Source of the DNA: Candidatus Taylorbacteria bacterium RIFCSPLOWO2_12_FULL_43_20
Lineage (GTDB): Bacteria > Patescibacteriota > Minisyncoccia > Phycocordibacterales > HO2-43-120
Assembly: GCA_001821295.1 (NCBI GenBank)
Contig: MHSK01000024.1
Location: 1-51,877 of the forward strand
DNA length: 51,877 bases
Direction of reading: 5' to 3'
Shown here: positions 1-51,877 of the stretch, piece by piece
Layout of the letters: the number at the start of each line of letters is the position of its first letter
Numbering within the stretch: the first letter of the stretch is position 1
Notes under the pieces: generated by a model
Databases searched by the model: none
What the model was told of the DNA's origin: nothing
Seen by the model: the letters and a program-made list of their open reading frames with translations, nothing else
Made by a program: the position numbers and the translations under genes

Positions 1-48
1 TTCTTCTAGCAAGCTATCAATACTATTAAAAGAACCTTTCTTTTTCAT
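1..48 (-). CDS. N-terminal fragment of a minus-strand gene
   Basis: Reading leftward from an ATG at 48, sixteen codons run off the window edge without a stop: M-K-K-K-G-S-F-N-S-I-D-S-L-L-E-E. The lysine-rich start followed by an amphipathic stretch looks like a genuine N terminus, and a purine-rich GAAAGG lies a few bases upstream of the ATG on that strand. It would be transcribed divergently from metK. Too little is present to name the product. Confidence 0.45.
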   Translation of the reverse strand, partial: MKKKGSFNSIDSLLEE

Positions 49-88
49 GCCTTTCTACTGTCAACTGTACACTAACCCAGTGCACCAG

Positions 89-116
89 TTGTATTTTTTT
101 ACGGTTGCGTTATACT
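89..116 (+). promoter_or_regulatory. Candidate sigma70-type promoter of the metK leader
   Basis: A TTGTAT -35-like hexamer (89-94) and a TATACT -10-like hexamer (111-116) are separated by 16 bases. The predicted start, near 123, falls about ten bases before the SAM riboswitch, which is where a riboswitch promoter should sit. Confidence 0.5.
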
Positions 117-132
117 TAATTTACAATTTAAT

Positions 133-233
133 AATTATCAAGAGACAGTGAGAGTTCTGGCTCAATGACCTGTCAGCAACCCTGTTGTATTCAACAGAAG
201 GTGCTCCAACCAGCCCCGATCGGGGAAGGATAT
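133..233 (+). ncRNA. SAM-I-class riboswitch (S-box clan)
   Basis: The leader has the S-box architecture. The closing P1 pairs TATC (136-139) with GATA (229-232). GACAG (144-148) pairs with CTGTC (170-174), enclosing TGAG/CTCA and the conserved ATGA. The AGCAACC core is followed by a CTGTTG/CAACAG hairpin (182-197), the AAGGTGCTCCAACCAG segment, and a CCCC/GGGG hairpin (214-225) ahead of GGAAGGATA. It lies upstream of metK, whose product makes the ligand, so feedback repression by S-adenosylmethionine is expected. Assignment to SAM-I rather than a SAM-I/IV variant is from memory of the consensus and needs a covariance-model search. Confidence 0.87.
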
Positions 234-244
234 AATATATATTA

Positions 245-268
245 TTCTCCCCCAAGGAGGATTTTTTT
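245..268 (+). terminator. Possible riboswitch-controlled terminator
   Basis: A short stem (CTCC 247-250 with GGAG 256-259, extendable by two weaker pairs) is followed by seven T residues (262-268), shortly after the SAM riboswitch. The position suits an expression platform. The stem is short, so the call is tentative. Confidence 0.35.
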
Positions 269-394
269 GTTATAAAATTTTGAATTACGAAACTCTTTTC
301 TCGGCAGGGCTTTTTGAGGAAATTTCTCCTTCGAGTTTCTCAGGATGGTGAAGCAATTGAACTATAATTCCCAATTTCCAATTTCTAACAGAGG

Positions 395-560
395 AAAAGA
401 AAACACCCCATCGCCTCGGAAACCCTCCCCCTTCGCTCTAAGAAGAGCTTCGGCGGGACACGGTCGGCACTTCCTCTCTAACTCCCCTTCGCTCGAAGCG
501 AGCTTCGGCGGAGCAAGAGAGGGGAAGAGGGGATGGAGGTCGCCCGTCGGCTTCGGCAAT
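395..560. repeat. GC-rich palindromic intergenic repeat, copy 1
   Basis: The 49-613 intergenic region ends in a GC-rich block unlike the AT-rich DNA around it. Two adjacent units start CCCCTTCGCTC and continue to GAGCTTCGGCGG (427-460 and 484-515). The second contains the perfect hairpin GCTCG-AAG-CGAGC. Outer arms CTTCCTCTCT and AGAGAGGGGAAG can fold around it (about 468-527). Modules ACACCCCATC, CTTCGCT…AAGAAG, CGGCGGGACAC and CGGCACTTCC recur at 6436-6640. An open frame from 533 into metK runs through this block but is not conserved coding sequence. Confidence 0.6.
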
Positions 561-613
561 GTTCCGCAAAAGCCCTTGCTGCGACGAGTTTCGTGATTCA
601 CGATTATAAAAAT

Positions 614-1615
614 ATGAACTCATTAAAAACAGCGGAGTCGGTTTCATTAGCACACCCGGATAAAGTATGCGATCAAATATCAGACGCGATTTTGGATGCG
701 TGCTTGAAGGATGATCCGAAAACTAGGTCGGCCATAGAAGTGCTGGGCGGGCACGGCATTATTACTGTTACGGGAGAATTGACGACGAAAACTTATGTGA
801 ACATAAGAAAAATCGCGAAAGAAATATATAAAGATTGCGGTTATGAAGAGGAGATTGGAGTAACTGTAAATGTCGTGGAACAAAGTCCGGAAATAAAAAA
901 AGGCGTGGATGTCGATGGAGCCGGAGACCAGGGAATAATGGTTGGTTACGCGACTGTAGACACGCCCGAAATGCTGCCTCTTGAGGTCGTGCTTTCAAGA
1001 AAATTAACTAAAGCAATGGGCAGACATGACGGCAAAGCTCAGGTTACGGTGGAGGATGGCAAGATAAGGAAGATAGTCACTTCTCTTTGCGAGAGCGGTG
1101 ACATGTCAGATGTTAAGTTGGATAAAGCCGTGAAAGAATTTGAAAAATACTTAGCTGACGATGTTAAAAATATAAAGGATATCTGGTTGAGAAACCCCAA
1201 CGGCTCTTGGACGATCGGCGGTTTCCACGCGGATACTGGTCTTACCGGGAGAAAATTGGCGGTGGACAATTATGGTCCTCATATTCCTTTGGGCGGAGGT
1301 TGTTTCTCAGGCAAGGACGCGACCAAGGTTGATAGAAGCGCGGCTTATATGGCCAGAAAAGTGGCTGTCGATTATCTAAAAAAGAAGGGCGCGAAGGAGG
1401 TTTATGTTCACATCGCTTACGCTATCGGTCTGGCAGAGCCGCTTATGGCAACCGTTACATTGGACGGTCATCAGGAAAAAATAAAAGGGTACAATTTGAA
1501 GCCGCGCGCCATTATTGATTTTTTGAAGCTTCGTGTTCCGCAATATAGAGAGACAGCGAAATACGGACATTTTGGTAACGGATTTCGATGGGACAAAACC
1601 ACCTCTAAAAAATAA
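614..1615 (+). CDS. metK: S-adenosylmethionine synthetase (methionine adenosyltransferase)
   Basis: Makes S-adenosylmethionine from ATP and methionine in the cytoplasm, and so supplies the many methyltransferases of this locus. The 333-residue product shows the family signatures: AHPDKVCDQISD near residue 13, the GAGDQGIMVGYA ATP-binding segment, GGGCFSGKDATKVDRSAAY (active-site loop with the metal and phosphate ligands), and YGHFG near the C terminus. It is about 50 residues shorter than the E. coli enzyme (384 aa). The start at 614 is chosen because MetK homology begins there; the frame extends upstream to 533 but that part lies in a repeat and has no MetK similarity. A SAM riboswitch precedes the gene. 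Confidence 0.95.
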   Translation: MNSLKTAESVSLAHPDKVCDQISDAILDACLKDDPKTRSAIEVLGGHGIITVTGELTTKTYVNIRKIAKEIYKDCGYEEEIGVTVNVVEQSPEIKKGVDVDGAGDQGIMVGYATVDTPEMLPLEVVLSRKLTKAMGRHDGKAQVTVEDGKIRKIVTSLCESGDMSDVKLDKAVKEFEKYLADDVKNIKDIWLRNPNGSWTIGGFHADTGLTGRKLAVDNYGPHIPLGGGCFSGKDATKVDRSAAYMARKVAVDYLKKKGAKEVYVHIAYAIGLAEPLMATVTLDGHQEKIKGYNLKPRAIIDFLKLRVPQYRETAKYGHFGNGFRWDKTTSKK

Positions 1616-1660
1616 TATCCAACCCCGTTCCTTATTTTCTTGGAAATTATAAATTTTCTA

Positions 1661-1999
1661 TCACTCTTCCTCCACTTTCGTTTTGCTGACGCGTGTTTTT
1701 CGCCTGTTGTTGGTGATATTGTTCAACGTGAAGATGAACTCGCTCACAAGCCATCCGAACAGAGCATAGATCAGTATGGCGAACAAGGTGGAGAATTCCA
1801 GTACAAGCCCGCGCTCAATCACGGGTGAAGGGAATAAACCTCTGAAGGGTTCTAAAAGCGGGGCGCTGGTGGCGTAAAGCCATGACGCGAAAGGTGCCGC
1901 CGGATTGGCGCCGAGGAGACGCAACAAAAAGCGCAATAGCAAAATCAGTTCTACCAATCCAACTATTATATTAACCAGCTGAAGCAAAATTCTTCTCAT
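1661..1999 (-). CDS. YggT family membrane protein
   Basis: A 112-residue protein with two hydrophobic segments (about residues 5-29 and 66-92) separated by a loop reading GANPAAPFASWLYATSAPLLEPFRGLFP, written here as its key parts GANPAAPF, LYATSAPLLEPF and RGLFP. This is the hallmark of the YggT family. The tail is short, charged and lysine-rich. Members are small integral membrane proteins, linked in some bacteria to osmotic tolerance or to cell division-region operons; the biochemical role is unknown. It converges on metK with a 45-base gap and has no visible functional link to the glycan locus. Confidence 0.85.
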   Translation of the reverse strand: MRRILLQLVNIIVGLVELILLLRFLLRLLGANPAAPFASWLYATSAPLLEPFRGLFPSPVIERGLVLEFSTLFAILIYALFGWLVSEFIFTLNNITNNRRKTRVSKTKVEEE

Positions 2000-2082
2000 A
2001 GTACATAGTACGTTGTTTGTTATAACTTTTAACTCCTTATTACCTTATGCCAGACGCATTAAATGATAATTAACTAGGAGTC

Positions 2083-2203
2083 TTAGAGCCCATCCACGAT
2101 CTACGGCAGTCAAGCCCCAGCTCGCTTTGCGAGATCACACCAATGAATATTGGTGTGGGGGTCTTGCTTTATATCTGGCGGTTAGATCGTGGATGGGCTC
2201 TTA
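2083..2203. mobile_element. MITE-like nested palindrome, element A
   Basis: An exact 18-base inverted repeat, AGAGCCCATCCACGATCT at 2085-2102 and its complement at 2184-2201, encloses further hairpins (CTCGC/GCGAG near 2121-2133; CACACCAAT/ATTGGTGTG at 2137-2158). The GAGCC…GGCTC body (2086-2200) is flanked on both sides by TTA (2083-2085 and 2201-2203), which looks like a 3-base target duplication. The end sequence GAGCC…ATCTAACCGC (read on the minus strand) is shared with elements near 12562 and 42128. No transposase is encoded, so it would be non-autonomous. Confidence 0.72.
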
Positions 2204-2276
2204 CATTTGCTATGCATATGTTTGTGTAAAGACGGGAATATGTATAAACTGAAGCAAAGGTTAATACACGATCTCA

Positions 2277-3284
2277 ATGAAAATTATTATTGCAACCGGT
2301 ATCTATCCACCCCAAATCGGGGGTCCGGCCCAATACGCAAAAAATCTAAAAGAGGCCTTTAGCGCGGAGGGTGTTAAAGTTGATGTATTAAAATATGGAA
2401 TTGAAAACGCGCTTCCGACGGGAGTAAGGCACGTTGTTTTTTTTGTAAAAGCATTTATCAAGTTGATGAAGGCTGATTTGTATATTGCCCTCGATCAGTT
2501 TAGCGTCGGCTTTCCGTCCGTGTCCGCGGCGAAAATTCTAGGTAAGAAGATTATCATTCGCACCGGCGGTGATTTCCTCTGGGAATCCTACGTCGAAAGA
2601 ACAGGCGATCTTGTACTGTTTAGGAATTTTTATAGTGGTAGTAAAAATAATTTTTCAAGAAAAGAAAAAATTATTTACAGTTGTTCCAGATGGACAATGC
2701 GTAACGCGTCAGCGGTCATATTTAGTACTGAGTGGCAGAGGAATATTTTTATAGAAGCATATGGACTAGACTCAAAAAAGTGTTTTGTTGTCGAGAATTA
2801 CTATGGAGATAAAACAGAGTCAAAGGAACCAATGTCAAAGACTTTCATCGCCGGTACGAGAGCTCTGAAGTGGAAAAATCATGAACGTCTTATTCGCGCT
2901 TTCGGTGAAGCTAGACAATTGTGCCCGGATATCAGTTTAGATATCTCAAACGCGCCTTATGAGAAATTTACGGATAAAATAAAAAGCGCGTACGCCATAA
3001 TCCTCGTGTCGCTTGGAGATATAAGTCCCAATATGATTCTTGACGCGCTCCGAGCCGGTAAGCCTTTTATTCTGACTAAAGAAACCGGCCTTTATGATCG
3101 GCTTAAAGACGTTGCGGTATTTGTCGATCCGGAAGATGAAAAAGATATAGTCGAAAAAATTACATTCCTCAGTGACAAGCTGAATTACAGTAAGTTTAAA
3201 ACAAAAGTAGAGAGATTCACTTTTTTCCATTCTTGGAAAAACATAAGGAATGAATTTATGGATATATATGATGCAATCAAATAA
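2277..3284 (+). CDS. GT-B glycosyltransferase, family 4-like
   Basis: A 335-residue cytoplasmic or membrane-peripheral sugar transferase of the GT-B fold. The N-terminal Rossmann half opens with IIIATGIYPPQIGGPAQYAK, whose glycine-rich loop (GGP) is typical of GT4 enzymes. The C-terminal half has the nucleotide-sugar-binding pattern ISPNMILDALRAGKPFILT, followed by a VDPEDEKDI-type segment. Donor and acceptor cannot be read from sequence. It is the first gene of the glycan series and follows element A; the next glycosyltransferase starts inside its 3' end, implying translational coupling. Confidence 0.88.
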   Translation: MKIIIATGIYPPQIGGPAQYAKNLKEAFSAEGVKVDVLKYGIENALPTGVRHVVFFVKAFIKLMKADLYIALDQFSVGFPSVSAAKILGKKIIIRTGGDFLWESYVERTGDLVLFRNFYSGSKNNFSRKEKIIYSCSRWTMRNASAVIFSTEWQRNIFIEAYGLDSKKCFVVENYYGDKTESKEPMSKTFIAGTRALKWKNHERLIRAFGEARQLCPDISLDISNAPYEKFTDKIKSAYAIILVSLGDISPNMILDALRAGKPFILTKETGLYDRLKDVAVFVDPEDEKDIVEKITFLSDKLNYSKFKTKVERFTFFHSWKNIRNEFMDIYDAIK

Positions 3285-4461
3285 AAAAACAAAAAACGCA
3301 AGCGATGCTCTTAAAATCATTTCCTTGAGTTTAGATCCTAAAATGGGTGAGGAAGGATCCGCGGTGAGGGAACGAGTCAGAGGATACGCGGAAAATGTGG
3401 ATCGGTTTGATACCATCTATCCGTCGGCTGTTGATATTGACGAAGAAGAGAATACCCGAGCTTCTTTTTTCGGCGTAGCTGGCGGTAATAAATTTACGAA
3501 GGCTTTAAAAATCTACCTAAAAGCGTCCCACCTGATGAAAAAAAAGGAATATACCGTAATTACGGTGCAGGATATACATTTTTTGGCTTTCATTGCTTTT
3601 GTGCTTTCCAGGAGTTTTGGTGTGGGACTGGAAGTCCAGGTTCACGGAATTGAAAAAAAAAATTATTTTAGAAATATTCTTGCGGCGTTTTTATTTAAGC
3701 ATTGCAACATTATCAGGATAGTGAGCAAAAGAACGCGAGATGAGCTCATAGACCGATTCAAGATAGAACAGGAAAAATTTATCGTTGTTCCTATTGATCC
3801 GGCTTTTATCCCCAAGAACTCGTCGCAAAATGGTCCGGAATTCGGATCGGATATTCAGAAAAATATTCCGAGCAAAAAAAATTCCGAAAAAATATGCTTC
3901 CTGACTGCTGGTCGGCTCGTTCCTGTCAAGAATATATCTATGCAGATAAAAGCTTTTGCCAAAGTTTCCTCGGATTACAAGGAGAGCAGTCTTCTGATCG
4001 CAGGTGATGGTAAAGAGATGAAAAAATTACAAAAACTTGCAAAGTCTCTTTCGTTAGAAAAAAGCGTTGTTTTTTTAGGATGGAGAAAAGACATGACGGA
4101 GTTTTACGAAAAAGCGGATATTTTTCTATTTTCATCCAATTCCGAAGGATGGGGGATGGCGGTTGTTGAAGCGTGCCTTTTCGGATTGCCGGTTATTATG
4201 ACACGAGTCGGATGTGCTGATGAATTTATAATACATGAATACAACGGCTTGATTGTTCCCGTCGGTGATCAAGAGAAGATGGAAGAAGCAATGAAACGGC
4301 TTATCGAAAATTTCGCTCTAAGGAATACATTGGCTCGCAACGCCCGCGATTCAAAACAACTCTTAATATCCAAAGAGGAGACCATCCGTTTGTATAAACT
4401 ATCTTGGCTCAAAGCAGCAAACTCATGTAATTTGTCAAAGGAAGGAAATATATTAGAATAA
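3268..4461 (+). CDS. GT4 family glycosyltransferase
   Basis: A 397-residue GT-B glycosyltransferase. The C-terminal domain carries FLTAGRLVPVKNISMQIKAF, LLIAGDGKEMKKL, and the E-x7-E catalytic pattern in SNSEGWGMAVVEACLFGLP, then GLIVPVGDQEKMEEAM. These are classic GT4 features for a retaining transferase using a nucleotide sugar. ATGs at 3268 and 3271 are preferred over the upstream ATG at 3250; all overlap the previous gene's end, so the two are likely co-translated. The sugar specificity is unknown. Confidence 0.9.
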   Translation: MMQSNKKTKNASDALKIISLSLDPKMGEEGSAVRERVRGYAENVDRFDTIYPSAVDIDEEENTRASFFGVAGGNKFTKALKIYLKASHLMKKKEYTVITVQDIHFLAFIAFVLSRSFGVGLEVQVHGIEKKNYFRNILAAFLFKHCNIIRIVSKRTRDELIDRFKIEQEKFIVVPIDPAFIPKNSSQNGPEFGSDIQKNIPSKKNSEKICFLTAGRLVPVKNISMQIKAFAKVSSDYKESSLLIAGDGKEMKKLQKLAKSLSLEKSVVFLGWRKDMTEFYEKADIFLFSSNSEGWGMAVVEACLFGLPVIMTRVGCADEFIIHEYNGLIVPVGDQEKMEEAMKRLIENFALRNTLARNARDSKQLLISKEETIRLYKLSWLKAANSCNLSKEGNILE

Positions 4462-4467
4462 ATAACT

Positions 4468-5331
4468 ATGAAAAAATCCAAGTTGAGAATTGGTTTTATT
4501 GGTCAGGGATGGGTCGGCAAGCATTACGCGGATGATTTTGAAAGAAGGGGTTTTGATGTAGTACGATATTCAAAAGAAGAGCCGTACGCGGGAGCACGGG
4601 ATAAAATTAAAAAATGCGATGTCGTTTTCGTCGCCGTACCAACTCCCACTACGCCGGACGGTTTTGACAGTTCAATTGTGTCAAATGTGCTTAAACATGT
4701 GGGAAATGGAAAGATAGCGGTTATAAAATCAAGTCTAATTCCGGGGACCACAGAAAAGCTTCAGCGCAAATACCCGGGAATCTATATTGTCCACTCACCT
4801 GAATTTCTAAGAGAAAGATCCGCGGCCGAAGACGCCGCCAGTCCACAGAGAAATATTATCGGTATTCCTCGGGTGTCAAAGAAATATTTTGATGTGGCAA
4901 ATAAGGTTATGTCAGTATTGCCCAAAGCGCCGTTTGAAATCGTTTGCGGCTCAAGCGAGGCCGAGCTAATTAAATACGCTGGAAATTGTTTTTTGTATAC
5001 GAAAGTAGTGTACGCGAATATCTTATATAACCTCGTCAACGTTCTAGACCTGTCTTGGGAAAAGGTCCGTGACGCGGTTGCCGCCGATTCGCGGATCGGC
5101 CACAGCCATTTAGAACCCCTTCACGGGACAGGTAGAGGCGCGGGAGGTAATTGTTTTATCAAAGACTTCGCGGCTTTTACCGATTTCTACCACAAAACAG
5201 CGGGTGACAAGACGGGACATGAAGCGTTGCTAAAATTGGAAAAAAAGAACATAGAGTTATTGAATGAGAGCGGTAAGGACAGTCATCTTTTGCAATTGGT
5301 ATATGGTCAAAAAAAATCAAAAAAAAAATAA
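4468..5331 (+). CDS. Short UDP-glucose/GDP-mannose dehydrogenase-like protein (copy 1)
   Basis: A 287-residue NAD-dependent nucleotide-sugar dehydrogenase relative. The Rossmann motif GFIGQGWVG is at residues 9-16; VAVPTPTTPDGF, SPEFLRE (E112), the ELIKYAGN lysine and asparagine (K169, N173) and the catalytic cysteine in GRGAGGNCFIKD (C229) are all present. Full-length Ugd-family enzymes run to about 390-450 residues; the C-terminal UDP-binding domain is absent here and the protein ends in a lysine-rich tail. The likely chemistry is two-step oxidation of a hexose C6 to a uronate, but substrate binding must differ or be shared. A paralogue of the same length and cysteine position lies at 6697. 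Confidence 0.85.
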   Translation: MKKSKLRIGFIGQGWVGKHYADDFERRGFDVVRYSKEEPYAGARDKIKKCDVVFVAVPTPTTPDGFDSSIVSNVLKHVGNGKIAVIKSSLIPGTTEKLQRKYPGIYIVHSPEFLRERSAAEDAASPQRNIIGIPRVSKKYFDVANKVMSVLPKAPFEIVCGSSEAELIKYAGNCFLYTKVVYANILYNLVNVLDLSWEKVRDAVAADSRIGHSHLEPLHGTGRGAGGNCFIKDFAAFTDFYHKTAGDKTGHEALLKLEKKNIELLNESGKDSHLLQLVYGQKKSKKK

Positions 5332-5341
5332 AACTGGCAAG

Positions 5342-6361
5342 ATGACTATTTTGGTGACGGGCTCGGCTGGTTTTATTGGGAGCTATGTCTTTGATCTGCT
5401 CGTCTCAGAAGGCCACAATGTGTATGGGGTTGATGACTTGTCAGGCGGTTTTATGAGAAATGTGGGGGATAAAAAAAGATTTATCAAGCTTGATTTGCGC
5501 GACAGGAGAGCAACTGCGAGACTGATAAGCAAGCTAAAACCCAAAATTATTTTTCATCTTGCGGCGGATGCCCACGAAGGGCGGAGCCAATTTACTCCGC
5601 TTAGCGCGTCAGATAGAAATTACTCCGCTTACATCAATCTTCTCGTGCCGGCTATAAAAAACAATTTGGAAAAGATGGTGCTTGTGAGCACAATGAGCGT
5701 GTATGGCGCGGGTCAAGTCCCTTTTAAAGAAAGATCAATGCCGATGCCCGAGTCCGTCTATGGCATATCAAAACATGCCATGGAGCGGGTTACCGTGTCT
5801 TTGGCCAAGGTATACGGCTTTAAACACGTTATAATACGGCCGCACAACGTTTATGGCCCTAGGCAAAACCTTACGGATCCTTACAGAAACGTCATAGGCA
5901 TTTTTATCAACCAGCTTCTTAAGGGCAAACCATTTTACATTTATGGAGGAAAACAAAAAAGAGCGTATTCTCACATTGATGATGTTGTTCCGCATTTAGT
6001 TAAGGCGGCATATTTACACTCGTGCGAAGGCGGAGTTTTCAATTTAGGAAGCGACGAAGCTGTTACGTTGGATTTTTTGAGTGAAGAAATAATCAGGCAA
6101 TTTTTTTACGATGAGAAAGTGCCAAGCAATCTTTTGCCCAGACATATCCCGGCAAGACCATTTGAAGTCAAGTATGCTTATTGTGATCATAGGGAAGCAA
6201 AAAAATATATAGGTTTTGAACCCAAGATCTCATTGTCATCTGGCATAAAGGATACAATAGACTGGGCTCGGCGGATCGGCCCGCAGAAGTTCACTTACTT
6301 GGAAGATTTGGAGCTTGACCATCATCTTCTGCCCGAAACGTGGAAGAAGAAATTGTATTGA
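5342..6361 (+). CDS. NAD-dependent epimerase/dehydratase (extended SDR)
   Basis: A 339-residue extended short-chain dehydrogenase acting on a nucleotide sugar. It shows the N-terminal GSAGFIGSY dinucleotide loop, VDDLSGG after the second strand, FHLAADA, the catalytic Y-x3-K in SVYGISKHAMER, and RPHNVYGPRQN. The C-terminal part has RAYSHIDDVV and FNLGSDEAV, typical of UDP-glucose 4-epimerase-like enzymes. It may act on the product of the adjacent dehydrogenase, for example as a uronate 4-epimerase, but this is inference. The ATG at 5342 places the glycine motif seven residues in; ATG 5303 is an alternative overlapping the preceding gene. Confidence 0.88.
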   Translation: MTILVTGSAGFIGSYVFDLLVSEGHNVYGVDDLSGGFMRNVGDKKRFIKLDLRDRRATARLISKLKPKIIFHLAADAHEGRSQFTPLSASDRNYSAYINLLVPAIKNNLEKMVLVSTMSVYGAGQVPFKERSMPMPESVYGISKHAMERVTVSLAKVYGFKHVIIRPHNVYGPRQNLTDPYRNVIGIFINQLLKGKPFYIYGGKQKRAYSHIDDVVPHLVKAAYLHSCEGGVFNLGSDEAVTLDFLSEEIIRQFFYDEKVPSNLLPRHIPARPFEVKYAYCDHREAKKYIGFEPKISLSSGIKDTIDWARRIGPQKFTYLEDLELDHHLLPETWKKKLY

Positions 6362-6435
6362 TAGCAGTAGATACCGCTTGACGAAAAGCGTGAAAACCGC
6401 TTAACAAATAGCGCACACGAATGGGGACACGATGC

Positions 6436-6640
6436 CAATATCCCCCTTCGCTAAGAAGCTACGGCGGGACACAGTACGAATGGTACTACCCCGACCGCTT
6501 CGGTCAGAGCCCCGACCGATGCGGTCGGGGATGGATACGAATAAGAGAAGAATACACCCCATCACCTCAAGGACTCGGCACTTCCCCTCTAAAGATGGGA
6601 AGAGGAGGAACGCCCTGCGGTACCTCGTCAAAATTTACTA
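6436..6640. repeat. GC-rich palindromic intergenic repeat, copy 2
   Basis: The gene-free stretch 6362-6696 holds a GC-rich block sharing modules with 395-560: CCCCCTTCGCT, AAGAAGCT, CGGCGGGACAC, ACACCCCATC and CGGCACTTCC. Inside it are two direct copies of a CCCCGACCG…CGGTC hairpin. The second is a perfect 9-bp stem with a 3-base loop (6510-6518 with 6522-6530); neither is followed by a T-run, so they are not intrinsic terminators. A frame from 6421 is open across the block, but nothing in it looks like protein. Confidence 0.6.
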
Positions 6641-6653
6641 AGGTTAATATAAT
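6625..6653 (+). promoter_or_regulatory. Candidate promoter before the second dehydrogenase
   Basis: A weak -35 (TCGTCA, 6625-6630), a 17-base spacer and a perfect TATAAT -10 (6648-6653) predict a start near 6660. ATGs follow at 6667, 6682 and 6697. If the promoter is real, the first ATG in the transcript is 6667. Confidence 0.4.
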
Positions 6654-6696
6654 CATAATGATCAGAATGAATAATAATCGGATGAACAGAAGCGCC

Positions 6697-7551
6697 ATGA
6701 ATAAAAAGAAAATAAAAGTTGGATTCATAGGGCAAGGATATATAGGTAAAAATTATGCCGACGATTTTGAGCGTAGAGGTTATAAGGTAACGCGATACGG
6801 TTTAGAGCCTGAATATATCCGAAACAAAAACGAATTGAAAGGATGCGGAGTTATTTTCGTGGCCGTTCCAACACCGACCACGCCGGAGGGTTTTAACGGC
6901 GATATTGTTGAAGAGTCGGTCAAGTTGGCCGGCCCCGGGTCTGTTGTCGTGATCAAATCAACGGTGTTACCGGGAATGACTGAAAGGATAAATAAAAAGA
7001 TGAAGCATATTTTTGTGTTGCACTCGCCCGAATTTCTGTCATCAGCAACGGCGAAAAAAGACGCTGCCAATCCGACAAAAAATATTATAGGCATTCCAAT
7101 CAGATCGGCAAAATATCAAGAAAAAGCAAGGTTGGTACTATCTATGCTTCCGCGAGCAAAGTATTCCTCAGTTGTTTCTTCTAGAGAATCCGAGTTCATT
7201 AAATATGCCACAAATACCTTTTATTATTCTAAAATAGTATATATGAATATACTTTACGAATTGTCCACTCGGCTTGGTTTGGACTGGCACTCAGTCAAGA
7301 GAGCGCTAGCCGCCGAGCCGTGGATCGGCCAGATGCACATAGAAGTGGAGCATAAAAATGGTAGAGGCGCGGGGGGTCATTGTTTTATCAAAGATTTTGC
7401 CGCCTTTTCAGCTTTTCTAAGAAAACATTTCAGAAAAGGAAACAATATTGGGGTCATAGATGCTATTGAACGAAAAAATATAGAACTTTTACTTGAAAGC
7501 GGGAAGGATCTTGATCAGTTATACTCAGTATATGGCAAAAATAAAAAATAA
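6697..7551 (+). CDS. Short UDP-glucose/GDP-mannose dehydrogenase-like protein (copy 2)
   Basis: A 284-residue paralogue of the protein at 4468. It has the same GFIGQGYIG Rossmann loop, VAVPTPTTPEGF, SPEFLSS, EFIKYATN and the cysteine of GRGAGGHCFIKD (C229 in both). The C-terminal UDP-binding domain of normal Ugd-family enzymes is again missing and the end is a short lysine-rich tail (YGKNKK). Divergence between the copies in the sugar-contacting loops (SPEFLRE versus SPEFLSS) suggests different substrates. The start at 6697 matches the paralogue; in-frame ATGs at 6667 and 6682 are possible. The next glycosyltransferase overlaps its end by 20 bases. Confidence 0.85.
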   Translation: MNKKKIKVGFIGQGYIGKNYADDFERRGYKVTRYGLEPEYIRNKNELKGCGVIFVAVPTPTTPEGFNGDIVEESVKLAGPGSVVVIKSTVLPGMTERINKKMKHIFVLHSPEFLSSATAKKDAANPTKNIIGIPIRSAKYQEKARLVLSMLPRAKYSSVVSSRESEFIKYATNTFYYSKIVYMNILYELSTRLGLDWHSVKRALAAEPWIGQMHIEVEHKNGRGAGGHCFIKDFAAFSAFLRKHFRKGNNIGVIDAIERKNIELLLESGKDLDQLYSVYGKNKK

Positions 7552-8557
7552 TCTTCTTCTAATCACTCAAAAGATTCACAGTAAGGATGATGATCTTGCG
7601 TTTGTTATTCTGTGGATTGATGAGTTTGTAAAACAAGGCTTCAACGTAACAGTGATTTGCCTGGAGAAAGGAGATTTTAGCGATTCGTTCCCGGTATACT
7701 CTCTGGGGAAGGAAAGAGGCAATGGAAGAATTCTTAGGGCATTAATCTTTTTGAAGCATATATTCACTCTTAGATATGACAAAGTGTTCATTCATATGAA
7801 TCCAGAATACTTCACTCTGGGAGGCTGGTATTGGAAACTCCGGAATATACCGAGTTATCTTTGGTATACTCACTACAAAAATCATATCCATCTGAAAATC
7901 GCTTTTTTGATGGCCAGACGAATTTTCGCCGCCACTGATCAAAGTCTGCCTCAGTACAAGACCAGCCAAAAAAGAATTATAACAGGGCACGGAATAGATA
8001 TATCGTTCTGGAGAAATGCCGCAACCGAAGTTGGTCCGTCTCGCGACGAGTTCCAGTTATTGGTGGTAAGCAGAGTATGCAGGTCAAAAAGAATAGATAT
8101 TTGCTTAAAAGCGCTTTTGTGTCTTGATACTCGTTATCGGTTAACTGTATACGGCAGACCGGTGGAAAAAGATTATTACGAGGAACTTATTGATTTTGTA
8201 AAGAAAGAAGGACTCCAACACAGGGTTAGATTCGCCGGACCGGTGCCAATGTCCGAGTTGAAAAACATCTATGGAAATTATGGTCTTTTTTTAAACATGG
8301 CTTATGAAACCATAGATAAAACTATGCTTGAGGCGATGATCTTCGGCCTTTATCCCGTCACCACTAAAGCAAATTCTATAGCCATAGGGCTTCCAATATA
8401 TCCGGAAGATGATAAACCGGAAACACTCGCCGAATTTATAAGACAAAAAAAATGGAAGAGTCTCAGCAAAGATTCACTATGTTCAATAGTTGAGGAGAAA
8501 CACAGTCTAAGCGCTTTGATAAGTAAAATGCGAGAATATATCATTACGGGAAAATAA
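7532..8557 (+). CDS. GT4 family glycosyltransferase
   Basis: A 341-residue GT-B enzyme. Residues after 150 carry the domain-2 signatures LLVVSRVCRSKRIDICLKAL, RLTVYGRP, VRFAGPVPMSELKNIYG, and an E-x7-E pattern in AYETIDKTMLEAMIFG that usually marks the catalytic and nucleotide-binding glutamates. The N-terminal acceptor domain is divergent. The start at 7532 lies inside the 3' end of the dehydrogenase gene and the stop overlaps the next ATG by one base (TAATG), so it sits in the middle of a tight operon. Donor sugar unknown. Confidence 0.87.
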   Translation: MAKIKNNLLLITQKIHSKDDDLAFVILWIDEFVKQGFNVTVICLEKGDFSDSFPVYSLGKERGNGRILRALIFLKHIFTLRYDKVFIHMNPEYFTLGGWYWKLRNIPSYLWYTHYKNHIHLKIAFLMARRIFAATDQSLPQYKTSQKRIITGHGIDISFWRNAATEVGPSRDEFQLLVVSRVCRSKRIDICLKALLCLDTRYRLTVYGRPVEKDYYEELIDFVKKEGLQHRVRFAGPVPMSELKNIYGNYGLFLNMAYETIDKTMLEAMIFGLYPVTTKANSIAIGLPIYPEDDKPETLAEFIRQKKWKSLSKDSLCSIVEEKHSLSALISKMREYIITGK

Positions 8558-9630
8558 TGAAAAAACCTGTCAAAACAAAAATACTTTTAGTGTGTGGCGC
8601 GAGACCGAATTTTATGAAAATATCTCCTCTTTACCACATCCTGAAAAAAGAGAAGGTGGACGTAATGCTCGTAAATACCGGCCAGCATTATGACGCCAAT
8701 ATGTCTCGGAGTTTTCTTGATGAATTCGGTTTAAAGGAAGATTATAGTTTAAAACCGAGCCGTAAAACGCCTATAAGTCAAATGACCGACATCATGAAGG
8801 GGCTTGAATCGGTGTATAAAAAAGAAAACCCCGATCTTGTAGTGGTTGTGGGAGACATAAATTCGACGCTTTACGCGGCGCTTGTGGCAAAAAAGCTGTT
8901 AATACCGATAGCGCACGTTGAGGCGGGTTTGCGGTCGTTCAATAAAAAAATGCCAGAAGAAACAAATAGAATAATCACTGACCGGTTGTCTGATTTGCTG
9001 TTTGTCACGGAAGAAAGTGGCGTAAGAAATCTGATGAAAGAAGGAATACATAAAAATGTCTACAATGTCGGAAATATAATGATTGATACGTTAAAAAAGT
9101 ATCTTCCCCGCGTTAGAACCAGCGACGAGAGGTTTTATTTTGCCACTTTGCATAGGGCTGAAAACATTGACGATAAAAAAATTTTCGGAGAAATTCTTAA
9201 CGCGCTTGAAATCATCGCAAAAGACAGGAAAATCTATATGCCTCTACATCCGCGAGCGCTAAAGATGGCGCGTAGGTTCGGATATATGAAAAAACTGCGT
9301 AAAATTTGCCATCTCCTTCCGCCGCTCTCGTACAGCGAGACTATTTATTATGAAAAAAACGCTGTTTTAATTTTAACTGACTCCGGGGGTATTCAAGAGG
9401 AATCAACTTATCTGGGTGTGCAATGCATTACTCTTCGAGCTGAAACGGAACGACCTATCACTGTAAGCCGAGGTACAAATATGATTGGCGGAGTCACAAA
9501 GCGATCAATTTTACATGCTTACGCGCGCTTCAAGAAACGTAAGACGCAAAAAAAAAGACCCCCCATTCCATTTTGGGATGGAAAAACGTCTGGAAGGATT
9601 GCGCGTGTGTTAAAAAAAGCGCGACTCTAA
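8557..9630 (+). CDS. wecB: UDP-N-acetylglucosamine 2-epimerase (WecB type)
   Basis: Interconverts UDP-GlcNAc and UDP-ManNAc, or a related 2-acetamido sugar. The 357-residue protein has all the familiar blocks: CGARPNFMK at the N terminus, NTGQHYD, GDINSTLY, HVEAGLRSFNKKMPEETNR, LHRAEN, PLHPRA and TDSGGIQEESTYLGV. These cover the UDP site and the catalytic acid/base positions of the non-hydrolysing family. With the two dehydrogenases, the MocA-type oxidoreductase and DegT it could support a ManNAc-uronate-type sugar (inference). It ends ten bases from the convergent gene at 9641. Confidence 0.92.
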   Translation: MKKPVKTKILLVCGARPNFMKISPLYHILKKEKVDVMLVNTGQHYDANMSRSFLDEFGLKEDYSLKPSRKTPISQMTDIMKGLESVYKKENPDLVVVVGDINSTLYAALVAKKLLIPIAHVEAGLRSFNKKMPEETNRIITDRLSDLLFVTEESGVRNLMKEGIHKNVYNVGNIMIDTLKKYLPRVRTSDERFYFATLHRAENIDDKKIFGEILNALEIIAKDRKIYMPLHPRALKMARRFGYMKKLRKICHLLPPLSYSETIYYEKNAVLILTDSGGIQEESTYLGVQCITLRAETERPITVSRGTNMIGGVTKRSILHAYARFKKRKTQKKRPPIPFWDGKTSGRIARVLKKARL

Positions 9631-9640
9631 TAAGTGCGCT
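9611..9640 (-). terminator. Intrinsic terminator for the reverse-strand gene
   Basis: On the minus strand AGCGC, a 13-base loop and GCGCT are followed directly by a run of seven T residues. It lies immediately after the stop of the 9641-10183 gene and inside the end of wecB. Read on the plus strand the same stem is followed only by CTAAATTTT, so it works mainly for the reverse gene. Confidence 0.45.
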
Positions 9641-10183
9641 CTAAATTTTACCTTGGAAAAGCCAAACAAGTCGGCAGACGAGCTCTCGGGGGTAATTTAA
9701 CCATGGACTCCTCATCCATTTTTGGACGCATCTTTTGTCGTATACGACTTGTGATACATCTGCCATGAGTACGTCGACTCCTATTTTCTTGAGAACTTTG
9801 CCCGCTCTCCAAATATGGGGTTGATAACTGACCAATATTGGATGTTTCCATCCTTGTGCTTCAAGAACCGCTTTCTGCATTTGTGCCACATCCACGGTGT
9901 TCAGATATTTTACATACTCTTTTTGCGTGGGTATGTAGCCATATAGTGGCAGACCATGTAGGCATGGAACTATTTCTCCTTGCGCTATTATCGGTAGCCT
10001 AGTTTCAGTATGAAGTTGTCTGACCACTAAGGCCAAAAAACGGTTGATTTCCCCGGGTGAACCATCTGTCGCGTTGCCGCCAGCGTGCACGAGTATGGCA
10101 TCGGCCCTGCCATCGTTAGGCATAAATGTTCCTTTTGCTCGCCAGACGACGAAGCATTCAATGAAAGTTTTTAAAAAACTCAT
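9641..10183 (-). CDS. DUF218-like (YdcF/ElyC/SanA-type) protein
   Basis: A 180-residue protein with an ADAILVHAGGN block near residue 28, then LPIIAQGEI, and near residue 120 the stretch ILVSYQPHIWRAGKVLKKIG followed by VDVLMADV. This order (DAI-hydrophobic-GG, then a second strand, then a strand with His-x2-Arg-Ala) recalls the DUF218 family, often implicated in envelope or lipid-carrier metabolism; the match is partial. It is the only large gene on the minus strand within the glycan series and has its own strong promoter and terminator, so it is an independent unit rather than part of the operon. A shorter start at 10123 is possible. Confidence 0.68.
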   Translation of the reverse strand: MSFLKTFIECFVVWRAKGTFMPNDGRADAILVHAGGNATDGSPGEINRFLALVVRQLHTETRLPIIAQGEIVPCLHGLPLYGYIPTQKEYVKYLNTVDVAQMQKAVLEAQGWKHPILVSYQPHIWRAGKVLKKIGVDVLMADVSQVVYDKRCVQKWMRSPWLNYPRELVCRLVWLFQGKI

Positions 10184-10233
10184 TCAAACACCCTTCTTTT
10201 TTTCTGTTTTGTTTATGTTTTCAAACTAAATAA

Positions 10234-10261
10234 AGTATAAAACATATTTACAAAATGTCAA
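10234..10261 (-). promoter_or_regulatory. Strong sigma70-type promoter for the DUF218-like gene
   Basis: On the minus strand a perfect TTGACA -35 (plus-strand 10256-10261), a 16-base spacer and TATACT -10 (10234-10239) point leftward. The predicted start near 10227 leaves a leader of about 44 bases to the ATG at 10183. Confidence 0.65.
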
Positions 10262-10263
10262 AG

Positions 10264-10319
10264 GGGCGTAACCGTGCTCACGCCCTGATGAGGGTTGTTA
10301 TTCCCGCTGAGACGGGAAT
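10264..10319. repeat. Two REP-like intergenic hairpins
   Basis: GGGCGT/ACGCCC (10264-10269 with 10280-10285) is followed by ATTCCCG-6-CGGGAAT (10300-10319) and then CCAG. The second has the form of the widespread ATTCCC…GGGAAT repeats (for example dRS3 of Neisseria). No T-run follows either. Confidence 0.5.
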
Positions 10320-10337
10320 CCAGGCCATATTTATACG

Positions 10338-10355
10338 CCAACCCCTCCCTTTGGA
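10338..10355. repeat. CCAAnCCCTCCCTTTGGA short repeat, copy 1
   Basis: A short imperfect palindrome whose 3' 13 bases, CCCTCCCTTTGGA, recur exactly before the MocA-family gene (19469-19486). Its function is unknown. Confidence 0.4.
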
Positions 10356-10421
10356 AATGCCGTTGTTCCGATGCTCAGCTTTTCGTATACTTTTGATTAA
10401 TCATTTGCTAGTCTAGTTTGT

Positions 10422-10868
10422 ATGGCGCATAAATACCCTGTTCGTAAATTTTTTGCCAGTAACTATTCTATTCTCCATGGCCAGGTGATCAAACACAAGC
10501 GCGTTGCAAAGTATGTAATTTCCGGCACTATTGCGGCGGCGGCGAATATCGCCTTGCTTTTTTTGCTGACAGATATAATGAGATTTTGGTATCTTTCGTC
10601 CGCCGTTATCAGTTTTATGTTCGGAGTGATCGTAAGTTTTGTTCTGCAAAAATATTGGACATTTGAAGATAATCGCGCGAGCAGAATAAAAAGTCAGTTT
10701 GCCGTTTATGTCGCAATAGCAATAGGCGGAGCGATAATCAACACGGCCCTTGTTTATTCTTTTGTAGAAATCGCGGGGTTATGGTATCTTTTAGCTCAAA
10801 TTTTTTCCGGAGTGGTCATAGCAGTTGTTAATTTTTTTTGTTATTGTTACCTTGTCTTCAATAAATAA
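10422..10868 (+). CDS. GtrA family membrane protein
   Basis: A 148-residue protein with four predicted membrane helices (about residues 29-50, 57-76, 92-113, 120-142). The pattern RVAKYVISGTIAAAANIALL and FGVIVSFVLQKYWTFED is diagnostic of GtrA, with the YWTF motif between helices 2 and 3. GtrA proteins are thought to move polyprenyl-phosphate-linked sugars across the membrane. The next gene, three bases away, encodes the matching polyprenyl-phosphate glycosyltransferase (GtrB-like), a standard pair for adding a side-branch sugar to a glycan. Confidence 0.88.
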   Translation: MAHKYPVRKFFASNYSILHGQVIKHKRVAKYVISGTIAAAANIALLFLLTDIMRFWYLSSAVISFMFGVIVSFVLQKYWTFEDNRASRIKSQFAVYVAIAIGGAIINTALVYSFVEIAGLWYLLAQIFSGVVIAVVNFFCYCYLVFNK

Positions 10869-10870
10869 AT

Positions 10871-11803
10871 ATGAGACCAGACATATCAGTTGTGATACCG
10901 CTTTTGAATGAAGAAAAAACCCTTCCGGCTCTTTGTGACCGCCTGGTTGGCGTGTTAAAAAATCTAAACAGACATGAAGTCATATTTGTGGATGACGGAA
11001 GTACTGATAAAACGACGGGGATTATTGAGGAAATCATTCAAAAAAATCTTTTACAGACAAAGCTAATAACTTTTTCTCGCAATTTCGGCCATCAATCCGC
11101 GGTCTCAGCGGGATTAGAGCATTCCTCGGGAGAAGTTGTGGTGATAATGGACGGTGATTTACAAGACCCTCCGGAGATTATTCCCAGTCTCATTCAAAAA
11201 TGGAAAGAAGGATACAATATAGTCTACGCGATTAGAACAAAGCGGAAAGAAAATATGATCAAGAGACTTCTGTATTCAGGTTTTTACAGAGTTCTTCAAA
11301 AAATGGCTGATGTGGACATACCGCTTGATGCGGGCGATTTTTCATTGATGGACAGAAGTGTCGTAGACGCTATTGTCCGGCTGCCTGAAAAAAACCGTTT
11401 TATTAGGGGATTGCGCTCATGGACCGGCTTTTCTTCAATTGGTGTCGTTTATGAAAGGGATGAGAGAGTCGCGGGAAAAACAAAGTATACATTACGCAAG
11501 CTCTTTCATCTCGCTTTTGACGGTATAACGGGTTTTTCAACATTTCCTTTAAAGCTCTCGGAATATATTGGATTTTCGATGACAATATTAAGTTTTTTCT
11601 CCGGGATATCCATCATCATTCTTTGGTTGACTGTCGGAATCGCGGTTCCCGGCTGGACATCGCTAGTGCTCGTTTTATTTTTTCTTGGCGGAATACAGCT
11701 TTTCGTTCTCGGAGTGATGGGCGAGTATGTAGGCAGAATTTATATAGAGGTTCAGAATCGTCCAGTTTACATTATTAAAAAGAAAATTGGTTTTAAAGAA
11801 TAA
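10871..11803 (+). CDS. Polyprenyl-phosphate glycosyltransferase, GT2 (GtrB/DPM1-like)
   Basis: Transfers a sugar from a nucleotide donor to polyprenyl phosphate at the inner face of the membrane. The 310-residue protein opens with ISVVIPLLNEEKTLPAL, has FVDDGSTDKT (donor site), FSRNFGHQSAVSAGLEH, and MDGDLQDPPE with the metal-binding D-x-D, followed by the R-x-E-R-x2-G-K-T-K-Y amphipathic region. Two C-terminal transmembrane helices lie at about 231-257 and 263-288. It directly follows GtrA, and the next methyltransferase starts five bases after its stop. Confidence 0.92.
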   Translation: MRPDISVVIPLLNEEKTLPALCDRLVGVLKNLNRHEVIFVDDGSTDKTTGIIEEIIQKNLLQTKLITFSRNFGHQSAVSAGLEHSSGEVVVIMDGDLQDPPEIIPSLIQKWKEGYNIVYAIRTKRKENMIKRLLYSGFYRVLQKMADVDIPLDAGDFSLMDRSVVDAIVRLPEKNRFIRGLRSWTGFSSIGVVYERDERVAGKTKYTLRKLFHLAFDGITGFSTFPLKLSEYIGFSMTILSFFSGISIIILWLTVGIAVPGWTSLVLVLFFLGGIQLFVLGVMGEYVGRIYIEVQNRPVYIIKKKIGFKE

Positions 11804-11807
11804 TCTC

Positions 11808-12551
11808 ATGGATTCCACTTTATACGACATCCATAGGAATTGGCATGATACTCATTGGTGGTTTCAAGGACGCAAGAAAATTGTCGGCTTTCTTTTAGCC
11901 AGAGCTTGGAGAAAGCGTAAAAAATTAAAAAGTATAATTGATATAGGCAGTGGAGGCGGGTCTATGATTGCCATGTTGAAAAAACACGCAAGTGAAGTGG
12001 ATATACTGGAACCCAACAATCGGTTGGCCTATCTTATCAAAAAAAGCGGGGATTCAAACAATGTCTACGATGTCCCGTTGGAGCTGTTTCGGGGTACGCG
12101 TGAATATTCTGCCGCGTCATTGTTTGACGTCCTTGAGCATATTCAAGATGATATGAAAGCGCTCAATAAAATCCACTCCATGCTGGAGACCGGCGGTTTT
12201 ATCGCTATCACAGTGCCGGCATACGACTTTCTGTGGAGTTCTCATGATGTAAAAGCGGGACATTTTCGCAGGTATACAAGATCAGAGATTGTAAAAAAAC
12301 TTGAGGCATGCGGGTTTAGCGTAAAGAGAGCGACCTATTTCAACACTATTCTCTTTCCTGTCGTATGGGCGGTTCGCGTCTTCCGCAAAAAGGATGCTAA
12401 ATTTAGCGGCAGCAAGAGCGATTTTAGCTTCGGCGCAACCGGAGCTGTTAATTGGTTATTGGGCATGATGTTTTCTTTCGAAAAAATATGCCTTTTTTTC
12501 GGTAATTTTCCTTTCGGTGTTTCCATATTTTGTCTTGCTGAAAAGAAATAA
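11808..12551 (+). CDS. Class I SAM-dependent methyltransferase
   Basis: A 247-residue methyltransferase with SAM-binding motif I at IIDIGSGGGSMIAML, motif II VDILEPN, and motif IV SLFDVLEHIQDD (the DVLEH pattern of the Methyltransf_11/23 group), then LETGGFIAITVPAYDFLWS and HFRRYTRSEI. This last H-x-R-R-Y block is common in methyltransferases of polysaccharide clusters next to GtrB-like transferases. A likely target is a glycan hydroxyl or the lipid-linked sugar. The start at 11808 is preferred over the upstream in-frame ATG at 11787, which lies inside the GT2 gene. Confidence 0.88.
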   Translation: MDSTLYDIHRNWHDTHWWFQGRKKIVGFLLARAWRKRKKLKSIIDIGSGGGSMIAMLKKHASEVDILEPNNRLAYLIKKSGDSNNVYDVPLELFRGTREYSAASLFDVLEHIQDDMKALNKIHSMLETGGFIAITVPAYDFLWSSHDVKAGHFRRYTRSEIVKKLEACGFSVKRATYFNTILFPVVWAVRVFRKKDAKFSGSKSDFSFGATGAVNWLLGMMFSFEKICLFFGNFPFGVSIFCLAEKK

Positions 12552-12561
12552 CAAATTGTAT

Positions 12562-12601
12562 GAGCCTGTTCGTTAATTTCGGTTAGATTATGAACAGGCT
12601 C
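12562..12601. mobile_element. Short palindromic element B of the GAGCC family
   Basis: GAGCCTGTTC (12562-12571) and its exact complement (12592-12601) enclose 20 bases. The right end, read on the minus strand, is GAGCCTGTTCATAATCTAAC, nearly the same as both ends of element C and related to element A. It looks like a deleted or solo-ended copy. The flanks are TAT and TAA, not an exact duplication. It may also act as a weak transcript hairpin between the two genes, but no T-run follows. Confidence 0.62.
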
Positions 12602-12620
12602 TAAGACATCTCGCCATAAT
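12591..12620 (+). promoter_or_regulatory. Weak promoter partly inside element B
   Basis: TGAACA (12591-12596) in the right arm of element B, an 18-base spacer and CATAAT (12615-12620) predict a start near 12627, three bases before the ATG at 12630. If used, the repeat supplies the -35 box. Confidence 0.3.
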
Positions 12621-12629
12621 AGTAAAAAA

Positions 12630-14393
12630 ATGGATACGAAAATTTTAAATCCAAAGAAAGAAACATATAACCGACGGAAAAGGCGTATGTTTTTGGCGGC
12701 GCTCATTTTTGCCGTGCTGGTCGGTGTTTTTACCGCTGCCCCTTCTTTCGTTTTTTTGAAGCAAGTAGGCAGTGATTACAAGGAAGTTTGGCCGGCTTTT
12801 GATGGAGACTCTTTGTATTATTTTGCCAGAATCGGTGAAATTTTGGATGGACAAAAAAGTATTAATCATCCGTATTTCGCTGAACACAAAGAAGAGCCGT
12901 ATCCTCAGGCGTCAGCCGGAGAATATTTCGTCGCTTATGTTTCAAAACTTTTAAATACCATACCGCCCATCGCCCAAATATGGTTTGATCTTTTCGGGTC
13001 AATGTTGATTTTTTTGCTTCTGTTTTATTTCTTTAGGATATTCAATCCTTATCATCCTATCTTGGCTGTAGTTTTACCCTTCCTTTTCGTTACAGTCATC
13101 ACTGGCGGGTTTTTCAAGCCGATTCATTCGCAAATATCGTTCCCGCTTTTAATTTTGTTTCTTATTTTGTGGGCGCATGCTGTACTTCATCGCAAAAGAG
13201 GCGCGGCAAAAATCATCTGTGCCGGAATTATTCTCGGTTTTTTGTTTCTTACATATTTTTATCACTGGTCCTTTGTCGTCGTAATATTGGGTGTCTATGC
13301 CATTTTGGAAATTTTTAGAAGAAATTACCGAGAGGTTTTTCGCTCTGGCTGGATACTGCTTATCGGTATCATTGTTGGTTTGCCTTATTTTTATTCGGTT
13401 TGGGCGGGCCTGTCCGCGCCTAATCACGCCGAGACAATGGTCAGGGTTGGGGTTTATTTTTCACACTTGCCTGAAACTTTGCCTAGACTCGCTGTGGCTA
13501 TTGTCTGGCTAGCTTCTTTTGTCAGTGTCAGTTGGAGATATCGACTACTCGGAGCAAAAGATAACCAAATACTGCTTACGTTTCTCATCGCCAATATAAT
13601 ATATCCCAACCATCAGATTATAAGCGGTATGATCATTCAAAACGCTAATCATTGGTCATGGATGCCCGTTTTCATTTATCTACTAACAGGAAGCTACCTT
13701 ATCGGTAAAATTTTGGCGTCAAATGAAAGGAAATCCGGTAAAATCTTGATAACGTCAATCGTTTGTATGCTTATGATCATTCCTTCCGCTCGTTTGTCAT
13801 CATTTCATTTCTCTTGGAAAAGACACCTAAGCGGTTCACAAGATTATTATTTGAACATTCAAAGATACGGGGGACTTTTTTCTTGGATTAATAACAACAC
13901 AAAAAAAGGTTCGGTTTTTTTGTCAGATTTTGACTTAATGGGTTTTATTCCTGCATATACGCACGCGAACGTTTATTATCATACGTATGCTTTCAATCTG
14001 CCCGGAAGCGATTTGGAAATCGTGGAGCGCGCGTTAATTAGCCGTATCTTTGAACCAGAATTTTATGATGATCCGCATTTTGGCATGACTGTGGATAACA
14101 GAATACTTTGGACTCAGCCGGCCCAGACCGAGAGAAACACCCACAAAATATATGATATTCTCGGCTTAGAATACGAGAAGAAGTATGACTTGAGGACTGA
14201 GGTAGCTTATGTGAATTCTGTATTGACTGGCCTTGGTTCTGACAGATATAGCATTAATTTGTTGGGCAAATACAGGTTGGATTATATTGTTTGGGACAAA
14301 AAAACCAAACAGAACTGGAATCTTGATGTTTATCCCGAGCTGGAACTGGTCTTTGAGGAAGACGGCATAGCGGCGTATAAATTAAAAAAATAA
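12630..14393 (+). CDS. GT-C-like multi-pass membrane glycosyltransferase
   Basis: A 587-residue integral membrane protein with a helix at 20-45 and a dense run of about ten helices between residues 115 and 390, then a soluble C-terminal domain of about 170 residues. The first extracytoplasmic loop contains FDGDSLYYFARIGEILDG, then HPYFAE and YPQASAGEYF, recalling the acidic first loop of GT-C enzymes such as STT3 or PMT. Such enzymes use lipid-phosphate-linked sugars at the outer face. A role as glycan polymerase, ligase or branching transferase is possible; which one cannot be told. It follows element B and abuts asnB. Confidence 0.72.
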   Translation: MDTKILNPKKETYNRRKRRMFLAALIFAVLVGVFTAAPSFVFLKQVGSDYKEVWPAFDGDSLYYFARIGEILDGQKSINHPYFAEHKEEPYPQASAGEYFVAYVSKLLNTIPPIAQIWFDLFGSMLIFLLLFYFFRIFNPYHPILAVVLPFLFVTVITGGFFKPIHSQISFPLLILFLILWAHAVLHRKRGAAKIICAGIILGFLFLTYFYHWSFVVVILGVYAILEIFRRNYREVFRSGWILLIGIIVGLPYFYSVWAGLSAPNHAETMVRVGVYFSHLPETLPRLAVAIVWLASFVSVSWRYRLLGAKDNQILLTFLIANIIYPNHQIISGMIIQNANHWSWMPVFIYLLTGSYLIGKILASNERKSGKILITSIVCMLMIIPSARLSSFHFSWKRHLSGSQDYYLNIQRYGGLFSWINNNTKKGSVFLSDFDLMGFIPAYTHANVYYHTYAFNLPGSDLEIVERALISRIFEPEFYDDPHFGMTVDNRILWTQPAQTERNTHKIYDILGLEYEKKYDLRTEVAYVNSVLTGLGSDRYSINLLGKYRLDYIVWDKKTKQNWNLDVYPELELVFEEDGIAAYKLKK

Positions 14394-14394
14394 A

Positions 14395-16248
14395 ATGTGC
14401 GGGATTAACGGTTTCAATTTTAGAGACGAGCTTCTCATACAAAAAATGAATGAGGAAACGAGCCATCGTGGGCCGGATGACGGTGGCTTCGCTTTTTCAA
14501 ATGAGTGGTCTTTAGGACATAACCGCCTATCTATAATAGATCTTTCAGAGGCAGGACATCAGCCTATGGAATCGCGAGAGGGTGACTTAGCCATTGTTTT
14601 CAACGGAGAGATATATAATTTCATTGAAATAAGACGGGAGCTTGAGGAGGAGTTTCGTTTTGTGTCAAAGACTGATACGGAAGTTCTGCTCTATGCTTAC
14701 AGGAAATGGGGAAGTCAGTGTCTCGGCAAACTGAACGGGATGTTTGCTTTTGCTATTTTAGACCGCAAGCGGGAAGAAGTTTTTATAGCCAGAGATCGGA
14801 TAGGTATAAAACCTCTTTATTATTATTGGAAAAATGGAAAATTTATTTTCTCTTCCGAGATTAAAGCTATCCTAGCACACGATATTCCAAGAGAACTTGA
14901 TTATAAAGCCCTCAATATAAATTGCCGGATGCTCTATGTTCCGGCCCCCTATACCGTATTTAAGGATATTTATAAACTTGAACCGGGTTACTGCGGAACA
15001 GTCAGAAAAGGAGAATTCATAAAAACTCAGTATTGGAAATATCCCGACGTTTCGCTTTTAGAAAATAAAGACGAAATAATTAAAGAAACAAGGAGGATTA
15101 TCAAAGATTCTGTTCGGCTTGAGCTTGTGTCTGATAGGCCGGTTGGAATATTTTTATCAGGTGGAATCGACTCGACGATTATTGCCGGAGTCGCCTCAGA
15201 ATATTCTAGGCAGATTCAAACGTTTTCTGCGGGTTTTGAAAAAACGGAAGAGGAAGAGAAATACAATAATGATATGAAAGTAGCGAGAGAGACCTCAAAA
15301 TATTTTGGTACGAAACACCACGAGTTTATTTTCAGCGCTAAGGATGTGATAGACGCAATACCGGAGTCTATATATCACATGGATGAGCCGATTTCCAATC
15401 ATGTCCAGGCGGTAAATATGCTCCTGGCCCGACATGTTTCCAAAGAGGCGACAGTGGTTTTAGGTGGAGATGGAGGGGACGAGCTTTTCGGGGGATATGA
15501 AAGATATTATTATAACTATCTTTTGGATCGTATTGGGAAAGTTCCTTTTGACCTCGGACGGGTTTTAGGAAAATTTCTGAGAAATGAGCTTAATAAGAAA
15601 TTGTCTCTTCAAGATGGCGCCGAAAGATATCTCTCTTTTTTTGCTCAAAAAGAAAATATAATATCGGAGTTTTTTTCTCCAGCTTTAAATCAACCCGATG
15701 CAACGTTTGAAATATTCAATAATTTATATTTCCAAGAAATTATGCCGGACTTTACCAGACAGTTCATGAGGACGGATGTTCTTTCCTGGCTTCCGTCGGA
15801 ATCTCTTGTCAGATCGGATAAGATGTCTATGGCGGCCGGAATTGAACAGAGAGTGCCTCTGCTTGATCACAGATTGGTTGAGCTTGCCGACAGGATACCT
15901 TTCTCCATGAAGCTTGGTGGAAAAGGTCTTAATATTTTATCTCGGGGCAGGCATTATCGCGGGAAAAGAATATTAACGGAAGCCATGCGTGAATATCTGC
16001 CGGACTTTGTGATCGATCAGCCTAAATGGGGATGGTTTTCTCCGGCCGCCAAATGGATTCGTGGGCCGCTTTTGCCGCTTATGAGAGAAGTTCTATCCCC
16101 GGATTATAATAAGGAGACAAAACACATGTTTGATTTTAAAGTTTTGAACAGAATTCTTGATGATCATGTTTCAAAAAAACAGTATGCCCTCAATACTCTT
16201 TGGTCTGTCATGACTTTTCAGATTTGGTATCGGAAATTTATAAAGTAA
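14395..16248 (+). CDS. asnB: Asparagine synthetase (glutamine-hydrolysing)-like amidotransferase
   Basis: A 617-residue class II glutamine amidotransferase. Cys2 of MCGINGF is the glutaminase nucleophile; SHRGPDDGG, NGEIYNF and DTEVLLYAYRKWG complete the Ntn domain. The synthetase half has the PP-loop in FLSGGIDSTIIAG, then GGDGGDELFGGYERYY and the DKMSMAAGIEQRVPLLDH segment. AsnB homologues in polysaccharide loci often amidate sugar carboxyl groups (uronic acids) rather than aspartate, which would fit the dehydrogenases of this locus; the sequence alone does not decide. The start is two bases after the preceding stop. Confidence 0.93.
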   Translation: MCGINGFNFRDELLIQKMNEETSHRGPDDGGFAFSNEWSLGHNRLSIIDLSEAGHQPMESREGDLAIVFNGEIYNFIEIRRELEEEFRFVSKTDTEVLLYAYRKWGSQCLGKLNGMFAFAILDRKREEVFIARDRIGIKPLYYYWKNGKFIFSSEIKAILAHDIPRELDYKALNINCRMLYVPAPYTVFKDIYKLEPGYCGTVRKGEFIKTQYWKYPDVSLLENKDEIIKETRRIIKDSVRLELVSDRPVGIFLSGGIDSTIIAGVASEYSRQIQTFSAGFEKTEEEEKYNNDMKVARETSKYFGTKHHEFIFSAKDVIDAIPESIYHMDEPISNHVQAVNMLLARHVSKEATVVLGGDGGDELFGGYERYYYNYLLDRIGKVPFDLGRVLGKFLRNELNKKLSLQDGAERYLSFFAQKENIISEFFSPALNQPDATFEIFNNLYFQEIMPDFTRQFMRTDVLSWLPSESLVRSDKMSMAAGIEQRVPLLDHRLVELADRIPFSMKLGGKGLNILSRGRHYRGKRILTEAMREYLPDFVIDQPKWGWFSPAAKWIRGPLLPLMREVLSPDYNKETKHMFDFKVLNRILDDHVSKKQYALNTLWSVMTFQIWYRKFIK

Positions 16249-16274
16249 ACGCACGCAATATTTTTTTAACATAA

Positions 16275-17030
16275 ATGACGCAGAAAGAAGCATTAAAAAA
16301 ATCCTACGAAATATTATCTCCTTTTTCTGATAATCAAAAGTGGGAATTTGATAATAATCTTGTCCATCTAAGACACATTACTCGATTTATCGGCAAGGAT
16401 GCCGAGATTTTAGACGTGGGTTGTGGAATTGGAATACTTGCTCTTGCGCTCATATTACTGGGGTATAAAGTAAAAGGGCTGGATAAATATGTCTTTATCC
16501 CTTCCAATTACTATCATGTAAGAGACGTTGAACGTTTAAAAAAAATTTGGGCGAGTTACGCTCTGGAGGTTTTCAACACAGATCTTTTGGATGAGGAATC
16601 AAAAAAAACTTACGGCATGGTTGTCAGTGTCGCCACAATAGAACATCAGCCGTACCCTAAAAGGTTTCTTACTAAGCTTTTGGAGAAAACAAAAAACGGG
16701 GGGCTTATATACATCGCTACGCCAAATATAACCAACTTGATGAACAGACTGCGATTTCTCTTAGGACGATCACCTGTAACCAATATCAAAACATTTTTTA
16801 ACGAGGGTAATGATTTTAACGGCCACTGGAGAGAATATATTTTGTCAGAATTAAAGCTAATGTTTACGGAATTGTCGATTGAGATTGTTTGTGCCAGAAA
16901 CACTCAAAGCATGAGGCCGGACTTTAGCTTAAAAAAAATGTTCAAGGTCCATCGATCTATCTGCCGATTTCTGGCTTACTTTGTGCCAGGAACTGGAGAC
17001 ACGAATATAATTATTGGACGGAAAGAATAG
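16275..17030 (+). CDS. Class I SAM-dependent methyltransferase
   Basis: A 251-residue methyltransferase with motif I ILDVGCGIGILALALIL, motif II VKGLDK, and VVSVATIEHQPYPKRFL in the position of the usual substrate-side loop, then NGGLIYIATPNITNLMNRLRF. The last block resembles methyltransferases of polysaccharide clusters. The substrate is probably a glycan or nucleotide sugar. It lies 26 bases after asnB; no Shine-Dalgarno sequence is visible before the ATG. Confidence 0.87.
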   Translation: MTQKEALKKSYEILSPFSDNQKWEFDNNLVHLRHITRFIGKDAEILDVGCGIGILALALILLGYKVKGLDKYVFIPSNYYHVRDVERLKKIWASYALEVFNTDLLDEESKKTYGMVVSVATIEHQPYPKRFLTKLLEKTKNGGLIYIATPNITNLMNRLRFLLGRSPVTNIKTFFNEGNDFNGHWREYILSELKLMFTELSIEIVCARNTQSMRPDFSLKKMFKVHRSICRFLAYFVPGTGDTNIIIGRKE

Positions 17031-17138
17031 CTCTGCGAATGAATAACGCCCCGCGGCGCTGGGTTTAGAATCTACTTTCATATTTGGCAAGTGTAGACGG
17101 TGATATATGGTTATTTATATGGTATATTCGTATCTATT

Positions 17139-18317
17139 ATGAAGATATTGGTAATAACGCCAAAATTTCCTCTGCCCGATTCAGGAGCTTGTGAGAAAGA
17201 CAGGATGTCGGGCATCTTGACTTTAAAGCGATTGGGTTTTGAAGTGCGGGTCTTGGCAAAATATTTTGCCTTTCAAGACAAGAATCAAATTGATGAATGG
17301 GGGAGGAAACACGGCATAGCTGTTACTCTTGTTGAGTATCGGTTCAAAAAGAAGGCGGCGGATCAGTCTTTTATTAAACATACGAATCCGTTTCATTGGG
17401 ATGGGGCAGCTAACGAATATAGCGACTCTGTCATTCAAAATGCGGCGGAAGAGCTGGCGGAAGTATGGAAACCGGAGCTTGTATGGTTTGACTATACTTA
17501 TCTTTGGCCTCTATATAAAATTTTCAAAAGTAGAAATATCCGAATAGTGACAAGATCCATTAATTTTGAGCCGGTACATTTTTTACAAGAGGATGGAATT
17601 TCATTGCGTAATTTGGCCAAATTTTTTCCAAAGGTTCTAAGCGAGATAATAACTGTGATCAAAAGTGAAGCGGTACTCGCCATAACTCCAAACGAAGAGA
17701 AAATTTATCGTATTTTGGGATCGCGCCACACTTCCACTCTGCCGCTTCGAGGTCTAGCGTCCGTTGTGGAAAGCGAGTGGATACCGCGAGACTCAAGACC
17801 GCTCCACGTCTTTTTCATGGGGGCATCTTACAATGTTCATCATAACAGAAAAGCGGCGGAGCTAATACTGAAGAAAATCGCGCCCGAAGTGGAAAGACGG
17901 GCGCCGGGAGATTTCATTTTTCATATCATGGGATCTAAACTTCCGGAAGAATTCGCGTCATATGTAGTCGGAAATGTGCGCTATGACGGGTATGTGCCTG
18001 ATCTCCATGCTCATTTAAGGACCATGGATGTCGCGCTTGTTCCGTCGCTATTGGGGGCCGGCATGCAGCAGAAGATTTTTGAGCCGATCACTTTGGGAAT
18101 TCCAACTATTGTTTCCGAAAGAGGGCTGGCTGGCTATCCGTTTTTTAACGGAAAACAGGTTTTGACTTGCCACTCTACGACTGATTTCGTGGAGAATGTT
18201 TTACGTATGAAAGATTATGATTTGAGAAAGAAGTTATCTATTGAAGCGAAAGAGACGAGCGCGGCACTTTTTTCCACGCAAAAAATTGATTCAATTATAT
18301 TAGACGCGTTGAAATGA
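17139..18317 (+). CDS. GT4-like glycosyltransferase
   Basis: A 392-residue GT-B transferase. It begins MKILVITPKFPLPDSGACEK, the usual first strand and glycine loop, and the C-terminal half contains VFFMGASYNVHHNRKAAELI, FHIMGSKLPEE, VRYDGYVPDL and GAGMQQKIFEPITLGIPTIVS, placing it among GT4-like enzymes with a QKIFEP variant of the donor-site helix. An extended -10 (TGGTATATT, 17120-17128) lies ten bases before the ATG at 17139, which favours this start over the one at 17100. Acceptor and donor unknown. Confidence 0.85.
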   Translation: MKILVITPKFPLPDSGACEKDRMSGILTLKRLGFEVRVLAKYFAFQDKNQIDEWGRKHGIAVTLVEYRFKKKAADQSFIKHTNPFHWDGAANEYSDSVIQNAAEELAEVWKPELVWFDYTYLWPLYKIFKSRNIRIVTRSINFEPVHFLQEDGISLRNLAKFFPKVLSEIITVIKSEAVLAITPNEEKIYRILGSRHTSTLPLRGLASVVESEWIPRDSRPLHVFFMGASYNVHHNRKAAELILKKIAPEVERRAPGDFIFHIMGSKLPEEFASYVVGNVRYDGYVPDLHAHLRTMDVALVPSLLGAGMQQKIFEPITLGIPTIVSERGLAGYPFFNGKQVLTCHSTTDFVENVLRMKDYDLRKKLSIEAKETSAALFSTQKIDSIILDALK

Positions 18318-18372
18318 AACAGAGTTAAAGAGGTTCAGTATTGAATTTTAAATGACATGAAGTAGATTTTTG

Positions 18373-18401
18373 TTGAAAATTTTTCAGGAAGAGGTTATAG
18401 T
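18373..18401 (+). promoter_or_regulatory. Sigma70-type promoter for gmd
   Basis: TTGAAA (18373-18378), a 17-base spacer and TATAGT (18396-18401) are each one mismatch from consensus. The predicted start is near 18408, three bases before the ATG at 18411. This decides against the in-frame TTG at 18402; the AGGAAGAGG there is spacer DNA rather than a ribosome-binding site. Confidence 0.6.
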
Positions 18402-18410
18402 TTGACTCTA

Positions 18411-19436
18411 ATGAAATTAAAGAGAAAATCGGCATTAATTACAGGCATCACAGGCCAGGACGGATCATATCTGGCTGAGTTTCTCGTGGCGAAGGGCTAT
18501 AAAGTCTACGGATTAGTTAGGCGTACGAGCACTGATCCGTTGGCGCGACTGGAATCATTATATTTTTCTCATAAAGTCACTTTTATAAACGGCAATATGC
18601 GCGACTCAGCGGCGCTTCAGCGTGCGGTTGAGATCGCAAAACCAGATGAGATTTACAACCTGGCGGCACAGTCTGACGTCGGGATTTCTTTTACTTGCCC
18701 CGAAGAGACTATGGAGGTGAATTATCATGGGCTCGGGCGTTTACTGTATGAAGCAATGAAAGTGAATCCCAAAGTGCGAATCTATCAGGCATCAACAAGT
18801 GAAATGTTTGGTCGGTCTAAACCTCCTCAGAGCGAAAAGACCGATTTTCATCCCGTAAGTCCCTATGGCGAAGCCAAACTTCGAGCGCATCTGGACTACG
18901 TGGTGGGTTATAGGGAGAAACACGGATTGTATATTTGTTCCGGCATTCTCTTCAATCACGAGTCTCCAAGAAGAGGCAAACATTTCGTAACTCGTAAGAT
19001 AACTCACTCTTTGGCAAAAATAAAGCTCGGCCTGCAAGACAAATTCGAGCTTGGAAATCTTGAGGCCAAAAGGGACTGGGGATTTGCCGGAGACTATATA
19101 GAAGCGATGTGGATGATGCTCCAAAAGCCAATGCCGGAAGACTTTGTGGTGGCGACAGGCGAGAGCCACACCGTAAGGGATTTCGTGGAAGAGGCTGCGG
19201 GCGCGCTGAATATTAAAATTTCGTGGCACGGGAAAGGACTGAGGGAACTGGCCAAAGATGAGGGTGGAAAAGTGATTCTATCTATAAACAAAAGTTTTTT
19301 TCGTCCGGAAGAGGTGGTTTATCTTTTGGGAAATAGTTCCAAGGCAAGAAAAGTTTTGGGGTGGAAGCCGAAAGTCAAATTCAAAGAATTGGTTAAACTT
19401 ATGATTGAGCACGATTTGAAAAATCTTGCTCATTAA
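18411..19436 (+). CDS. gmd: GDP-mannose 4,6-dehydratase
   Basis: Converts GDP-mannose to GDP-4-keto-6-deoxymannose, the precursor of GDP-rhamnose, fucose, perosamine and similar sugars. The 341-residue protein has the GITGQDGSYLAEFL NADP loop, RRTSTDPLARLESL, NLAAQSDVGISF, STSEMFG, the Y-x3-K pair in SPYGEAKLRAH, FNHESPRRG and KRDWGFAGDYIEAMW, all specific to Gmd. No GDP-fucose synthetase or reductase follows, so the downstream step must be elsewhere or be done by the adjacent oxidoreductase and aminotransferases. A nearly leaderless promoter precedes it. Confidence 0.95.
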   Translation: MKLKRKSALITGITGQDGSYLAEFLVAKGYKVYGLVRRTSTDPLARLESLYFSHKVTFINGNMRDSAALQRAVEIAKPDEIYNLAAQSDVGISFTCPEETMEVNYHGLGRLLYEAMKVNPKVRIYQASTSEMFGRSKPPQSEKTDFHPVSPYGEAKLRAHLDYVVGYREKHGLYICSGILFNHESPRRGKHFVTRKITHSLAKIKLGLQDKFELGNLEAKRDWGFAGDYIEAMWMMLQKPMPEDFVVATGESHTVRDFVEEAAGALNIKISWHGKGLRELAKDEGGKVILSINKSFFRPEEVVYLLGNSSKARKVLGWKPKVKFKELVKLMIEHDLKNLAH

Positions 19437-19468
19437 AAAAATACTAGGCAACATAAGCATTTTTTGTG

Positions 19469-19511
19469 CCAAACCCTCCCTTTGGATGAAACGGAGCAGT
19501 TTCTTTGCTCC
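19469..19511. repeat. CCAAnCCCTCCCTTTGGA short repeat, copy 2, with hairpin
   Basis: CCAAACCCTCCCTTTGGA (19469-19486) repeats the motif seen at 10338 and is followed by the hairpin GGAGCA-7-TGCTCC (19493-19498 with 19506-19511). The block lies between gmd and the oxidoreductase gene. An open frame from 19464 passes through it, but homology starts only at 19548. Confidence 0.4.
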
Positions 19512-19547
19512 ACGTGGCAATTTGTTGTAGGATATCTTTACTTTCCA

Positions 19548-20561
19548 ATGGTGAAAAAAATAACAGTAGGGGTAATAGGAGCGGGATATTGGGGGCCAAA
19601 CTTGGTTAGAAATTTTTTGTTGGTTGATGATTGCTCGGTAAAGCACGTTTGTGACCTTGATATGGAAAAATTAAGGAAGCTTGAACGTCTCTATCCCCAT
19701 ATCAACTTTACCACGAGAGCTAGTGACATTTTTTCAGATAAGGAGGTGGATGCGGTGGCTATCGCTACACCCGTCGCTACTCATTTTGGACTTGCAAAAA
19801 AAGCTCTAGAAAACGGCAAGCATGTCTTTGTTGAGAAGCCGATTACGAAAACATCAGGCGAGGCCAAGGAACTGATAGCGTTGGCTAAGAAAAAAAGGCG
19901 GATTCTTCATGTTGATCACACCTTCATATATTATGGTCCGGTTATAAAGATAAAAGAAATAATTGACTCAGGCGCGCTTGGTGATTTGTATTATTTTGAT
20001 TCACAAAGAATAAATCTCGGGCTTATCCAGAAAGACGTGAATGTTTTTTGGGACTTAGCGGCTCACGATCTCTCCATATTGCAATACATATATAAATTTA
20101 AAGCAGATACAGTTTCCGCGAGCGCTACGCGACACGCGGGCAAAAATAAAGAAGAACTGGCTCATTTATCAGTTGAATATAGTAACGGTTTTGTCGCGCA
20201 TCTTCACGTAAGCTGGCTTTCTCCCGTCAAAATGAGACAGATTCTCATTGCTGGCAGTAAAAAGATGATTTATTTTGACGATATTGAGCCATCCGAGAAA
20301 ATCAAGGTATATTCAAAAAACATAGACTTCGTAAAAAAAACCCCCGAAGACCCGGCTAACCCCGTTTATAGGAGCGGCGATGTTCTTATGCCCATTTATG
20401 ACGATGAAGAAGCTTTACTTAAAGAGTGCGCGCATTTCGTAGCAAGCGTGCGCGACGGAAAGAATACCATAACAGATGGAACCAGCGGTCTAAAAGTCGT
20501 TGAAATTTTAGAGGCGGCGGACAGGTCAGTATTAAAACGAGGCGCCAAGGTGAAAATATAA
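19548..20561 (+). CDS. Gfo/Idh/MocA family nucleotide-sugar oxidoreductase
   Basis: A 337-residue NAD(P)-dependent oxidoreductase. It shows VGVIGAGYWGPNLVRNF at the N terminus, AIATPVATHFGLAKKALENG, the signature VEKPITK (catalytic-site lysine), LHVDHTFIYYG, and the GFVAHLHVSWLSP strand of the C-terminal sheet. Relatives in surface-sugar loci (WbpB/WlbA type) oxidise UDP-GlcNAc-uronate at C3 to make the 3-keto substrate for a DegT aminotransferase. That role fits here because an acyltransferase-aminotransferase fusion follows five bases later and a second DegT enzyme lies at 22928. The start at 19548 matches the family N terminus. Confidence 0.92.
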   Translation: MVKKITVGVIGAGYWGPNLVRNFLLVDDCSVKHVCDLDMEKLRKLERLYPHINFTTRASDIFSDKEVDAVAIATPVATHFGLAKKALENGKHVFVEKPITKTSGEAKELIALAKKKRRILHVDHTFIYYGPVIKIKEIIDSGALGDLYYFDSQRINLGLIQKDVNVFWDLAAHDLSILQYIYKFKADTVSASATRHAGKNKEELAHLSVEYSNGFVAHLHVSWLSPVKMRQILIAGSKKMIYFDDIEPSEKIKVYSKNIDFVKKTPEDPANPVYRSGDVLMPIYDDEEALLKECAHFVASVRDGKNTITDGTSGLKVVEILEAADRSVLKRGAKVKI

Positions 20562-20565
20562 ATCA

Positions 20566-22083
20566 ATGCCCGGAAAAAGAGACGTGTTTCAAAAAAAATA
20601 TATAGGCAAAGATTATGTCGCGTATGGCAGTGATCTTGTTTTGGACAAAGAAAAAGCGTGGAAGCAAATCTCTAGACGCGCTCGGAGATCAATAGAAGAG
20701 GCAAAAAACATACCAAATTTGAGGATAGAAAAAAGGGAGGGCAATGAAGAGGATATGAAATTATTCAGAAGCGTCTGGTATGATTCCGAGGATAAAGATC
20801 TTGATATGAATAACTTTGGCAAAAACACTCACCATACGTACTTTGCTTACTTGGATGGGAGGTTTGTAGCCGGGATTATCGCCGCGGAGGTAAAACATCA
20901 TTTATTTTTGCAGTTTTTAGGTTCAAATGATGAAGCGAAGAAACTCAATATCCCCAGCTTCCTTATATGGCATATTGTCCACGAATTTCATGGCTCAAAA
21001 CACAAATTTTTGGACATCGGTTGTTCCTTTCGATCGACACTGCAGGAATTTTTCAAAAATTGGGCGACTTATGAGTATCCGATAATTTACCATTCTCCCG
21101 ATCTGACCCCGAAGATAGACGCAACGCCTTTTGGTTCTGAGAGTATGAATGTTTTGCCCGATGACTCGGTGAATGTGGACGTGGAATTGGAGAAAAAGTT
21201 TGGTCCAAGGGAGTTTACGTATTTTCCCAGGGGAAAATACGCGATATATTCCATACTGAAGCATCTTGATTTAAAAAAAGACGAAGAAGTTTTTATAACC
21301 ACAACCACAGGATCCCCCTATCTTTCAATAGGCGTTTCTACGACCATTGAGGATGTGTGTCTGTGGTCGCGCAAGATAGGCAAAAAAACCAAAGCTATTT
21401 TTCTAATACATGAGTTTGGTTTTGTACACCCTAAACTGAAGGAAATGCGCGAACTGGCCGATAGGTTGAAAATTCCCTTGATAGAAGACTGTGCCTATGC
21501 CTGGCAATCAGGAGAGGCGGGTAAATATGGAGACTTCGTTATTTATTCTTTTCCTAAGTTTTTTCCCGTTCAATATGGAGGGTTATTGGTCGGTAAACAT
21601 TTTGCAGACAGGGATATCTGGGACAGGTTTTCTTGTCTTGATGTTGGAAAAACAGAGGTTATAAAAAGGCAGCTTTCATCTTATATTAAAGACATACAAG
21701 ATATTGTACGGAAAAGAAGAGAAAATTATGCGTATGTTGAGAAGCTGTGCAGGAATGAAGATTTTGAACCTTTTTTTGATATTAAGGATAATGAGACGCC
21801 GGGAATGTTTGTTTTAAAAGTGGAAAATCACGATAAAATAATAGAAATATGTTCCAGACTTAAACTATTCGGAATAGAATGCGGAGGGTATTATCATAAT
21901 GATGCCGTGTTTCTGCCTATTCATCAGAACCTCGGCAAAGCCCATCTGGATTATATTTTTGGAGCTTTGAGATCGCGATATCGGCTTGAGAATGGAATAT
22001 ATCCACCTGAATATTTTGACAAAATTTATGAGAGTAAAAGAGATAGAAACGATAGGGCAGAAGAGGGATGGGGGAAACAGTAA
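20566..22083 (+). CDS. FemAB/GNAT-like acyltransferase fused to a DegT-like aminotransferase
   Basis: A 505-residue two-domain protein. Residues about 20-175 resemble the FemAB-like GNAT fold: AWKQISRRARRSIEEAK, a YFAYLDGRFVAGIIAAE strand pair, FLQFLGSNDEAKKLNIPSFL and FLDIGCSFRSTLQEFFKNW. Residues about 215-480 follow the DegT/DnrJ/EryC1 plan: LIEDCAYAW (PLP-ring aspartate D308) and YSFPKFFPVQYGGLLV, where K331 sits at the PLP-lysine position although the loop is about two residues shorter than usual. A plausible job is transamination of a keto-sugar and acylation of the new amine in one polypeptide. The domain calls are by motif reading; activity of the second domain is uncertain. Confidence 0.8.
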   Translation: MPGKRDVFQKKYIGKDYVAYGSDLVLDKEKAWKQISRRARRSIEEAKNIPNLRIEKREGNEEDMKLFRSVWYDSEDKDLDMNNFGKNTHHTYFAYLDGRFVAGIIAAEVKHHLFLQFLGSNDEAKKLNIPSFLIWHIVHEFHGSKHKFLDIGCSFRSTLQEFFKNWATYEYPIIYHSPDLTPKIDATPFGSESMNVLPDDSVNVDVELEKKFGPREFTYFPRGKYAIYSILKHLDLKKDEEVFITTTTGSPYLSIGVSTTIEDVCLWSRKIGKKTKAIFLIHEFGFVHPKLKEMRELADRLKIPLIEDCAYAWQSGEAGKYGDFVIYSFPKFFPVQYGGLLVGKHFADRDIWDRFSCLDVGKTEVIKRQLSSYIKDIQDIVRKRRENYAYVEKLCRNEDFEPFFDIKDNETPGMFVLKVENHDKIIEICSRLKLFGIECGGYYHNDAVFLPIHQNLGKAHLDYIFGALRSRYRLENGIYPPEYFDKIYESKRDRNDRAEEGWGKQ

Positions 22084-22114
22084 GTAGGTGTAAAAATAGG
22101 TGAGTAGATACACA

Positions 22115-22852
22115 ATGAAAATAAAAGAGATAAAAAAAAGGGAAAAATATGCGAGGGAGTATGATACTCGAAAAGATTTTGATAGACATTTTACAGATTT
22201 TCGATTTCGATGCCTGAAAGAACATTTTCCTATGCTTAAATCGGTTCTTGAGGTCGGCTGTGCCAATGGAATAATGACTGAAAAGCTTATAAAAATTTCG
22301 AAGGCGCTTCACGTTGTCGAGCCGTCAGAGCATTATATTAGAGAAACTGAGAAAAATTTGGGATCAAGGGCGAATAAGATCGTTTTTTTCCAAAGTTTTA
22401 TTGAAGATTGGAAAACGAACAATAAGTATGACACGGTTGTCTTGTCCAGTATTTTACATGAGGCAAAAGACCCAGTCTCTATGCTTAAGACAGCGAAAAA
22501 TCTATTAAGTAAGAATGGGATTATTTTTATAAATGTGCCGAACGCGCTATCTTTACATAGGCGGATAGGAGTATCGATGGGTATGCTTAAAAACGAGTAT
22601 GAGTTCAACGAGAGAGATAAAAAATTTTTACACAAAAGAAACTATGACATGGTTCATTTGACGCGAGACGCGAAAAATGCCGGACTTAAAATTGTAGAAA
22701 AAGGAGGATATTTTTTAAAACCGTTTTCAAACAACCAGATGGAAAAGTTTGACCTAAGGTTCGTAGAAGCGCTGTATGAAATCAGTAAGGAAGCCCCCGC
22801 GGATTTATGCGCGGAAATATATTTATTCGCGAAGAATAATGAATACAATTGA
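22115..22852 (+). CDS. Class I SAM-dependent methyltransferase
   Basis: A 245-residue methyltransferase. Motif I is VLEVGCANGIMTEKLIK, motif II LHVVEPS, then TVVLSSILHEAKDPVSML (acidic motif IV replaced by LSSILHEA) and NGIIFINVPNALSLHRRIG. The N-terminal 40 residues are basic. It belongs to the Methyltransf_11/23 type seen in glycan clusters and probably methylates a sugar. The start is placed at ATG 22115; a GTG at 22100 would add five residues with no similarity support. Confidence 0.87.
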   Translation: MKIKEIKKREKYAREYDTRKDFDRHFTDFRFRCLKEHFPMLKSVLEVGCANGIMTEKLIKISKALHVVEPSEHYIRETEKNLGSRANKIVFFQSFIEDWKTNNKYDTVVLSSILHEAKDPVSMLKTAKNLLSKNGIIFINVPNALSLHRRIGVSMGMLKNEYEFNERDKKFLHKRNYDMVHLTRDAKNAGLKIVEKGGYFLKPFSNNQMEKFDLRFVEALYEISKEAPADLCAEIYLFAKNNEYN

Positions 22853-22927
22853 CAATTAACGCATAACAATTGACTTTTAATTTTTTCTTATATTAACAGG
22901 GCATGTTTATTATGACTCGCACTATTT

Positions 22928-24043
22928 ATGAAAATACCATTTCTAGACTTGAAAGCTCAATATAAGTCGGTGAAAAAAGAAGTAGAAACAGCCATTGCGA
23001 AGGTGTTTGAAAGCGGTGTTTTTGTGATGGGACCGAAAGTGGAGGAATTTGAAAAAAGTTTTTCAATATTTTTAAAAGCTGAAGAAACCGTGGCGGTTTC
23101 TTCAGGCACTGACGCTATACACATAGCGCTCAGAACTTTAAATATCGGCGCCGGAGATGAGGTCATTACCACCGCGCACACCTTCTTTGCGACAGTCGGA
23201 GCAATATTGCTAGTGGGGGCGAAACCGGTCTTTGTTGACATTGAAGAGAATACTCATCAGATCAATGTTGCTGATATTTCTAAAAAAATCACACCCAAGA
23301 CAAAGGCGATAATTCCGGTTCATCTCTATGGACAAGCATGCGATATGGATGCCGTCGTGGAAATCGCCAAAAAAAATGGATTGTTTGTAATAGAGGATGC
23401 TTGTCAAGCCCATGGATCAGAGTATAAAAGAAGAAAATGCGGCACAATCGGTGACATTGGATGTTTCAGTTTTTATCCTGGAAAAAATTTGGGAACTTAT
23501 GGCGAAGGAGGCGCATTAGTCACCGATAATCCAAATTACGCTCACAAGGCACGGATGATTAGAAACCATGGGTCAAAAGAAAAATACCGCCATGATATTT
23601 TAGGCGGGAATTTTCGCATGAGCGCGATAGAGGGAGCAGTGCTTGGGGCTAAGATGAAGCATCTTCCAAAATGGAACAAAGAACGCATAAAAAAAGCCGG
23701 TTTGTATAATAAACATTTGTCTGGCGTCAAAGATATTTTTCTGACAGTTGAGCCAAATTTCAGCAAAGGTAACTACCACCTTTATGTCATCAGGACGAAA
23801 TATAGAGACAAGCTTGCGAAATTTCTCAAGGAAAAGGGCGTAGAGACGGGCATCCATTATCCGGTTCCCGCGCATCTTCATAAATCGGTGGAATTTATTG
23901 GCATGAGAAGAGGCGATTTTCCAATAGCCGAGAAAGTTACAGATGAAATCATATCATTGCCGATGTATCCAGAGCTTAAAGAAAGCGAGATCAGGTATAT
24001 TTCTGAGTGTGTTAAAAAATTTTTTAAGCGTGGGAAATTATAG
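22928..24043 (+). CDS. DegT/DnrJ/EryC1/StrS sugar aminotransferase
   Basis: PLP-dependent transaminase of nucleotide-linked keto-sugars. The 371-residue protein shows IPFLDLKAQYKSVK, SSGTDAIHIALR (phosphate loop), TAHTFFATVGAI, VHLYGQACDMD, VIEDACQAHGSEY (D157 contacts the PLP ring) and FSFYPGKNLGTYGEGGALVT with the Schiff-base lysine at K186, then RNHGSKEKYRHDILG and NFRMSAIEGAVLG. It most resembles the WbpE-like branch that aminates 3-keto-uronates, which fits the MocA-family enzyme at 19548. The catalytic set is intact, in contrast with the shortened PLP loop of the fusion protein at 20566. Confidence 0.94.
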   Translation: MKIPFLDLKAQYKSVKKEVETAIAKVFESGVFVMGPKVEEFEKSFSIFLKAEETVAVSSGTDAIHIALRTLNIGAGDEVITTAHTFFATVGAILLVGAKPVFVDIEENTHQINVADISKKITPKTKAIIPVHLYGQACDMDAVVEIAKKNGLFVIEDACQAHGSEYKRRKCGTIGDIGCFSFYPGKNLGTYGEGGALVTDNPNYAHKARMIRNHGSKEKYRHDILGGNFRMSAIEGAVLGAKMKHLPKWNKERIKKAGLYNKHLSGVKDIFLTVEPNFSKGNYHLYVIRTKYRDKLAKFLKEKGVETGIHYPVPAHLHKSVEFIGMRRGDFPIAEKVTDEIISLPMYPELKESEIRYISECVKKFFKRGKL

Positions 24044-24071
24044 CCGAAATATAAACAAAAAACCCATTTAT

Positions 24072-24947
24072 ATGGATAAAATGCCTTGTTCAGTTCCGAT
24101 ACTTACCTTAAATTCCGAGAAATATCTGGAGAAGTGTCTTCAGAGTCTCAAGGATTTTCAGGACGTCTATTTAGTGGACGGAAACAGCACGGACAAGACG
24201 CTTGAAATAGCAAAGAAATTCGGTATCCCAGTGTATAAACAAGTAGAAACTGAAGAAAAAAACATCAGGATTGAAGACTTCTCGGCCATGAGAAATAAGT
24301 CAATATCTTTCGCGAGATGCGATTGGATTTTTGATATTGATTCGGATGAATTTCTAAGCCGTGGCTTGCTCCAGGAAATCAAAGAAGTGTTCGCCGAATT
24401 CGGGAATGAGGTGAATATAGGTTTTGAAATAGAGCATCAGAGTATTTTTGGCGAAAAAATAATAAAACATGCTTTCAATTACCCTAGCGTCTATTTGCGA
24501 TTATATAACAAAAAAAGCGGCATAAGATTCCAAGAAGAAAAGACGGTTCACGAGCAGCTGAGTGTTCCTTTGAGTGTCCAGAAAAAGACTCTTAAATTTC
24601 CCGTATATAGTTATGCGCCGGATACGCATGAAGAACTGATAAAAAAGGACAATGCGTACTTGACGATTGCGAGAAATAAATTTTTTACATGTAATCTTGA
24701 AGAGTTTAGTCTAAAAAAAAGGATCAGGTACATTTTTTTGGCGCTTAACGCTTTTGCCTTGAATATGGCTCGGGCTTTGTTAATACTGTCAAAGTCTGCT
24801 GTCATCTATCTCGCGTATGGATTTTCAGAATCTCTTCCGCCGCTTCAGGTTTGGAGGCACGTGAGGTATCATGTGATAATCAGCTTTTATAGACTGGAAC
24901 AGTTAATCAGATTATTGATTCCAGGCGGCCTATCATCAAAAAAATGA
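24072..24947 (+). CDS. GT2 family glycosyltransferase with C-terminal membrane helix
   Basis: A 291-residue GT-A transferase: CSVPILTLNSEKYLEKCLQS at the N terminus, VYLVDGNSTDKTLEIAKK (donor site), DWIFDIDSDEFLS with a D-x-D-x-D metal site, and a later TVHEQL segment typical of the WaaE/KdtX-like group. Residues about 225-255 form one hydrophobic helix, so it is probably membrane-anchored. The start at 24072 is used because the upstream in-frame ATG at 23943 lies inside the DegT gene. A methyltransferase follows one base after the stop. Confidence 0.87.
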   Translation: MDKMPCSVPILTLNSEKYLEKCLQSLKDFQDVYLVDGNSTDKTLEIAKKFGIPVYKQVETEEKNIRIEDFSAMRNKSISFARCDWIFDIDSDEFLSRGLLQEIKEVFAEFGNEVNIGFEIEHQSIFGEKIIKHAFNYPSVYLRLYNKKSGIRFQEEKTVHEQLSVPLSVQKKTLKFPVYSYAPDTHEELIKKDNAYLTIARNKFFTCNLEEFSLKKRIRYIFLALNAFALNMARALLILSKSAVIYLAYGFSESLPPLQVWRHVRYHVIISFYRLEQLIRLLIPGGLSSKK

Positions 24948-24948
24948 A

Positions 24949-25566
24949 ATGACTCATATATGGGACATATTCTTCAGAGAAAGAATAAGAAAAATCTTCA
25001 GTGAGAAAAAAAACGTGTTGGATATTGGTGGCGGACTGCGCGTAGTCAAGGAAAAAAACAATCGCTATGACAAAAAGCGAGAATGGATACGGCCTCTTAT
25101 TGAAAATGTTGACTACAAAATAATGGATCCGGTTTCCACATACAACCCTGACGTGGTGGGCGATATACACGATATCCCTTTCCCCGATCAGTCTCTGGAC
25201 GCTGTTATATGCATTGCCGTTCTGGAGCATGTGAAAAATCCAATTAAGGCCTGTGAAGAAATGCACAGAGTGCTAAAGCGCGGCGGTTACTGCTTCATTT
25301 ATGTTCCTTTTCTTTTTTATTATCACGCGGAAGAGGGTTATTATGGAGACTATTGGCGTTTTACTCCCGATTCAATAAACTACATGTGCCGAAGTTTTTC
25401 AGCAATTCAAATTCAAAGCGTCAGAGGAGCCATTCAAACATGGCTGCACTTGAGCCCTTTTGGCCGCTTGCCGTTTGTTCCAAGTGTCGCTTATTGGCTG
25501 GACAAAATAACAGGCAAGATCAAGAGCAAACAAACAAGCGGGTACAATATTTTTCTTGTCAAATAA
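24949..25566 (+). CDS. SAM-dependent methyltransferase (Methyltransf_11-like)
   Basis: A 205-residue methyltransferase with VLDIGGGLRVVKE at motif I (GGG variant), VGDIHDIPFPDQSLDAVICIAVLEHV over motifs III-IV, and LKRGGYCFIYVPFLFYYH followed by GDYWRFTPDSINYM, a block common to glycan-cluster methyltransferases. Smaller than its neighbours, it lacks an N-terminal extension. It starts one base after the GT2 stop and ends five bases before the next glycosyltransferase, so it sits in a tightly packed operon. Confidence 0.87.
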   Translation: MTHIWDIFFRERIRKIFSEKKNVLDIGGGLRVVKEKNNRYDKKREWIRPLIENVDYKIMDPVSTYNPDVVGDIHDIPFPDQSLDAVICIAVLEHVKNPIKACEEMHRVLKRGGYCFIYVPFLFYYHAEEGYYGDYWRFTPDSINYMCRSFSAIQIQSVRGAIQTWLHLSPFGRLPFVPSVAYWLDKITGKIKSKQTSGYNIFLVK

Positions 25567-25570
25567 GATT

Positions 25571-26689
25571 ATGCGAATACTTTATATAGCCAATTCGCGT
25601 TTGCCCACGGAAAAAGCCCACGGGTTGCAAATAGTAAAAACCGTTGAAGCGTTTATTGAAGAGGAGGCGTATGTAAAATTGATTATTCCGAGAAGAAACA
25701 ATCCCATTCAATCTACAATAAGTGATTATTATAATATTGTCAGAATTCCCGATATAGTCTACGTAAAAAATTATTTTGGATTTCTGGAGCGATATTTTCA
25801 CCATCCGTATTTTATTGTTCAGCGGTTTTCTTTTACGCTTGCCGCTTTGTTTCTCGGATTGCTTAGCAGGGAAGATATAGTATATTCTCGCGAGATAACC
25901 CTTTGTTTTTTGCTCGCGTTATTTGGTAAAAAAGTCGTCTTTGAAGATCATGAGCCGAAAAAGAAAATGAGACGGCTGTATTTTTTGTTCATAAAAGTTA
26001 TAGGTAAGAAAGTTATTGTTCCACCAATGCTCGGTGACTTGTACGCGAAAAATAATGTTGATAAAGAAAGTTACATAATTGCTCCGAACGGAGTAGACGT
26101 TAAGGAAATAAAAAATATTTCAGGTCTGGAAAATGACAAAATTCCGCAAACGGAAAAAATAGTGATGTACGTGGGACATTTCTACAGATGGAAAGGCGTC
26201 TATACGCTTATTGACGCGGCGCCAAGCATTAACGCCCGGATAATGCTTGTCGGCGGCAATGACGCCGATCGTATGGACGTAGAGGAATATATACGCTCTA
26301 AAGGGGTTACCAATGCATCAATACTTCCTTTTTTGCCCCACAGGGAAGTATTGCGGCTCATGAAGACCGCTGATGTTCTCGTACTGCCAAATACCGCCGA
26401 TGAGGAAAGATCCGCAAAGTACACGACGCCTATAAAACTTTTTGAATATATGGCTTCCGGCAGACCGATCGTCTCATCCGATATTCCGAGTGTATCGCAT
26501 TTTTTAAAAGATGGTGAGAACGCTATTCTTGCCGTTCCGGATGATCATGTTGACTTCGCGGAAAAAATATCTCTGCTTCTCAAAGATCCGGAGAAATCCA
26601 AAATAATCGCTGAAAGAGCAATGACTGACGCTCTGAATTATACATGGACCGCTCGGGCAAAAAAAATTCTTTCTTTTGTACAGTATTAA
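25571..26689 (+). CDS. GT4 family glycosyltransferase
   Basis: A 372-residue GT-B transferase. MRILYIANSRLPTEKAHGLQ opens the acceptor domain; ENDKIPQTEKIVMYVGHFYR and WKGVYTLIDA begin the donor domain, followed by RIMLVGGNDAD, ASILPFLPHREVLRLMKTAD and TTPIKLFEYMASGRPIVSSD. The last is the GT4 donor-site helix, with K-L-F-E-Y replacing the usual E-x7-E start. No signal peptide or membrane helix was seen. ATG 25571 is used; an upstream in-frame TTG at 25556 falls within the preceding gene. Confidence 0.9.
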   Translation: MRILYIANSRLPTEKAHGLQIVKTVEAFIEEEAYVKLIIPRRNNPIQSTISDYYNIVRIPDIVYVKNYFGFLERYFHHPYFIVQRFSFTLAALFLGLLSREDIVYSREITLCFLLALFGKKVVFEDHEPKKKMRRLYFLFIKVIGKKVIVPPMLGDLYAKNNVDKESYIIAPNGVDVKEIKNISGLENDKIPQTEKIVMYVGHFYRWKGVYTLIDAAPSINARIMLVGGNDADRMDVEEYIRSKGVTNASILPFLPHREVLRLMKTADVLVLPNTADEERSAKYTTPIKLFEYMASGRPIVSSDIPSVSHFLKDGENAILAVPDDHVDFAEKISLLLKDPEKSKIIAERAMTDALNYTWTARAKKILSFVQY

Positions 26690-26710
26690 TAGCTGTGATA
26701 GATTGCATAT

Positions 26711-28099
26711 ATGGCGACATTGACCAGAAAAATAATTGAAGGAACAGTAGCCACGTCTTTGGGAAACATTTTGCTAAAATTTACGGCTTTTGTTTCTTTT
26801 ATCATAATTACAAGCCAATTATCACTTCAGGACTACGGTATATTAAACCTGTTTTTTACCGTGGCCGGTCCGGCGGCTGCTTTTTCCATGATAAGTCTGG
26901 AACGCGTGGTGGTTGCTGATGCAGCTTCTTATCGAGGGTTGGGCAAATATGGATACGCGCGGAAATTGATTTCTGATTACTTTAAAATCACCTTAGTTTT
27001 ACTTACATCGCTTTTGATAATCTCATGGTTTCTCAAAGTATTGCTCACCTCTTATTTTTCATTGAACATATCAGCTTATTTTTGGCCACTTGCTTTTTTT
27101 GTGATCGGGCAGATAAGTATGAATTTCATTTCCGTTATTTTTGAAGCGTACGAAAGATTCAAATCGAGCGCGCTTTTTCAGTTTGGTGAAGCCTTCATCC
27201 GTTTCGTAGTGGTTCTTTCGCTTTTTCATTTCGGTTTTACATTGCTCTCCGTGTTCATGGCTTATATTATTTCCAAAATTCTGGTTGTGGTGCTTAGCGT
27301 GCCGTTTGCTATGCGCGCTATTAACAATGACAGTGAAATGCGTTTCTCTCGTGAGCCCGACGTTCCCAAGAAAAATTTGGTATGGGATATCATAAAAAAA
27401 CACGGTAAATGGGAAATGGTGAGAGATTTCCCTTCCAAAATTACGGGAATCGCTGCGCCTTGGTTATTGCGTATAACAATCAGTAATGAAGCTGTCGGGC
27501 TTTTTTCGTTCGCGCAAAAAATCTATTCATTCATATCATCAGCGTTTCCTCTAACCTCCATTATCTTTCCGATTATATCCAGAAGCATTTCTGAAAATGT
27601 TGAAAAAACAAAACTTATCATCGTGAAAGCCCAGAAATATTTGCTGTATTTATATTTACCGATGTATATTGCAGCCTATGTAATGATTGGACCGATTATC
27701 AAAACTTTTATTCCTCATTATATTGCCGCGGTATTGCTCATAAAAATTGTTCTTTTTGATCTGTTCATAGACGCTTTTTCTGTCGGCCAGTCGGCAGTGC
27801 TTTACGGTTTAAAACAGCAGAAATTAAGTTTGTTAATAAATATGATAATGCAGGTAATAATACTTGCGTCTCAGATCGTACTTATCACTTCTCTAGGCGT
27901 GGTAGGTGCTTCCATATCTGTATTGGTTACCGGTTTTTCTTCTTATTTACTAAGACGCTATATTCTTGAGAAAAAGCTGAATTTCTCGCCCGCAAGCGGC
28001 TGGAGAGTTTTTTTTACATACGACGAATATGACAAACTTATTGTGGATAAGATAAAAAATAATTTATTTCGATACGCGTGTCCTTGGAAAAAGACATAG
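26711..28099 (+). CDS. Wzx-like polysaccharide flippase (MOP superfamily)
   Basis: A 462-residue membrane protein with about twelve to fourteen hydrophobic helices from residue 15 to 420. The N-terminal pattern IIEGTVATSLGNILLKFTAF followed by SQLSLQDYGILNLFFTVAG is typical of polysaccharide transporters of the MOP superfamily (PST branch). It would flip the lipid-linked repeat unit or glycan to the outer face. The soluble 35-residue C-terminal tail is basic. Its presence argues for Wzx/Wzy-like export; no convincing Wzy is obvious unless the GT-C-like protein at 12630 serves. Confidence 0.88.
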   Translation: MATLTRKIIEGTVATSLGNILLKFTAFVSFIIITSQLSLQDYGILNLFFTVAGPAAAFSMISLERVVVADAASYRGLGKYGYARKLISDYFKITLVLLTSLLIISWFLKVLLTSYFSLNISAYFWPLAFFVIGQISMNFISVIFEAYERFKSSALFQFGEAFIRFVVVLSLFHFGFTLLSVFMAYIISKILVVVLSVPFAMRAINNDSEMRFSREPDVPKKNLVWDIIKKHGKWEMVRDFPSKITGIAAPWLLRITISNEAVGLFSFAQKIYSFISSAFPLTSIIFPIISRSISENVEKTKLIIVKAQKYLLYLYLPMYIAAYVMIGPIIKTFIPHYIAAVLLIKIVLFDLFIDAFSVGQSAVLYGLKQQKLSLLINMIMQVIILASQIVLITSLGVVGASISVLVTGFSSYLLRRYILEKKLNFSPASGWRVFFTYDEYDKLIVDKIKNNLFRYACPWKKT

Positions 28100-28106
28100 A
28101 GGTGCT

Positions 28107-28134
28107 TTGTAATATTCCTAGTCTTATATATAAT
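28107..28134 (+). promoter_or_regulatory. Sigma70-type promoter before the TylF-like gene
   Basis: TTGTAA (28107-28112), a 16-base spacer and a perfect TATAAT (28129-28134). The predicted start near 28141 leaves about seven bases before the ATG at 28148. Confidence 0.55.
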
Positions 28135-28147
28135 TGATTGCACCAAT

Positions 28148-28963
28148 ATGTTTCTTTCTGAGTCTATAAAGAGAAAATTAAGAAGAAGCCGCTTAGCCAG
28201 AGCGTTCTATCAAACTTGCCTTAAAAAAATTGTAACATTTCCACTGCGCTTTACTAAACTTAGAGTCCTACAGCTTAGAAATTTTCCACTTAAGGACCTA
28301 TTCAATCCCGATAAGACCTCTCTGTTGGTTACTGTCGCTCCTTACACGCAGGCAGGGTATCCGCGAATGACGAATATATATGATTTATCAAAGGACGTAG
28401 AGCAAAGACAATTAGCCGGAGCTTTTGTGGAATGCGGGACTTGGAAGGGCGGATGCGCGGCGGTTATGGGGGCGATTGCGAAGCGTTATGGAAGCAGAAG
28501 AAAAACGTACTATCTTGATTCTTTTGAAGGCATGCCGCCCGCAACAAAAGAAGACGGTCCGGGATCAGCAAGACTCGCTGGAGACAAACTTAAAGCATCA
28601 ATGGAGGATGTGAAGGAGCTTGTTTTCGGAAAGCTTCATCTTTCTCCCGATAAAAATATTTTGGTTAAGGGATGGTTTGAAGATACATTGCCGAAAGTAA
28701 AAAAAGAAATAGGGCAGATAGCCATACTTCGCTTGGACGCTGATTGGTACTCCTCAACAATGACTATTCTTAACGAACTCTATGACCAAGTTGTGTCCGG
28801 AGGATTCGTGATTTTTGACGACTATGGCACATGGCCGGGGTGTAGGCAGGCAGTCCATGAGTTTATAGAAAAAAGAAAGTTAAAAGTTAAATTCCAATAT
28901 ATAGGCACGAACGACCCGACCGCTTTCGGCAAACTTCCGCCTATGTATTTTGTGAAGCCATAG
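28148..28963 (+). CDS. TylF/MycF-like sugar O-methyltransferase
   Basis: A 271-residue methyltransferase of the macrocin-O-methyltransferase (TylF) family, which methylates sugar hydroxyls in a metal-dependent way. It shows GAFVECGTWKGGCAAVM (SAM site), TYYLDSFEGMPPA, ILRLDADWYSSTMTILNELY with the metal-binding aspartates, and GGFVIFDDYGTWPGCRQAV, where the D-D pair completes the metal site. The first 45 residues are basic and may contact membrane or acceptor. The match covers the whole family length. It probably caps or decorates a glycan sugar. It has its own promoter. Confidence 0.9.
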   Translation: MFLSESIKRKLRRSRLARAFYQTCLKKIVTFPLRFTKLRVLQLRNFPLKDLFNPDKTSLLVTVAPYTQAGYPRMTNIYDLSKDVEQRQLAGAFVECGTWKGGCAAVMGAIAKRYGSRRKTYYLDSFEGMPPATKEDGPGSARLAGDKLKASMEDVKELVFGKLHLSPDKNILVKGWFEDTLPKVKKEIGQIAILRLDADWYSSTMTILNELYDQVVSGGFVIFDDYGTWPGCRQAVHEFIEKRKLKVKFQYIGTNDPTAFGKLPPMYFVKP

Positions 28964-29022
28964 GGTTTGTATACCGTATGTTGCCCAACTATTAATACGG
29001 AGATCCTGGATATTGTCTATTT

Positions 29023-30498
29023 ATGCTTTTCAACTCTTTCCATTTTCTTATCTTTTTCCCAACGGTAGTCGCTTTATACTTTTTATTTCCCGCAAAATGG
29101 AGGAATGCGCTTCTTCTGGCGGCCAGCGCTTATTTCTACATGGCGCTTATTCCGAAATACATTTTGGTTCTTGTTTATCTGGTTATTATTGATTATATTG
29201 CGGGAATACTTCTTGAACGGTCGTCTGGCCGAAGAAAAAAAGTTTTTTTATACGCGAGTATTGTCTCCAACATCGGAGTTTTGTTCATTTTCAAATATTT
29301 TAATTTTTTTATTGATAATATCGCGACCGTCGCCGATATGCTTAATTTAAATTACAGCGCTCCGGTTCTTTATTTTATTTTACCGGTAGGTCTTTCTTTC
29401 CATACTTTTCAAAGTTTGAGTTATGTCATAGAGGTATATCGCGGCAACCAGAGGGCCGAGAGGAACTTTATCACCTATGCCGTATATGTAATGTTTTTTC
29501 CTCAACTTGTAGCCGGTCCGATAGAGCGCCCGGGACATCTTCTTCCCCAGTTCAAAGTATTTCATCGGTTTGATTGGGAACGGATTAAAAGCGGTTTGAG
29601 TCTCATGCTCTGGGGTTTTTTCAAAAAAATGGTCATAGCCGATAACGCGGCGCGCGTGGTCAACACCGTTTACGCCGATCCTCACTCATTTGGCGGTGCG
29701 CATTTTATCATAGCGACCGTGCTGTTTTCATTCCAGATATATTGTGATTTTTCCGGTTATTCCGACATAGCCATCGGAGGCGCCAGAGTTATAGGTTTTG
29801 ATCTGACAACGAATTTCAACAGACCTTACTTGTCAAGATCAATATCGGAATTTTGGCGCAGGTGGCACATGACTTTAATGTCATGGTTCAGAGATTACGT
29901 CTATATCCCGCTCGGAGGAAGTCGCGTGGGGTCTGCGCGGGCTCTATTCAACATATTAATTGTTTTTTTAATCAGCGGGCTTTGGCACGGAGCGGCTTGG
30001 ACGTTTGTCGTCTGGGGACTATTGAACGCCGCCTATGTAATTTTGGGGAAATTTACGCTGAACATTCGCCGGAGAGCGATGGCTCTTTCCGGTTTGGCCC
30101 GCGGATCAAAGACAAGCGATTTTTTAAGCATCTTCGCAACCTTTTCGCTCGTCACATTCTCTTGGATTTTTTTCAGGGCGGAAAGTATTGACGACGCTCT
30201 TTACATGGTTTCAAATCTTCTAAGCGGGATGGGAGAATTTCTCTCGGGCGTCTTTGCGGTTGAAACATTACGGCGGACCGCGAGCCCTCTCGGGGTCAGC
30301 GCGCCGTTCGTGGTTATGCTGACTTTATCTATCTGCGCCTTGATTTATGCTGAATATAAGTCTGGTTCCTCTGGCGTCTCGGAAATGATTGACGCCAAAA
30401 GCCGAAAAATCAGATATTCATTATATTACGCCTTAATACTCGCCTTAATGTTTTTCGCTTTTCAGGGAGATAGTCCGTTTATATATTTTCAATTTTGA
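29023..30498 (+). CDS. MBOAT O-acyltransferase (AlgI/PatA-like)
   Basis: A 491-residue multi-pass membrane acyltransferase, the inner-membrane part of an alginate- or peptidoglycan-type O-acetylation machine. It shows MLFNSFHFLIFFPTVVALYF, VGLSFHTFQSLSYVIEVYRG, FFPQLVAGPIERP, YCDFSGYSDIAIG, RSISEFWRRWHMTLMSWFRD and YIPLGG, then the catalytic histidine in GLWHGAAWTF. All invariant blocks are present at the family's normal size. The next gene, three bases downstream, encodes an SGNH-like partner, as in AlgI/AlgJ and DltB/DltD pairs. The likely product is an O-acetylated exported glycan. Confidence 0.93.
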   Translation: MLFNSFHFLIFFPTVVALYFLFPAKWRNALLLAASAYFYMALIPKYILVLVYLVIIDYIAGILLERSSGRRKKVFLYASIVSNIGVLFIFKYFNFFIDNIATVADMLNLNYSAPVLYFILPVGLSFHTFQSLSYVIEVYRGNQRAERNFITYAVYVMFFPQLVAGPIERPGHLLPQFKVFHRFDWERIKSGLSLMLWGFFKKMVIADNAARVVNTVYADPHSFGGAHFIIATVLFSFQIYCDFSGYSDIAIGGARVIGFDLTTNFNRPYLSRSISEFWRRWHMTLMSWFRDYVYIPLGGSRVGSARALFNILIVFLISGLWHGAAWTFVVWGLLNAAYVILGKFTLNIRRRAMALSGLARGSKTSDFLSIFATFSLVTFSWIFFRAESIDDALYMVSNLLSGMGEFLSGVFAVETLRRTASPLGVSAPFVVMLTLSICALIYAEYKSGSSGVSEMIDAKSRKIRYSLYYALILALMFFAFQGDSPFIYFQF

Positions 30499-30500
30499 AC

Positions 30501-31637
30501 ATGAAAACCGCGACTAAAGAAATCTTTTTGTTTACTCTTCCGATTGCCATAGTTGTCTTGTTTCCTTTAATGGTTTTTTTTATATCAGGCGAGTTTTATT
30601 CATTGGAGAAAATTCAAAGCAGGATGCTTGAAGGAGAGCCGATTTTATATGGCAAAGCGTATATGGTAGATTCCGATCGTGATTTCAAGATACCTATGAT
30701 GCAGAGAATTACACCCGACATTATGACCCTGGGCAATTCACGGGTGCTGACATTCAGGCGGGAGTTTTTTGAAGAGGGAACGCGATTTTTTAATGGCGGC
30801 AGTCTTGTCGGCAATTTTAGTGATTTAGAGAAGGTTATAAATTTAGTGCCGAAAGATAGCCGGCCTAAAGTGGTTATTATAGGTCTTGATCTGCATTTAT
30901 TTCATCCGATCAATGACGACCTGTATAAAGGCGACGTAAAAATGGCAAATATTAATACAAAGCGGTCACTTCTAATAAGCGGACTTAGAAACAGCTATAG
31001 AGATTTGCTTTTGGGAAAATACAGTGTTTTTAAGATACTGAACGCCGGAGGGGATGGCGCTGTATCACCGGTCGGTTTGAAAGCCGTAATAAACAATGAC
31101 GGGTTTAGAAGTGACGGCAGTTATTATTACGGATATATCATGTCGGATCCCCAAAATCCCGAAAATGAGGATCATGAATTTAAAGACACATTTGCCAGGA
31201 TGAAAAAAGGGGATCAGCTTTTTTATCAAGGAAAAGAGATTTCCGAGCTTACGATTTCGGCGCTTGTTGATTTTCTTGATTTCGCGATGGAAAACAAGAT
31301 TCACGTTATTGGTTTTCATCCACCTTACGCGCCGACCATATACGACGCGCTCGCGGCTCGGAAAAATGATTTTGAGTACATGTTTAGAGTAAATGAAATT
31401 CTGGCACCGATTTTCCAGGGGTATGGTTTCTCTCTTTTTGATTACTCGGATATTCGATTTCTTGGCTCGTCTGACGAAGAGTTCGTAGACGGGTTCCATG
31501 GAGGAGAGAAAGCGTATGCACGAATTATCATGGATATGGCTGAAAAAGACAACTTGCTCAACCAGTACGTTGACATTGATGCTTTACGAAAAAAATTGGA
31601 CGTTTCAAAGACCGCATTAGAAATTTTTCCAAACTGA
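30501..31637 (+). CDS. SGNH-like partner of MBOAT acyltransferase (AlgJ/DltD-like)
   Basis: A 378-residue protein with an N-terminal membrane anchor (residues 8-30) and an extracytoplasmic domain. MTLGNSR, with Ser80, looks like the GDSL-type nucleophile block, and VDGFHGGEKAYA, with D330 and H333, matches the D-x2-H half of an SGNH triad; PKVVIIGLDLHLF lies between. The arrangement and its place three bases after the MBOAT gene suggest it completes acetyl transfer to the glycan outside the membrane. ATG 30501 is chosen; the TTG at 30495 overlaps the MBOAT stop. Confidence 0.78.
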   Translation: MKTATKEIFLFTLPIAIVVLFPLMVFFISGEFYSLEKIQSRMLEGEPILYGKAYMVDSDRDFKIPMMQRITPDIMTLGNSRVLTFRREFFEEGTRFFNGGSLVGNFSDLEKVINLVPKDSRPKVVIIGLDLHLFHPINDDLYKGDVKMANINTKRSLLISGLRNSYRDLLLGKYSVFKILNAGGDGAVSPVGLKAVINNDGFRSDGSYYYGYIMSDPQNPENEDHEFKDTFARMKKGDQLFYQGKEISELTISALVDFLDFAMENKIHVIGFHPPYAPTIYDALAARKNDFEYMFRVNEILAPIFQGYGFSLFDYSDIRFLGSSDEEFVDGFHGGEKAYARIIMDMAEKDNLLNQYVDIDALRKKLDVSKTALEIFPN

Positions 31638-31663
31638 TCCAAAGGAAGATTCGGATCGCAAAT

Positions 31664-31691
31664 TTGACGGCTTCTATAATGTAATTATACT
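31664..31691 (+). promoter_or_regulatory. Sigma70-type promoter of the cyclitol-type cassette
   Basis: TTGACG (31664-31669), a 16-base spacer and TATACT (31686-31691) are each one mismatch from consensus. The predicted start near 31698 gives a leader of about 55 bases to the ATG at 31753. It makes the four-gene group that follows a transcription unit separate from the acetylation pair. Confidence 0.55.
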
Positions 31692-31752
31692 TTTTATTTC
31701 ATGATTTGTCAATATGCTTAAAAGGTCATGAGAGGGTATATTTAAACCTATT

Positions 31753-32742
31753 ATGGCTAATGAGAAGATTGCAGAATTTCTAAACAAATTGGGAATTCAA
31801 AAAATAAAGCAAATCAAGGCCTTCCCCAAAGGGAATATCAATGAATCTTATTTTGTGGATTCCGAACTTGGATCTTATGTTTTTCGAATTTATTTTCACA
31901 AGCAAAAAAAAGAGATTGAAGACGACCTTAAACTCTTACGCCGCTTGAAAGGAATACCTGTCCCTCGCCCCGAGGTTTTTAAAGGCGGAGAAATACATAA
32001 ATTAGGAGACAAGTGGGTTGTGCTGTTCAGTTTTTTACCCGGCGCGCATGCTAAAGATTTTGACATTAACTTGCTAAGCGAAGTCGGTAAATTTTTAGGA
32101 GTTTTTCATAAATTATCTAAGAAATCAAAATGGAGAGGCCCTAAAACAAAATTTTATGGCTTGACGAGATCCAAAATACATGAGATTAAACTGGTAATTG
32201 AAAAAACCGACATTCCTCATAAAAAATTTTTTCCAGAGATACTGGGAGAGCTTGAGATGAATTTGATAAGAAGGCGTCTGCCCGAGGGGCCCATACATAC
32301 AGATGTTAAACCCGAAAATGTTCTCTTTAAAGACGGTAAGTTATCCGGCGTTTTGGATTTTGACAACGCCTATGTCGGTCCGCTCATTTTAGATGTCTCC
32401 AAGTCAATGGCTTGGTTCGGATCTAAAAATAGAATGTTTGATATGAATAAGGCAATCCACATATATCACGGCTATCAGCATACTCGGCGCTTAACAGCGA
32501 TTGAAAAAGAGGAATTTTACAAAATGCTCCGTTTCGCATTTGTAAGCCATGTCTTTATGGATTATTATATGTATGCCACGGGTAAAATCTCCAGAAAATA
32601 TTTTGATTTTATAGTTAAAAATTTCTACGCGAGCTATAAACATTTCAAACAAACGCCTAAGGAGAGTTTTATGAAATTGCTGACCAGTATTTTACCGCCC
32701 ACTACCCACCGGGTTCCATTGAAACGGCGGAAAGGAAACTAG
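31753..32742 (+). CDS. Aminoglycoside phosphotransferase-fold small-molecule kinase
   Basis: A 329-residue kinase of the APH/choline-kinase/homoserine-kinase-II fold. FPKGNINESYFVD and YVFRIY cover the nucleotide loop and lysine strand; the catalytic loop is IHTDVKPENVLF (D184, N189), and the metal aspartate follows in GVLDFDNA (D202). It therefore phosphorylates a small hydroxyl compound with ATP. In this context (CDP-alcohol phosphotransferase, sugar-phosphate cyclase and nucleotidyltransferase directly downstream) the substrate may be a cyclitol or sugar alcohol made by the cyclase. Choline- or homoserine-kinase activity cannot be excluded from sequence. Confidence 0.87.
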   Translation: MANEKIAEFLNKLGIQKIKQIKAFPKGNINESYFVDSELGSYVFRIYFHKQKKEIEDDLKLLRRLKGIPVPRPEVFKGGEIHKLGDKWVVLFSFLPGAHAKDFDINLLSEVGKFLGVFHKLSKKSKWRGPKTKFYGLTRSKIHEIKLVIEKTDIPHKKFFPEILGELEMNLIRRRLPEGPIHTDVKPENVLFKDGKLSGVLDFDNAYVGPLILDVSKSMAWFGSKNRMFDMNKAIHIYHGYQHTRRLTAIEKEEFYKMLRFAFVSHVFMDYYMYATGKISRKYFDFIVKNFYASYKHFKQTPKESFMKLLTSILPPTTHRVPLKRRKGN

Positions 32743-32779
32743 ATACTTAATCCTTTCTGTTTTTCGCATATTATCATTT

Positions 32780-33511
32780 ATGGTTTCTCTATCAATAAAA
32801 GAACTTCGTCATAAATTGCAAAGAACGGCTCCCGAAGGCGCGTCAGAAACCTATGTGGGAAAGAGCGTGCGTTTTTTTTCCATATATCTTACGAAGGCGG
32901 TTTCCGCCACACGCGCAACTCCCAATCAGATCACCTTTTTGGGCGTGCTCATATTTCTTTCGGGTGTATCGGTCTTTTTATTCCGATCCTACGCATTAAA
33001 TTTTCTTGGGGTTGCCCTGATTTACGTTTCTATTATTTTTGATGCCGCAGACGGAGAGGTTGCCCGTCTAAAAGGCAATCAAAGCGGCATAGGCGGCAGT
33101 TATGTTGAACCGCTGAGTCATGACTTCCAGTACGCGCTCATGTTTATTCCGCTCACTTTGTCAGTTTATATTTCCACGAGCGAGGTCGTGATTGTTTATG
33201 TCGGTTTCGCGGCAACCGTCTTCAAGCTATTGCATAGATTTCTGACTATAAGATTTGAGCACGTATTTATGATGAAAAACGGCACAAGCAGGGATGCAAT
33301 TGGCAGCGATGAAAAATATATTTCACTGCCGCACAAAATTTATAAATTTTTTAACAGAAATATATTCAGCTCCGTAGGGCTTCCCATACCGCTTCTGGTT
33401 TTTGTCATACTAGACAGGGTTGATTTGTTCATATGGTTTTTCGCTATTGGTTTTTTTGTCATATTCGCCGCTAATTTTGCTTATCAAATGAAATATATTA
33501 TTAAGCATTAG
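32780..33511 (+). CDS. CDP-alcohol phosphatidyltransferase family protein, variant motif
   Basis: A 243-residue membrane enzyme with about six hydrophobic helices. The family motif appears as FDAADGEVARLKGNQSGIGG (D88, D91, G92, A95, R96), but the last two metal aspartates of the usual D-x2-D-G-x2-A-R…G-x3-D-x3-D are Glu110 and His114 (GGSYVEPLSHDFQY), with Asp115 next to the histidine. Members move a phospho-alcohol from CDP to an acceptor alcohol. Here it would transfer the CDP-activated product of the adjacent genes to a lipid or glycan. The altered motif may mark a subfamily with a different acceptor. Confidence 0.87.
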   Translation: MVSLSIKELRHKLQRTAPEGASETYVGKSVRFFSIYLTKAVSATRATPNQITFLGVLIFLSGVSVFLFRSYALNFLGVALIYVSIIFDAADGEVARLKGNQSGIGGSYVEPLSHDFQYALMFIPLTLSVYISTSEVVIVYVGFAATVFKLLHRFLTIRFEHVFMMKNGTSRDAIGSDEKYISLPHKIYKFFNRNIFSSVGLPIPLLVFVILDRVDLFIWFFAIGFFVIFAANFAYQMKYIIKH

Positions 33512-33550
33512 AAAGAGAATGTGCATATTTTAAATGGATAACTTAAATTG

Positions 33551-35395
33551 ATGAAAAAAGGAATTATCGTCATAGAACCAAAAACTCCGCGTCTCAATTA
33601 TTTAAGGACAGAACTGCCTTTCATATTGATCTATGGGAAGCCGCTAATCCATCATCACATAGAGAATCTTATTGACGCCGAGGTGTTTGACATTGTAATT
33701 GTAATTCCCAATACGCTGGAAAAAGATCTGCGCGGCCAACTCGGTGAATTTTTTCAGGAAAGAGCCAAAATAAAAGTAAGCATCTACTTGGGCGAGAATT
33801 ATTTTCTGGCTTTAAAAAATATTCTAGCGAACACGGAAGCCGATGATCACCATATTATTTTTACGGGGCTTATATCGGAAAAAAACCCGCACAAGTTTTT
33901 TCTGAAGAAAAAAAAGCTGGAATTACTTATTGACAAAAATTTATTGCATAACAAATTTTCAGGAGCGCGAAACAAAGTCAAGACCGGCCTATTCGGCATA
34001 AAAGAAATAGGACCCGACATCACCGGTTATAACGCTGAATTGCAAAGGGCGTATTACATGAACAAAGAAGGCGCTCAAGAAATAGCGCGGATAATGGATG
34101 GGAATCCCGATTCAACGCTTGAGAAAGCCATAATGGAATGGGGTTTGTCCAATAAGATTGGTATTTTGAATCACGGCAAGTATTTGTGGTATGAAATCAA
34201 CTCCCCGGAAACAGCTATCCGAGCCGAAATGCTTTTCAGGCGCAAGAAAGAAAACGCGCGCCCGACCGAAGTCAAAACAGACAGATTTATTTACCCAGAC
34301 ACTTCGCTTCATTTCAGGTATGAAAAATCCAGAGAGACACCCGTAATTATTGAACAAGGTATTCTTGACAGAATTGACACACTACGTCTTATGGACCGGG
34401 ATAGGACAGCATCTCACCACATTATGATCACGGATACGGTTGTGGACAGACTTGTGGGGAAAAAAGTGGAAGAAAAGTTAACAAAAGCAGGGTATTCCCT
34501 TACGAAAATCATAGCTCCGTCTGGTGAAGCCGCGAAAACAATGAATGTCTATCATGAGTTGTCAGAAAAAATCACCAGTATCGGAATAGACGAGCAGTCC
34601 GTCATATTTTCTTTGGGTGGAGGAGCTATAGCTAACCTTGCCGGTTTTCTCGCCGCCACTCTGTACAGGGGAATAGGGCTTATTCATATTCCCACATCAC
34701 TGATGTGCATGAATGATGTGGCCATAAGCTTAAAGCAAGGCATAAACAATCAAAAAGGCAAAAATCTGGTAGGCAGCTACTATCAGCCGTTGCTTGTTGT
34801 AATAGATCCTTCCGTTCCCATGAATGAAACCATCATCAGGCACGGAATGTCAGAGACGATAAAGCATGCTTTAGCAGAGGATGTCGCCTTTTTTGATTAT
34901 TTGCTATCATACAACGGTGATTTGAAGGATGTAAATTTTCTTGAAAAAATCATAAGGCACACGATTGAACTCAAAATAGGGCTTATGAATGACGATATGT
35001 TTGAAAACGCGAGGGCTATCATACTTCAATACGGGCATGAGGTGGGGCACGCTATAGAATATCTTTCACATTTTGGCTTGACTCACGGAGAAGCAATTTC
35101 AATCGGAATGAGAGTGTCGGCGGAAATTTCGCATCTTATGGGTGTCACTTCCGAGGATACTGTTTACGCACATAAAAAAATATTGGAACATTACAAACTG
35201 CCTTATATTATTCCTCAAACCATTGAAAAAAGAGCGATATTGGACGCTTTGCGATTCAATAAAAAAACAAGAGGTAATGACATTCGTTTTGCTTTACTGG
35301 AACATGTGGGTAAGATATGGAAGATAAAAGGTGAATACGGCATTCCTTGCCCCGTTGAAATTATAGAAGAGGCGATCAGAAGAAGTTATGAATAA
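33551..35395 (+). CDS. Degenerate nucleotidyltransferase fused to a DHQ/DOI-synthase-like sugar-phosphate cyclase
   Basis: A 614-residue fusion. Residues 1-230 have the nucleotidyltransferase fold outline (RTELPFILIYGKPLIHHHIE; LWYEINSPETAIRA at the end), but the LAAGxGxR loop is replaced by IEPKTPRL and the PKP lysine by Phe, so catalysis is doubtful. Residues 250-614 are a dehydroquinate-synthase-fold cyclase: SGEAAKT, SLGGGAIANLAGFLAAT, PTSLMCMND, SLKQGIN, GKNLVGSYYQP, metal ligands E435 (GMSETIKHA), H496 (QYGHEVGHAIE) and H512 (THGEAISIGM). S-L-K-Q in place of G-G-K-T recalls 2-deoxy-scyllo-inosose synthases as I remember them. It is probably NAD-using and would form a carbocycle from a sugar phosphate. 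Start ATG 33551; it overlaps the next gene by eight bases. Confidence 0.88.
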   Translation: MKKGIIVIEPKTPRLNYLRTELPFILIYGKPLIHHHIENLIDAEVFDIVIVIPNTLEKDLRGQLGEFFQERAKIKVSIYLGENYFLALKNILANTEADDHHIIFTGLISEKNPHKFFLKKKKLELLIDKNLLHNKFSGARNKVKTGLFGIKEIGPDITGYNAELQRAYYMNKEGAQEIARIMDGNPDSTLEKAIMEWGLSNKIGILNHGKYLWYEINSPETAIRAEMLFRRKKENARPTEVKTDRFIYPDTSLHFRYEKSRETPVIIEQGILDRIDTLRLMDRDRTASHHIMITDTVVDRLVGKKVEEKLTKAGYSLTKIIAPSGEAAKTMNVYHELSEKITSIGIDEQSVIFSLGGGAIANLAGFLAATLYRGIGLIHIPTSLMCMNDVAISLKQGINNQKGKNLVGSYYQPLLVVIDPSVPMNETIIRHGMSETIKHALAEDVAFFDYLLSYNGDLKDVNFLEKIIRHTIELKIGLMNDDMFENARAIILQYGHEVGHAIEYLSHFGLTHGEAISIGMRVSAEISHLMGVTSEDTVYAHKKILEHYKLPYIIPQTIEKRAILDALRFNKKTRGNDIRFALLEHVGKIWKIKGEYGIPCPVEIIEEAIRRSYE

Positions 35396-36143
35396 ATTTA
35401 CGGCGGTAATTTTAGCGGCGGGGATGGGGTCTCGGTTAAAACATCTCACAAAAGACCTGCCTAAGCCCCTTGTTGAAGTAGGAGGAAAATCTTTGATCTG
35501 GTACGCCATAAGTTGGGCTAAATCCTTAGGTGTGTCAAAAATCGTGGTGGTGGGAGGGTATAAATTTGAGCTTCTAAAAGAGGCGGTAAATTTAATTGAT
35601 TCATCCGTAGTGATGGTTGAAAATGAAGAATACGCTACGACGCAGAGAATGGTCAGTCTTCTTAAGGCCAGAGGAGAAGTTGAGGGCGGACTATATGTGC
35701 GCGACGCCGATTATATTTTTGACACCTCTCTTGCGAATAAATTCAAAAAATATTTTGATGGTACGGTTATTTTCGGCACGGGAAAGGACTCGGTTGGTGT
35801 CGGGCTGGACATGAAAGTCAAATTGGATGACGACGGGAACCTCCTGGACATGTCAAAAGAGCTCACGGATTATGATTATTTTTTCTGCACGCAAGTTTTT
35901 TCAGAAGAAAAAAAAGTTTCTATCCTGCTTCAAGCCGGAGAAGATCTCATAAAGGAAAAAGGGGACGGCATGGTGCATGTTGAGGACGCTCTTCTTAAAA
36001 TGGTAAAGGACGGCGAAACGGTGAGATTTATTGACGTGGGAGCTCCTAAGTGGGTTGAAATTGATACTATAGAGGAATATGAGCGAGCAAACGAGCTGGT
36101 AAGCAACAAAGGAGAAAATGTGGCTGTGGAACTATTGCAGTAA
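35388..36143 (+). CDS. Sugar/alcohol-phosphate nucleotidyltransferase (IPCT/LicC-like)
   Basis: A 251-residue nucleotidyltransferase with an intact active site: AVILAAGMGSRLKHLTKDLP then KPLVEVGGKSLI (nucleotide loop and lysine), the metal-binding aspartate in VRDADYIF, and KWVEIDTIEEYERANE at the C terminus. The short length and the VEIDT ending resemble inositol-1-phosphate or choline-phosphate cytidylyltransferases. It overlaps the cyclase gene by eight bases, so the two proteins are made together; it probably supplies the activity lost from the N-terminal domain of that fusion, giving CDP-cyclitol for the CDP-alcohol transferase upstream (inference). Confidence 0.88.
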   Translation: MNKFTAVILAAGMGSRLKHLTKDLPKPLVEVGGKSLIWYAISWAKSLGVSKIVVVGGYKFELLKEAVNLIDSSVVMVENEEYATTQRMVSLLKARGEVEGGLYVRDADYIFDTSLANKFKKYFDGTVIFGTGKDSVGVGLDMKVKLDDDGNLLDMSKELTDYDYFFCTQVFSEEKKVSILLQAGEDLIKEKGDGMVHVEDALLKMVKDGETVRFIDVGAPKWVEIDTIEEYERANELVSNKGENVAVELLQ

Positions 36144-36178
36144 ATCGTTCGTCATTCCAATCTTTGGTAACGTCATCG

Positions 36179-36207
36179 TTGTGAGACTTTCCGAAATTTA
36201 GTATAGT
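36179..36207 (+). promoter_or_regulatory. Sigma70-type promoter for the CotH operon
   Basis: TTGTGA (36179-36184), a 17-base spacer and TATAGT (36202-36207). The predicted start is near 36214, two bases before the ATG at 36216, implying an almost leaderless mRNA. Confidence 0.55.
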
Positions 36208-36215
36208 AGCGTTTT

Positions 36216-39200
36216 ATGAATAGATTAATAAACCACAAGATTGGTCAAATTTTTCGCAGTTTAAAAGATGGCAGACCGGCATGGCTATGGATTATAGGCA
36301 TATTTGCCGCCATTAACTTTTTCCTGACTATTTTTCTTGGTTATCTATTCTTAAATAATTATAATATCTGGTGGGTTATCAGCGCGGTTCCTCAAGCTCC
36401 GCGGCGGACGGTGCAGGCTGTAATTGATTGGGTTAAAGAAATACCCTACATTCCGTATCAGTTCATAGATGACGGTCTTCCTCGCTACGACATTGTGCTG
36501 ACAAAAGCTGATTATGAAGAGCTTTTGGAGAATCTGCCGCGCGACATCAGTCAGTTTTTGACTGATGAAAATAAAATAAAGAAAAGAGCTGTTTTTAGAC
36601 ATGGTAAAAAAGTCTACGAAGCGAAGGTGGGTTTCCGCGGCGATGGCTCTGGACACTGGTTTTGGCCGAAAAAATCTTGGAAGGTTAAGTTGGCTGACGG
36701 GAATTACATTGACGATATGAGGGAAATTAATTTTATTTTACCCGATGAGCGTCAGTATATTGTTGAGGCTTTTAATAATTATCGCACGCGTAAATTAGGA
36801 TTACCGTATCTCAAAGACGGATGGGGTGTGCTTTATGTAAATGGTGTCAAGCAAGGGGTATATTATATCTCTGAATCATGGGGAAGCGAATTTCTAGCCA
36901 GAAACTCTCTTAATGACAACGGAACTTTGTATGGAGACAAGTATCCGCCATCGCCCAAAGATCATTATTCCATTTATGGAAAGTTTGATGATATAGCTGA
37001 TTTTTGGAAAACATACACATCACAGCCAAAAGAACGTGAGGTTGGCGACGATGAGAATTTATCAGTTTCATCAAGCAATATACCTGACGTCAGCATAACT
37101 GCGTTATCTCAATTTTTTAAAGTCGTCAACTCTGAAGACGAGTATTTCAAAAAAAATATTTGGAATGTTGTAGACAAAGAAGATTTCTATAATTGGTATA
37201 TGCAATCTAAATTGTCCGGCAGTTATCATCAATACTGGATGAACAACGCTCGTATGTATTTTGATCCGGAGATTGGGAAAATGCGCGTCATTCCCGTGGA
37301 TGTGGGTATTTACACTGATGCTATTCCTTATTTTTTTCTTGGCACAAACTCGCTTGTTGACCGGTTGATTAAAAATCCGGATTTTATTACAGAAGTTGAG
37401 AGGCGGCTTTATAAATATGTCAGTGATGAGAAAAATCTTGAAGAAGATCTTGCTTATTATGATTCCTTGTACAAAAAAGTGAGAATTGCATTTTATCAGG
37501 ATCATTTGGATGAGAACACCGGCAAATCATTTGATAAGACGGTGGCGAGCGGCAGGGACGCAATTATTGCCAATTTTCACGCAATTTCAAAACATATAGA
37601 AAGTGCGGAAGTAGAAAACATCGTGACGCTGAATGCAGGGACGAATGGCAATTTATTTGAGGGCAAGAGAATCTTGGCTGAATTGCATGTTAAGGAAAAA
37701 AGCGCGGCGCCTATTGTCTTGCGTTCTTTATCTGTTCCGGCATTTTCTTCCGAGAACTCCCCGGAGCTTTATGAAGATGTTAATCTTAATGGATTTCTTG
37801 ACTCCACAGACCGAAAAGTGGGAGTTTTCTCGTTTTCAGCCGAAAAAAAAGAATGGGTTATTGGCAGTCTTAAAGAAGTTTTTAACCCATCTTTATCTTT
37901 GTTGAATAGCGATGAAATTAATAATATCGGCAATCTAGAATTCGCCAAAAAAGTTTACGAAATATCCGCAACTGAAAAAAAATATTTTATTGCCGCTGAA
38001 AATATTGCCGGCGAGCGATTCAAAATAAAGACATTTTTTGAAAACCTTATATCAAGTAAAGAAATTCAACCATTACGCGAAGTGTACGTGGATCAGTCTA
38101 TATTCGCGGATTTTGACGCGGTTTCGTATTCGCAGGACGAGTTTTTGGCGATGAACCCCATATTTTATAAGATAGATGACAATACTCTGGGCGTTGGTCC
38201 GGGAGTTTTTGATCTCGCTAATACGGTCGTAATTCCAAAGGGCCAGATCTTATCTGTCAGTTCGGGCACTACGTTGCGCTTTTCTCCAGGCGTGTCCTTT
38301 TTCTCTTATGGAAAAATCCTGGCGCGATCGTCATCAGGTAATTCAATACGATTTGTAAAATCCGGTAAAGACCCGTGGGGAGTTTTCGCTCTTATTGAGG
38401 CGCCTGGCACGAGCGTTTTTGACGGTGTTGTGTTTGAAGATGGGGGAACCGGGCTCATAAACGGCGCATATTTTTCTGGAATGCTAGCCGCTCACCACTC
38501 GGATATAATAGTGCGAAATTCCTTTTTTAAGGGGGCGACCGGTGATGATGCGCTTAACGTCAAGCACGCGAGTTCTTCCATTGTTTCCAATCAATTCACG
38601 GCCAATCAATTTGACGCTATAGATCTGGATTGGGGTAATTTTTCGTTTGTCAAAGACAACGTGTTTGAGCAAAATGGTGATGACGCGATTGATCTCGGAG
38701 GAGCGCAAGGTGTCGTCATAATGGATAATTTTATAAAAAAATCAGGTGATAAATGCATTAGTATTGGTGAAAAATCAGTCAGACCGTTGATTATTAATAA
38801 TATTCTATCGGGCTGTAAGATCGGAGTACAGGTTAAGGACGGGTCCGATCCGATTATAGCCAACAACATAATATATGGAAATGATATTGGCATAGATGCT
38901 TATGAAAAAAAGGGTATTTATGGAGGGGGTTATGCCGAGGTTTATAATTCTATTATTTGGGGAAATAAAGTATCGTTGTCAATGGATGAGTTTTCCACTA
39001 TTAAAGTCGTATCCAGTAATGTTGAGGGGGGGTGGCGGGGCGACGGTAATATCGCGGTTCCCCCTTCTTTTAAGGATGCTGACGGCGGTAACTTTACTAT
39101 AGGAAAAGGAAGTGATAGTATCTTATTGTTATTTCAAGAGGGAGGAGAGAGGTCTGTTTTGACAGACTATTTTGGATTAAATCTTGAAAAGATTCCTATA

Positions 39201-39218
39201 GGCCTTTTGAACCAATGA
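36216..39218 (+). CDS. CotH kinase-like protein with C-terminal beta-helix
   Basis: A 1000-residue exported protein with an N-terminal membrane anchor (residues 22-47). Residues about 90-420 match CotH: GFRGDGSGHWFWPKKSWKVK, YVNGVKQGVYYISESWG, WMNNARMYF and VIPVDVGIYTD, giving candidate N344 and D362 metal ligands. CotH proteins are atypical kinases known from spore coats. A beta-sandwich-like middle leads to a right-handed beta-helix at about 690-930, with repeats such as IVRNSFF, IVSNQFT, FVKDNVFEQNGDDAIDL and IIANNIIYGNDIGI, usual for glycan binding or cleavage. It overlaps the VTC gene by four bases (ATGA). It could phosphorylate or anchor cell-surface material. Confidence 0.87.
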   Translation: MNRLINHKIGQIFRSLKDGRPAWLWIIGIFAAINFFLTIFLGYLFLNNYNIWWVISAVPQAPRRTVQAVIDWVKEIPYIPYQFIDDGLPRYDIVLTKADYEELLENLPRDISQFLTDENKIKKRAVFRHGKKVYEAKVGFRGDGSGHWFWPKKSWKVKLADGNYIDDMREINFILPDERQYIVEAFNNYRTRKLGLPYLKDGWGVLYVNGVKQGVYYISESWGSEFLARNSLNDNGTLYGDKYPPSPKDHYSIYGKFDDIADFWKTYTSQPKEREVGDDENLSVSSSNIPDVSITALSQFFKVVNSEDEYFKKNIWNVVDKEDFYNWYMQSKLSGSYHQYWMNNARMYFDPEIGKMRVIPVDVGIYTDAIPYFFLGTNSLVDRLIKNPDFITEVERRLYKYVSDEKNLEEDLAYYDSLYKKVRIAFYQDHLDENTGKSFDKTVASGRDAIIANFHAISKHIESAEVENIVTLNAGTNGNLFEGKRILAELHVKEKSAAPIVLRSLSVPAFSSENSPELYEDVNLNGFLDSTDRKVGVFSFSAEKKEWVIGSLKEVFNPSLSLLNSDEINNIGNLEFAKKVYEISATEKKYFIAAENIAGERFKIKTFFENLISSKEIQPLREVYVDQSIFADFDAVSYSQDEFLAMNPIFYKIDDNTLGVGPGVFDLANTVVIPKGQILSVSSGTTLRFSPGVSFFSYGKILARSSSGNSIRFVKSGKDPWGVFALIEAPGTSVFDGVVFEDGGTGLINGAYFSGMLAAHHSDIIVRNSFFKGATGDDALNVKHASSSIVSNQFTANQFDAIDLDWGNFSFVKDNVFEQNGDDAIDLGGAQGVVIMDNFIKKSGDKCISIGEKSVRPLIINNILSGCKIGVQVKDGSDPIIANNIIYGNDIGIDAYEKKGIYGGGYAEVYNSIIWGNKVSLSMDEFSTIKVVSSNVEGGWRGDGNIAVPPSFKDADGGNFTIGKGSDSILLLFQEGGERSVLTDYFGLNLEKIPIGLLNQ

Positions 39219-39997
39219 ATTTACAACCAGAATTTCACTTCAGGCGTTTTGAGATCAAGTATTTAACGGATGAAGATACGGCTGAAAACATAAAAAAAGA
39301 TTTAATGCCCTATCTGAAACACGATCCTTTTGCAGATCAGGAAGCAAAAGAGTATGAAGTAAGGAGTGTTTATTATGACAGCCCGGGATATTTTTACTAT
39401 CAAGAAACTCTTGATGGCTATAATTCAAGGAAAAAAATCAGAGTAAGATGCTATCGGACTGGCGGCCAGATTAAAGACAATGCTTTTCTTGAGATCAAAC
39501 GTAAAGAAGGAGTAATTGTTGTAAAAGACCGCATACGGCTTAATCTGGAAGAATTGCGTCAATTTCAAAAAACGGATACGTTACTGGATAGCGGACGGTC
39601 TTTTTCTTCCAAAGAAGAAAATTTCATAAAAGAATATGAGTTTGAAAGGGTTATCAGGGCGCTTTCTCCTAAAATTTTGGTAACTTACACGAGGGAGCCA
39701 TACGCGGGAGTGTATGACGAAGGCCTCCGAGTGACTTTTGACAGAAATATTAAAGCGGCTCAGAATGACAATCTTTTCTATGATGGAGGCGACATGGAAA
39801 GAATTCATCCGGGTGAGGTTGTGGTGGAGATCAAGTTCAGAAGGGGCCTTCCTGTATACATGGGGGAAACTATAAAAAAATTCAGCATGATAAGAGTTCC
39901 TTTTTCCAAATATCGGAAGGGGGTGGAAGAAACACGCGCCATACCCGGGAGTTTTCCAGGCATCACGCGGGGTTTTGAAACAGTTTCGTATATTTAA
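39215..39997 (+). CDS. VTC-domain (polyphosphate polymerase-like) protein
   Basis: A 260-residue cytoplasmic protein of the VTC fold, a tunnel lined with basic and acidic residues. It has HFRRFEIKYLTDEDTA, YYDSPGYFYYQETLDGY, KKIRVRCYRT, FLEIKRKEGVIVVKDRI, LVTYTREPYAG, LRVTFDRNIKA and VVVEIKFRRGLP; the alternating E-x-K and R-x-R strands are those that bind ATP and polyphosphate in yeast Vtc4. In bacteria, VTC, CotH and DUF4956 genes recur together; the joint function is not settled. Start and stop overlap the CotH gene by four bases. Confidence 0.9.
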   Translation: MNLQPEFHFRRFEIKYLTDEDTAENIKKDLMPYLKHDPFADQEAKEYEVRSVYYDSPGYFYYQETLDGYNSRKKIRVRCYRTGGQIKDNAFLEIKRKEGVIVVKDRIRLNLEELRQFQKTDTLLDSGRSFSSKEENFIKEYEFERVIRALSPKILVTYTREPYAGVYDEGLRVTFDRNIKAAQNDNLFYDGGDMERIHPGEVVVEIKFRRGLPVYMGETIKKFSMIRVPFSKYRKGVEETRAIPGSFPGITRGFETVSYI

Positions 39998-40004
39998 TTA
40001 TAAT
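39975..40004 (+). promoter_or_regulatory. Internal sigma70-type promoter before the DUF4956 gene
   Basis: TTGAAA (39975-39980), an 18-base spacer and a perfect TATAAT (39999-40004) overlap the end of the VTC gene. The predicted start near 40011 is eight bases before the ATG at 40019. Confidence 0.5.
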
Positions 40005-40018
40005 TAGAGATAATCACC

Positions 40019-40711
40019 ATGAATGATTCCATGAATGAATTGTTAAATCTGGGTACGAGCCAACTGCAAAACCCGACGCTTATTATAACCGGCATACTGA
40101 CCTCTTTTGTTATCGCGCTCATTATCGTATATATTTATCGCAAGACGCACAGAGGGCTTTCTTATTCTCAGTCATTTGTCGTAACTCTTATTTTTGTCAC
40201 TATGGTGGCGGCCGTTGCGATGATGGTCATAGGTAATAATGTAGCAAGAGCCTTCGGTCTCTTGGGAGCTTTTTCTATCATTCGCTTCAGAACTGTTGTG
40301 AAAGAACCCAAGGACATAAGTTATATATTTTTTGCTCTTATAGAGGGAATGGCTGTTGGAACCGGTAGTTATTTGATTGCGATCATTTCAACCATACTTT
40401 TTTCAATAATTTTAATTACACTGCATAGGTTTAATTTCGGATCTTATCAACCGAAGAGATACCTGCTCTCTTTTCTAGTGGGTTCGGAAGTCAGACATGA
40501 GGAAAATATTTCTGCGATATTCAACAAATATTTAAAAAACAGTTTATTGCTAAACGTAAATTCTAAAGATGACGGAAAAATGAGAGAAATGATTTACGAT
40601 ATTGATTTTTTTGAAAAAGGCAAAAGCGGTCCGTTTGTTTCTGAGCTGGCTTCAGTCCAAGGGGTTGAAAAGGCCCGCATAATCACATCCACAACGGACA
40701 TTGAGTATTAG
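40019..40711 (+). CDS. DUF4956 family membrane protein
   Basis: A 230-residue protein with an N-terminal membrane domain (helices at about 22-41, 52-72, 99-140) and a cytoplasmic C-terminal domain. The signature NNVARAFGLLGAFSIIRFRT then VVKEPKDISYIFFALIEGMA, with GTGSYLIAI after it, is diagnostic of DUF4956. The C-terminal half has an ACT-like or ferredoxin-like alternation (LLLNVNSKDDGKMREMIYDI). It is the usual third partner of CotH and VTC genes, probably a membrane channel or transporter of the module (inference). It has its own candidate promoter. Confidence 0.88.
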   Translation: MNDSMNELLNLGTSQLQNPTLIITGILTSFVIALIIVYIYRKTHRGLSYSQSFVVTLIFVTMVAAVAMMVIGNNVARAFGLLGAFSIIRFRTVVKEPKDISYIFFALIEGMAVGTGSYLIAIISTILFSIILITLHRFNFGSYQPKRYLLSFLVGSEVRHEENISAIFNKYLKNSLLLNVNSKDDGKMREMIYDIDFFEKGKSGPFVSELASVQGVEKARIITSTTDIEY

Positions 40712-40752
40712 ACTGAAAAAATGCGTCAGCATATAGCTTTTTGACTAAACGA

Positions 40753-42141
40753 ATGAGAAAAATATTGCTAACAATTTCTCGCGGCTGGATTGCGCGTAAT
40801 CTATTGCATAATGAATTTTACAAAATCTTAAGAGAAAATTGCGAGCTTATCATCATAACGACGGCGGCCGACAGCGATCGTTTTATAGGTGAATTTTCTC
40901 ATCCGAACGTCAGATTTATCGCGATGGATGAGAAGGGCCACAATTCTCTAGATGCCCTGATCTTTTTTTTTCACAAAAATCTTATATATAACTCCACGGT
41001 TGATCAAAAGAATCGATGGGGAATCATAGGCGATCCTAAAAGTAGAAAGCCCATCTTTTTTTTCTATCTTATAAAAAAAATAATTTTTATCCCTCTAAGT
41101 AAAATGAAATTTTTGCGCGAGCTATTTCGTCTCGTGGATTACTTTTTTTTACAAAAAAATGAAGTGAACAAATATTTGAAAGTTTTGGATAGGGAAAAAC
41201 CTGATTTGGTTCTGTCAACAAACGTTTACAGTGACAGCGAAGCCGCGCTTATAAAGGCGGCTAGAAAAAGAAAAATATTTACGCTCGGAATTCCAAAAAG
41301 CTGGGATAATTCCAATAAAAACGGACTACGGGCCAAAACTGACGTAATGTTCGTGTGGAGCGAGTTTATGGCGGATGAAGTCATAAAATACCAGAATTAT
41401 AAGGATAAAAAAGTAAAAATTTTGGGAATTCCGCAGTTTGATGATTACACAGATAAGAATTTGATAATGAATAGAAAGGAATTTTGCGAAATATACGAAC
41501 TTGATCCCGGCAGGCGGATTATTTTTTTTGGATCGGAGGGAAAACTGCTGCCAACTGACGCGGAAATTGCCGATATTATTTATGAAGATATTTTGACGAA
41601 CAAGTTTAATGAACCGTCGCAACTATTGGTACGCCCCCACTTTGGCTATAAAGATGACGATCTTAAATTTAAGAGTCTCTTCGGCAGGGATCGTGTCGTG
41701 GTTGACCGCTTGAACAACCCCTCAGATTGTTTTCGCGACTCATGGGATTATTCTTCAGAGTTTACCAAGCGTTTTGTAAATTGCCTTTATCACAGTGATG
41801 TCATAGTCAGCACTTATTCCACGCTCACGCTTGACGGAGCCGCTTTTGACAAACCGCTTATTAACATAGCTTTTGATGGAAGGAAATTCGTGCCGTATGA
41901 TCGATCTGTCGCCAGGTGGGAAATGGCAACTTATTTTAAAAAAGTGTTGAATACCGGCGCGGTGTGGAATGTAAATAATGTTTCCGAACTTAGGAACGCA
42001 ATCAATTCGTATTTTGACAACCCTTCAAAATTATCAAAAGAAAGAGAATTGCTAAGGGCAAGGTTTTGTTTTAAGATTGATGGACAAAGCGGAAAACGCT
42101 TCGCTAATGAGGTTCTGAATTTGCTTAGAGCCAGTTCATAA
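40753..42141 (+). CDS. GT-B-like surface-polymer transferase (copy 1)
   Basis: A 462-residue protein, paralogous to that at 47307. Both start with an R-G-(W/F) strand (LLTISRGWIARNLL), have IPKSWDN, LGIPQFDDY, NRKEFCEIYELDPGRRIIFFGSEG, QLLVRPHFGY and STYSTLTLDGAAFDKPLINIAF near the C terminus. The plan of two Rossmann domains with a late S-T-x-S-T-L-x-L-D block recalls capsule or CDP-glycerol-type glycerophosphotransferases, but the H-G motif of those is absent. The donor is unknown. ATG 40753 aligns with the paralogue's start. The last four codons and the stop lie in MITE-like element C. Confidence 0.72.
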   Translation: MRKILLTISRGWIARNLLHNEFYKILRENCELIIITTAADSDRFIGEFSHPNVRFIAMDEKGHNSLDALIFFFHKNLIYNSTVDQKNRWGIIGDPKSRKPIFFFYLIKKIIFIPLSKMKFLRELFRLVDYFFLQKNEVNKYLKVLDREKPDLVLSTNVYSDSEAALIKAARKRKIFTLGIPKSWDNSNKNGLRAKTDVMFVWSEFMADEVIKYQNYKDKKVKILGIPQFDDYTDKNLIMNRKEFCEIYELDPGRRIIFFGSEGKLLPTDAEIADIIYEDILTNKFNEPSQLLVRPHFGYKDDDLKFKSLFGRDRVVVDRLNNPSDCFRDSWDYSSEFTKRFVNCLYHSDVIVSTYSTLTLDGAAFDKPLINIAFDGRKFVPYDRSVARWEMATYFKKVLNTGAVWNVNNVSELRNAINSYFDNPSKLSKERELLRARFCFKIDGQSGKRFANEVLNLLRASS

Positions 42142-42314
42142 TCTAACCGCGAATTTAATGAATAAAAACAACGCTTGCATGCCACATTTCCCAAATTTCG
42201 GCTGCAAATCACTCATTCCTCCTCGACATAGCTCGCTATGACTCGGCGGACTTCGTGGTTTTCGCTCGAAATTTGGGAAATGTGCCTTGCAATTAGATTA
42301 TGAACAGGCTCTTA
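42125..42314. mobile_element. MITE-like nested palindrome, element C
   Basis: An outer inverted repeat, AGAGCCAGTTCATAATCTAA at 42127-42146 and its near-perfect complement at 42293-42312 (one mismatch), encloses an inner inverted repeat GCCACATTTCCCAAATTTCG (42181-42200 with 42267-42286, one mismatch) and a central CATAGC/GCTATG hairpin. The GAGCC…GGCTC body (42128-42311) is flanked by TTA on both sides (42125-42127; 42312-42314). No protein is encoded. It supplies the stop of the preceding gene and ends a few bases before the next start. Confidence 0.75.
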
Positions 42315-42317
42315 AAC

Positions 42318-43130
42318 ATGATGGATAATAAACAATTTGACGACAAGTGGAAAGAAGCAAGTGGGGGTGCTCCGTTTGAGGAGCGCTCGGTTTTTGTCCC
42401 TTTTGGGGATAGACCGAAGACGCAGAGACAGTTTATTTTACACAGTGAGTTTGAATATATCTCTTCTTTAGCAAAGAAACACCGTGTTAAAGAAGCGATA
42501 GAAATCGGATGCGGAAGAGGGACTATTGCTCTTTATCTGAATAAATATCTCGGTGTAAGTGTGGTCGCCGCCGATATTTCCGATGAAGCTGTGAACTTGG
42601 CAAGGGAAAATTTTTCTCTTCATAAAGGTGAAGGAAAGGTGATAATGGCAGATGCTGGTCACTTGCCTTTTCCAGAAGCTACTTTTGACATGACGGTATC
42701 AATAGGTCTGCTTGAGCATTTAGAAGATTACACTTCTCTTATTCAAGAGCAGTATCGAGTATTGAAGAGCGGCGGTATTATGGTCTCTCTAAACATTCCT
42801 AAGAAAAATTCCATACAGGTCCTGAATAATATTTACAGATTTTTTTTGAATTTGCTTGGTTTTTCTACGTTTCTTAAAAAAGATTATTTTAGAAACTCCG
42901 ACACTCCGGAAATGTATTCCAAAATTGCAAAAGAAGCAGGTTTCATAGAAGTGGAGACTTTTTATTGTAATCCCTTTCCTCTCTTTACCCCAATTCCTAA
43001 ATTTTGCGAGAGGATTCTCGTTGTTTTATATAGATTAATATATGGTACTAGAAGGCTGTTCATGAAGTACCCTTTCAAAGGATCACAATTATTATCTCAG
43101 GAGCATTTTTTGGTTGGAATTAAAAAATAA
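42318..43130 (+). CDS. Class I SAM-dependent methyltransferase
   Basis: A 270-residue methyltransferase with AIEIGCGRGTIALYLNKYL at motif I, VVAADISDEAVNLA, VIMADAGHLPFPEATFDMTV and SIGLLEHLEDYTSLI over motifs II-IV, then LKSGGIMVSLNIP. These are Methyltransf_11 hallmarks. The N-terminal 45 residues (FDDKWKEAS…ERSVFVPFGDRP) resemble those of other glycan-locus members. The start at 42318 (or the next codon, 42321) is used; the in-frame ATG at 42300 lies inside element C. Any promoter for it must lie in or across the element. Confidence 0.88.
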   Translation: MMDNKQFDDKWKEASGGAPFEERSVFVPFGDRPKTQRQFILHSEFEYISSLAKKHRVKEAIEIGCGRGTIALYLNKYLGVSVVAADISDEAVNLARENFSLHKGEGKVIMADAGHLPFPEATFDMTVSIGLLEHLEDYTSLIQEQYRVLKSGGIMVSLNIPKKNSIQVLNNIYRFFLNLLGFSTFLKKDYFRNSDTPEMYSKIAKEAGFIEVETFYCNPFPLFTPIPKFCERILVVLYRLIYGTRRLFMKYPFKGSQLLSQEHFLVGIKK

Positions 43131-43179
43131 TATAATCAAGTCTAATTTTTGAATTATAGATTCTGTGTTTAGATTCACA

Positions 43180-43869
43180 ATGTTTATGAAAAATTTTCCT
43201 TCACAAGAAGCGATTGACATATATAACTATTTTAAAACGTTGCCTGGTTCGGAACATATCGGCAAGCCTGTAAGCATAGATGCTCTGATTCAAATATGCG
43301 GCGAAATTAAACCACAAAGAGTTTTGGAAATGGGGGGAGGAATAGGGGCGTTAAGTTATACCCTTCTAAAATATTCAAACGCGTTTCTTGATATTTATGA
43401 GGATAATGAATTTTGTATAGGTGAGTTGCGAAAAAATCTCGCAGAATATAAAGAAAGATTTCAAATAATATCCGCCTACAATGTTCTTCCTCCTTCAAAA
43501 AATTACGACTTGGTTGTTATTGACGGGGGAACCGGAACTGAAGGCGACGGCGGCTATTCCTTAGCAGCCCGGCTTTTTCTCTTATACATTGATTCAGTAA
43601 AAGTGGTATATCTGGAAGGGTACAGAGGCATGCAGAGAAGGTTGGCAAGATTAGCTCTGCGAGAGAAGTATGTCTGCCGTTACACGCCTTACAAGGAGAT
43701 CTATGTGGAAGGAAAAAAATGGCATGGCGGACTGAAGATTGTTTGCCGCTTGGTCAGATCAGGTTTTGTAAGGTGGACAGACTTTTGTTTTTGGGAACTA
43801 TCGTCTGAACTCAGGAGATGGTATTTCAGAATTAAGAATATAGGCAAATCCGCCAAGTCAAAAAAATGA
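43180..43869 (+). CDS. SAM-methyltransferase-fold protein of unknown substrate
   Basis: A 229-residue protein with a Rossmann methyltransferase outline: RVLEMGGGIGALSYTLLKY, LDIYEDNEFCIGELR and YDLVVIDGGTGTEGDGGY, the last placed like the O-methyltransferase acidic loop. The second half is divergent, with a basic C-terminal tail (RIKNIGKSAKSKK). It might modify a glycan or be a non-methylating relative; I do not recognise a named family. ATG 43180 is used, though GTG 43165 and ATG 43186 are possible. The hisF-like gene overlaps its end by four bases (ATGA). Confidence 0.75.
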   Translation: MFMKNFPSQEAIDIYNYFKTLPGSEHIGKPVSIDALIQICGEIKPQRVLEMGGGIGALSYTLLKYSNAFLDIYEDNEFCIGELRKNLAEYKERFQIISAYNVLPPSKNYDLVVIDGGTGTEGDGGYSLAARLFLLYIDSVKVVYLEGYRGMQRRLARLALREKYVCRYTPYKEIYVEGKKWHGGLKIVCRLVRSGFVRWTDFCFWELSSELRRWYFRIKNIGKSAKSKK

Positions 43870-44633
43870 TTGTGCCAAAAAAAATAAGAGTTATACCCCG
43901 TTTGGACATAAAGGGCGCGAATGTTATTAAAGGGGTTCATCTGGAATGCTTGCATATTGTCGGAAACCCAGAAGAAATGGCGACTCGCTATTATAGCCAG
44001 GGAGCCGATGAGCTTATATACATGGATGTTGTGGCAAGTCTCTACGGACGAAATAATCTGTTGGATATTGTGGAAAAAACCGCCAAGAATGTTTTTATTC
44101 CCCTCACTGTTGGCGGAGGCATAAGATCCATTGATGATATAAAAAGCGTATTGAGGGCCGGAGCTGATAAAGTGGCCATCAATACTCATGCGACGCTAAA
44201 TCCCCAGTTTATTACGGCGGCGGCGAGGACTTTCGGCTCACAGTGCATTGTTGGATCCATCGAGGCAAAAAAAATCAATGAAGACAGGTGGGAGGTTTTC
44301 ACGGACAACGGCCGGGTTGAAACCGGTTTAGACGCCGTGAATTGGGCGATAAATCTTGAACAACTTGGAGCGGGCGAGCTTCTTATTACTTCCATAGATC
44401 AGGAAGGAACGGCAAAAGGGTATGATACCGAACTTATCAAGAAAATAGCTCCCAATATATCAATACCCGTGATTGCCTGCGGCGGAGCCGGAAAGCCAGA
44501 GGATATGGTCCTTGCGGTAAAAGAAGGGTTCGCGGATGCTGTAGCTGCGGGAAACATATTCCACTATAATAAATATTCCATCGCGGAGGTAAAAAAATTT
44601 CTCAGAGAAAGAGGTATTGATACAAGGAGTTAA
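43866..44633 (+). CDS. hisF: HisF-like cyclase subunit of a sugar amidotransferase
   Basis: A 255-residue (beta/alpha)8 barrel homologous to imidazole glycerol phosphate synthase HisF. It shows PRLDIKGANVIKGVHLE (D14 equals HisF D11), ADELIYMDVVAS, TVGGGIRSIDD, GAGELLITSIDQEGTAKGYD and IIACGGAGKPED, given here as the GGAG segment, at the end. The second catalytic acid of HisF (D130) is Glu133 here (GSIEAKK). Together with the following HisH-like protein and PP-loop amidotransferase it matches the WbpG/HisH/HisF set that delivers ammonia from glutamine to make an amidino sugar, rather than histidine synthesis, as no other his genes are near. Confidence 0.9.
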   Translation: MIVPKKIRVIPRLDIKGANVIKGVHLECLHIVGNPEEMATRYYSQGADELIYMDVVASLYGRNNLLDIVEKTAKNVFIPLTVGGGIRSIDDIKSVLRAGADKVAINTHATLNPQFITAAARTFGSQCIVGSIEAKKINEDRWEVFTDNGRVETGLDAVNWAINLEQLGAGELLITSIDQEGTAKGYDTELIKKIAPNISIPVIACGGAGKPEDMVLAVKEGFADAVAAGNIFHYNKYSIAEVKKFLRERGIDTRS

Positions 44634-44637
44634 GATT

Positions 44638-45270
44638 ATGCGCAAGACAATAGTCATAGATTATGGATTTGGCAATTTGTTCAGCTTGACGAAAGCGTTG
44701 GCATTTTTAGGCGCGAATTACTCTGTCTCAGATAATCCTGAGGAGGTAGAAAAGGCCGAGGCCATAATATTACCCGGTGTTGGAGCGTTTGGTGATGGGA
44801 TCGCAGAACTCAATAAAAGAGGCCTGAACGAAGCGGTAATTGAGGGAGCGAAGAGGGGGATACCACTACTTGGAATTTGCCTAGGGATGCAATTTCTTTT
44901 TGAAAAAAGTCATGAGTTTGGCGAACATAAAGGATTGGGTTTAATCAAGGGGGAAGTTAAAAGAATTACGCTTACAGAAAAGCCATTTTTCAAAATTCCT
45001 CATACGGGATGGAGTCCTTTGTTGCCTCCGGATGGAACAGAGGGATTTAACAATCCTCTTTTTTCAGGAATTAAGCCCGGGTCAGAGGCGTATTTTGTGC
45101 ATTCTTATGCCGGAAAAAGTCAAACAGATGATATAATAGCAAATACGATTTATTGTGAGACGAAAATTCTTGCCGCGGTTGGCAAAGGCAACGTGTTTGG
45201 AACTCAATTTCATCCGGAAAAAAGCGGAGAAATCGGAATTCAAATTCTTAACAATTTTCTTTCCTTGTAG
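44638..45270 (+). CDS. hisH: HisH-like glutamine amidotransferase subunit
   Basis: A 210-residue class I glutaminase. It shows MRKTIVIDYGFGNLFSLTKA, LPGVGAFGDGIAEL, the catalytic Cys81 in LLGICLGMQFLF, the HTGWSPL and VHSYAG segments, and the His-Glu dyad in FHPEKSG near the C terminus. Ammonia released here should pass through the HisF-like barrel. ATG 44638 is chosen because AAGGAG lies eight bases upstream, one of the few good Shine-Dalgarno sequences in the window; an in-frame TTG at 44617 lies inside the hisF-like gene. Confidence 0.92.
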   Translation: MRKTIVIDYGFGNLFSLTKALAFLGANYSVSDNPEEVEKAEAIILPGVGAFGDGIAELNKRGLNEAVIEGAKRGIPLLGICLGMQFLFEKSHEFGEHKGLGLIKGEVKRITLTEKPFFKIPHTGWSPLLPPDGTEGFNNPLFSGIKPGSEAYFVHSYAGKSQTDDIIANTIYCETKILAAVGKGNVFGTQFHPEKSGEIGIQILNNFLSL

Positions 45271-45297
45271 GAGCTTGATTTCCACGGTATTTATAAA

Positions 45298-46581
45298 ATG
45301 ATTAACAAAGAACAAACAAAAATGGGCGGTAAAAGTTTTTCTCCCGGGTATGGCTTGCCGGGCGATGTAAAATTCTGCAAAAAGTGTGTTATTCCGAATA
45401 CTCGGCCGACAGCTTCAAATGAATACACGCATATGAAAAGACGACCCCATGACTACATTAGCTTTGACGACGAGGGGGTCTGTTCAGCATGCAGATTTTG
45501 TGAAGCTAAATTTGACGGGACTATTGATTGGAAAAAACGAGAGGAGGAGCTTCTGGAGCTTCTGGATAAATACAGAAGCAAAGACGGATCGTATGACTGT
45601 CTCGTGCCAGGATCCGGAGGAAAAGACAGCGTTTACGCGTCCCATATTTTGAAGACAAAATACGGTATGCATCCTCTGACGGTCACTTGGGCGCCGCATT
45701 TGTATACTGATATCGGCTGGAAAAATTTTCAGAATTGGAGTCATGTCGCAGGACATGATAATTATTTGTTTACACCGAATGGAAAAGTTCATCGCATGCT
45801 TACTCGCAATGCTTTTTTGAACTTATTGCATCCTTTTCAGCCCTTTATCCTAGGTCAAAAAACCTTTGCCGTCAAAATGGCGGCGCGTTTTGGGATACCT
45901 CTTGTATTTTACGGTCCATGTCCCGGAGAAAATGGCGGGAATACGCCAATAACGCAGAACAAGTATATATTCAAAGACTCGGAGTCTGAGACAGATAACA
46001 AGAACGGATTCAGAATGGATTACGTAAATTCTTCAGCTAATTTTGATGAAATTTATTTGGGGGGTAAAAAAGTATCGGATTACTTTCGAGAGGGCTTGAC
46101 ACAGGGCGATTTGGCGCCGTATTTACCATTGGACACTCGTGTGATAAAGGAAAAAAACATTGGATTTTATTTTTTGGGATATTACCTCAAGTGGGTGCCT
46201 CAAGAATGCTACTATTATGCTGTTCAAAATGCAGGTTTTGAGGCCAATCCCGCTCGTTCCGAGGGCACATACTCCAAATATTCTAGCCTGGACGATAAGA
46301 CAGACGGATTTTTTTACTACACCACTTATATTAAATTCGGGTACGGAAGAGCTACGCAAGATGCCGCGCAGGAGATAAGGCACGGACATATTACGCGGGA
46401 AGAGGGAGTGGCTCTGGTTAACAGGTTTGACGGAGAATTTCCAAAAAAATATTTTAAGGAATTTTTGGATTATATTGATTTATCAGAGTCGGAATTTTGG
46501 GTAAAAATTGATGAATTTCGCGATTCTCTTTTGTGGGAAAAGACGGGGCAAGACTGGAAATTAAAATATAAAATTACTTAA
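45298..46581 (+). CDS. N-acetyl sugar amidotransferase (WbpG/PseA-like, PP-loop)
   Basis: A 427-residue enzyme that adenylates a sugar amide and replaces it with an amidino group, using ammonia from HisH/HisF. It has a zinc-finger-like pair of C-x2-C motifs (FCKKCV at C27/C30; VCSACR at C62/C65), the ATP-binding PP-loop PGSGGKDSVYAS, then TVTWAPHLYTDIGWKN and LTRNAFLNLLHPFQPFILGQ. The family size is normal. It completes the amidotransferase trio. Possible products are a ManNAc3NAmA-type uronate or an acetamidino-nonulosonate; nearby NeuB/C/A genes make the second attractive but do not prove it. Confidence 0.92.
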   Translation: MINKEQTKMGGKSFSPGYGLPGDVKFCKKCVIPNTRPTASNEYTHMKRRPHDYISFDDEGVCSACRFCEAKFDGTIDWKKREEELLELLDKYRSKDGSYDCLVPGSGGKDSVYASHILKTKYGMHPLTVTWAPHLYTDIGWKNFQNWSHVAGHDNYLFTPNGKVHRMLTRNAFLNLLHPFQPFILGQKTFAVKMAARFGIPLVFYGPCPGENGGNTPITQNKYIFKDSESETDNKNGFRMDYVNSSANFDEIYLGGKKVSDYFREGLTQGDLAPYLPLDTRVIKEKNIGFYFLGYYLKWVPQECYYYAVQNAGFEANPARSEGTYSKYSSLDDKTDGFFYYTTYIKFGYGRATQDAAQEIRHGHITREEGVALVNRFDGEFPKKYFKEFLDYIDLSESEFWVKIDEFRDSLLWEKTGQDWKLKYKIT

Positions 46582-46586
46582 AAAAA

Positions 46587-47279
46587 ATGGGATTACCATA
46601 TTTACCACCGGAGGATATATTAAGTCAGAACACAAATATTAGGTCAAATTTGGCTCAAGGACGGCCGACTTGGTGTGTTCGTTCGGGCCTTGCGCAGTCG
46701 CTTATTTACAAGAGAACGAACGCGAACTCCGCGATTTTAGAAGTGGGTTGCGGGGCGGGCGCTTTGGCTTCGGAGCTGATTGAAAAAGGGTATAAAAAAA
46801 TTGCTTTAGTTGATATTGACGACTATCTCATGGAAGATGTCCGTCAAAAAGTGGACATTAAACTTTTAGACGTCTGCTTTAATCCTTTGCCTTTCAATGA
46901 TAACACCTTGGATTCGGTTTTGGCGTTCGCCATAGTCGAACATTTGGAAAATCCGTATTTTTTCGCGCGGGAAGTTTCTAGAATATTAAAAAAAGGAGGT
47001 GTTTTCTTTTTTTCAGTGCCCAATATCTTTTCATTAAGAGCTAAGCTCGGTTTCATGTTCCGTGGTGATATCAAGGGATATTCAGAAACTAATAATCACA
47101 TAACTCTTTTTACCAAAGCGGTTTTCAATAAAGTTTTTTGTAAGCATTTTGTCATTAGCGAGATTTATTTTGATCAAGGTTACATTTCCTTATTAGGAAA
47201 GAAAATCAGGTTTCCTAAAATGAATTTTTTCGGCAAATGGTTCGGGGCAAAGGTTCTTTATGTTCTGGAAAAAAAATAA
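46587..47279 (+). CDS. Class I SAM-dependent methyltransferase
   Basis: A 230-residue methyltransferase. Motif I is AILEVGCGAGALASELI, motif II IALVDIDDYL; LLDVCFNPLPFNDNTLDSVL and AFAIVEHLENPYFFA cover motifs III-IV, then LKKGGVFFFSVPNIFSLRAK. This resembles methyltransferases of other glycan loci and has a residue pattern like the copies at 16275 and 42318. It starts five bases after the amidotransferase stop with no clear ribosome-binding site. The target is probably a sugar of the same glycan. Confidence 0.88.
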   Translation: MGLPYLPPEDILSQNTNIRSNLAQGRPTWCVRSGLAQSLIYKRTNANSAILEVGCGAGALASELIEKGYKKIALVDIDDYLMEDVRQKVDIKLLDVCFNPLPFNDNTLDSVLAFAIVEHLENPYFFAREVSRILKKGGVFFFSVPNIFSLRAKLGFMFRGDIKGYSETNNHITLFTKAVFNKVFCKHFVISEIYFDQGYISLLGKKIRFPKMNFFGKWFGAKVLYVLEKK

Positions 47280-47306
47280 ATCACCAACATAGCGGGCTTT
47301 TACACG

Positions 47307-48680
47307 ATGAAAATCATATTTATTATAATAACGCGAGGATTTATAATCCGGAATGTTTTACGGTCCGGCGGACTTGTTCAATTTAGAAATAAAGGTTATA
47401 AAATCGTCATAATACTTGATTGTAAAGAAGTTCCAGAATATTTAAGGGAAGAGCTTGCGTCAGAGAATGTAACGGTCGTGGCGGAAAAGGGCCGCGGTTT
47501 AGGACGAATCCACCGCCTTTTTCACAATATTCAGACTTTCCTCATATTTACAGACAGTACCGTGAGATATTTAAAATATGGCAATAATCGTTTAATTGCC
47601 AGGCCAAGAGTTTTCACTTATTTGCATATCGCTTTTGTCTGGCTAATCAGCCGCATGCCCTTGCTTAAATCGTTGTCGCGTTTCGTTGAGGTCCATTTAT
47701 TTCCTCAGTATCATGTTTCGATCGCCCGATTGTTTGATGAACATAAGCCGGATGTGGTTTTTTCAACCTCCGTTATTTCCGGTTTAGATATATTGTTTAT
47801 GAAAGAAGCCAAGCGAAGGGGAATAACAACCGTGTCTATGCCCAAAGGGTGGGATAATGTAACTAGGAATTATTATAGATTTGTTCCAGATTATTTTATT
47901 GTTCAGACAAAAGTTCTTCGTGATGAATTGGTTCGTCTCCAAAAATTTCCCGCCAAACGTGTTTACATAACGGGCTTTCCGCAATTTGACTGGTATCGGA
48001 AATCGGACGTGATAATTTCTCGCGAGGAATTTTGCAAAAAATACGGCCTCAATCCCAGCCTTTCTATCATCCTTTTCGGCTCGGAAGGAGGCTGGGCTGA
48101 TCACGATTTTGATGTCGCGGAAAATATCAGAGTCATGATAGAAAAAAATGAATTGGTCAAAGAGTGCCAACTATTGGTAAGACCGCATTTTTCTAACTTC
48201 AGAAATGAGCTATTCAAGAAATTGTTAGGCAGAGAACGCGTCAAGGTGGACACGTCATATAATATCTCAGATGCATTTGTGGATAATTGGGATCCTTTGG
48301 ACGATGAGACGAAAAATCTTGCCAATAGTCTTTATCACGCCGATCTTCTTGTCACCACGGCGTCAACGTTGAATCTTGATATGGCGTGTTTTAATCATCC
48401 TATAATCAATCTAGCATTTGGCGGACGATTCAGAGGCGCAAGAGATATTACACCCTGGCTCTATAAGTCCAACCATATGCAATGGGTTATAAACACGGGA
48501 GGAATCAGATTGGTATCAAACAACAATGAACTTAAGAACATGATCAATGTTTATCTGAACAATCCGCATTTGGATAATGAGGGTAGGGTAAGACTCGCGA
48601 ATGAATTATGTTATAAAGTTGACGGTAAGTCTTCAGAGAGAATGGTGGATGCGATTGATGATATTATGAAAAAGAGTTGA
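47307..48680 (+). CDS. GT-B-like surface-polymer transferase (copy 2)
   Basis: A 457-residue paralogue of the protein at 40753. Shared blocks include an N-terminal ITRGFIIRNVL strand, MPKGWDN, ITGFPQFDWY, REEFCKKYGLNPSLSIILFG, SEGGWADHDF, QLLVRPHFSNF, SLYHADLLVTTASTLNLDM and HPIINLAFGGR. The pattern of two Rossmann domains with a late serine/threonine-rich nucleotide-binding block suggests a GT-B enzyme handling a CDP- or CMP-activated donor (inference from the neighbouring CMP-nonulosonate genes). It lies directly before the NeuB-like gene, so a nonulosonate transferase is one option. Confidence 0.72.
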   Translation: MKIIFIIITRGFIIRNVLRSGGLVQFRNKGYKIVIILDCKEVPEYLREELASENVTVVAEKGRGLGRIHRLFHNIQTFLIFTDSTVRYLKYGNNRLIARPRVFTYLHIAFVWLISRMPLLKSLSRFVEVHLFPQYHVSIARLFDEHKPDVVFSTSVISGLDILFMKEAKRRGITTVSMPKGWDNVTRNYYRFVPDYFIVQTKVLRDELVRLQKFPAKRVYITGFPQFDWYRKSDVIISREEFCKKYGLNPSLSIILFGSEGGWADHDFDVAENIRVMIEKNELVKECQLLVRPHFSNFRNELFKKLLGRERVKVDTSYNISDAFVDNWDPLDDETKNLANSLYHADLLVTTASTLNLDMACFNHPIINLAFGGRFRGARDITPWLYKSNHMQWVINTGGIRLVSNNNELKNMINVYLNNPHLDNEGRVRLANELCYKVDGKSSERMVDAIDDIMKKS

Positions 48681-48712
48681 ACTTCAGCCGTTTTATGGCA
48701 TTATATGTCAAC

Positions 48713-49825
48713 ATGGGTATTAATATTTTTGAGCGCAAGTTGAATTCAGGCAATAGTGAAGGTACGGACAGTGTTTTCGTGGTGGCCGAAATAGGCAAGA
48801 ATTTCATTCAAACCGAAAGAGAGAGACCTCATGAAGAGTATATAGATAACGCCAAACGGCTTATAGACGCGGCAAAAGAAGCCGGAGTGGATGCTGTTAA
48901 ATTCCAAACTCACGAAGTTGAAGATGAGCAGGCAGATGTTGATTGTTTTTACCCGCATTTTGGAGGAATGGATCGTTTCAGATGGGTCAGCAAAAATACG
49001 GATATCGCTTCTCTTAAATTTTGGATAGAAGTTAAAAAGCACGCTGAATTAAAAGGGGTGGTTTTTTTCTCCACTCCGATGAGCAGAAAAGCGGCCATCA
49101 AACTGGAAAGCATAGGTGTTCCTTTTTGGAAAATAGGATCGGGAGACATTGAAGATTACGTGCTTCTTGATTATGTGTCTTCCACGGGGAAGCCGATAGT
49201 CATTTCAACCGGGATGGTTAGTAAGAACGAGCTTGATGCGGTCGTCGGGTTTTTAAAAAGCAAAAATGTTTCGTTCTCAATATTATATTGCGTAAGCAAG
49301 TATCCTTGTCCTAAAGACAAGTTTAATCTTTCTTCCATTGAATACTTGAGAAATAAATATCCTGATGTGACCATTGGTTTTTCCAATCACAATTATGAAG
49401 ATAGTGAGCTCGATTTGGCGGCAATAAAACTGGGCGCGAGAATAATAGAAAAGCATTTTTCTTTTGATAGAAATATGTGGGGGTCGGATCACAGGGTGTC
49501 TGTTACGCCGGAGGAGATGAAAAACCTTGTTGAGTTGATCAAAAAGAGGAAATATGCGAGCGTAGACGTCGAACCTTACTATGGCAATATTGAGGCGGAG
49601 TTTGATGGGGCGAATAACGAATTTCGCTCATATTTTAAAAAGACCCTAGTTGCCGGGAGGGACATTAAGGAAGGAGAAACCATAAATAAGGAAATGGTTT
49701 ATGCCATGAGGCCGGCTTCTTATCTTAAAGGTTTGTCTTCCAATTATTTCATTAGTGTTTTGGGTAAAAGGGCGGCAAAGCATATAAAAAAATTTACTCC
49801 CCTAAACGACGCGCTTTTTAAATAA
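48713..49825 (+). CDS. neuB: NeuB-family nonulosonic acid synthase
   Basis: Condenses an N-acetylated hexosamine with phosphoenolpyruvate to make a sialic-acid-like nine-carbon sugar. The 370-residue protein shows VVAEIGKNFIQ, AVKFQTHEVED, FFSTPMSRKAA, KIGSGDIEDY, ISTGMVS, GFSNHNYEDSELDLAAIKLG and IIEKHFSFD with DHRVS (the metal and PEP histidines), and a C-terminal SAF (antifreeze-like) domain from KKTLVAGRDIKEGETI onwards. The start at 48713 fits the family; TTG 48677 and ATG 48695 are alternatives. Whether the product is Neu, Leg or Pse type cannot be told. Confidence 0.93.
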   Translation: MGINIFERKLNSGNSEGTDSVFVVAEIGKNFIQTERERPHEEYIDNAKRLIDAAKEAGVDAVKFQTHEVEDEQADVDCFYPHFGGMDRFRWVSKNTDIASLKFWIEVKKHAELKGVVFFSTPMSRKAAIKLESIGVPFWKIGSGDIEDYVLLDYVSSTGKPIVISTGMVSKNELDAVVGFLKSKNVSFSILYCVSKYPCPKDKFNLSSIEYLRNKYPDVTIGFSNHNYEDSELDLAAIKLGARIIEKHFSFDRNMWGSDHRVSVTPEEMKNLVELIKKRKYASVDVEPYYGNIEAEFDGANNEFRSYFKKTLVAGRDIKEGETINKEMVYAMRPASYLKGLSSNYFISVLGKRAAKHIKKFTPLNDALFK

Positions 49826-49826
49826 C

Positions 49827-50993
49827 ATGTCCAAAAAACAAAAGAAGAGAAAAATATGTTTTGTTATAACTTCCGGGATACACTATTCCAGAAGCAAGCT
49901 TATACTTTTTGAGCTGAAGAAAAGAAAGAATGTAGATCTTCAGATTGTCGTCGCAGCCTCGGCTATTTTGTCAATGTATAGTGATGTCCTAGCTTTGATG
50001 AAGAAGGATGGATTTAAATGTAATGCCAAAATAACCATGGTGTTGGAAGGCGGCAGTCCTGTGGCCATGGCTAAGACAACGGGAATTGGTATTACGGAGT
50101 TTACCACGGTGTTTGAGAATCTTTCGCCGGACATAGTTGTTGTGAGGGGAGATAGATACGAAGTCTTAGCTCCGGTGATAGCCGCGGCTTATTTAAATAT
50201 AACCATTGCGCATATTGAGGGCGGAGACGTGACAGGAAATATAGATGAGAGCGTTCGTCATGCTATTACAAAATTGTCTCATATTCATTTTACGACTAAC
50301 GAGGAGTCAAAAAAAAGAGTAATGAGGATGGGTGAACTGCCCGGATTTGTTTATGACGTAGGCGCGCCCGAATTGGAGTTTGTGGCGAAAAATAATTATC
50401 GGGTATCTAATGAATTTATCAATTATTTAGGTGTGGGGGACGCGGTTGATATTAACCGGCCTTATATTGTGGTTATGCAGCATCCGGTCACTTCAGAACA
50501 CGGAAAAAACAAGGATCACATTGAAGAGACGCTCCACGCAATATACGATCTGAAGATACCGAGTATCTGGTTCTGGCCCAATGTTGACGCGGGTACTGAC
50601 GAGGTTTCCAAAGGTATCCGCAGCTTCAGGGAAGAGAAAAATCCTTCGCACATGCGCTTCATTAAACATATTCCGCCGGAGGAATTTATCGGTCTGTTGA
50701 AAAAAACTGCTTGCCTTGTCGGAAATTCATCTTCAGGCATAAAAGAATGTTCGTATCTCGGCATACCCGCGGTAAACATAGGTTCCAGGCAAAATGGCCG
50801 CATGAGGGCGAGCAATGTCATTGATGTCGGATACGATATGAAAAAAATAAAAAAAGCGATCAAAGCGCAAATCAAACACGGAGTTTATCAGCCAAGCCAT
50901 ATGTATTATAAAAAAAACACATGTAAAAAAATATGCGATATTCTGGTGTCAGTTGATACATATACGCAGAAGTTTTTTTATGACGGAAACTAA
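49827..50993 (+). CDS. neuC: NeuC/LegG-type hydrolysing UDP-GlcNAc 2-epimerase
   Basis: A 388-residue enzyme that releases ManNAc, or a ManNAc derivative, from a UDP-GlcNAc-type sugar, supplying the NeuB substrate. It has FVITSGIHYSRSKLILFEL (the T-S-G-x2-Y-S-R start of NeuC), VVRGDRYEVLAPVIAA, AHIEGGDVTGNIDESVRHAI, MQHPVTSEHG and CLVGNSSSGIKECSYLGIP, the blocks that bind UDP and carry the catalytic acids. It is clearly distinct from the non-hydrolysing WecB-type enzyme at 8557. It lies two bases after neuB. Confidence 0.93.
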   Translation: MSKKQKKRKICFVITSGIHYSRSKLILFELKKRKNVDLQIVVAASAILSMYSDVLALMKKDGFKCNAKITMVLEGGSPVAMAKTTGIGITEFTTVFENLSPDIVVVRGDRYEVLAPVIAAAYLNITIAHIEGGDVTGNIDESVRHAITKLSHIHFTTNEESKKRVMRMGELPGFVYDVGAPELEFVAKNNYRVSNEFINYLGVGDAVDINRPYIVVMQHPVTSEHGKNKDHIEETLHAIYDLKIPSIWFWPNVDAGTDEVSKGIRSFREEKNPSHMRFIKHIPPEEFIGLLKKTACLVGNSSSGIKECSYLGIPAVNIGSRQNGRMRASNVIDVGYDMKKIKKAIKAQIKHGVYQPSHMYYKKNTCKKICDILVSVDTYTQKFFYDGN

Positions 50994-51039
50994 ATAATAA
51001 CCCCGTCTTTTTAGTGTTTTCAATATAATGTATTTTGAT

Positions 51040-51777
51040 ATGAGCCAAACAAATATTTTGGGAGTGATAACCGCTCGCGGAGGATCAAAGGGCATACCCG
51101 GAAAAAACATAAAACCGCTAGGTGGAAAACCATTGATAAGCTATACCATTCGGTCGGCGCAAAGTAGCAAGCTAATTACGGATCTTATTGTTTCAACCGA
51201 TGATAAAGAAATAGCTCGCGTGTCTGAAGAAAATGGAGCGCGTGTCCCTTTTATCCGTCCCGGAGAACTTGCTTTGGACGATGTAAAACATCTGCCGGTT
51301 ATGAAGCACGCTTTAGTGTTTATGGAAAAGCTAATGAAAAAAAGATATGACTATATAGTCATTCTTCAGCCGACATCTCCCTTTCGTCTACCGGAGGATA
51401 TTGATGAGACTCTTGCCAAGCTTATCCAATGTGGCGCGGACAGCGCGGTATCTTTAGTGGAGATAGAAGAAAATCATCCTATGAAAATAAAAAAAATGGA
51501 GGGTGACAGAGTATTGCCGTATTTCGAAGAAGAAACAGAAGGCCTTCCGAGACAAGAATTGCCCGTAGCTTATAAGCGCAGTGGAGCTGTATACGCTATG
51601 AAGAGAGAAACGTTGATGGAAAAAAATTCTTTGTTTGGCGAAATTGTGGTGGGGTATATAGTTTCAAAAGAACGTTCAATAGATATAGACAATCCTCTGG
51701 ATTTCATAAAGGCGGAATACATGTTGGCAGAGTTGGAAAAAAAGGGATGGAATTTTAATCTACCTCTGGATAATTAA
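51040..51777 (+). CDS. neuA: NeuA-like CMP-nonulosonate cytidylyltransferase
   Basis: Activates the nine-carbon sugar as its CMP derivative. The 245-residue protein shows GVITARGGSKGIPGKNIKPL then GGKPLISYTIRSA (nucleotide loop), VSTDDKEIARVS, LQPTSPFR, and SGAVYAMKRETL, with the metal-binding aspartate in RSIDIDNPLDF. ATG 51040 is preferred: a TATAAT at 51024-51029 lies just upstream, and the family usually starts about nine residues before A-R-G-G; ATG 51028 overlaps that TATAAT. The last 100 bases of the window after the stop hold no gene I can support. Confidence 0.9.
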   Translation: MSQTNILGVITARGGSKGIPGKNIKPLGGKPLISYTIRSAQSSKLITDLIVSTDDKEIARVSEENGARVPFIRPGELALDDVKHLPVMKHALVFMEKLMKKRYDYIVILQPTSPFRLPEDIDETLAKLIQCGADSAVSLVEIEENHPMKIKKMEGDRVLPYFEEETEGLPRQELPVAYKRSGAVYAMKRETLMEKNSLFGEIVVGYIVSKERSIDIDNPLDFIKAEYMLAELEKKGWNFNLPLDN

Positions 51778-51877
51778 ATGGGCGCAAAATGAAAATTCAT
51801 TGCAAATACACAGGGATTAATTTCGTGTTCAAGCTATGGAACATAGTTGACAGTTAATTAGTTGTAATTTCGACCTT

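Follow-up and report, generated by a model that had tools for sequence, protein, structure and literature searches.

A candidate cyclitol-phosphate cassette pairing a sugar-phosphate cyclase with a CDP-alcohol phosphotransferase in a bacterial glycan locus

Cyclitols and their activation

Sugar-phosphate cyclases (SPCs) are familiar enzymes of the shikimate pathway and of the biosynthesis of aminoglycosides, sunscreens and antibiotics of the acarbose type. Activation of a small polar group with CTP is the province of LicC and PntC, and choline is the typical substrate side of LicC-like nucleotidyltransferases (NTs) and of APH kinases. In the acarbose and validamycin pathways, an SPC-derived cyclitol is nucleotide-activated (PMC9200736). 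In the ebo operon, the SPC EboD is found with the UbiA prenyltransferase EboC, and an isoprenoid-cyclitol has been proposed as the product (PMC5133447).

Here we describe an SPC in other company: that of a CDP-alcohol phosphotransferase (CDPOH). The genes lie in a stretch of 51,877 nucleotides from Candidatus Taylorbacteria bacterium RIFCSPLOWO2_12_FULL_43_20 (hereafter the window), which a Pfam scan of its ORFs marks as a glycan locus. Our reading, to which we give a probability of roughly 0.6, is that four genes form the core of a pathway in which a cyclitol is made, CDP-activated and moved, as cyclitol-phosphate, to a cell-surface glycan.

Four genes in a row

Four intact ORFs run head to tail on the plus strand at 31753-36143 of the window, with 37, 36 and -8 bp between successive ORFs:

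31664-31691, plus strand: possible sigma-70 promoter, TTGACG-16-TATACT (10/12 match), upstream of the cassette
31753-32742, plus strand: APH-fold small-molecule kinase, 329 aa (PF01636 APH, E=6e-26)
32780-33511, plus strand: CDPOH, 243 aa (PF01066 CDP-OH_P_transf, E=2e-7)
33548-35395, plus strand: NT-like/SPC fusion, 615 aa (PF01761 and PF24621 DHQS domains at residues 321-573, NT-like N terminus)
35388-36143, plus strand: LicC/IPCT/PntC-like NT, 251 aa (PF00483/PF12804)

The ORFs and their Pfam matches bear out the first-pass annotation, which had seen a kinase, a CDP-alcohol phosphotransferase, a fusion and an intact NT in a row; the gene assignments lie well outside what chance would give. 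For the fusion, the probable start is its second codon, the ATG at 33551. A single promoter had also been claimed. The candidate, in a 115-bp intergenic gap, makes this plausible and nothing firmer, because the region shows no excess of promoter-like sites (32 observed against 26.9 +/- 5.2 in shuffles) and a perfect 12/12 sigma-70 site on the minus strand overlaps it.

The kinase has intact HxDxxxxN (IHTDVKPEN) and DFD motifs, and its closest NCBIfam matches, all far under cut-off, are homoserine kinases. We propose it as the cyclitol kinase. (The specificity of an APH kinase is not something one can read from its sequence.) In the standalone NT, described at the outset as intact and IPCT/LicC-like, the GxGxRL, PKPL and metal Asp motifs are indeed complete (AAGMGSRL, LPKPL, D108), and its nearest solved relatives include PntC, LicC and IPCT, cytidylyltransferases all. 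It would be a CTP:cyclitol-phosphate cytidylyltransferase.

The CDPOH scores above the PF01066 cut-off and carries the membrane-fold DxxDGxxAR of its family. Its full motif, D88xxD91GxxAR...G...E110xxxH114, departs from the canonical DxxDGxxAR-x8-9-GxxxDxxxD: the last two Asp are replaced by Glu and His in 6/6 module members, and in the Candidatus Falkowbacteria protein (L087) this Glu and His stand at canonical spacing. We presume the enzyme to be active despite the replacement of catalytic Asp, since the Glu/His pair is invariant. Structure comparison returned AF2299 and PIPS at moderate TM-scores, with PgsA1 also among the fold matches, and the best NCBIfam matches are archaetidylinositol phosphate (AIP) and phosphatidylinositol phosphate (PIP) synthases. 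This is the sole PF01066 gene in the window's genome; in a 380-genome sample of the phylum, its orthologues above 250 bits occur only in genomes carrying the fusion. Our proposal is a cyclitol-phosphate transferase.

The fusion divides into an NT-like domain (approximately residues 1-245) and a cyclase domain (approximately 255-615). In the window the NT-like half is degenerate, having lost GxGxR, the Lys of PKPL, the metal Asp and the Asp of DIDTP. Other aligned fusions keep these motifs almost fully, so their NT domain looks intact, and in every one it is joined to the same cyclase clade.

A cyclase with its own signature

The cyclase half has what defines the SPC superfamily: the DHQS fold, Glu/His/His zinc ligands and an NAD site. 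E436, H497, H513, K396, K439 and K476 are invariant in the alignment; the zinc ligands and the NAD/phosphate residues are kept, without the Arg of DHQS. TM-scores are about 0.86-0.89 to both DHQS and DOI synthase (DOIS) targets. The DHQS signature is missing, however. In place of the GGK-T loop, the DAHP-carboxylate Arg and the Asn at +4, before GH, the window has LKQG, Ala490 and Gln494, positions at which the DHQS references retain R and N; most other CPR cyclases retain the DHQS-type Arg and Asn as well. Of the DOIS hallmarks, the K-Q motif and a small residue at the Arg position are present and the Glu of EYGH is not, all clade members with a readable motif having QYGH. The sedoheptulose 7-phosphate (S7P) cyclase fingerprint (KTG..., D(Y/F)GHTFSP) is absent.

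Phylogeny tells a similar story. The cyclase falls in a separate KQ...QYGH clade (support 98/99) beside 2-deoxy-scyllo-inosose synthase, the two forming a joint group at 100/97 apart from the DHQS references, in a tree built without characterised EVS, DDGS, aminoDHQS and EboD. The S7P cyclase references form their own clade (100/100). Support for the module clade itself, 94/89, is slightly below the starred threshold.

The cassette in other genomes

The four gene families also occur together in five further small genomes, Patescibacteria-type or unclassified, which brings the complete loci to six. Two of these (G453 and L087) have the gene order of the window, each with an MDR dehydrogenase in front. 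In G369, G684 and bin PMV_2 the order is CDPOH ... FUS-APH-NT (FUS being the fusion), and the gene for that dehydrogenase sits in the gap in divergent orientation; the cassette of bin PMV_2 is split over two contigs. This Zn (MDR) alcohol dehydrogenase is thus an added gene in 5/6 loci, the window being the exception. From locus to locus, the four proteins are correlated in their pairwise identities (r 0.72-0.96; near-duplicate pair dropped, 14 non-independent pairs). A first contig scan, queried with one sequence, gave no match.

Further afield, NT-SPC fusions in Myxococcota-type genomes tie the cyclase to nucleotidylation; for the NT domain of the Lujinxingia vulgaris fusion, IPCT-DIPPS is the best cytidylyltransferase model. 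The other cassette genes are not near these fusions, and the genomes concerned encode only distantly related CDP-OH proteins. A Paraburkholderia has the cyclase as a standalone protein. Another genome (G341) has a divergent SPC with an SDR reductase, a glycerate-kinase-like kinase, an NT and a CDPOH. It is the same logic rebuilt non-orthologously, the kinase, the reductase and the cyclase each being of a different lineage. In G149, a related His-variant CDPOH and an NT lie beside a phosphonate pathway, so an NT and a CDPOH can together act on alcohols of other kinds. An NT-TylF fusion turned up in G453 only, too weak a case for counting the TylF methyltransferase as a pathway member.

The window's genome has no orthologue of the module dehydrogenase. 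Its best match, on contig C3 in an unrelated locus, is 26% identical (22-32% across the module group), against 43-68% among the module dehydrogenases themselves, and we do not regard it as orthologous. A GFO/IDH/MocA gene at 19464 was considered as the missing reductase and set aside: its neighbours (4,6-dehydratase-like, acetyltransferase/DegT, DegT) suggest an amino-sugar pathway. With the fused NT degenerate and the dedicated dehydrogenase missing, the window's version of the cassette may differ from the others or be partly decayed.

Other ways to read the locus

Could the cyclase simply be a divergent AroB of the shikimate pathway, beside CDP-alcohol genes by chance? The best NCBIfam model is aroB, at 263 bits, and the fold matches DHQS no less than DOIS. 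However, aroB has a curated cut-off of 305, which is missed not only by the window but by three relatives (L087, 265; L102, 265.5; L091, 270), and chorismate synthase (PF01264) is absent from the window's genome and from G369, in a search whose control found it in 14/14. Together with the lost DHQS residues and the position in the tree, this makes a shikimate AroB very improbable. A cyclitol of the C7 valiolone type, made from S7P rather than a C6 inosose and otherwise following the same pathway, is distinctly unlikely. S7P cyclase loci do combine a cyclase with a ROK kinase and an MDR dehydrogenase, and acarbose and validamycin pathways activate C7 cyclitols as GDP derivatives (PMC9200736), but the fingerprint and the tree both place our cyclase elsewhere. 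As for myo-inositol, inositol-1-phosphate synthase is absent from the window's genome, which removes that route to the cyclitol.

Alternatively, the kinase, NT and transferase might serve another alcohol (choline-, ethanolamine- or glycerol-like, as in Lic-type systems), with the cyclase working in some other sugar pathway encoded alongside them. The choline habit of APH kinases and LicC-like NTs speaks for this, as does G149. We judge it unlikely: the NT domain is fused to one cyclase clade in all other aligned fusions, the four functions stay together in 6/6 module loci, and G341 has arrived at the combination independently. There is also lipid synthesis of the phosphatidylinositol kind, in which the kinase would make a cyclitol-phosphate acceptor for the CDPOH to join to CDP-diacylglycerol. 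The AIP and PIP synthase matches, PgsA1 and PIPS point that way, yet this is quite improbable. CdsA-type CDP-diacylglycerol synthase was not found in the window's genome, G369, G684 or G453 (control 13/14), there is no second PF01066 enzyme in the window's genome, two NT domains would be left without explanation, and the setting is a glycan locus. One published account (PMC7242380) describes CPR bacteria as unable to make membrane lipids.

A proposed route to a cyclitol phosphodiester

The pathway we favour, from cyclitol to surface glycan, would run hexose-phosphate, ketocyclitol, cyclitol, cyclitol-phosphate, CDP-cyclitol and finally a cyclitol phosphodiester. The cyclase domain would convert a sugar phosphate to a ketocyclitol with loss of phosphate. 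Its substrate is most likely hexose 6-phosphate, as for DOIS, the nearest characterised relative, although this is not assured because Gln stands where DOIS has Glu. In five loci the co-conserved MDR dehydrogenase would then reduce the ketone, a step that would fall to some other reductase in the window's genome. Next, the APH kinase would re-phosphorylate the cyclitol, the standalone NT would convert it to CDP-cyclitol, and the membrane CDPOH would pass cyclitol-phosphate to an acceptor, releasing CMP. In this scheme we infer what each enzyme takes and makes, that CTP is the nucleotide, what the acceptor is and in which order the reactions follow; the sequences themselves supply gene identities, catalytic motifs that are conserved, conservation as a unit and a non-AroB phylogeny, along with the lack of chorismate synthase, of CdsA and of inositol-phosphate synthase.

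The first-pass annotation had proposed cyclisation, phosphorylation, CDP activation and phosphodiester transfer to lipid or glycan. This holds up in part. Neither of the two outcomes it had named as refuting the idea came about: tree and residues put the cyclase outside AroB, and the genes do travel together, in five other genomes and twice in the same order. The scheme lacked a reduction, which the fifth cassette gene would normally supply. Its lipid option needs narrowing: with no CdsA in four module genomes and a single CDP-alcohol transferase gene, a CDP-diacylglycerol-type headgroup is unlikely, which favours a glycan or a scavenged lipid as acceptor, the scavenged lipid being less likely.

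Comparison with known systems

It is possible, at a shade under even odds, that we are looking at an undescribed surface decoration, in which a new SPC clade makes a cyclitol de novo that is then CDP-activated and phosphodiester-linked to surface glycan by a Glu/His-variant CDPOH, in CPR-type bacteria with no detected phospholipid head-group pathway. The KQ/QYGH clade would then have a new specificity, and be used also in Myxococcota and, within glycan loci, in Burkholderiaceae. If so, the feeding of a CDP-alcohol transferase by a cyclase in such loci would give bacteria a surface polymer of a new class, a reduced genome's only CDP-alcohol transferase would gain a function, and a protein clade likely annotated as AroB would prove misnamed. 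Our search of the open literature, which leaves out most subscription papers, found no report of the SPC/CDP-alcohol transferase pairing or of TIGR04425; the pairing may be new.

How, then, does the cassette sit among its relatives? DOIS (BtrC; PDB 2d2x/2gru) is the nearest named clade and shares with the window cyclase the K-Q after the NAD loop, a small residue where DHQS has its Arg, the zinc ligands and the fold. It has Glu before YGH (position 243, BtrC chain) where the window clade has Gln throughout, and the window cyclase is NT-fused, in a clade of its own, in a cassette with no aminotransferase partner. IPCT-DIPPS (inositol-1-P cytidylyltransferase / CDP-inositol:inositol-P transferase; PDB 4mnd, 2xme) and AF2299 (4o6m) are related to the window NT and CDPOH in both sequence and fold, and apply the same cytidylyltransferase and CDP-alcohol transferase logic to a cyclitol phosphate. 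The window's cyclitol, in contrast, would come from a DHQS-fold cyclase and not from inositol-phosphate synthase, its transferase has E/H instead of D/D, and its genes are part of a surface-glycan locus. LicC and PntC (1jyk, 6pd1) are the best solved relatives of the NT, yet the cassette has no choline or AEP genes. The ebo operon likewise pairs a non-AroB SPC clade with a membrane transferase (PMC5133447), albeit a UbiA prenyltransferase rather than a CDP-alcohol transferase, with no kinase or NT described; among window ORFs scanned with Pfam there was no UbiA prenyltransferase or other ebo gene. Acarbose and validamycin biosynthesis (AcbC-AcbM-AcbL-AcbU-AcbR; ValB/VldB) resembles the cassette in using an SPC, a kinase, a dehydrogenase and an NT to reach an NDP-cyclitol (PMC9200736). 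There the cyclitol is C7, from S7P, the activation is with GDP, the clusters are of the antibiotic type, and transfer falls to a pseudoglycosyltransferase, the place taken in our cassette by a CDP-alcohol phosphotransferase.

The cassette and its setting

We rate the four genes at 31753-36143 as a putative CDP-alcohol surface-decoration cassette supplied by a new clade of sugar-phosphate cyclase (SPC). The open reading frames picked out in the first-pass annotation are all there and intact; Pfam and NCBIfam identify them as follows:

31753-32742, +, APH-fold kinase (APH)
32780-33511, +, CDP-alcohol phosphotransferase (CDPOH)
33548-35395, +, nucleotidyltransferase-like/SPC fusion
35388-36143, +, nucleotidyltransferase (NT)

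The genes are closely spaced, the last two overlapping by 8 bp, which is consistent with a single transcription unit. The promoter proposed for it (31664-31691, +) matches at 10/12 positions, yet sites of this kind are no commoner in the region than in shuffled sequence. A perfect sigma-70 consensus (TTGACA-17-TATAAT) overlaps it on the minus strand (31712-31684, -), directed into the upstream gene.

The window is a surface-glycan locus, which also encodes glycosyltransferases, a flippase-like protein, an MBOAT protein, dehydratases, aminotransferases, NeuB, UDP-GlcNAc epimerases and many methyltransferases. Directly 3' of the cassette (36216-40711) lie, consecutively, a CotH-kinase/beta-helix protein (1000 aa), a VTC-domain protein and a DUF4956 membrane protein. 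Further on (43165-51777), a HisF/HisH-like pair, NeuB, UDP-GlcNAc 2-epimerase and CTP_transf_3 resemble a nonulosonic-acid pathway, and at 20566-22083 one protein combines an Acetyltransf_6 (GNAT) domain with a partial DegT aminotransferase domain. The host genome (G000) is ~1.0 Mb in 38 contigs with a completeness rating of 100%, and its named relatives are Patescibacteria/CPR bins.

A rare cassette whose genes recur together

The co-occurrence search that had been suggested found the four gene families together elsewhere. One further full-length fusion came from 380 genomes of the phylum (G369), two (G684 and G453) from 381 genomes of the class of G369, and two from a scan of genome contigs: Candidatus Falkowbacteria (locus L087) and bin PMV_2 (L100/L111), where the locus is divided between two contigs. 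The 384 genomes of the window's own class held no further full-length fusion. Relatives of APH, CDPOH and NT adjoin the fusion in all five. The window's order, APH-CDPOH-fusion-NT, is kept in G453 and L087, which share 43-59% identity with the window in CDPOH, SPC and NT and 38-39% in APH; G369, G684 and PMV_2 have CDPOH ... fusion-APH-NT. Protein identity matrices agree across these few loci from draft MAGs (r 0.72-0.96 over few, non-independent pairs, a near-duplicate pair left out), which indicates that the cassette is inherited as a unit. It is rare. High-scoring CDPOH orthologues in the 380-genome sample occur only in the two fusion-bearing genomes.

In G453 the cassette NT is fused to a TylF domain (L068 7608-9119) with 38% identity to a TylF-type methyltransferase upstream of the window's cassette (28148-28963).

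The cyclase and its fused partner

Judged by its sequence, the cassette cyclase is not AroB. It scores under the curated NCBIfam aroB cut-off and, in the tree that the first-pass annotation had called for, falls outside AroB. There, by maximum likelihood, 22 sequences of this kind form one clade (98/99), sister to 2-deoxy-scyllo-inosose synthase (DOIS) plus two CPR sequences (100/97), with the 3-dehydroquinate synthase (DHQS) and sedoheptulose 7-phosphate cyclase references outside this grouping; the reference set was without EVS, DDGS, aminoDHQS and EboD sequences. The distinguishing positions are K152, R264 and N268 in Aspergillus DHQS numbering. Here the clade has KQ(A/G)(I/V)N and QYGH, without Arg four residues ahead of the Gln, against KT or KV and R...N in E. 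coli and other DHQS references, KQ and E in DOIS, and KT and D in the sedoheptulose 7-phosphate cyclases. Zinc ligands and other catalytic residues are retained. The Glu of DOIS is Gln in this clade, so the substrate and stereochemistry of DOIS are not to be assumed. Chorismate synthase is absent from the G000 genome (control 14/14). A cyclase in G846 (L173 646-2694) has KQ, lacks the DHQS Arg and carries a long N-terminal region that by eye is like a sugar-binding domain of the LacI type.

Outside these genomes, fusions of NT and SPC are found in Myxococcota, Bradymonadia and a proteobacterial bin (L090-L098, L108). Among the carriers is the isolate Lujinxingia vulgaris, for whose fused NT domain IPCT-DIPPS is the best cytidylyltransferase model. 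The fused NT motifs, retained nearly throughout a twelve-sequence alignment, are lost in the window. Since the separate NT is intact, it presumably carries the activity there; PntC, LicC and IPCT are among the solved proteins closest to it. The AlphaFold model of the window fusion (mean pLDDT 86.7) has only cyclases among the PDB matches listed, with TM-scores up to 0.90 by target length, so the N-terminal NT-like call rests on the sequence profile. Three loci in genomes of the Myxococcota-type fusions (L131-L133) encode CDP-alcohol transferases of ~390-435 aa with a long N-terminal extension and the canonical D...D motif, possibly distant partners of those fusions.

A variant CDP-alcohol transferase

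The window CDPOH retains D88xxD91GxxAR, but where the family motif ends in two further Asp it has Glu110 and His114. Both are invariant at 6/6 loci and, in the predicted structure, begin helix 110-133. The L087 protein lacks a one-residue insertion and has its Glu/His at canonical spacing. By fold the window CDPOH resembles AF2299, IPCT-DIPPS and PIP synthases, at moderate TM-scores. It is the single PF01066 protein of G000 (control 14/14). CdsA (PF01148) was not found in G000, G369, G684 or G453 (control 13/14), which leaves CDP-diacylglycerol as no obvious donor. G000 also lacks inositol-1-phosphate synthase.

A wider D...H subfamily occurs in three other genomes, with an NT close by in each: G395; G149 (L161 5184-10716), beside a phosphonate cassette of PEP mutase-NT fusion, phosphonopyruvate decarboxylase, PsrA-like Fe-ADH and NT; and G341 (L159 6833-12696), where the locus also contains a divergent SPC without the DHQS Arg, as well as an SDR, a glycerate-2-kinase-like kinase and an NT. 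G341 gives strong indirect support to the pathway, because the same chain of activities is built there from a non-orthologous kinase and reductase.

A proposed pathway

We infer all substrate assignments. The cyclase would turn a sugar phosphate into a ketocyclitol, a reductase would yield the cyclitol, APH would phosphorylate it, NT would form the CDP-cyclitol, and CDPOH would place cyclitol-phosphate on a glycan. SPC reactions lose phosphate (PMC5133447), which the re-phosphorylation by APH would fit.

As to the reductase, L087, G453, G369, G684 and PMV_2 have an MDR zinc alcohol dehydrogenase beside the cassette (43-68% identity among themselves; family call by Pfam for G453 and G369, by NCBIfam for L087 and G369), which offers the ketone reduction expected downstream of a cyclase. 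An SDR reductase lies near standalone cyclases of the same clade in Ralstonia, Chloroflexi and Bdellovibrionales loci. The window is without the MDR dehydrogenase, the best match in its genome being 26% identical and on another contig; with the loss of the fused NT motifs, this window-specific absence limits the pathway reading for the window. A second candidate sugar cluster in G000 (L166, G000:C3:12000-22000, at 2339-7023) includes an MDR dehydrogenase and, named by eye from sequence, two transketolase-half-like ORFs, a possible SDR and a possible PfkB-like kinase.

Relation to known systems

The single pieces of the cassette are already known, and GDP-valienol is an established case of an SPC-derived cyclitol activated by a nucleotide (PMC9200736). 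In the open-access literature searched we found no pairing of an SPC with a CDP-alcohol transferase. The nearest published analogue found is the ebo operon, in which an SPC occurs with a membrane transferase (PMC5133447).
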